Source: a virus
DNA: 25,746 bases
Direction: 5' to 3' (one strand)
Virus record (IMG/VR): IMGVR_UViG_3300048027_000297
Span: 1 to 25,746 of that record
Part shown: one piece after another, positions 1 through 25,746 of the stretch
How the letters are laid out: every line of letters begins with the position of its first letter
Position numbering within the stretch: the first letter of the stretch is position 1
The notes under the pieces: model-generated
Databases searched by the model: none
Seen by the model: only the letters and a program-made list of their open reading frames with translations
Told to the model about the DNA's origin: nothing
Position numbers and translations under genes: made by a program

Positions 1-790
1 CAACATCTTCAGTAGATGTTGCATTTGGTTTACTCTTTTCCGAAGTAGCACTTGTAGTTACTTCGGTTTGAGTTGATTCAACAACAACATCAGATTCTTT
101 GTCAACTGATTCTGCCGGAGGTGCATCTTCTTCAGATTCACCACTTACCCATTTTTCAAGAGCATCCTTTAATTCATCGTAACTAAGTTCTTGATAAATT
201 TCTGTAATCTCTGCTTGATTATTAGCAACATTATCAACGATATTCTTGTTTTCGGAGATGGGTGATGTATTTGGTTTAACACGAATATTGGTCTTTGGAA
301 ATGACCTTCCTGCTTCTTCAGCAGAAAGAAATTCAATAGTGATGTCTCTTCCACTAGTTGCATCTGTAATGTCTCCATAATCAGGATCTGCGATTACACT
401 CAAAAGTTCTTGATAAACTTCTTTACCAAATCCCCAAAATCTAACACCTTCTGCTTCTTCTCCACGAACGATGACAGGAACAAAAGTTCTCATTTTTGGC
501 ATAAGAGAACGACCCATTCTGTAATCATCTTTATCACCACTACGAGTCAACTTTTCAGCAAACTCAACGATTGGGTCTGGACGACCAAATGACTTTGGTG
601 ATAGGTATGTTCTGTTGTTAATTCCATAATGAAAATACAACTCAATAAATGGATTATCAGGTTGATGCTTATATGAAACAATGCGAACTTGTTGTTTACC
701 AGGTTGTGGTTTCCATTGGTAGTTTTTGCGATTATTTGTCTGTGACAAATTATTTAACTTTGCTTTAATTTTATCTAGGTCAATTGCCAT
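1..790 (-). CDS. gp32: T4 gp32-like single-stranded DNA-binding protein (C-terminus cut by window edge)
   Basis: Binds ssDNA cooperatively during replication, recombination and repair in T4-like phages. 263 codons are visible with no stop, so the gene continues left of the window; T4 gp32 is 301 residues. The N-terminus (MAIDLDKIKAKL, then a basic/aromatic stretch YQWKPQPGKQQVRIVSY) fits the self-association segment and start of the OB fold. RFWGFGKEVYQELL (about 117-130) and the DPDYGDITD stretch (135-143) match the core. From about residue 195 the sequence becomes acidic and Ser/Thr-rich, like the gp32 acidic tail that recruits partner proteins. The zinc-knuckle region reads SPKSFGRPDPIVE (64-76) with no cysteine, so the usual Zn ligands seem lost. 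The ATG at 790 has AAGGAAT upstream at good spacing, and a sigma70-like promoter lies at 833-861. Identity is firm; the Zn loss is read directly but compared from memory. Confidence 0.88.
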   Translation of the reverse strand, partial: MAIDLDKIKAKLNNLSQTNNRKNYQWKPQPGKQQVRIVSYKHQPDNPFIELYFHYGINNRTYLSPKSFGRPDPIVEFAEKLTRSGDKDDYRMGRSLMPKMRTFVPVIVRGEEAEGVRFWGFGKEVYQELLSVIADPDYGDITDATSGRDITIEFLSAEEAGRSFPKTNIRVKPNTSPISENKNIVDNVANNQAEITEIYQELSYDELKDALEKWVSGESEEDAPPAESVDKESDVVVESTQTEVTTSATSEKSKPNATSTEDV

Positions 791-832
791 TTTTTATTCC
801 TTAATTTAGTATTTGTTATTATTATTCTTAAT

Positions 833-861
833 ATAATACAACTTGTTTCGTATTTCGTCAA
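833..861 (-). promoter_or_regulatory. sigma70-like promoter upstream of gp32
   Basis: On the minus strand, TTGACG (856-861) and TATTAT (833-838) are separated by exactly 17 bp; each hexamer differs from consensus at one position. The predicted start of transcription near 826 would give a leader of about 36 nt containing the gp32 ribosome site AAGGAAT. It lies in the 86-bp gap after the 76-residue gene. This suggests host RNA polymerase can express gp32 separately from the tail genes. Confidence 0.6.
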
Positions 862-876
862 TCAGAATTGTGTACA

Positions 877-1107
877 TCAAGAAGTTTTTCCGCCATTTTC
901 AACGAAATTGTAAAAGTCAGAAGCAATTTCTAATACTTCTTGTGTAGTTGGAAGTGGTGGTATTTCTAAGGGAATATCTTCAAATCTGGCACGACTTTCC
1001 AACTCTTCTTTTTCCATATGCCATGTTTCCCATACCATCTCTTTTGCGTTTTTTAATACCTCTAATCGAATGCCGTAGGCATTGTATTTTTTATCTTCAT
1101 TACTCAT
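877..1107 (-). CDS. small conserved phage protein, function unknown
   Basis: 76 residues. The pattern YGIRLEVLKNAKEMVWETW near the N-terminus, followed by a Pro-rich link (IPLEIPPLPTTQEV) and EIASDFYNFVENG near the C-terminus, resembles a small protein often seen in T4-like phages, in which an N-terminal helix with LEVLxxAKEM is followed by PTxxEVLExAxxxYxFV. No catalytic motif or membrane segment is visible. The ATG at 1107 has no clear Shine-Dalgarno sequence. It sits between the methyltransferase and gp32, with its own possible promoter signals at 1146-1182. The family resemblance is from memory; I assign no function. Confidence 0.75.
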   Translation of the reverse strand: MSNEDKKYNAYGIRLEVLKNAKEMVWETWHMEKEELESRARFEDIPLEIPPLPTTQEVLEIASDFYNFVENGGKTS

Positions 1108-1145
1108 TTTTTTAATTATTATTTAGTCAATTTTAGTTACTATAT

Positions 1146-1153
1146 ATAAATAT
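1146..1153 (-). promoter_or_regulatory. ATATTTAT motif (candidate phage promoter element), copy 1
   Basis: The coding strand reads ATATTTATA 38 nt upstream of the 76-residue gene. It is one of eight identical octamers found in intergenic gaps of this window, and it lies directly after a stem-loop. A promoter role is inferred from recurrence and placement only. Confidence 0.35.
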
Positions 1154-1182
1154 ATTTTACTTGAAGTTTAAGCACATTTCAA
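1154..1182 (-). promoter_or_regulatory. possible sigma70-like promoter upstream of the 76-residue gene
   Basis: On the minus strand TTGAAA (1177-1182) and TAAAAT (1154-1159) are separated by 17 bp, each one mismatch from consensus. It overlaps a bulged inverted repeat (1155-1189) and adjoins the ATATTTAT octamer. In an AT-rich gap such a match can occur by chance, so this is weaker than the gp32 promoter. Confidence 0.35.
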
Positions 1183-1189
1183 GGTAAAA
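1155..1189 (-). other. imperfect stem-loop after the methyltransferase gene
   Basis: TTTTACTTGAA (1155-1165) pairs with TTCAAGGTAAAA (1178-1189) except for one bulged base, around a 12-nt loop. It starts just downstream of the methyltransferase stop. It lacks a proper U-tract on the coding strand, so it could be a weak terminator, an mRNA-end stabiliser or a chance inverted repeat. Confidence 0.4.
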
Positions 1190-1192
1190 AAA

Positions 1193-1951
1193 TTAACTTT
1201 TTTTGACTATTCTTTCCTTAGAAATTTTGACTGCATTTGGATTGATGTCACACCCAATATACTTACGATTTAATTTGTTTGCTACATCTAAAGTAGTTCC
1301 ACTTCCACAATAAAAGTCTGCGACAACATCTCCTTCGTTACTACTTGCTTTTATTATTCTTTCTAAAATCTTTGGGTGCTTTTCACTATAATAATTTGTT
1401 GCTTTTTTTACTTTTAAACCAGATGGAATGTCATCCCATACATTAGTAGGAATCGTTCCAAGTTTTAATTTTTCTTCGGTGATATTTGGTCTGTCTTTTT
1501 TCTTACTAATGACAGACTTATATGGAATTCGTATGTCAAGATCATTAAACACAAAATTGTCTGACTTGGTATAAACTATTAAATAGTCATGTTTTTTTGC
1601 AAACTCACGTTTCCCACGACCTCCGATATTAAACTTAATTACAATCTGATTTCTAAAATTATTATATCCAAAAATTGAGTCCATTAAAATTCGCATCCAA
1701 TGCACGATTCTTAAATCCATTTGCAAGTATATTGTACCGTCTTCGGTTAGAACTCGTTTCATTTCATATAACCTCGGTATATAGTGACTATCTATCTCAT
1801 TTTTATTTGGATTTAAATCTGTATAGTCTTTGAACTTTTTACCAGTTCCGTACAACACATCACAATAAATAAGATTTATAGAACTTGAATCTAATTTATT
1901 TAATAGGTTGAGGTTATCGCAATGATGAATTAAATTTCCACAAGGTTTCAC
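1193..1951 (-). CDS. DNA methyltransferase, beta-type (N6-adenine/N4-cytosine family), aberrant DVLY catalytic motif
   Basis: 252-residue S-adenosylmethionine-dependent DNA amino-methyltransferase homologue. Motif order is that of the beta class: the catalytic motif IV comes first (LIYCDVLYGTGKKF, 28-40) and the cofactor motif I last (DFYCGSGTT, 212-220), followed by NRKYIGCDINPNAV. The typical approach to motif I, KHPKILERIIKASSNEGD, is present. The catalytic tetrapeptide, normally DPPY, DPPF or similar, is D31-V-L-Y34: Asp and the aromatic residue are kept, both prolines are gone. The start is GTG at 1951, one base after the SpoVR stop, so translation is probably coupled. No restriction endonuclease gene is adjacent, so it is best seen as an orphan methylase that could protect phage DNA or mark it. 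Whether it is active, and on which base, cannot be told from sequence. Confidence 0.85.
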   Translation of the reverse strand: MKPCGNLIHHCDNLNLLNKLDSSSINLIYCDVLYGTGKKFKDYTDLNPNKNEIDSHYIPRLYEMKRVLTEDGTIYLQMDLRIVHWMRILMDSIFGYNNFRNQIVIKFNIGGRGKREFAKKHDYLIVYTKSDNFVFNDLDIRIPYKSVISKKKDRPNITEEKLKLGTIPTNVWDDIPSGLKVKKATNYYSEKHPKILERIIKASSNEGDVVADFYCGSGTTLDVANKLNRKYIGCDINPNAVKISKERIVKKS

Positions 1952-1952
1952 C

Positions 1953-3518
1953 TCAAATTTTACTACCCTCGTATCTTTTCATTTCTCCGTTATTATATCG
2001 GTATCTAACTTCAACCTCAATGGTTTCTTTGTTTTCACCATAACCCTCTGACTCAACATCATATGTGAGTATATTAATTGGTTTTTTAATAATCTCATGT
2101 AAATATGCCATTGTACCTGTGGCATACTTAATATCCAAAGGTCTGCCCTCGAAATCGTGCCTTAATAAAATTTCTGTATTTTTGTATTTCATGTTTTCCA
2201 TGTATATAACAGGACGACCCATGTTGACATGACGATTTACAAGTTTTTCTTTTATTTTTTTATAGTCTTTACTAACAACTACATACTTGTTTGTTGTCTT
2301 ATCCAAGGCATACTCAAAATATTCATACTTTTCACAAAACTCTTTTGTAAAAAACTCATTTAAAAAAGTTACATCATTATAATTTTCACGAACCTCATAA
2401 ATTTTTTCACGACCAAGGTTGAGATGTTTGTTCCAATATCTTTTCTCATCACCTCTGTCGCAATTTTCATATTCTTTACCAAACTTACCCTTATTCCACC
2501 TATCTTCAATATCACGCAACAAAGTATTACCAAGTTTATAAGGATTATTCATATTGTACTTACCACCAAGAACTCCAGCATGATGCTTTGCATAATCAAA
2601 GATTCCTTCATCACCTGCGAAGTTACAAGTTGCCATGATATAAGAATCCCAATAACTGGCCCACCCTTCATTAAGAACCTTTGTCATTCCTTGGGGACGA
2701 TAATAAATTGATTCATCACGAATCATACTTAAAATATTTTGTTGCCAAGGTTCTAAACGACAATGATTAATAATCATAAGCATGATGTCACGTTCTGGTT
2801 GCAATGGAAATTTATTTTCTGCTAGTTTTTTTCGTTCTTCTCGTTCTTTTCTTTGTTTTTCTATATAGTGGGATGGATTTACATACTTATCCATATATTC
2901 CTTTGTATCAAGTCGTGTAACGTGTTCACGTGGTTGACGATCTTCAAAGTTAAACTTTGATGCTTTCTTTAAATTACTTTCACGATAACATAAAGAAGGG
3001 TCAATTAAATCATCAATCGCAAGAGCCGCATTCAAGAAGTCTTTAACTTTCTTTCTACCAAATCGATCCATATACATACGAATTTTATCACTATGATTTG
3101 CCATAACATTCATCATGTTACGGTTAGTATGCTTAAACATAATGTTATTCTTAAAAAAATCACTATGTGCGGTTGCGTGTGCAACCACTGTTAAGTTATC
3201 AACAATAGGATTGTTTCTTTGCAAATACATATAAGTCGGATCTGTGTTTACAACCATCTCATAAATCTTACCCATACCAGAATGATACTGATGGTGAAGT
3301 TGTTCAAATTGTTGTCCGAAATTAAAATGTGGATAACGAACAGGAAAACCACCATAAGCCGCAATCTCAACTATTTCGTCTGCATCGAATTCTTCTATAC
3401 ACAATGGATATGGATCAAGTCCATTATCGTAACAAGCCTGTAAACACTCAGGTATAAGAGCTGCCAATTCTGGACAAACTCCTTCATTTAAACTATCTAC
3501 TTCCCATGCAATTCCCAT
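1953..3518 (-). CDS. spoVR: SpoVR/YcgB-family protein
   Basis: 521 residues, close to the usual family length (about 500), and apparently intact. Family landmarks: HFNFGQQFEQLHHQY (64-78), the His-rich VVAHATAHSDFFKNN (111-125), the conserved NEGWASYW (283-290), and KYNMNNPYKLGNTLLRDIEDRW further on. The biochemical activity of SpoVR is not established; in Bacillus it is linked to spore cortex formation, and in enteric bacteria ycgB is co-regulated with yeaGH under stress and starvation. The ATG overlaps the stop of the YeaH-like gene by one base (TAATG), so the two are translationally coupled, and the methyltransferase follows after one base. Its place as third gene after PrkA and YeaH reproduces the bacterial association. 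The role in a phage is unknown; reprogramming or preserving a starved host cell is my inference. Confidence 0.95.
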   Translation of the reverse strand: MGIAWEVDSLNEGVCPELAALIPECLQACYDNGLDPYPLCIEEFDADEIVEIAAYGGFPVRYPHFNFGQQFEQLHHQYHSGMGKIYEMVVNTDPTYMYLQRNNPIVDNLTVVAHATAHSDFFKNNIMFKHTNRNMMNVMANHSDKIRMYMDRFGRKKVKDFLNAALAIDDLIDPSLCYRESNLKKASKFNFEDRQPREHVTRLDTKEYMDKYVNPSHYIEKQRKEREERKKLAENKFPLQPERDIMLMIINHCRLEPWQQNILSMIRDESIYYRPQGMTKVLNEGWASYWDSYIMATCNFAGDEGIFDYAKHHAGVLGGKYNMNNPYKLGNTLLRDIEDRWNKGKFGKEYENCDRGDEKRYWNKHLNLGREKIYEVRENYNDVTFLNEFFTKEFCEKYEYFEYALDKTTNKYVVVSKDYKKIKEKLVNRHVNMGRPVIYMENMKYKNTEILLRHDFEGRPLDIKYATGTMAYLHEIIKKPINILTYDVESEGYGENKETIEVEVRYRYNNGEMKRYEGSKI

Positions 3519-4672
3519 TAGAACGGTACCTCCTCATCTGCAGGTGTTAATAATTTTTGCAATGTTTTAAATACATCAGATGCAGAATCCATAGATGCAG
3601 TTACAATAGTTTTAGGGTCAAGGTCACCACTTGACAATTTTGCTTGAATTGCAGGTATAAAAGTTGCCCAACTTCGTATTGCTTTTACTTCTGTAATTCC
3701 AATTAAGTTGGCATAATCTTGCATCGTTTTTAAATATTCAACACATAAATCGTTATCAGAACCAAAATTTTCTCCGTCACTTAAATAAAATACATAGATA
3801 TTCCACTCGTTTAAAGGAAATGCTTTTTCTACAATATCGTTGACCAAATGAAATGCACTGCTAATTTGAGTTCCACCACCACTTTTATATTTGTAAAACT
3901 TTTCTTGATCTACTTCTTGGGCATGGTGATCGTGAACGATATATTTTACTTGAGTTTCTTGATAGAATCTTTGAACCCAATTATCTAAATACCAACACAA
4001 CTCACGAACCAATGCTCGTTTTTCTTCATCCATACTTGCAGATATGTCCGAAACAAAGAATATAGCCGCATTGGTATCTGGTACTTCTACGGAACTCCAA
4101 CTTCTAAATTCTTTATCGTCTTTAATTGGATAAAAGTTAGATAAATCGTTTTCATCATAATCACCGGTGGATATTAATCTTTTAAACGCATTTTTAAGAG
4201 TTTTTCTTTTATGCAATAAACTATTATTACCAACCTTAGCAATCCGATTCCATTTGATTTTTTCTTTTACCATTTCTCCATTGTCTTTTGGTTTTAGATT
4301 TGGTAATTGAAGTTCTTCTCCGATCATATCAAAATAGGCATCCATACTGATTCCGACATCTATTTCATGCCCATCACCTTCTCCTTCACCACCTTCACCT
4401 GGCTGAGATCCTTGTTCTCCTTGTTGTTGAGGTCCTTCTCCTACCTCATCACCTACATCTGCTTCACCGTTACCAATCCCACTCCCATCAGAAGGCTGTC
4501 CATATCGGAAACTTGGTAACTCTACATGAGGAACTTTTACTACAACAAAGTCCTTTCCTCTTCTGGAAATTCTTTGTCCACTCTTAATGTGCTTTTTAAG
4601 TTTATCGTCAACATTTCCTTTAACGATATCCCTATATTCACCGTGGTCTTCTCTGATTCTACGAGATGGCAT
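3518..4672 (-). CDS. yeaH: YeaH/DUF444-family protein with von Willebrand A-like domain
   Basis: 384 residues (E. coli YeaH is about 427). The N-terminus is basic (MPSRRIREDHGEYRDIVKG), as in the family. A Gly/Gln/Glu-rich low-complexity linker follows (about 58-104). The C-terminal half is a vWA-like domain with an intact metal-site signature: D209-x-S-x-S213 in FFVSDISASM, T268 in GGGTQISSAF, and D299 in FYLSDGENFG. vWA domains usually mediate metal-dependent protein binding, often with an AAA+ partner, which fits the adjacent PrkA ATPase/kinase. The ATG at 4672 has AAGGGA upstream at about 9 nt; the gene starts 20 nt after PrkA and overlaps SpoVR by one base. The molecular function of this family is poorly defined. 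Family membership is firm, the partner role is inference. Confidence 0.93.
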   Translation of the reverse strand: MPSRRIREDHGEYRDIVKGNVDDKLKKHIKSGQRISRRGKDFVVVKVPHVELPSFRYGQPSDGSGIGNGEADVGDEVGEGPQQQGEQGSQPGEGGEGEGDGHEIDVGISMDAYFDMIGEELQLPNLKPKDNGEMVKEKIKWNRIAKVGNNSLLHKRKTLKNAFKRLISTGDYDENDLSNFYPIKDDKEFRSWSSVEVPDTNAAIFFVSDISASMDEEKRALVRELCWYLDNWVQRFYQETQVKYIVHDHHAQEVDQEKFYKYKSGGGTQISSAFHLVNDIVEKAFPLNEWNIYVFYLSDGENFGSDNDLCVEYLKTMQDYANLIGITEVKAIRSWATFIPAIQAKLSSGDLDPKTIVTASMDSASDVFKTLQKLLTPADEEVPF

Positions 4673-4692
4673 AATGATGTATCCCTTGACTA

Positions 4693-6792
4693 TTAATCTT
4701 CGTCTTCGTCCGCATCACCTCTTGCAAAAATACTTCCAACATATGTAAGAACATCAGACGCACTATCTTCATCATATCCAAATGAAACAATAAGTCGTTG
4801 CTTCAATGCATCAATTTTTTCAAGAAGTTCTTTGTCAACAACTGTTGCAGTATCTTGTGCAAGAGCAGACAACTTGATGCTATCTTTGGTATCTTCAAAC
4901 AACTTTTTTTCAAGTGCTTTGTAAAGTTGCTCGTTTGAGTCATACTTAAACTCTTTACCTTTAGCGGCAAGTCCACCCATATAGTTCATAATTTCTCTAC
5001 GAAAATCGTCTTTCATTCCAGCAGAAATGCCTATTTTTTCTTCAATACTTCGCATTAAAGTTTCATTTGCTACTTCTTCTTTTCCAGTTACAGGATTTGT
5101 AACTTTTTCATCTTGAATGTAAGCAACAATATTATCAATGTAGTTTGTACAAAGTGCTTTTATTGCTTCTTCACTACTACTAAGTGCCTGTTGAACTTCA
5201 CGTTTTACGATTCTATCATATTCTTTTTCAACTGATTCGAGTCTTTCGAGCATTGTCTTTTTATTGTCTTCGGACTGAAATCCATTATAACTTTTAAGTC
5301 CTTCACGGATTTGTGCAAACAACATAAATGGATTTAAACTTTTAGCACCCATCCTTGGATTAACGATTGCATTGGAAAACTGATTTTGAATAAACCGTGC
5401 AGAAACACCACCATACAATCCTTCTTTTGGTGACTCTTCTTGCATTTCTTTTACGTGTTCATCTGTGAATCCGTGTACACTTTGACCATTATATAATTTT
5501 GCTTTTTGAATAATGCTCATATCTTGCTTTGTACTTTCTTCCAAACGACTAACAACCGCAAAAAGGGCAGCCAAATAAGTTGTATGAGGAGCAATGTGCT
5601 TATTTACGGTACTTGTATTATAAAAGTGATCATAAATCTTCCTTTCTTCATCAATTTTCAAAAGATACGGAATATCAATTTTAATTGTTCTATCACGGAG
5701 TGCTTCCATAAATTTATTGTTAGTTAACTTTTCAAACTCAGCATTATTGGTATGCCCAAGAATAACTTCATCAATTGGTACCTGATTAAAACGACGTGGT
5801 TTGACACGATGCTCTTGGGTTGCACCAAGTAAATCGTACAAAAATTCAGTTTGTAACTTAAGAATCTCTTGAAATTCAATCAAACCACGATTAGATACTA
5901 GGAATTCTCCGTCAAAATCAAATGCACGGGGGTCACTTTCACTACCATATTCTGCTAACTTACGATAATTAATATCACCAGTAAGTTCGGTTGCATCTTG
6001 TGATTTCTCATCCTTTGGTTGGAATGTTCCGATACCTACACGATTCTTTTCCGACAAAACAACTCTTCTAACAACAATGTGATCAAGAACCTTGCGGTAA
6101 TCCCCCCCATGCATTTCCATTAATTGGTTGTAATAAAATTCATTAACAGGATTTAATGCTCCATCTAATTTTAATTTATATGCATCCTCAGATAAATTTT
6201 TATTCAAATTAGATATAATTTTATTACGAACTTTTCTTGGTAAAAGTTTTAATGGCTCTTCATTCATCGGACAATTGACAAGAACATCGTTACCATCTTT
6301 ATCAGAAACCCTCCAACTAAAGGAATATAAAGCACCTTCATCGGTTTTTGTATATTCTTCTAATCCTTTTTTCAATGCTGTAACGATTGTAGACTTGCTA
6401 CTACCAACGGGTCCGTGAAGAAGAATAACACGTCTTTCTGGACCATAGTGACGACTTGCACTTTTAAGAATATCCATGAACTCCATTAAACTCTCTTCTA
6501 AACCATAAATTGAAATATCTCCAAGGCCTTCAAAAAATTTATATTTTACATACTTTCTCTTGCAATATGTGAACTCGTCAGTTCCATGAGAAATTACCAT
6601 ATCATATAATCGTTGATATGAATTTCGTGCAATTGTGGGACTCTCTTCCACCAATTTAATATAATCCCAAAAGGTTCCTGTCCAATTTAAAGATTTGTAT
6701 GTTTCAATTGCATCATCATTGTCACATCTTATCAATGATTCAAGTGCAGAATTTTCCGTGTTAGTTTCTTTTTGTCGTTTTTTATTTTCCAT
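4693..6792 (-). CDS. prkA: PrkA/YeaG-type AAA+ serine protein kinase
   Basis: 699 residues from the chosen start; bacterial PrkA is about 640-690. An AAA+ domain comes first with Walker A GPVGSSKST (about residue 130). Family blocks follow: ELTGDINYRKLAEYGSESDP, then SNRGLIEFQEILK, LYDLLGATQEH, DEVILGHTNNAEF, MEALRDRTIKIDIPY. The last third is the helical PrkA C-terminal domain. In bacteria PrkA/YeaG is reported as a serine kinase (and, in Bacillus, with AAA+ protease-like properties) acting in starvation, stationary phase and sporulation. An upstream in-frame ATG at 6798 is possible, but AAGG (6801-6804) lies only 2 nt from it and 8 nt from the ATG at 6792, so I prefer 6792. It is the first gene of the PrkA-YeaH-SpoVR set. 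All nucleotide-binding residues I can check are intact. Confidence 0.95.
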   Translation of the reverse strand: MENKKRQKETNTENSALESLIRCDNDDAIETYKSLNWTGTFWDYIKLVEESPTIARNSYQRLYDMVISHGTDEFTYCKRKYVKYKFFEGLGDISIYGLEESLMEFMDILKSASRHYGPERRVILLHGPVGSSKSTIVTALKKGLEEYTKTDEGALYSFSWRVSDKDGNDVLVNCPMNEEPLKLLPRKVRNKIISNLNKNLSEDAYKLKLDGALNPVNEFYYNQLMEMHGGDYRKVLDHIVVRRVVLSEKNRVGIGTFQPKDEKSQDATELTGDINYRKLAEYGSESDPRAFDFDGEFLVSNRGLIEFQEILKLQTEFLYDLLGATQEHRVKPRRFNQVPIDEVILGHTNNAEFEKLTNNKFMEALRDRTIKIDIPYLLKIDEERKIYDHFYNTSTVNKHIAPHTTYLAALFAVVSRLEESTKQDMSIIQKAKLYNGQSVHGFTDEHVKEMQEESPKEGLYGGVSARFIQNQFSNAIVNPRMGAKSLNPFMLFAQIREGLKSYNGFQSEDNKKTMLERLESVEKEYDRIVKREVQQALSSSEEAIKALCTNYIDNIVAYIQDEKVTNPVTGKEEVANETLMRSIEEKIGISAGMKDDFRREIMNYMGGLAAKGKEFKYDSNEQLYKALEKKLFEDTKDSIKLSALAQDTATVVDKELLEKIDALKQRLIVSFGYDEDSASDVLTYVGSIFARGDADEDED

Positions 6793-6800
6793 AACCATTA

Positions 6801-6804
6801 CCTT
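6801..6804 (-). promoter_or_regulatory. ribosome binding site that decides the PrkA start
   Basis: The coding strand reads AAGG-TAATGGTT-ATG. Spacing of 8 nt favours the ATG at 6792 over the ATG at 6798, which is only 2 nt away. Confidence 0.6.
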
Positions 6805-6836
6805 ATATTTTTTTTGTTAGTGAGTCAAATATTAAA

Positions 6837-7247
6837 TCAAATTTTAACAATTTTAAAAAGTTTTGTATAAACAAACTTACATGATTCGTCTGAGTTTGTC
6901 AATAAAATGCAATTCTTATAATCACTCCAATTTACTTTATAGAATGGATTATCTATTCCATTATTTAAAGTTCTAATTAATGAATTTAATGAATTTATAG
7001 TATACAATGTATTACTGTCTTTTTTTCTGTGAACGCTAATTGTATCCATATAAAAATTATTTATATTTATATTACTTTTATTTACATTGTATGTCAACAT
7101 CAATGAATCTAGATTATCCATGTCGTGTAATACATATACTTTTCCAAACACTACTTCATAATGTGTCTGAATATTCTTGATATCAAGATCATACCTTTTA
7201 ATATTTGAAAAGGTGCATAATAATTGAGCATTAATTTTTGTAACCAT
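6837..7247 (-). CDS. hypothetical protein, unknown function
   Basis: 136 residues, Asn/Asp/Lys-rich, with no membrane segment and no motif I can assign. The C-terminal half has a distinctive pattern: NTLYTINSLNSLIRTLNNG, then YKVNWSDYKNCILLTNSD and TKLFKIVKI at the very end. I have a vague recollection of similar TINALN...TKL proteins of unknown function in T4-like marine phages but cannot name a family. The ATG at 7247 lacks a clear Shine-Dalgarno sequence; an ATATTTAT octamer lies 11 nt upstream. It sits between the polymerase-like gene and the PrkA set, in the same direction. Confidence 0.7.
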   Translation of the reverse strand: MVTKINAQLLCTFSNIKRYDLDIKNIQTHYEVVFGKVYVLHDMDNLDSLMLTYNVNKSNININNFYMDTISVHRKKDSNTLYTINSLNSLIRTLNNGIDNPFYKVNWSDYKNCILLTNSDESCKFVYTKLFKIVKI

Positions 7248-7258
7248 TTATATTACAG

Positions 7259-7266
7259 ATAAATAT
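7259..7266 (-). promoter_or_regulatory. ATATTTAT motif, copy 2
   Basis: The coding strand reads ATATTTATC, 11 nt upstream of the gene starting at 7247 and just after a run of nine T that follows the polymerase-like stop. If it is a promoter element, the leader would be very short. Function inferred from recurrence only. Confidence 0.3.
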
Positions 7267-7278
7267 GCAAAAAAAAAC

Positions 7279-8601
7279 TCAAACATTAAATTCTACCATG
7301 TCACCATAATTTGCTCCTACATAAGTTTTTACTGGAAACTTATCATCAGGATTCATAATTTTAACTAAATCTTTTAGTAAAAGAAACTCTTCTTTAGGTA
7401 AATCAAATAAAAAAGCATCGTAAGTATATAATATACATTTTGTTTTTTTATTATCTAAGAAATTATTAAGACTCATTAAAATTTTACAATTTCGTTCTGT
7501 CTCAGCAGCCTGTAATAGATAATTAAATACCACATATGGTTTTTCTTTTTCACGAAATAAGCATGAGTTAAGTCTTCGTTTATAGTACCAAGTCTCGACA
7601 TATTTATTTTTATTATATTTAGACCATGTAGTTTCCACAAAATCCGATACTTCCTTCATAAAAGGAACATTATTTTTTATGTCATCATCAATTCCACCGT
7701 ATATTAAATTGAATGTAATTTTTTTTGATAGTGAGTATTCTTCTTCAGAAAGATTTGATTTTCCGTAGTATAACTGACCAAGATACTCATGCACAGATGT
7801 ATCTGGTAGTTTAAAATTTATATAATTTCCAAATAATCTAAGATGATAACTTTCGTAATCCATCATAATAATTGCTCCATCAGAATAACGACTTGTAAAG
7901 CAATCTCTCTGACCTTCAGATTTATTTAAGGCTGCGTAATTGACATTCCCAAATCTATTGCTAGGTCTAGATGTAGGTGTGAACATATTGTATTGCGAAT
8001 GAACTAAATTATCTGCGTTGACCAATGATAAATCACCCAAATTAAATTCGTGTGTGTATAATCCATTTTTTTCAATTTCAAACAAAGCATCGGTAAAATC
8101 TTTTTCAAAATGAAATGTGGAATCTTCAATTTGAGTGGTTGTAATTTGGTATAAAATATTTTTCAAGGTATCGTTGAACTTTTTTAAAATCATCATAATC
8201 GGAACTGATCTTATGTCACGACTTTTAAACTTATTATATGAAATTGTTGTAAGTGTATTTGAGTAAATGCACCAACCAATGTCTTTACAATTTTTAAAAT
8301 TGACATGGTACAAACTACTTTTTCTATCAATTATGTATTTAATTGAATTTGTATCTTGAATCAATTTAAGTATCGAACAATCAATATTTACACAATCAGG
8401 ATGATTAAATGAAATTACAAATGTTTGTTTTGTTTCAATGTGATGTATGATAAGTACAACGGGTGAATCATTGGCTGAGTGTATTGTATCGTTATCAATA
8501 AATTGTATAAAGCAACTACCTGCTTGAAGTGTATTTATTGCATATTTGACGGAATCGGTTGACTCTAGGAAGATCATATCACCGATTTTAGAATATAACA
8601 C
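7279..8601 (-). CDS. divergent family A DNA polymerase-like protein with degenerate exonuclease region
   Basis: 440 residues. The C-terminal half carries the palm/fingers motifs of DNA polymerase I: template/primer block TSRPSNRFGNVNYAALNK (210-227), motif A MMDYESYHLRLFG (D248), motif B KKITFNLIYGG (K293, F297, Y301, G302), a NYLLQAAETERN block (Q364), and motif C YTYDAFLFD (D395). Both metal-binding aspartates are kept. The motif C HDE triad reads YDA, and the site matching E. coli Arg754 appears to be Tyr289. Residues 1-180 could be an eroded 3'-5' exonuclease fold (FIDND at 34-38 where DxE is expected; NTLTTIS near 115), without a convincing active site. It is short for a replicative polymerase (E. 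coli Pol I is 928). The GTG at 8601 has no strong ribosome site; the ATG at 8577 is an alternative start. The location, between baseplate genes and PrkA, is odd for a replication gene. Confidence 0.75.
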   Translation of the reverse strand: MLYSKIGDMIFLESTDSVKYAINTLQAGSCFIQFIDNDTIHSANDSPVVLIIHHIETKQTFVISFNHPDCVNIDCSILKLIQDTNSIKYIIDRKSSLYHVNFKNCKDIGWCIYSNTLTTISYNKFKSRDIRSVPIMMILKKFNDTLKNILYQITTTQIEDSTFHFEKDFTDALFEIEKNGLYTHEFNLGDLSLVNADNLVHSQYNMFTPTSRPSNRFGNVNYAALNKSEGQRDCFTSRYSDGAIIMMDYESYHLRLFGNYINFKLPDTSVHEYLGQLYYGKSNLSEEEYSLSKKITFNLIYGGIDDDIKNNVPFMKEVSDFVETTWSKYNKNKYVETWYYKRRLNSCLFREKEKPYVVFNYLLQAAETERNCKILMSLNNFLDNKKTKCILYTYDAFLFDLPKEEFLLLKDLVKIMNPDDKFPVKTYVGANYGDMVEFNV

Positions 8602-8609
8602 TTAGCACG

Positions 8610-9050
8610 TCAATCTTTTTTATAAAATTCCATTGGGTTTTTTATCCCAATTCTAAGATTTTTTTGTTCTTTTGCTAGTTCTAATTGCCTTTCATTGAAT
8701 GGAATCACACCTTGGTATTGTAATATCCCCTCGTCATATTGGTCGTATAGGGAACCGGTAATTTTCCAAGCAATATATGTGCAAGTGTAAAATGGTGACA
8801 CATTAGCATTCTCAAAATACTCTTCTTTTGAAATTTCAATTGGTGTGGCATTTATATTATTAGACTTTCTTGTAAAATATCTAAAAAACATTCCTTTATT
8901 GTAATCATCTTCAATTAGATTTGGATAATATGCAGATGGAATATACTGGTAAATACTCTTAGAAAAATTTGCTTTAGAACCTGCCAGTAACTTATATGTT
9001 TGTTCTGTAACATACTTTTCTAATTTTCTATCAACCGAATCTTCCATCAT
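8610..9050 (-). CDS. conserved phage tail-region protein, unknown function
   Basis: 146 residues, soluble, no signal peptide. The segment KGMFFRYFTRKSNN followed by IEISKEEYFEN, YTCTYIAWKITGSLYD and a C-terminal GIKNPMEFYKK resembles a small protein commonly encoded beside baseplate genes in myoviruses (RYFxxK...IEI...WKITG...NPxEF), which I recall only as function unknown. The start ATG overlaps the hub gene stop (ATGA), and a second ATG follows at once (MMEDS). Coupling to the hub gene suggests a virion or assembly role. The polymerase-like GTG lies 8 nt downstream of its stop. Confidence 0.75.
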   Translation of the reverse strand: MMEDSVDRKLEKYVTEQTYKLLAGSKANFSKSIYQYIPSAYYPNLIEDDYNKGMFFRYFTRKSNNINATPIEISKEEYFENANVSPFYTCTYIAWKITGSLYDQYDEGILQYQGVIPFNERQLELAKEQKNLRIGIKNPMEFYKKD

Positions 9051-12000
9051 TCATTCTCACGTGAATTAGTATCAACTGCATTTGGACAAAATTGTGCTGT
9101 CAAACTTGTAGACCAATCATTATTAGATAAACTGTGTTTTATATTTGTAACTCTCCACAATCCATTCATATAATACTTAGTTGGTACACCTGTACAATTA
9201 AACATATCCCACAACCGTATTCCCTCAATTCCATCCAGTTCAAGTGATAATTCAATTGTATCAAGTGGCATATTGTATTTGATGCAATTTTTTGGATTTT
9301 TATCTTTAGTAGTTCTACGTTGTGCTCTACCCTGATTTGGTTCTACAAATTCTACGTCAACAACATATGTATCTGAAAATGTGTTTCTGTTATCGTCAAA
9401 AACCGAAGCATTAAATTGATTCTCATCGTTAATTGAAACACCTTCCAAAGTTTTAACATTTTCATCGATGTCTACTTCAATCCCCACGATAAATTTTGAA
9501 GCATCTGCAATTTCGGTTTCTTTTTTTTCTTTATCAGCTGATAAGGTACCTGCGTCTTTACTTGATATTCTCGCTCGTTTTAAAATTCTGTCACTTTGAC
9601 CACGTGCATAAAACGCAGAGTCAGGATCCGTGGGGTTACTGAATAATACTTGACCTGCAATGTCTCCAGTTATACTTACATCTGTGTTCATACTTCTTAC
9701 GATACTATTTTTTTTATGAGCATGAAATATAAATGCCTTTTTTTTCTTTTGAATGTCATATATGTTGTTTGAAGTGAATTTTCTGTCTATTATTTTTGTG
9801 ACACAATTTGATGAGTCGTTTGGGTCGTCACCCACTAAGTCAAAATCCCAAATTCCACCAGATGCGTTACTCATTTTTTGTAATATTGTTTTTAACATTG
9901 CGTGAGCTGTGAAATCTGATTTTACTGCATCTTTAATCACTTCATAGTTAACATATAAATCTTGTATTCTTCCAGAGTATCCTTCACTGCTTATTCCATT
10001 ATCCTCGTCTAAATCTTCATAATCTGGAAAAGGTCTTATTGGAAAATCTCGTTCATGTGACCAGTGACGGTGTAAGGTCATCAATCTATGTAGATCATCA
10101 CGTGGAGACTTTTCAAGTGCTTCTTCTAGTGTTCTTATATTAGCAATGCCACTTTCTGATTTGACTGCTCCAATGAATGCATTTCTTGCCTGCGAATATT
10201 TTTTTTCTTTATCAGAGTCCGTAAACTTGTTATATATCACAGATTTATTTAATGGTTGACTTGAATCATCAAATCCGGCAATTCCAATAGTAGAATTTTT
10301 AAAGTTTTTAGTATTTGTTCTAGGTGACATTGCATTTGGTATAAGTAAAACGTTTCCATCTAATGATTTTATATTTGGATGAGCAACGCATCGTGAATTT
10401 GTTACATCAAATTTAAAAACCGTTGCATTTGTGTCCTCAGACTCACGTGCAAAATAAGCATTAAAAATATCTATTAACCACCCAAATGTTATATATTTAC
10501 CATCATCGGTTGAATTTGCCATATATTGTTTATTATCATCTACATTGATATCCCACTTACCTGAATATCCAAAACTAAAATATCTACCGTTTCCTTTAAG
10601 TAAGCCAAACATATTATTTGTATATGTGTTATATGAACTTGTAAAATCCGCAAGTGGATTTCCGATTCCAAGAAAATGATCATCTGGATTCTCATCTTGT
10701 TCTTCGATAGTTTCAAGTAAATAGGTATCTACATACTTAAATAAGTCTATTATATTTTTATCATCGCTTACAACTTCACCCTCTGTCTCTTCATCGGTAC
10801 CTGCGGACGATGATGCGGAGTTTTCTAACTGACTCATTAGATAAGATACACTTGTAATTTCAACACTACAATCATATCCACCGTCGTCTCTTAAAGAATA
10901 ATTAAAATTTGAAATCATCCCTAATACAAATGAATAATTACCACGACCTTTTTTAAGTTGTCGTTTTACAGCAAGTGAGTTATTCCATAAGTTTACAAGA
11001 CCACTGCCCTCTTCGTACATATATTCTTGTTCATCATTAAAATTAGATATATTAGGCATAATATAATCAGGATCGGATTGTCTTATAGAATTTACTTTAT
11101 TTTTTTCATCAGATGATAAATCCTTTCCTTTTTTAAATCTTGGAGGTCTTCCAACTTCATCTTGTGCCAATAATACATCTTTCGGAAAAAAATTCCAACC
11201 CCATTCTACACAAATTGTATTACCTGGTTGAAAAAAATATGGATCGAGATAATCAACCTGACTTCTGCTCCAGGCAACAAACTTGATTGTAGTTTTTTTA
11301 TGATTAGTTGCGACTCCCATGTCTTCGGATTCAATATCAGTAATACCCGGTGCAGGACGATGTTTGAAATCTGGTTCAATTAAATAATGTTGTTCTCCAA
11401 GTACGTCATAACCAAGAATATTTGGAGGAGTTGAGTGATTACCGGCACTTCCAAAACCATAATTTTCATTAAAATTGTCAACACCATGCAATATGAAACC
11501 CTCTCTTTTTTTTCCATCTTGATTCAATGCAATACCGTTTGATGTAACACGACACCAGGATGATTTTGGACCACGATATGACTCACGAATTGTTTGTTCT
11601 TGACGAAAGAATTTTTCTATATGAAGTCCAGTTTCTTTTTGACCATTTTTCAAAACATAACTATTTAAAATATTTTGTGATGCTTCCTCACCAAAACTAT
11701 CATTTGTATAATTTAATCCAACATTTCCTTCTCTTCTTATCAATTCGGCACGTACCCAATTTCTAATATGTGTCATTGTTGGATATGCATTATGAGTTCT
11801 TTCATCGTATCCAATAGACTCAGGTTCGTCATCTACCAAAGGAGTTGGATTTATTGACATTAGCTCTGTATTTGCTTCTTCTTTTGTTGCAAATAGTGGT
11901 TTGGCAACATTTTGAACCGCATCTACTGCATCACCCAGAAAATCTCCAACAGAAGACCCTATCTTATCAAATAAACCACCTTTTGCTGTATCAAACGCAT

Positions 12001-12055
12001 TCTCAATATTCCCACTGTTCTTGAATGAATTTATTGCTGAATCTAAAAAACCCAT
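9047..12055 (-). CDS. baseplate hub protein (gp27/gpD-like), large
   Basis: 1002 residues. The first 55 are Gly/Ala-rich and helical (MGFLDSAINSFKNSG...). Central sequence such as KTTIKFVAWSRSQVDYLDPY (254-273) and VEWGWNFF (283-290), then GMISNFNYSLRDDGGYDC, is typical of large hub-like tail proteins of T4-like marine phages; this last block matches the beta-rich first domain of gp27/gpD-type hubs. The C-terminal stretch PLDTIELSLELDGIEGIRLW followed by YYMNGLWRVTNIKHSL...WSTSLTAQF matches the second barrel domain. The hub forms the trimeric ring at the tail tip through which the tube is nucleated. It is much larger than T4 gp27 (391 residues), so extra domains are present. It starts at ATG 12055 after AAGGA, 2 nt after the LysM protein, and overlaps the next gene by 4 nt. 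Confidence 0.8.
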   Translation of the reverse strand: MGFLDSAINSFKNSGNIENAFDTAKGGLFDKIGSSVGDFLGDAVDAVQNVAKPLFATKEEANTELMSINPTPLVDDEPESIGYDERTHNAYPTMTHIRNWVRAELIRREGNVGLNYTNDSFGEEASQNILNSYVLKNGQKETGLHIEKFFRQEQTIRESYRGPKSSWCRVTSNGIALNQDGKKREGFILHGVDNFNENYGFGSAGNHSTPPNILGYDVLGEQHYLIEPDFKHRPAPGITDIESEDMGVATNHKKTTIKFVAWSRSQVDYLDPYFFQPGNTICVEWGWNFFPKDVLLAQDEVGRPPRFKKGKDLSSDEKNKVNSIRQSDPDYIMPNISNFNDEQEYMYEEGSGLVNLWNNSLAVKRQLKKGRGNYSFVLGMISNFNYSLRDDGGYDCSVEITSVSYLMSQLENSASSSAGTDEETEGEVVSDDKNIIDLFKYVDTYLLETIEEQDENPDDHFLGIGNPLADFTSSYNTYTNNMFGLLKGNGRYFSFGYSGKWDINVDDNKQYMANSTDDGKYITFGWLIDIFNAYFARESEDTNATVFKFDVTNSRCVAHPNIKSLDGNVLLIPNAMSPRTNTKNFKNSTIGIAGFDDSSQPLNKSVIYNKFTDSDKEKKYSQARNAFIGAVKSESGIANIRTLEEALEKSPRDDLHRLMTLHRHWSHERDFPIRPFPDYEDLDEDNGISSEGYSGRIQDLYVNYEVIKDAVKSDFTAHAMLKTILQKMSNASGGIWDFDLVGDDPNDSSNCVTKIIDRKFTSNNIYDIQKKKKAFIFHAHKKNSIVRSMNTDVSITGDIAGQVLFSNPTDPDSAFYARGQSDRILKRARISSKDAGTLSADKEKKETEIADASKFIVGIEVDIDENVKTLEGVSINDENQFNASVFDDNRNTFSDTYVVDVEFVEPNQGRAQRRTTKDKNPKNCIKYNMPLDTIELSLELDGIEGIRLWDMFNCTGVPTKYYMNGLWRVTNIKHSLSNNDWSTSLTAQFCPNAVDTNSRENE

Positions 12056-12056
12056 A

Positions 12057-12353
12057 TTAAGTCCTTGAATTTATTTTATTATGGTCGATTAATATTTCAC
12101 CATAATCTCTTGGTATTCTGATTTGTGTGCCTGGTTCTATATACATAGTACCCTTTACATTATTCGCAGCTGCGATTATCCACCAGTAAGTAGGATTTTC
12201 ATAAAATTTATATGATAAATGATCAAGACGAGTTCTTTCTACTATAACCAAATATAAATCAGTTGATCTTTTTTTTATTCTTGGTAAAAGAGTCGTTTGG
12301 AGTGCTTTTTTACCTGAGTTTAAAGTATTAAGTTTTGTTGTTTTGTATCTCAT
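12057..12353 (-). CDS. gp53: baseplate wedge protein gp53-like with LysM fold
   Basis: 98 residues. The core DHLSYKFYENPTYWWIIAAANN (a single aromatic-rich helix pair) followed by IEPGTQIRIPRDYGEIL is the LysM/gpX-like fold seen in T4 gp53 and in tail proteins of other myoviruses, where the pattern is D-L-Y-yG-WW-ia-N...G--i-iP. Such small proteins link the hub and wedge in the baseplate. It is half the length of T4 gp53 (196), so it may be the minimal LysM unit. The ATG overlaps the stop of the upstream baseplate gene by one base (TAATG), and the hub gene follows 2 nt after its stop, so the three are a coupled baseplate set. Confidence 0.8.
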   Translation of the reverse strand: MRYKTTKLNTLNSGKKALQTTLLPRIKKRSTDLYLVIVERTRLDHLSYKFYENPTYWWIIAAANNVKGTMYIEPGTQIRIPRDYGEILIDHNKINSRT

Positions 12354-14221
12354 TATAGTTGTGGTGCTTCTCCTTTTGAATAGTCATTTAAAGAATGATT
12401 GAAGTCACCTATATCCGACTCACCAAATGATTCAGGTAATAGAGAGTCAACTCCAAGTGGAATTTCATTTGGTGAATCACCAAAGTGACGATTGCTTGTT
12501 TGAGGTATTCTTTTTTCTAAAAATTTCATTGAAACACTTATTTCTGCCTGTGTTGGATATTGTGCAACTTTTAATTTCTCACCATTCGCATCATTGTATG
12601 TTCTTTCAATTGTACTATTTAAATACTTATACGATCCTTTATCTTTGCTGTATTTATTGTTGCTCAGTTCCCACTGACCCTCGGTGGGAATATTTACTTG
12701 CACATCGGTTATTAGTACAGGTTGATTTTTATATAAATCACCTAGATTAAATTTTACCATAGATGGTATTATGAACGAATCACTTGAATTCTGACCAAGT
12801 TTTGTGTAACCTGCTGGTTTTGTCAGTCCGATCATATAATTTATTCGTTGCCACATAGGATGAAGTTCCTCCACACTTAGTGCATATACCATGAATTCAA
12901 CCGATCCTGTTCTTGTAAATCCTGCATAAGTTGAAACTTCATCGGCACGACCTAAATATCTTAGACTATTCCACTCAGCAGATGCTTGATCGGATAATCC
13001 TGACAGATACGCACGAAACGGAATGTATTTTTTATTTACCAAATCTTCAAAATACAATGGAATGAAATCTCCCTTTTCTATTGTTTTTTTATTATCTTCG
13101 TTTACATTCAAAACCTTTAGTGCGTTAAATTTATCGATTCTATCACTAGCAGATTCTCCATAATTCCATCTGCCTATACCCCGTTCGGTATTTCCATACT
13201 TAGGCATTTTTTTTAATGTACTCGAATGATTTATAGAATCCTTATTTTTTTCATACTTTTTTTCGTATTGTCTATCTTTTAAAAATTGGGAAGTGTTATT
13301 TTCGGAATTAAGGTCAGATGTCTGTTGTACTATTTTATCTATTTCTTCTTTTTGTTTTATATCCTGATATACACCAGGTATATGCGTATTTGTAATTTGA
13401 GTCATTACATTATTATATTTTTCGTTAAATTGTCTTAATTGCTCCTGAGCCTTACCTCTTTCTTTTAAATTGTGTCTAGGTGATGCTGAATTATTTGAAG
13501 TTTCATAACCAATATAATCTGCTTGGTGACCCATGCTACTTTCTTTTGGGTATTCACCCCAGGTTGATCCGTTATGCTCAACCTCTCTAAATATATTTTT
13601 TGAGTAAGCATTATTTCCTCGTCTTTCTTCCAAGTTTTTAAAATTAGATGTTGCTTCTACCCGTGCATTAATACTTGGATTTCTTGTAGTTGGTGGTGGA
13701 TCATTTGGGGTTGGAATTGGTTCGTAAACATTATTTAATTTTTGACGAAGTTCTTCATCACTATTTACTTCCATAGAATTGCCTCCCGTACTTAAATCAA
13801 GTCGGTCACGCATTTCTCGTATATCACCTCTAAACGCAGAATCAAATTCTCGAACTCCAGTATATTTATTATATATCGTACCGTTTCCTTTTATATAAAA
13901 ATTTCCATCGTCTGGATTATATTTTTCTGAATCAAAACCGGCATTTGGAGGTACAGGAACTCCGTTTCTCCCCCCCTTTCCAATTGTATTTAATGAATAA
14001 ACATTCTCAAGATATGATTTATTAGTATTAATGCGAAATGAAGGAACTATTCTTCCATTTGAAAATATATTAGGTCTATCCCCATAATCCTGAATTCTTA
14101 CATTTTCTTGCAAAGATTTTCTATCTATGGGTTGGAGTCCAGCACTTTGATTACTCGATCCAAGCAAGTTTTTTGCTAATCTTGCTAATTGTTTTTGCAG
14201 TGTGTCTTCGATCCAGCTCAT
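12353..14221 (-). CDS. baseplate/tail structural protein
   Basis: 622 residues. The N-terminal 350 residues are polar, rich in Asn, Ser, Glu and Arg and look extended or coiled-coil. The C-terminal 250 residues form a conserved-looking block: IPLYFEDLVNKKYIPFRAYL, WNSLRYLGRADEVSTYAGFT, RTGSVEFMVYALSVEELHPM, WQRINYMIGLTKPAGY, then ITDVQVNIPTEGQWEL. This pattern (displacement, strain, WxxINYLxGLTxP) is familiar from structural proteins of marine myoviruses next to the LysM and hub genes. I cannot map it to a single T4 gene. The ATG at 14221 has no clear ribosome site and is preceded by an AT-rich inverted repeat. Position and coupling to the LysM protein support a baseplate role. Confidence 0.7.
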   Translation of the reverse strand: MSWIEDTLQKQLARLAKNLLGSSNQSAGLQPIDRKSLQENVRIQDYGDRPNIFSNGRIVPSFRINTNKSYLENVYSLNTIGKGGRNGVPVPPNAGFDSEKYNPDDGNFYIKGNGTIYNKYTGVREFDSAFRGDIREMRDRLDLSTGGNSMEVNSDEELRQKLNNVYEPIPTPNDPPPTTRNPSINARVEATSNFKNLEERRGNNAYSKNIFREVEHNGSTWGEYPKESSMGHQADYIGYETSNNSASPRHNLKERGKAQEQLRQFNEKYNNVMTQITNTHIPGVYQDIKQKEEIDKIVQQTSDLNSENNTSQFLKDRQYEKKYEKNKDSINHSSTLKKMPKYGNTERGIGRWNYGESASDRIDKFNALKVLNVNEDNKKTIEKGDFIPLYFEDLVNKKYIPFRAYLSGLSDQASAEWNSLRYLGRADEVSTYAGFTRTGSVEFMVYALSVEELHPMWQRINYMIGLTKPAGYTKLGQNSSDSFIIPSMVKFNLGDLYKNQPVLITDVQVNIPTEGQWELSNNKYSKDKGSYKYLNSTIERTYNDANGEKLKVAQYPTQAEISVSMKFLEKRIPQTSNRHFGDSPNEIPLGVDSLLPESFGESDIGDFNHSLNDYSKGEAPQL

Positions 14222-14254
14222 ATATTTGTAAATATGAAAGTATATATTTTTTCC

Positions 14255-17200
14255 TTACGAATTTGCTATTGATGCAAGTGTTTTACTCACCTTTTTACCA
14301 TCAAGATGAACGGCAATTCCACCACTTTTCATCAATTGAATTAGTTCAATTAATCTAGTTTCAGTGCCGGATGTGTCTACGGTCGTTGAATTATCTGTCT
14401 GATTATTGTTTGTAACCGAACTTATAGTTTCCACCACACTTGCGTTTGTGCCCGTTCCGATTGATCCCATTTCCTGTGTGGTAATTGGTGAAGCATTTGA
14501 TTGTCTAAGTTGATTTTCAATTTCTCTCTCTTGAATCAATTCTAAATCAATCATTGATCTATTTAGTTTTGGATTAAATTGGTGATAATCAGAAGGTCTG
14601 GCAGAGCTCCCCAACCCTTTCATTCTATTTGCGAGCATTTCATGTCGCAATTCAGAGGTTGCATTTGATGTGCTAATCATTGTGGATTTAAGTTTTTCAA
14701 ATTTATCATTAAGTTCGGAAGAAGAAAATTCTTTCACAAAATCAATACCAAACTCATCCTGATCCATTATTGCGTTTGCTTTGTTTTTATCAATAAAATT
14801 ATTATAGTTTTCGTGTGCTATATCCTTATTATCCTGTAAAGTTTGTAATTCTTTTAATTTATCCTCACCTCCAATTTTGCCAACAAAGCTTGAAAATGTA
14901 TATCCCTTTTGTGCTGAGTCAGTTACATTCATTTTCTGCGATTGTTCTTTTTCAATTGATTGTTGAACAATTGTTTTATTAACAGTATTGTTATCAGTAG
15001 ATTTCTTTACAAGTTCGTCAGAAACACTTTCCGTTTTTCCTTTGAAAGCAAACACCATCTTTCCTAAAAACCCTAAATCACTCCATACTTTCCCAAAACG
15101 TATTACAGCCTCGGTAAGTGAGTCAAATCCTGATATTGCAGTTTCATACACCTCTGGATTTGAAATACACTCGATGAATGATTTTACAGGACTTGTTCCT
15201 ATTTGGTTCATCACTAGTAGATTTTGTGAAATAGACATTATCGCAGATGATAAATTTTTAAGGTTATCTACACTTTCGGATTTAATCAACGATAGAGGTT
15301 CTAGTAGATTTTTTATTTTTACAGATATACCATCCACTTCACCTACCCCAAGACCACTTGCAAATTCTTTAATAGAATTTAATGCGTCAGGTATTGATCT
15401 AAGATTTTCACCTATATTTCCTATATTTTGTAAAGATGATGTAAATTTTATAATTTCTTGCAATGGGTTTAAATTTGATTGATCTATTTTATTTGTACCA
15501 AATGCAAAATCTGAAATTGCATTTATACCCGATGTACCAAACCCCACAACTGAATCTATGAATCCACCTCCACCTCCAGCTGCAATAGATAATTCATTAA
15601 ACGCACCTCCCATGTCACGAATTGCACTTGAAGCATCTCGTATGGCATCACTTTGCTTAGAAATTTTTAGCATATTTGTGATTACTGCTTCAAGACCTGT
15701 TCCAAGATTTTTTAATGGTTCTCCTGCATCTTTCGCCGCATCCCCAAGTTTTCCAATTGAATATGCCATAATCCCAACGGAAATTACACCTGCCGTTACG
15801 AGAGGTAAAGCAACACCAAGACCTGCCATTGCCACTCCAAGAAGACCTATCTTTCCGATATCCGAGAATGTAAGTTTTTGAAGTGATTCAACCACTCCTG
15901 TGAAAACTTTAGACAACTCAGAGATTGCAGGAAGTATAGAACTTAAACCCATTCCAAATAATTGCAATGCAAGTCCTAATGCCCCAATTGCAATTGAACC
16001 TGCAATAATTGGAAGTGCAAACATTCCCATCATACCAGCTACAACTGCAAAAGCACCTAGTGCTACAACCCCTGTTAACACACTTTTAAAATCAATGTTT
16101 GCAAATTTAGTAAGTGAGTCAGCAAATGGATTCAAAGCAAGTCCTAGTGCTCCTATTGCAATTGACCCAAGTAAAATAGGCACAATGAATTTACCAATAA
16201 GACTAGCAGCCACAGCAAGAACAGATAAAGCACCCAACCCATAAAATACATTTTCCCACGGTACATCTGCAAATTGTTTAAATCCATGTGCAAGTGGAAT
16301 TAAAGATAAACTAAATATTCCCATTACAATTGCACCCATAATTAAACTTCCCTTTGCAGAGTCCAAAATTTTAGACACAATTAACATAGTAGTTGATACT
16401 CCAATCAACGCAGTAACTCCTTTTGCCATATCGTCCCACTCTACATTTGCAAATTGCTGAAATGCTTTAGCAGCTATAAACATTGATCCAGCAAGCACAA
16501 CAAGTGCTAATCCTGCTTGTAATACACCTCTTGTTGATATTCTACCAATCTGTTGGACAAATGATTGTATACCACGTCCAATTCCACGTAATAATCCTGC
16601 GATACCCTCTCCAATACCTTTAAACATTCCTGAAATACCTGTTCCAAGTGAAGTAACTGCTCGGCCAATCCCACTTGCAATATTACTCAACGCAGTCCCA
16701 ATTCCTGATGCCAGATTGGATACTGATCTTCCAATGGAACTAAAAATGCTTTGTACAGAAGATCCAATACTTTCAAATAACTTAGAAACTGTACCACCCA
16801 ATCCACCGATTAAGTTTCTAATACCATTAACCAATCCACTGACTCCTTTACCTAAAAATCCAAATAAACTGCCACCGAGAGTAAACAATCCTTTGAAAAT
16901 TCTGGGAATTAATAATCCAAAAAATAAAAAAGCAGCTGTTATTTTTGCTTGCCACTCAAACATAGTACTAAGTGGTTTTGTTAAATCTTTAATTACATCT
17001 ACAACTGGTGATAAAAATTCTTTAATTACTTTAATTGCATCTCCTATCAATTTAAATGGCCATAAAATATAACCAACTAAATCTAATATTGTACCTAAAA
17101 TTGGAACTAAAACTTCCATACCAACCTCGATTACGGGTAATAGTTTTTCACCAAGTTTTATCATTAATGAATTAAATTTATTTTTAAGTTGATTCATTTT

Positions 17201-19198
17201 TTCTTGTTGAATTTGCTCTTCAAGTTGTGCTTTCATTCTGTCAGCTCCATCTTTAGCATCACCGTCTCTTAATTTTTTAAGTTCTTCTTGAAGAGCAATT
17301 GCCCTATCACCATATTTTGCTTCAAAAGCTGCTCTGTCTTTTTCAGTCGCAGCCATCTTCATTAGATTTTCAACGGATGTACCCATTGCTTCGGCAGCTG
17401 CACGTTTTTGAAAAACATTCATATTCTCCAAACCACCCATTTGTTGTAACAATCTTAATTGCTCTTTTGCTACCCCCTCTGCATCACCAGCAAATGAAAG
17501 TTGACGAAGTTTATGCATACTAATATGCCCACCCAACAAACTACTAAGTTTCATTTCTTTGTTAATAGAACTTTCAAAATCAAGCATAGTCTCCATTGTA
17601 CTTGCAATATCATCAATTGTTGTTCCGAGTTTTCTTGCTTGAACCGCAGAAGCTGCCAACGCACCTGGTGTTTTTCCCATGAATATTAAAGTATCTTCAC
17701 TTGCAGATGCAACATCACTCATTACCTCATCTGCATTTACACCTGCTAAATCAGACGCACTTGCTACTGCCATCACTAAATTAGAAACAGTAGCATCCGA
17801 ATCTGCTCCTAGCATTTTAAATTTTTTGGCTGCTCCTGCTAAATTTTCATTTGATATACCAAGTTGTGTACTAAGTAAAGTAACGGATTGCAATGTCTTT
17901 GGCATCAGTTCCAATCCAAAGTTTCCAAATTGAGTGGCCAGTGCTTGTGCCGATGCACTTGCGTCCTCTAACGAGACCCCCATATGAGAAAATTCTACAT
18001 TCAGTCTTTGAACTTCATCAAAAATTGCGGAAGTGCTTTGTAGTGTTCCACCCAAATTTTTTCGCAACTCTCTTGCAGATTCTTCAAGTTCTGTGAATCG
18101 TTTAAATGCTAATGTAAGTAAAGCAGTTAGTGCGGCTATCAATAAAAATGGTCCACTTAATATTGATTTTAGTGCAGCCCCAATGCCTTGTAAATTACCC
18201 ATGAAGTGACTTAAACCTGCTTGTATTCCACCCATTGCACTTCCTGTATCTTGTGCGTGTTTTAGTCCGACCTTCAATGCACCTGCAAATGCTTCTTTTG
18301 CAATATCCGATACTTCTTCTAAAGGTCCCGTTGCATATTTTGCTAACATACCACCTATCAATGGAATTGATTCCAACGAACCTAATATACTATCTTTTAT
18401 TCCATCAAACTTACCCATGACCTCATCACTAACACCACCATATGTCTTGATGAATTCTTCCATATTTTTACCATGCAATTGAAGTTCTTCGTTTAATTCT
18501 TTATTTAAACTTAATAGTTTATTGGTTTCTTGAAATACCGCACCTGTGGTGGTTCTTAAATCATCTTGATACTGAGTCATTGTGGACATATTATTTATGC
18601 TTACTCGTTGACCTTCTATAAAATCGTCGTTGAATTTATTCAATGAACCCATTACTCCTAAGTTATTAGCAAGGCCTGCGTTTAAGTTAAGTAGTTCATT
18701 CTTTGATTGCTCTAATTTTTCTTTTTGCGTAGCATATGCAGAAGTTCCTTCGTTTAATAATGACAAGCGTGCAGCTTCTATTTCTACGAGTTTTGCAGCT
18801 TCTGGTATTTTTTCAGTTTCTAATGTGCTTATACTACCAGCAACATCTAATATTTTATGTTCAACTTCAAGTTTTTGTTGATCTAACATTGCCAAAGCTT
18901 CGGTTTGATCAGATGCAGTTGACATTTCAATTCTAAAGTCACGTGTCAAATCTTTAAATTTTTCTAAAGAACGTCCAGATGCAACTAAACTTTGTTGCAT
19001 TTTTTCAATGTTGTCAATTCCTGTTATATCTAAATTTGATTCAGATTGAGCATTTTTTAAATTATCTACAAACTGAGAACTTAGATCACCCACATCCTTT
19101 AAATCAGGTAACAAATCAGATGCAATTGATTTTTGTATATCTTGTGTAAAAGAACCAACGTCCTTTATTATATTTAAATCTTCGGGATCAAGTGCCAC
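14255..19198 (-). CDS. tail tape measure protein
   Basis: 1647 residues, the largest protein in the window. It sets tail length by filling the growing tube, then exits on infection. Evidence: long helical N-terminus (about 1-330), several hydrophobic stretches (for example GPFLLIAALTALLTLAF), a run of 11-residue Gly-Ile-Gly repeats (DNA 16553-16804), a hydrophobic triplicated unit of about 60 residues (DNA about 15950-16460), and a C-terminal VHLDGKKVSKTLASIA typical of tape measures. Start: GTG at 19198 with AGGAG 9 nt upstream; the ribosome site overlaps the previous stop. It follows the gp26-type chaperone pair and precedes the baseplate genes, the expected order. It is far longer than T4 gp29 (590 residues), implying a long tail or added domains. 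Confidence 0.92.
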   Translation of the reverse strand: MALDPEDLNIIKDVGSFTQDIQKSIASDLLPDLKDVGDLSSQFVDNLKNAQSESNLDITGIDNIEKMQQSLVASGRSLEKFKDLTRDFRIEMSTASDQTEALAMLDQQKLEVEHKILDVAGSISTLETEKIPEAAKLVEIEAARLSLLNEGTSAYATQKEKLEQSKNELLNLNAGLANNLGVMGSLNKFNDDFIEGQRVSINNMSTMTQYQDDLRTTTGAVFQETNKLLSLNKELNEELQLHGKNMEEFIKTYGGVSDEVMGKFDGIKDSILGSLESIPLIGGMLAKYATGPLEEVSDIAKEAFAGALKVGLKHAQDTGSAMGGIQAGLSHFMGNLQGIGAALKSILSGPFLLIAALTALLTLAFKRFTELEESARELRKNLGGTLQSTSAIFDEVQRLNVEFSHMGVSLEDASASAQALATQFGNFGLELMPKTLQSVTLLSTQLGISNENLAGAAKKFKMLGADSDATVSNLVMAVASASDLAGVNADEVMSDVASASEDTLIFMGKTPGALAASAVQARKLGTTIDDIASTMETMLDFESSINKEMKLSSLLGGHISMHKLRQLSFAGDAEGVAKEQLRLLQQMGGLENMNVFQKRAAAEAMGTSVENLMKMAATEKDRAAFEAKYGDRAIALQEELKKLRDGDAKDGADRMKAQLEEQIQQEKMNQLKNKFNSLMIKLGEKLLPVIEVGMEVLVPILGTILDLVGYILWPFKLIGDAIKVIKEFLSPVVDVIKDLTKPLSTMFEWQAKITAAFLFFGLLIPRIFKGLFTLGGSLFGFLGKGVSGLVNGIRNLIGGLGGTVSKLFESIGSSVQSIFSSIGRSVSNLASGIGTALSNIASGIGRAVTSLGTGISGMFKGIGEGIAGLLRGIGRGIQSFVQQIGRISTRGVLQAGLALVVLAGSMFIAAKAFQQFANVEWDDMAKGVTALIGVSTTMLIVSKILDSAKGSLIMGAIVMGIFSLSLIPLAHGFKQFADVPWENVFYGLGALSVLAVAASLIGKFIVPILLGSIAIGALGLALNPFADSLTKFANIDFKSVLTGVVALGAFAVVAGMMGMFALPIIAGSIAIGALGLALQLFGMGLSSILPAISELSKVFTGVVESLQKLTFSDIGKIGLLGVAMAGLGVALPLVTAGVISVGIMAYSIGKLGDAAKDAGEPLKNLGTGLEAVITNMLKISKQSDAIRDASSAIRDMGGAFNELSIAAGGGGGFIDSVVGFGTSGINAISDFAFGTNKIDQSNLNPLQEIIKFTSSLQNIGNIGENLRSIPDALNSIKEFASGLGVGEVDGISVKIKNLLEPLSLIKSESVDNLKNLSSAIMSISQNLLVMNQIGTSPVKSFIECISNPEVYETAISGFDSLTEAVIRFGKVWSDLGFLGKMVFAFKGKTESVSDELVKKSTDNNTVNKTIVQQSIEKEQSQKMNVTDSAQKGYTFSSFVGKIGGEDKLKELQTLQDNKDIAHENYNNFIDKNKANAIMDQDEFGIDFVKEFSSSELNDKFEKLKSTMISTSNATSELRHEMLANRMKGLGSSARPSDYHQFNPKLNRSMIDLELIQEREIENQLRQSNASPITTQEMGSIGTGTNASVVETISSVTNNNQTDNSTTVDTSGTETRLIELIQLMKSGGIAVHLDGKKVSKTLASIANS
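15950..16460 (-). repeat. three diverged copies of a ~60-residue hydrophobic unit inside the tape measure
   Basis: The protein units start near QFANVEWDD, QFADVPWEN and KFANIDFKS and each runs into a Gly/Ala-rich hydrophobic helix; the last two contain the identical block GSIAIGALGLAL. The shared hexamer GCAAAT (plus strand) marks each copy at 16449, 16269 and 16101, giving spacings of 180 and 168 bp. This is an in-frame tandem duplication. Confidence 0.7.
16553..16804 (-). repeat. 11-residue (33-bp) Gly-Ile-Gly repeat array in the tape measure
   Basis: Seven units of 11 residues: GLGGTVSKLFE, SIGSSVQSIFS, SIGRSVSNLAS, GIGTALSNIAS, GIGRAVTSLGT, then a 7-residue unit GISGMFK, then GIGEGIAGLLR and GIGRGIQSFVQ (the first is the most diverged). 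The hendecad period suits an extended helical rod; the lone heptad is in register with a coiled-coil phase change. Confidence 0.75.
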
Positions 19199-19207
19199 TC
19201 AAAGATT

Positions 19208-19212
19208 CTCCT
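19208..19212 (-). promoter_or_regulatory. ribosome binding site deciding the GTG start of the tape measure
   Basis: The coding strand reads AGGAG followed by 9 nt and GTG (19198). The AAGGAGA extends into the stop codon of the 85-residue gene, so the two are likely translationally coupled. Confidence 0.75.
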
Positions 19213-19470
19213 TTAGTGTATTAAATCTTCAAGACCTTTATCAGCAAATGATTTTTTTAAATCTTGTGTGCTAGTAATTCCTGCTTTCTTAAGTTTTGCT
19301 TTAAATTTCTTGGTGTCGTCAATGTAATTTTGAAATGCGGTGTGAAGCAATGGATCGGCAAATGCAGCCTTTCCAACAGCTTTTGCTTTTGTATTAAATA
19401 CTGCTTTTACAAGAGAACCTAAAAATTCAGATAATAGTTCCTGTTCATTTAATTTTTGTTTTCTTTTCAT
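19213..19470 (-). CDS. small helical protein preceding the tape measure
   Basis: 85 residues, Lys/Ala-rich and predicted helical (MKRKQKLNEQELLSEFLG start, KAKLKKAGITSTQDLKKSF later). No Cys, no membrane segment. I do not recognise a family. Its place between the gp26-type pair and the tape measure, and a stop overlapping the tape-measure ribosome site, suggest an assembly factor or minor virion protein, but this is position-based inference. The ATG at 19470 follows CACCTAT; an ATATTTAT octamer lies 22 nt upstream. Confidence 0.7.
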   Translation of the reverse strand: MKRKQKLNEQELLSEFLGSLVKAVFNTKAKAVGKAAFADPLLHTAFQNYIDDTKKFKAKLKKAGITSTQDLKKSFADKGLEDLIH

Positions 19471-19492
19471 ATAGGTGATTTATTATATACGT

Positions 19493-19500
19493 ATAAATAT
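19493..19500 (-). promoter_or_regulatory. ATATTTAT motif, copy 3
   Basis: The coding strand reads ATATTTATA 22 nt upstream of the 85-residue gene and the tape measure. It adjoins a 10-bp palindrome TATACGTATA (19486-19495). Would allow independent late expression of the tape measure; inferred. Confidence 0.35.
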
Positions 19501-19528
19501 ATAGTAAGTAACACTTTAATCATAAAAA

Positions 19529-19807
19529 CTATTTGTAAGAACGACCCCCCTTTGAAAAGGACCGGGTACTTGGTTTTGAAGCAGGTTTTGAATTAGTTTT
19601 TGCTTTTGCTTGGGCTGCTTTGATTTCTTCGTTTTCTTTATTTTTGAGTTCCACCAATTTCTTGGCATAAAACCTTCTAAGATATATTGGAAGATTATAT
19701 GCAATTGACTGATTAAAAGCACCTTGACTATGATAACAGAGATTAAAAATCTCTTCGTGGAGTTGTATTTTATACTCCTGTGGAAGGGTAAAAAAAGTCG
19801 ACCCCAA
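19529..19807 (-). CDS. overlapping tail assembly chaperone-like extension (TTG start or frameshift product)
   Basis: About 92 residues in the +1/-2 frame of the gp26-type gene, overlapping its last 38 bases. The frame is open only from 19816 (TGA at 19817-19819) and holds no ATG or GTG start; the only near-start is TTG at 19807, with a poorly spaced AAAGGA. FTLPQEYKIQLHEEIFNL then YNLPIYLRRFYAKKL resembles the second part of tail assembly chaperones in myoviruses (mPixlRxfYxxkL), after which the C-terminus becomes Lys/Ser/Pro-rich. Like lambda G/GT, it could be made as a C-terminal extension of the upstream protein by ribosomal frameshifting at a T7 run in the overlap. Coding is likely; start mechanism uncertain. 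Confidence 0.7.
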   Translation of the reverse strand: MGSTFFTLPQEYKIQLHEEIFNLCYHSQGAFNQSIAYNLPIYLRRFYAKKLVELKNKENEEIKAAQAKAKTNSKPASKPSTRSFSKGGRSYK

Positions 19808-20732
19808 GTGGGATCGTCATCCTTTCAGTATATCCGGTCTCTTCGGACTCAAAGTTAAATGTCATATCAAGATCAGGTGTATTTTCTCTTATGTGTTCTC
19901 TTAAAGCAAGAGAATCACGTGCAAGTAGTTCTTTATCAACAAAACTTTTAATTCTTGCACGATCTTCATTTCCGTCTAATGACTTAATTACATATTTCAA
20001 ACGAGTAGTAATTTCAGTAGTTTCATTTTTATTTTTTGAAAACTTCTTCATGCTTTTCATTTCCATATCAATTGCTTGTTCATCTCCATGAGTTAACAAA
20101 CTATAATGTACGGTTCTTTTACTATTAGGAAGTTCAAATTGAAATAGATTCAACCCACGTTCGTACTGCTCAAAATTAAATTCTTTTGGTTCAAGTTTGG
20201 CCAAGTCGATTGTATCTTCCACATCTTCATTTGTTGAAGGGTCTTTAAACTTGATTCCATAATCTTTTCCATATGCTAAAATACGTGATGCGATGAATAT
20301 AGCATTCTTATCTCCAACCAAAATATCGTCCATCTTTACATTCGGTGTAATAATAAGTGCTTCAAGTAACTTATCTAACACAACACCCTTCTTGATAAGA
20401 TTTTGACTTGTAAGTATATCTTCTTCTTTTGCAGTCATGTATTTTATATCAATCTTACCACGTGATAGTGGTGAATTTTGTGGATAAAACCACCCCTGAC
20501 TTGGTAGATCAATTACTTCACTTGGATATTCAAATGACTGAACTTGATCAGTTTGTGTTGAAAACTGAGCAGTTGGTGCAGGTGCAGGTGCAGTTTTTTC
20601 TGCCTGTGTAGTTTCTTGTGTAGTTTCTTGTGTAGTTGTTGACTGAGAAATCTTTCTTGCTTCAGCTGCATCTCTTTCAAGTTGTTCACGAACTTGTTGT
20701 GGTATCTCTATATTATTATCTTCGTTTGCCAT
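19770..20732 (-). CDS. gp26: T4 gp26-like baseplate hub/tail assembly protein (T4 baseplate family)
   Basis: 320 residues. The N-terminal 65 are low complexity (Thr/Gln/Glu, then Ala-Pro repeats) and probably disordered. From about 75 the T4-baseplate family signature is clear: IDLPSQGWFYPQNSPLSRGK, then IDIKYMTAKEEDILTSQNLI (95-114), then a KMDDILVGDKNAIFIASRIL block. In T4, gp26 is needed for hub assembly; related proteins in other phages are regarded as tape-measure chaperones. The ATG at 20732 has AAAGG 8 nt upstream. The next reading frame overlaps its 3' end and lacks an ATG, reminiscent of G/GT chaperone pairs. The end is ...STGV-TAA at 19770. Family assignment is firm, the chaperone role is inference. 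Confidence 0.9.
   Translation of the reverse strand: MANEDNNIEIPQQVREQLERDAAEARKISQSTTTQETTQETTQAEKTAPAPAPTAQFSTQTDQVQSFEYPSEVIDLPSQGWFYPQNSPLSRGKIDIKYMTAKEEDILTSQNLIKKGVVLDKLLEALIITPNVKMDDILVGDKNAIFIASRILAYGKDYGIKFKDPSTNEDVEDTIDLAKLEPKEFNFEQYERGLNLFQFELPNSKRTVHYSLLTHGDEQAIDMEMKSMKKFSKNKNETTEITTRLKYVIKSLDGNEDRARIKSFVDKELLARDSLALREHIRENTPDLDMTFNFESEETGYTERMTIPLGVDFFYPSTGV
19790..19796 (-). other. candidate programmed frameshift site (T7 run) in the gp26/GT-like overlap
   Basis: The coding strand has seven T in frame as GAC TTT TTT TAC, inside the overlap of the two frames. A +1 move or a -2 slip on the run would join the 320-residue frame to the downstream frame (reading on as ACC CTT CCA). 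A -1 slip would not. No stimulatory structure was verified. Confidence 0.4.
20575..20592 (-). repeat. 6-bp tandem repeat (3 copies) coding Ala-Pro
   Basis: GGTGCA occurs three times in tandem on the plus strand, encoding the APAPAP stretch in the disordered N-terminus of the gp26-like protein. Confidence 0.8.
20605..20637 (-). repeat. 12-bp tandem repeat (2.75 copies) in the gp26-like gene
   Basis: TGTGTAGTTTCT is repeated at 20605 and 20617 with a partial third copy from 20629, encoding Thr-Gln-Glu-Thr units. Its length is a multiple of three, so copy changes would keep the frame. Confidence 0.85.
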
Positions 20733-20829
20733 AATTGTAACCTTTTATTTTTAAATATCAGTATAATATATACCAATATATATACATATACAAGAATAAA
20801 AATTTTGAACAAAAAATCAAAATTTTTTA

Positions 20830-21189
20830 TTAAATATCAGCAAGGGCAAATTGTAAAATCTTTTTGTGATCTTTGTATGCAAAGAAATCACTTTTCTTTT
20901 TACCCTTCCACACTTTATTTAAAGTAACACCTAACTTCATATCGTTGAAAACAATTTTTTTACCACTTGCAGTTTGGAACATCATTCTACCAGTAGAGTT
21001 ATCGATATCGTAGTTTTTTAAAAACTTACCAACTTGTACTTGTTTTAATAAGAACTTTGCAAGTTTTCCGTATGCATCACTTAATCCCTCTAACTGCAAT
21101 TCAGTTTGCTTTTCATTGAGCACTTCTTCGTATATTTTCAATATGCTTGATTTTAATTTATTTACTTCCACTCTGATAAATATATACAT
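20830..21189 (-). CDS. small hypothetical tail-region protein
   Basis: About 119 residues from the ATG at 21189. The start is uncertain: a GTG at 21171 would remove MYIFIR, and the codons between these two starts overlap an ATATTTAT octamer, so if that is a promoter the GTG or a later start is correct. The body is helical at first (KLKSSILKIYEEVLNEKQ), then a Lys-rich strand-like region (GRMMFQTASGKKIVFNDMKL) and a Lys-rich C-terminus ending FALADI. No known motif or membrane segment. It lies between the tube terminator and the gp26-like gene, so a tail assembly role is plausible but unproven. Confidence 0.65.
   Translation of the reverse strand: MYIFIRVEVNKLKSSILKIYEEVLNEKQTELQLEGLSDAYGKLAKFLLKQVQVGKFLKNYDIDNSTGRMMFQTASGKKIVFNDMKLGVTLNKVWKGKKKSDFFAYKDHKKILQFALADI
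21176..21183 (-). promoter_or_regulatory. ATATTTAT motif, copy 4
   Basis: The coding strand reads TATATATTTATC about 10 nt after the T-run of the terminator behind the tail tube. The terminator-then-octamer order is repeated at 22570-22622, with nearly identical flanks (TATATATTTATG there). Confidence 0.4.
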
Positions 21190-21193
21190 AAAC

Positions 21194-21225
21194 AAAAAAA
21201 AAAACTCCCATACGGGAGTTTTTTT
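21194..21225 (-). terminator. rho-independent terminator after the tail tube gene
   Basis: ACTCCC and GGGAGT pair around a 4-base loop (21210-21213); the stem is extended by flanking A and T runs, so it ends in a long U-tract on either strand. It lies about 25 bp after the tail tube stop. The symmetry makes it potentially bidirectional. Confidence 0.9.
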
Positions 21226-21249
21226 AAAACTGGATATGATGTTTTGTTC

Positions 21250-21741
21250 TTAGTATTGAAGGATTGCGTAATCGTATGCAATATCTAAATCAACAGTAGC
21301 AACATCACCTGTTGTCCAATCTAATGGAGAGAATGTTGTACCTGCAACGAACGCACCCTTAATTGTCCATTCTTCGACATAGTCACCGACCGGTCCAAGA
21401 ACAACAATTGTTAAATCTTTTTTGTAGAAGTCTGCGTAACCATTTCTACCTGTTACAGACTCATGTGAAAGACGAACCCATTCCATAGCTGCTTGAGCCG
21501 CACTTGGAACGATTGGGTCATACATACCCATGCTGATGTTATTCCACTCTGCTTTACCTGCACGAACTTTACGTTTGATATTGATGTGGTCTAATGTGTT
21601 AACATCGATTGTAATGTTTGGTCTATCGACATTTTTAATTAAATATGCTGGAACACCGTCCATATACATAATAAAACGATTTGCTGTTTTAGGTTCAAAT
21701 GCCGTAAAAAACATTTCTTGTGTTTCTACTACTTGTGCCAT
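21250..21741 (-). CDS. gp19: tail tube protein, T4 gp19-like
   Basis: 163 residues, the same length as T4 gp19. It polymerises into the inner tube of the contractile tail. Recognisable features: KTANRFIMYMDGVPAYLIKN near the N-terminus, NTLDHINIKRKVRAGKAEWN, MGMYDPIVPSAAQAAMEWVR, and a C-terminal FVAGTTFSPLDWTTGD followed by an alternating strand region. The ATG at 21741 follows GGAGAAAT. It has two ATATTTAT octamers upstream and a strong terminator downstream, so it looks like its own high-level transcription unit, fitting a protein needed in many copies. It is separated from the sheath by a membrane-protein gene, which is unusual for 18-19 order. Confidence 0.95.
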   Translation of the reverse strand: MAQVVETQEMFFTAFEPKTANRFIMYMDGVPAYLIKNVDRPNITIDVNTLDHINIKRKVRAGKAEWNNISMGMYDPIVPSAAQAAMEWVRLSHESVTGRNGYADFYKKDLTIVVLGPVGDYVEEWTIKGAFVAGTTFSPLDWTTGDVATVDLDIAYDYAILQY

Positions 21742-21779
21742 ATTATTATTTCTCCAGTTTTAGTGTTTTTATATTAATG

Positions 21780-21787
21780 ATAAATAT
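21780..21787 (-). promoter_or_regulatory. ATATTTAT motif, copy 5
   Basis: The coding strand reads AATATTTATC 38 nt upstream of the tail tube ATG. Best placed of the two copies for tube expression. Confidence 0.4.
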
Positions 21788-21829
21788 TAGTCAGAAAACC
21801 GAAAATTACGTTTAATGACCTGTTATTGT

Positions 21830-21837
21830 ATAAATAT
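21830..21837 (-). promoter_or_regulatory. ATATTTAT motif, copy 6
   Basis: The coding strand reads AATATTTATA 88 nt upstream of the tail tube ATG, 50 nt from copy 5. Two copies in front of one of the most abundant virion proteins fits a promoter role but does not prove it. Confidence 0.35.
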
Positions 21838-21860
21838 TCAGTTACTCAAAAAAAATATAT

Positions 21861-22571
21861 TTATTTATCCTTTCTTAATTTCTTTCCGACAAGTTTTGCC
21901 GATCCGTATAATACTGCTCCGATAAATTGAATGTGTTGCGGGCCTGGCCAAGGAAATGACAATCCCATTACACCAGTTGCGAACAGCATTAACAATGCCA
22001 TTCCTTCTGGTCCAGCAAATAAAGTTGATAATCTAAAACCACCACCCAGTGCACTTATCATATCTGCCATGTCGAAGTCATAATCTGCATTACCTGTGAA
22101 CGTCATATTTAACCAAATGTAAATTAACAATCCAGCTACAACTACACCAGCAATTTTTTTAGTACGAGGATGTTTCGCAAGAAAATCGTCAAGTGCTTTG
22201 AGTTTCTCCTCGGTCCACTTTCCAACTTTTGTACTTGCTACATATTCCCCAATTGCCTTGATAATATCTTTGTATGCTTTAAATCCTTTCTTAACAAGTT
22301 TAAACAAATAACTCATACTAAACTTTATTTTAGCAAAAAATTTAAAAACTACTTTGTCTAAAAACAGTTTAACCAAATCAACTAATTTTACAGATACTTT
22401 TTCTTTTAAGTCTTTTATGAATGACCATATTGATTTTAGTTTTGAAGGTATTACCAATTCATTAATTAAACTTGTATCACAATCTAGTTTATGTTCTTTA
22501 ACGAAACGAACAAATTCGTCATATTGAATATCCGTATAAATTGATTGTAAACTAGTTTCTTGCATAAGCAT
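21861..22571 (-). CDS. putative membrane protein between sheath and tube genes
   Basis: 236 residues (ATG at 22571; ATG at 22565 also possible, neither with a clear ribosome site). Residues 1-135 are basic and helical, with repeated Lys/Phe/Val segments (LVKLFLDKVVFKFFAKIKFS) that look amphipathic. Three hydrophobic stretches follow: about 139-158 (KIAGVVVAGLLIYIWLNMTF), 181-206 and 213-228, and a basic tail (GKKLRKDK). I do not recognise a family. A holin-like or membrane-anchored virion role is possible, yet its position inside the tail cassette rather than a lysis module argues for caution. It is bracketed by a terminator upstream and by octamers, so it may be expressed separately. Confidence 0.75.
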   Translation of the reverse strand: MLMQETSLQSIYTDIQYDEFVRFVKEHKLDCDTSLINELVIPSKLKSIWSFIKDLKEKVSVKLVDLVKLFLDKVVFKFFAKIKFSMSYLFKLVKKGFKAYKDIIKAIGEYVASTKVGKWTEEKLKALDDFLAKHPRTKKIAGVVVAGLLIYIWLNMTFTGNADYDFDMADMISALGGGFRLSTLFAGPEGMALLMLFATGVMGLSFPWPGPQHIQFIGAVLYGSAKLVGKKLRKDK

Positions 22572-22577
22572 AAATAT
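22570..22577 (-). promoter_or_regulatory. ATATTTAT motif, copy 7
   Basis: The coding strand reads TATATATTTATG directly after the sheath terminator and overlapping the first ATG (22571) of the membrane protein. If it is a promoter, translation would need to start at the ATG at 22565 or later. Confidence 0.35.
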
Positions 22578-22587
22578 ATATCAAATC

Positions 22588-22622
22588 AAAAAAAAACCCC
22601 CCACTTCTGAAGAAGTGAGGGG
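22588..22622 (-). terminator. rho-independent terminator after the tail sheath gene
   Basis: In the RNA, CCCCUCACUUC pairs with GAAGUGGGGGG around a UUCA loop (11 bp, one G-U pair), followed by nine U. It lies 26 bp after the sheath stop. This is a textbook intrinsic terminator on the minus strand. Confidence 0.92.
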
Positions 22623-22647
22623 CTACACCTTTGCACCTATCTACAAA

Positions 22648-25326
22648 TTAACCTTCAAAACTTGCACCGGTCGATTGCAATGTGAAATCAAGAACGATGA
22701 ATTCAACTGCACGGGCAGGTTGTAAGAAAATCTGTCCATAAAGAATGTTTCTGTCAATCAAGTCCGGAGTGTTGTTAGACTCATCCATAATTACACGAAA
22801 AGCATATAGACCATGTCTTTGTTGGACATTTTCTAAGTATGGATTAACAATACTCAAGAATCTTTGACGTGTTGCAGTAACATTTTGTTCAAAAATTAAG
22901 TATCTTGCAGAACTTGCAATAAACTTCTTAACAGTAATAAGCAAACGACGTACATTAACTCTATCCAACGCACTTGAACGACGTTGAAGAGTTTTTTGAC
23001 CGAATGCCACGATACCTTGACCAGGGAAAGCCGCAATAGGATTAACTTTACCTTCATACAATGTATCCCTTTCTGCAAATGTAAGACGATCCATTACTGA
23101 TACTGCTTGTTCAAGACCACCACGATTCAAACCCGCAGGTGCGAACCACTCTGCAGCCACCTTGTCATTAGCCGCATACACAGATGCCATCAACGAACTT
23201 GGTGGGAATGGCATTAACTTGTTTGTCGCAGGATCAATAATTTTAACCCAAGGGTAATAAGTAGCTGCATAATTTGTATCAATTGTAGAAGCTTCGGCAA
23301 CTGCATCGTCAACACGACCTGGTTGGTCTTTTGCACTTACGCAATCAAGAATGTAAAAGCAATCTTCTCGGTTTTCACAAAGATCAACACCACGATTTAC
23401 AACTGATCTATGAAGATCAAGACTTAAACCAGGTGTCACGATAAGGTTGATATCAAACTCGTCTTGGTTACTAAGAGCAGCGAATGCACTCATATATGCG
23501 ATTGTACCATTTGATGTTCGTTTAGAACAATCCATACCTTGAACATTTGTTGCAGTAATGTCTTTACCAAGATTAATTGGATGTGTTGGAGCATGACCAT
23601 CAAATCCACCTTGAAATCCTACCACAAATCTTCTAAGTTTTGCAATTTCTGTTTCTTGTGTTAAAGAAGGATTCGTATCGATAGCATCAACATAAAATGT
23701 TTCACGTTCTCCGTCAACTTCTTCTACATAACTACCAGGACGATCCATATAATATCCTTCACCCGAATCATCAGAACTTCTTGGAAGTGGTGCGAATAAC
23801 TCAACGGTATCTTTGGCAGACATAGGAAGTTCTAAAATCCCATCAGGAGAATCTTGATTAAAGACTGCACCGTTATAGTATCTTCCAGGATTTCTTCCAT
23901 ATTGAGAAGCATGACTATAAATTGGATTTGGAACTGAAACTCCTGCGATTGGAGCCATGTATGAACCATGACCATATGGCATTGCCTGTGATGGGGCAAC
24001 ACTGTCTGGGTTCATCTCTACACGAATCCAATTACTTGAATTTGCGTAGTCACCGTGATCAGTAAGTTTTCCTTTGTTATCAATAGTTGTGAAACGATCA
24101 CCACATACACGTGGTAAATAACGTGGTGAATTTGGATCAAGGGTTACATTATCATATGATTCAATAATATTTTGATTTTTATCGTTATCGGCAAATCCAC
24201 GCACCAATAAATCAAATGTACCGTAATCAGAACCCTGCACGGAACCAGGAGTACGGATATTAGAAATCGCAATTTTTAATTCACGATTTGCAGATGTACC
24301 CATGTTACGAGTCCATACCTTAAAAAGATCATATCTACGACCACTTATTTCCTGTGACTGAATCCACGGTGTGTTTGCAGGACGACATGAATACGATCCA
24401 GTACCCATACCAAACGGAACTGCATCCCCTTTAAAATTTAATGAACCTTCTGTTTCATCGGCATCGATAATATCACCACCAATTTCTGTTGTGCATTCAA
24501 TTCTATATTTTACACCTGCATACAAATTATTATAAACACGTGCCTGTGCATTCTCGAAGTAAGCATGAAAATATGCAGGTTCTATATTTTTCTTTGGTGC
24601 TCTTCCAAAAATATTTTGAAGACTATTTGGATCACGTGGGTCGATTGAAAATACATAATCACTTGCAATTAAATTTCCATTTATATCTGTTTTTACATAT
24701 ATAACTTCTTGATCCTCTAGTGTACCAGGATTTCCGTCTTCATCAACAGTAGTTCTAAGGTGAAGTGAAGTTTGAAAGTTAGACTCAGCATTTTCTTCTC
24801 CTGTATCAGGATCAATAGAAAGAACATCGTGATAAACTAAATTTGAACTTGGGTCTGTGAATGAACCTAAGAATCCACTATCATCTTCAACTGGTTCACT
24901 TGAATTTGATCTTTGGTATAGTGTGTTTGCCAAAATACCGATCACGGTTTCATCGCCTACGTTTACATCACACGAACCACTTCCATAAGTTTCTTCGTAT
25001 TTTGCACAATCAACTTCTTCTACTTTTGCATAAATTACCAAACCGTTTTTCTGCTCGTATCCTCCGAGAGATCCTGTTCTCACAATAGTAACAACTCCTT
25101 GGTGTTGTAAATACTCTCTTGCGGTAAATGGTTGATAATATGTTCCTTCTGGTGCACCAAATAAATCGACTAAGTCTCCTTGATTACGCACAACGGTAGG
25201 TGCAAACGCAGGACCTCGTGTAAAAGGACCCACAACGGCTCCTCCTATTTGTTGAATTCCTTGCGTTAAAAAGGTCTGATCGATTTCGTTGGTGAATACT
25301 GCTGGACTTACAATTCTTTCTGCCAT
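22648..25326 (-). CDS. gp18: tail sheath protein, T4 gp18-like
   Basis: 892 residues, forming the contractile outer layer of the tail. The N-terminus (SPAVFTNEIDQTFL, then IGGAVVGPFTRGPAFAPTVV) and C-terminus (NILYGQIFLQPARAVEFIVL followed by DFTLQSTGASFEG) are the conserved sheath ends; GLNRGGLEQAV and PIAAFPGQGIVAFGQKTLQR near the C-terminal domain are also typical. It is longer than T4 gp18 (659), the extra length lying in the central, surface-exposed part (about 90-560), rich in Asp, Gly and Asn. The ATG at 25326 follows AGGAGAA at 9 nt. An octamer lies 60 nt upstream and a strong terminator follows, so it is probably a separate, strongly expressed unit. Confidence 0.96.
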   Translation of the reverse strand: MAERIVSPAVFTNEIDQTFLTQGIQQIGGAVVGPFTRGPAFAPTVVRNQGDLVDLFGAPEGTYYQPFTAREYLQHQGVVTIVRTGSLGGYEQKNGLVIYAKVEEVDCAKYEETYGSGSCDVNVGDETVIGILANTLYQRSNSSEPVEDDSGFLGSFTDPSSNLVYHDVLSIDPDTGEENAESNFQTSLHLRTTVDEDGNPGTLEDQEVIYVKTDINGNLIASDYVFSIDPRDPNSLQNIFGRAPKKNIEPAYFHAYFENAQARVYNNLYAGVKYRIECTTEIGGDIIDADETEGSLNFKGDAVPFGMGTGSYSCRPANTPWIQSQEISGRRYDLFKVWTRNMGTSANRELKIAISNIRTPGSVQGSDYGTFDLLVRGFADNDKNQNIIESYDNVTLDPNSPRYLPRVCGDRFTTIDNKGKLTDHGDYANSSNWIRVEMNPDSVAPSQAMPYGHGSYMAPIAGVSVPNPIYSHASQYGRNPGRYYNGAVFNQDSPDGILELPMSAKDTVELFAPLPRSSDDSGEGYYMDRPGSYVEEVDGERETFYVDAIDTNPSLTQETEIAKLRRFVVGFQGGFDGHAPTHPINLGKDITATNVQGMDCSKRTSNGTIAYMSAFAALSNQDEFDINLIVTPGLSLDLHRSVVNRGVDLCENREDCFYILDCVSAKDQPGRVDDAVAEASTIDTNYAATYYPWVKIIDPATNKLMPFPPSSLMASVYAANDKVAAEWFAPAGLNRGGLEQAVSVMDRLTFAERDTLYEGKVNPIAAFPGQGIVAFGQKTLQRRSSALDRVNVRRLLITVKKFIASSARYLIFEQNVTATRQRFLSIVNPYLENVQQRHGLYAFRVIMDESNNTPDLIDRNILYGQIFLQPARAVEFIVLDFTLQSTGASFEG

Positions 25327-25385
25327 CTGAATGTTCTCCTATAAATGGGTTAATGTTGTTGGGAAAGTTTTTTTACTTTTTTGAT

Positions 25386-25393
25386 ATAAATAT
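25386..25393 (-). promoter_or_regulatory. ATATTTAT motif, copy 8
   Basis: The coding strand reads GTATATTTATATC about 60 nt upstream of the sheath ATG, in the gap behind the coiled-coil gene. The leader would carry the AGGAGAA ribosome site. Confidence 0.4.
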
Positions 25394-25429
25394 ACTATAA
25401 AAATTTGAAACCTCTATATTTAATCATTT

Positions 25430-25708
25430 TTATTCTTTAATAAAAGACGAAGTTTCAAAGTCAACTTTACCTTTTCCGTATTTTTTATTCATACGAACTC
25501 TGAAATTGTATTCTTTTTTTTCTACTTCTGTATACGCAAGATTACATTCATCCTCAAGTTTTTCTAAATTCTTAATCTCTTCGGTATGATAATATTTTTT
25601 TACGTGAACTTGACCTAAATCGATCAATACATTTTGAAAGTCAGTATTTATTTCTACTAACTCTGATTCTTCTTCGGATGTTAATTTTATGTCATTATTT
25701 TTTTCCAT
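25430..25708 (-). CDS. small coiled-coil phage protein, unknown function
   Basis: 92 residues from the ATG at 25708 (MEKNNDIKLTSEEE); an open frame runs further upstream only from a TTG, which I do not favour. Heptad-like spacing of Leu/Ile with many Glu and Lys through the middle suggests a coiled coil. The C-terminal KYGKGKVDFETSSFIKE matches the common ending (YGxGxIDxxxGxFxx) of small coiled-coil proteins in T4-like and other phages, always of unknown function in my memory. It precedes the sheath gene. The ribosome site is weak. Confidence 0.75.
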   Translation of the reverse strand: MEKNNDIKLTSEEESELVEINTDFQNVLIDLGQVHVKKYYHTEEIKNLEKLEDECNLAYTEVEKKEYNFRVRMNKKYGKGKVDFETSSFIKE

Positions 25709-25746
25709 AATAATAATGATAAACGATTTAACTACAATATTCAAGT

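Follow-up and report, generated by a model that had tools for sequence, protein, structure and literature searches.

A prkA-DUF444-spoVR block inherited within a phage-only lineage

The block and its phage surroundings

The window (the whole stretch that was analyzed, 25,746 nt from IMG/VR record IMGVR_UViG_3300048027_000297) contained three adjacent minus-strand genes in the order of the bacterial operon prkA-DUF444-spoVR. According to their ORFs, translations, and Pfam matches, these encode PrkA, the first gene of the block (4693..6798, 701 aa, an AAA+ domain and a PrkA C-terminal domain), a YeaH/YhbH-type vWA protein of the DUF444 family (3518..4672, 384 aa), and SpoVR (1953..3518, 521 aa). 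The coordinates confirmed the tight coupling originally described, with a 20-nt gap between PrkA and DUF444 and a 1-nt overlap between the DUF444 stop and SpoVR. The span of 1953-6792 given in the original prediction located the trio correctly but ended short, as the PrkA ORF reaches 6798 and position 6792 corresponds to a Met at residue 3.

All three proteins scored above the curated Pfam cut-offs, including AAA_PrkA (PF08298, 5.5e-85, 286 bits) and the PrkA C-terminal domain (PF06798, 1e-70, 238.8 bits; cut-off 25), DUF444 (PF04285, 4.9e-67, 227.3 bits; cut-off 27), and SpoVR (PF04293, 1.8e-107, 360 bits; cut-off 27). The stricter NCBI equivalog cut-offs were missed by all three (PrkA 212/576, DUF444 336/388, and SpoVR 150/679 bits). 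By its sequence, the window PrkA is a PrkA-family protein below the level of a YeaG equivalog (PRK15455, 212.4 bits vs. a cut-off of 576). The near-full length and intact motifs noted earlier were borne out. PrkA carries the Walker A motif GPVGSSKST (residues 129-137; 6388..6414), and DUF444 the MIDAS motif DISAS (residues 209-213; 4034..4048), the site of which is completed by T268 and D299. SpoVR contains HATAH (H114 and H118; 3165..3179) in its His-rich block, within a long predicted helix (residues 105-124), and NEGWA (E284; 2658..2672) in a predicted helix spanning residues 280-297, all of these motifs being encoded on the minus strand. The phage therefore holds a copy of the bacterial starvation operon that is complete and in the same order.

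The remaining annotated genes, also on the minus strand, were those of a phage. Upstream of the trio, PHROGs identified a gp25-type baseplate wedge protein (12057..12353), a tail tape measure protein (14255..19198), a tail tube protein (21250..21741), and a tail sheath protein (22648..25326), and a T4_baseplate-type baseplate hub protein (19770..20732) was matched at 3.4e-7; these genes indicate a contractile tail. On the other side, SpoVR adjoins an N6/N4 DNA methyltransferase found in the PHROG and Pfam scans (1193..1951), followed by an unmatched 76-aa ORF and a gp32-like single-strand DNA-binding protein (SSB; 2..790, PHROG 1.4e-20, Pfam gp32 3e-12) that is open at the window end. The placement of the trio between phage tail genes and gp32 was thus correct, with the addition of the methyltransferase and the small ORF, to which the original prediction did not refer. 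The label "T4-like" holds in part: the gp32-like, wedge, and T4_baseplate matches, weak to moderate in strength, agree with it, but no capsid gene was matched among the 20 window ORFs scanned against PHROGs. This block, along with its neighbors, was found again in near relatives from other metagenomes, and chance is therefore not an issue. This recurrence of phage hallmark genes across other contigs also rules out a chimeric or host contig. The block is a phage-encoded module, and its flanks are not bacterial.

Co-occurrence, descent, and selection

The co-occurrence of PrkA, DUF444, and SpoVR was assessed by five overlapping IMG/VR scans, in which only loci flanked by 5 kb or more on each side were counted. 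Among the matches listed, the complete trio was present in this order and on one strand in 42/42, 19/19, 29/30, 44/44, and 45/45 loci. Co-occurrence was near complete in the loci examined, and the block recurs in many large phages. In LR756502, SpoVR was located about 245 kb away from PrkA, and Enterobacter phage LAU1 contained yeaG-yeaH at the start of the record without SpoVR, which is probably host flank. The prkA-DUF444-spoVR operon is widespread in bacteria, and 36 of 49 of the nearest bacterial loci contained all three genes in this order. This comparison covered the 80 loci closest to the window PrkA (the best 80 of at least 541 relatives), so that the bacterial sampling was centered on that protein. 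At the level of single genes, precedent exists in Thermus phages, Ralstonia jumbo phage RsoM2USA, and the spoVR of marine viruses. The original prediction was right that prkA occurs on phage contigs; Thermus phages such as phiYS40 carry the trio annotated gene by gene. The open-access literature searched did not describe the trio as a phage module, and absence there carries little weight.

All three gene trees agreed on the groups and placed the window in a clade made up of phages alone. Phage and bacterial sides were separate in each tree (support for the window clade, 99-100), and the distances for the three genes were correlated. Median dN/dS values were 0.06-0.07 (0.073, 0.060, and 0.062), near that of the gp32-like gene of the same phage (0.056). 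Furthermore, some relatives contained intein-like inserts with proper junction residues at conserved motifs. The trio was passed down as a single block within a phage-only lineage, under strong purifying selection. Selection on a working unit, as originally proposed, is supported because co-occurrence is near complete, the trees agree, dN/dS is low, and the intein-like inserts lie at conserved motifs.

A recent host-derived passenger, whether it arose by capture of bacterial genes or as a chimeric contig, would have no maintained role. Bacterial PrkAs reach up to 55% identity to the window PrkA among the matches listed, exceeding the 48-50% seen with the other main phage clade; a near relative (L012) carried several single-base indels within its DUF444 and SpoVR genes; and LAU1 lacked SpoVR. 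However, relatives from other metagenomes share the neighbors of the block, and the trees and low dN/dS rule out recent, independent capture with relaxed selection. The passenger explanation is largely refuted and highly improbable.

Predicted activities and role in infection

G129, K135, and S136 of the PrkA Walker A motif were invariant in 52/52 aligned sequences. In a second-look structure search with the PrkA model, ranks 1-9 were occupied by NorQ (seven entries) and CbbQ (two entries) with Z scores of 12.6-14.1 (for instance 9qh4 at Z 14.1, with an rmsd of 4.0 over 238 residues), although differences among the top rows were small and rank 10 was just 1.6 Z below the top. Foldseek gave a different order, in which NorQ came after a sigma-54 activator and Lon. 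No MoxR-type Pfam family matched PrkA; besides the PrkA families, just a sub-threshold 2-Hacid_dh row appeared. NorQ is described as working in metal insertion together with NorD, a vWA protein that bears a MIDAS (PMC13036017), and PrkA of B. anthracis has been classed as AAA+ clade III (PMC13001217). PrkA is probably not a kinase and may be an AAA+ motor of the NorQ/CbbQ kind; the NorQ and CbbQ folds, whose partners are vWA proteins, strengthen the earlier idea of an AAA+ motor with a vWA adaptor.

The kinase half of that idea fared worse. PrkA as a true serine kinase would phosphorylate host proteins during infection, DUF444 and SpoVR serving as regulator and substrate, as its family name and the kinase activity of YeaG and B. 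subtilis PrkA, reported in work cited by PMC3188799, might suggest. In E. coli, the catalytically defective YeaG K426A is reported to abolish the recovery phenotype (PMC10954441). However, K426 aligns to Asn472 of the window PrkA, the column being Lys in 8/58 aligned PrkAs, and purified B. anthracis PrkA had no kinase activity as described in PMC13001217. Lys432, invariant in 52/52 sequences, leaves a residual possibility of kinase activity. A kinase as the main activity is disfavored by these results, and this explanation is quite improbable.

The MIDAS residues of DUF444 (D209, S211, S213, T268, and D299) were each invariant in 64/64 aligned sequences, and H114, H118, and E284 of SpoVR in 69/69. 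The two His were spaced by one additional residue (HxxxxH) in 41/155 viral SpoVRs and in E. coli YcgB. The four top rows of the second-look search with SpoVR were zincin metallopeptidases with Z scores of 8.1 to 5.4, of which 8.1 is a level that the tool calls common. Foldseek of the SpoVR model retrieved no match in the PDB at E <= 0.001 and one in BFVD, the nameless A0A3Q8HYQ4 (1.3e-11). The zincin catalytic Glu after the first His was absent, being Ala or Val in 200/200 classified SpoVRs (3/203 were unclassified). A sequence link to M1 aminopeptidase was rejected, since hhalign against E. coli PepN gave a probability of 0.6% over an unrelated stretch, compared with 100% for YcgB. The invariant H..H and NEG[WF]A weakly suggest a putative metal site that resembles a zincin without the catalytic Glu.

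The block suggests an inherited viral machine, one that may remodel the infected cell. PrkA would form a NorQ/CbbQ-type AAA+ ring and use ATP for twisting or pulling its vWA partner DUF444, which would grip a client via its MIDAS metal. SpoVR would be this dedicated client, a metal-site protein that the PrkA-DUF444 pair might load with metal or flip between states. The assembly would then act on the infected host in the manner of the host's operon under starvation, creating a cell state fit for a large phage. YeaG/YeaH are reported to quiesce metabolism in nitrogen-starved E. coli, i.e., to act as a metabolic brake (PMC10954441), and the three genes form one ppGpp-induced operon in Rhizobium etli (PMC3188799). 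We infer the physical complex, the role of SpoVR as a client, its metal, and the host-directed role. An inherited block whose AAA+/vWA/SpoVR-client machine acts on the host is put forward tentatively, at somewhat less than even confidence. The fullest form, in which many large phages inherit an AAA+/vWA remodeling pair with a zincin-fold client SpoVR that has conserved metal ligands without the catalytic glutamate, and thereby impose a starvation "brake" on the host, appears unlikely.

The trio might instead be a chaperone for virion assembly or maturation, the AAA+/vWA pair and its peptidase-like partner acting on tail or structural proteins and not on the host. The block of the window comes directly after tail and baseplate genes of the same strand, and a ClpP-like gene comes after SpoVR in 21/73 viral clusters. 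PMC7824862 discusses two cases: in other jumbo phages, a MoxR-vWA pair to which a metallopeptidase is fused, and in an archaeal virus, a MoxR-vWA pair that is needed for its tail. On the other hand, ClpP-like genes are absent beside the window trio, genes for DNA polymerase III alpha, HldE-like protein, GTP cyclohydrolase, IMP dehydrogenase, or NeuB are the neighbors in other phage lineages, and bacteria run the same operon without a virion (PMC3188799). A virion role is rather doubtful. Gene neighbors change from one phage lineage to another and give no pointer to the host, and a constant neighbor hinting at function was sought across phage clades and not found.

That phages keep all three genes together under strong selection indicates that the trio is one functional unit that matters in infection. 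Deletion of the trio from a phage would therefore test the long-open question of the operon's mechanism, and the NorQ-like PrkA fold together with the possible SpoVR metal site turns "function unknown" into concrete assays. If true, the fullest form of the machine reading would also account for the function of the operon in bacteria. In oxygen-minimum-zone viruses, spoVR has been interpreted as a sporulation gene (PMC8940887); the trio module offers another reading.

Comparison with known systems

Rhizobium etli CH02817-CH02815 contains the same three families in the same order and on one strand, and a three-gene operon is reported there by RT-PCR (PMC3188799). Unlike the bacterial prkA(yeaG)-DUF444(yeaH/yhbH)-spoVR(ycgB) operon, the window proteins group in a phage clade of their own and miss the equivalog cut-offs. 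The operon is split in E. coli K-12, where ycgB is separate from yeaGH. Group 2.2 jumbo phages likewise combine AAA+, vWA, and metallopeptidase-like parts, proposed for virion assembly, but as two proteins, one of which joins the vWA protein and the peptidase in a fusion; PMC7824862 uses neither of the words SpoVR and PrkA. NorQ-NorD and CbbQ-CbbO, which pair a MoxR AAA+ protein with a MIDAS-bearing vWA partner, are the nearest solved folds of the AAA+ part of PrkA in the second-look search, whereas they lack a sequence-family match, PrkA has an extra C-terminal domain, and the client is different. Among phages, Thermus phages phiYS40, TMA, phiLo, MN1, and Lalka contain all three families close together on one strand (as serine kinase, conserved protein, and SpoVR), although in the order DUF444-SpoVR-(one ORF or none)-PrkA and with a PrkA of 30-33% identity. 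The uncultured huge phage LR756511 (595 kb) has the same trio order as the window (PrkA 48%, DUF444 34%, and SpoVR 43% identity) and belongs to the other main phage clade.

Gene trio in the window and in other viruses

The window, an IMG/VR virus record of 25,746 bases, contained PrkA (4693-6798, minus strand, 701 aa), DUF444 (3518-4672, minus strand, 384 aa), and SpoVR (1953-3518, minus strand, 521 aa), each with a Pfam family match well above the cut-off. Upstream of the trio were genes of a contractile tail, namely those for the sheath, tube, T4_baseplate-type hub, tape measure, and gp25-type wedge; its downstream neighbors encoded a DNA methyltransferase and, beyond it, a gp32-like SSB. 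The original prediction of a phage-borne trio was thus borne out; its account of the flanks was right about the tail genes and gp32 and left the methyltransferase unmentioned, and the matches behind its "T4-like" label were weak to moderate. A 440-aa ORF (7279-8601) had a weak DNA polymerase A match, slightly below the Pfam cut-off, which was unexpected amid tail genes.

Among 50,697 phage records searched by tblastn, PrkA was detected in 16 (11 Thermus, 4 uncultured, and 1 Enterobacter); 17 records matched DUF444, and 14 matched SpoVR. The three genes were near one another in the Thermus phages examined (phiYS40, MN1, and phiLo), in an order unlike that of the window. One exception among named records was LR756502, with SpoVR ~245 kb away from PrkA. 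The Enterobacter phage LAU1 record MN688132.1 (L007:1-3308) opened with yeaG-yeaH, with no SpoVR in the stretch read, and this pair is probably the bacterial flank of a prophage.

The IMG/VR scans confirmed 161 relatives of the window PrkA, 39 SpoVR in the first SpoVR scan and 191 in another, at least 572 PrkA with a large-phage profile, and 160 DUF444. The best 80 loci at most were retained from each of five scans, which shared contigs and were not random samples; loci with an identical anchor protein were removed (15, 5, 18, 10, and 14, in order), and the DUF444 scan counted 72 new loci after exclusion of 8 already met in earlier scans. Among these best loci, the full trio was present in 42/42, 19/19, 29/30, 44/44, and 45/45 of those flanked by 5 kb or more on each side, and in 18/23, 8/13, 21/32, 23/26, and 10/13 of those with shorter flanks; co-occurrence was near complete where flanks were long. 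In all complete viral trios from these scans, the genes lay on one strand in the order PrkA-DUF444-SpoVR. Four rows had an extra piece (L012, L122, L386, and L430); L012, L122, and L386 were a single contig whose genes were split. In L012:8127-10712, a near relative of the window, the DUF444 and SpoVR frames were broken by scattered single-base indels, which may be sequencing error or decay. Among the best 80 bacterial loci nearest the window PrkA, 36/49 with flanks of at least 5 kb and 18/31 with shorter flanks carried the full trio.

A complete trio, defined by the presence of ORF ends and set minimum lengths, was found in 302 viral loci, which represented 155 different PrkA proteins and fell into 73 clusters when grouped at 85% identity. 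Jumbo phages were prominent among the matched contigs, at least 14 of which exceeded 200 kb (longest, 511 kb); near relatives of the window were on contigs of up to 170 kb. In 21/73 viral clusters, SpoVR was followed on its own strand, after 54-2367 nt, by a ClpP-like protease gene, and such a gene was at other positions in two further clusters (examples: L302:9705-10397, L052, and L356). Within the other main phage clade (44 clusters), two small genes immediately upstream of PrkA recurred in 29 and 31 clusters, one of them encoding a zinc ribbon (e.g., L356:4024-4359 and L060:5209-5529).

Evolutionary history and selection

One tree per gene was constructed from 87 sequences (window clade, 8; large-phage type, 6; Thermus phages, 3; other-phage clusters, 26 of 44; bacterial trios, 44 of 48), that of SpoVR under a simpler model. 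The same groups were recovered in the three trees with the minimum possible changes. The phage-specific window clade sought by the original prediction had support of 100, 99, and 100, and the bacterial group had modest support (84, 90, and 84); the other-phage group required two changes per tree (L065 was the odd row for PrkA), and the Thermus-phage branches were long and flagged unsafe. Between-gene distances were correlated, with r of 0.75-0.84 in the other-phage clade and 0.75-0.78 in bacteria. Given the matching groups and correlated distances, PrkA, DUF444, and SpoVR have moved as a unit. The window PrkA was 48-50% identical to the other main phage clade; for the large-phage and Thermus types, identity was 25-33%. 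Among the matches listed, bacterial identity reached 55%, and the nearest bacteria were, by title, mainly Myxococcota, Planctomycetota, and Bdellovibrionota. Judging from these sequences, the separation of window clade, bacteria, and other phages in PrkA is an old split, in which transfer may have run in either direction.

For a set of 24 distinct members sharing ≥80% identity (276 pairs; dS outside 0.1-1.5 excluded), median dN/dS was 0.073 for PrkA (245/276 pairs), 0.060 for DUF444 (237/276), and 0.062 for SpoVR (252/276). In the same phages, the gp32-like gene had 0.056 (192/210 pairs) and the methyltransferase 0.124 (188/276). The trio was near the gp32-like value, so the relaxed selection weighed in the original prediction was not found. 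The three ORFs upstream of the window PrkA (6837-9050), among them the 440-aa ORF with the weak DNA polymerase A match, were fast-evolving (dN/dS 0.26-0.65), at 0.26 (96/276 pairs), 0.395 (205/276), and 0.646 (64/105).

Intein-like inserts occurred at conserved motifs in some phages: at the first SpoVR site (L053, L086, L087, L365, L412, L426, L432, and L435), after NEG.A of SpoVR (L055, L057, L062, L413, L426, L432, and L435), at other SpoVR sites (L009 and L252), and in two PrkAs (L297 and L302). The first two sites were recurrent, and three SpoVRs had two inserts apiece. All insert starts read, those of every insert but that of the L302 PrkA, were Cys, and all insert ends read were His-Asn. 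If these putative inteins splice, the PrkA and SpoVR products must be required whole.

Predicted structures and proposed mechanism

Walker A residues of PrkA were invariant in 52 aligned sequences, the MIDAS of DUF444 in 64, and H114/H118/E284 of SpoVR in 69. Mutation of one lysine inactivates E. coli YeaG; the corresponding residue was Asn in the window PrkA and K in 8/58 aligned PrkAs. In a further structure-alignment ranking, the PrkA model (pLDDT 82.7) was nearest to NorQ and CbbQ (ranks 1-9, Z 12.6-14.1), followed by Vps4 (rank 10, 12.5); Foldseek ranked a sigma-54 activator and Lon first. The partners of NorQ/CbbQ are vWA proteins, and DUF444 is likewise a vWA protein. A solved 692-aa PrkA relative (PDB 9xip, 9xiq, and 9xir; 30 chains in 3 entries) matched window PrkA residues 30-693 and was absent from the fold-search results.

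Foldseek of the SpoVR model (pLDDT 87.1) against solved structures returned no relative. The further ranking placed IRAP (M1, Z 8.1), two M32 carboxypeptidases (7.5 and 6.7), and BepA (M48, 5.4) at the top, values at a level that the tool says may be common. M1 peptidases carry the motif HExxH...NEGFA, which the HxxxH and NEG[WF]A of SpoVR recall, although the corresponding sequences in E. coli PepN are HEYFH and KEG. The zincin likeness is worth stating because two predicted helices of SpoVR carry these motifs, with Ala or Val at the position of the M1 catalytic Glu in 200/200 classified SpoVRs (3 of 203 were unclassified). On the other hand, the first motif was HxxxxH in 41/155 viral SpoVRs and in YcgB of E. 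coli.

Because of the invariant motifs, the NorQ/CbbQ likeness, the vWA identity of DUF444, and the SpoVR site, we propose that PrkA and DUF444 would form an AAA+/vWA pair working on SpoVR. By analogy to the YeaG/YeaH metabolic brake (PMC10954441), its action may be directed at the host. The main rival is that the trio would serve virion assembly (PMC7824862).

Comparison with known systems

Phage records already annotate genes of these families in phiYS40 and relatives, and PMC8504454 lists SpoVR as ORF28 and PrkA as ORF30 of RsoM2USA. In viruses of the Pacific oxygen-minimum zone, spoVR was the most abundant sporulation gene and was interpreted as a spore gene (PMC8940887). B. anthracis PrkA was assigned to AAA+ clade III in a published analysis (PMC13001217), which counts against the NorQ-like reading. 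The bacterial three-gene operon has been published (PMC3188799). Searches of one open-access library turned up no description of a phage PrkA-DUF444-SpoVR module, of phage-only clades for these genes, or of PrkA as NorQ-like.
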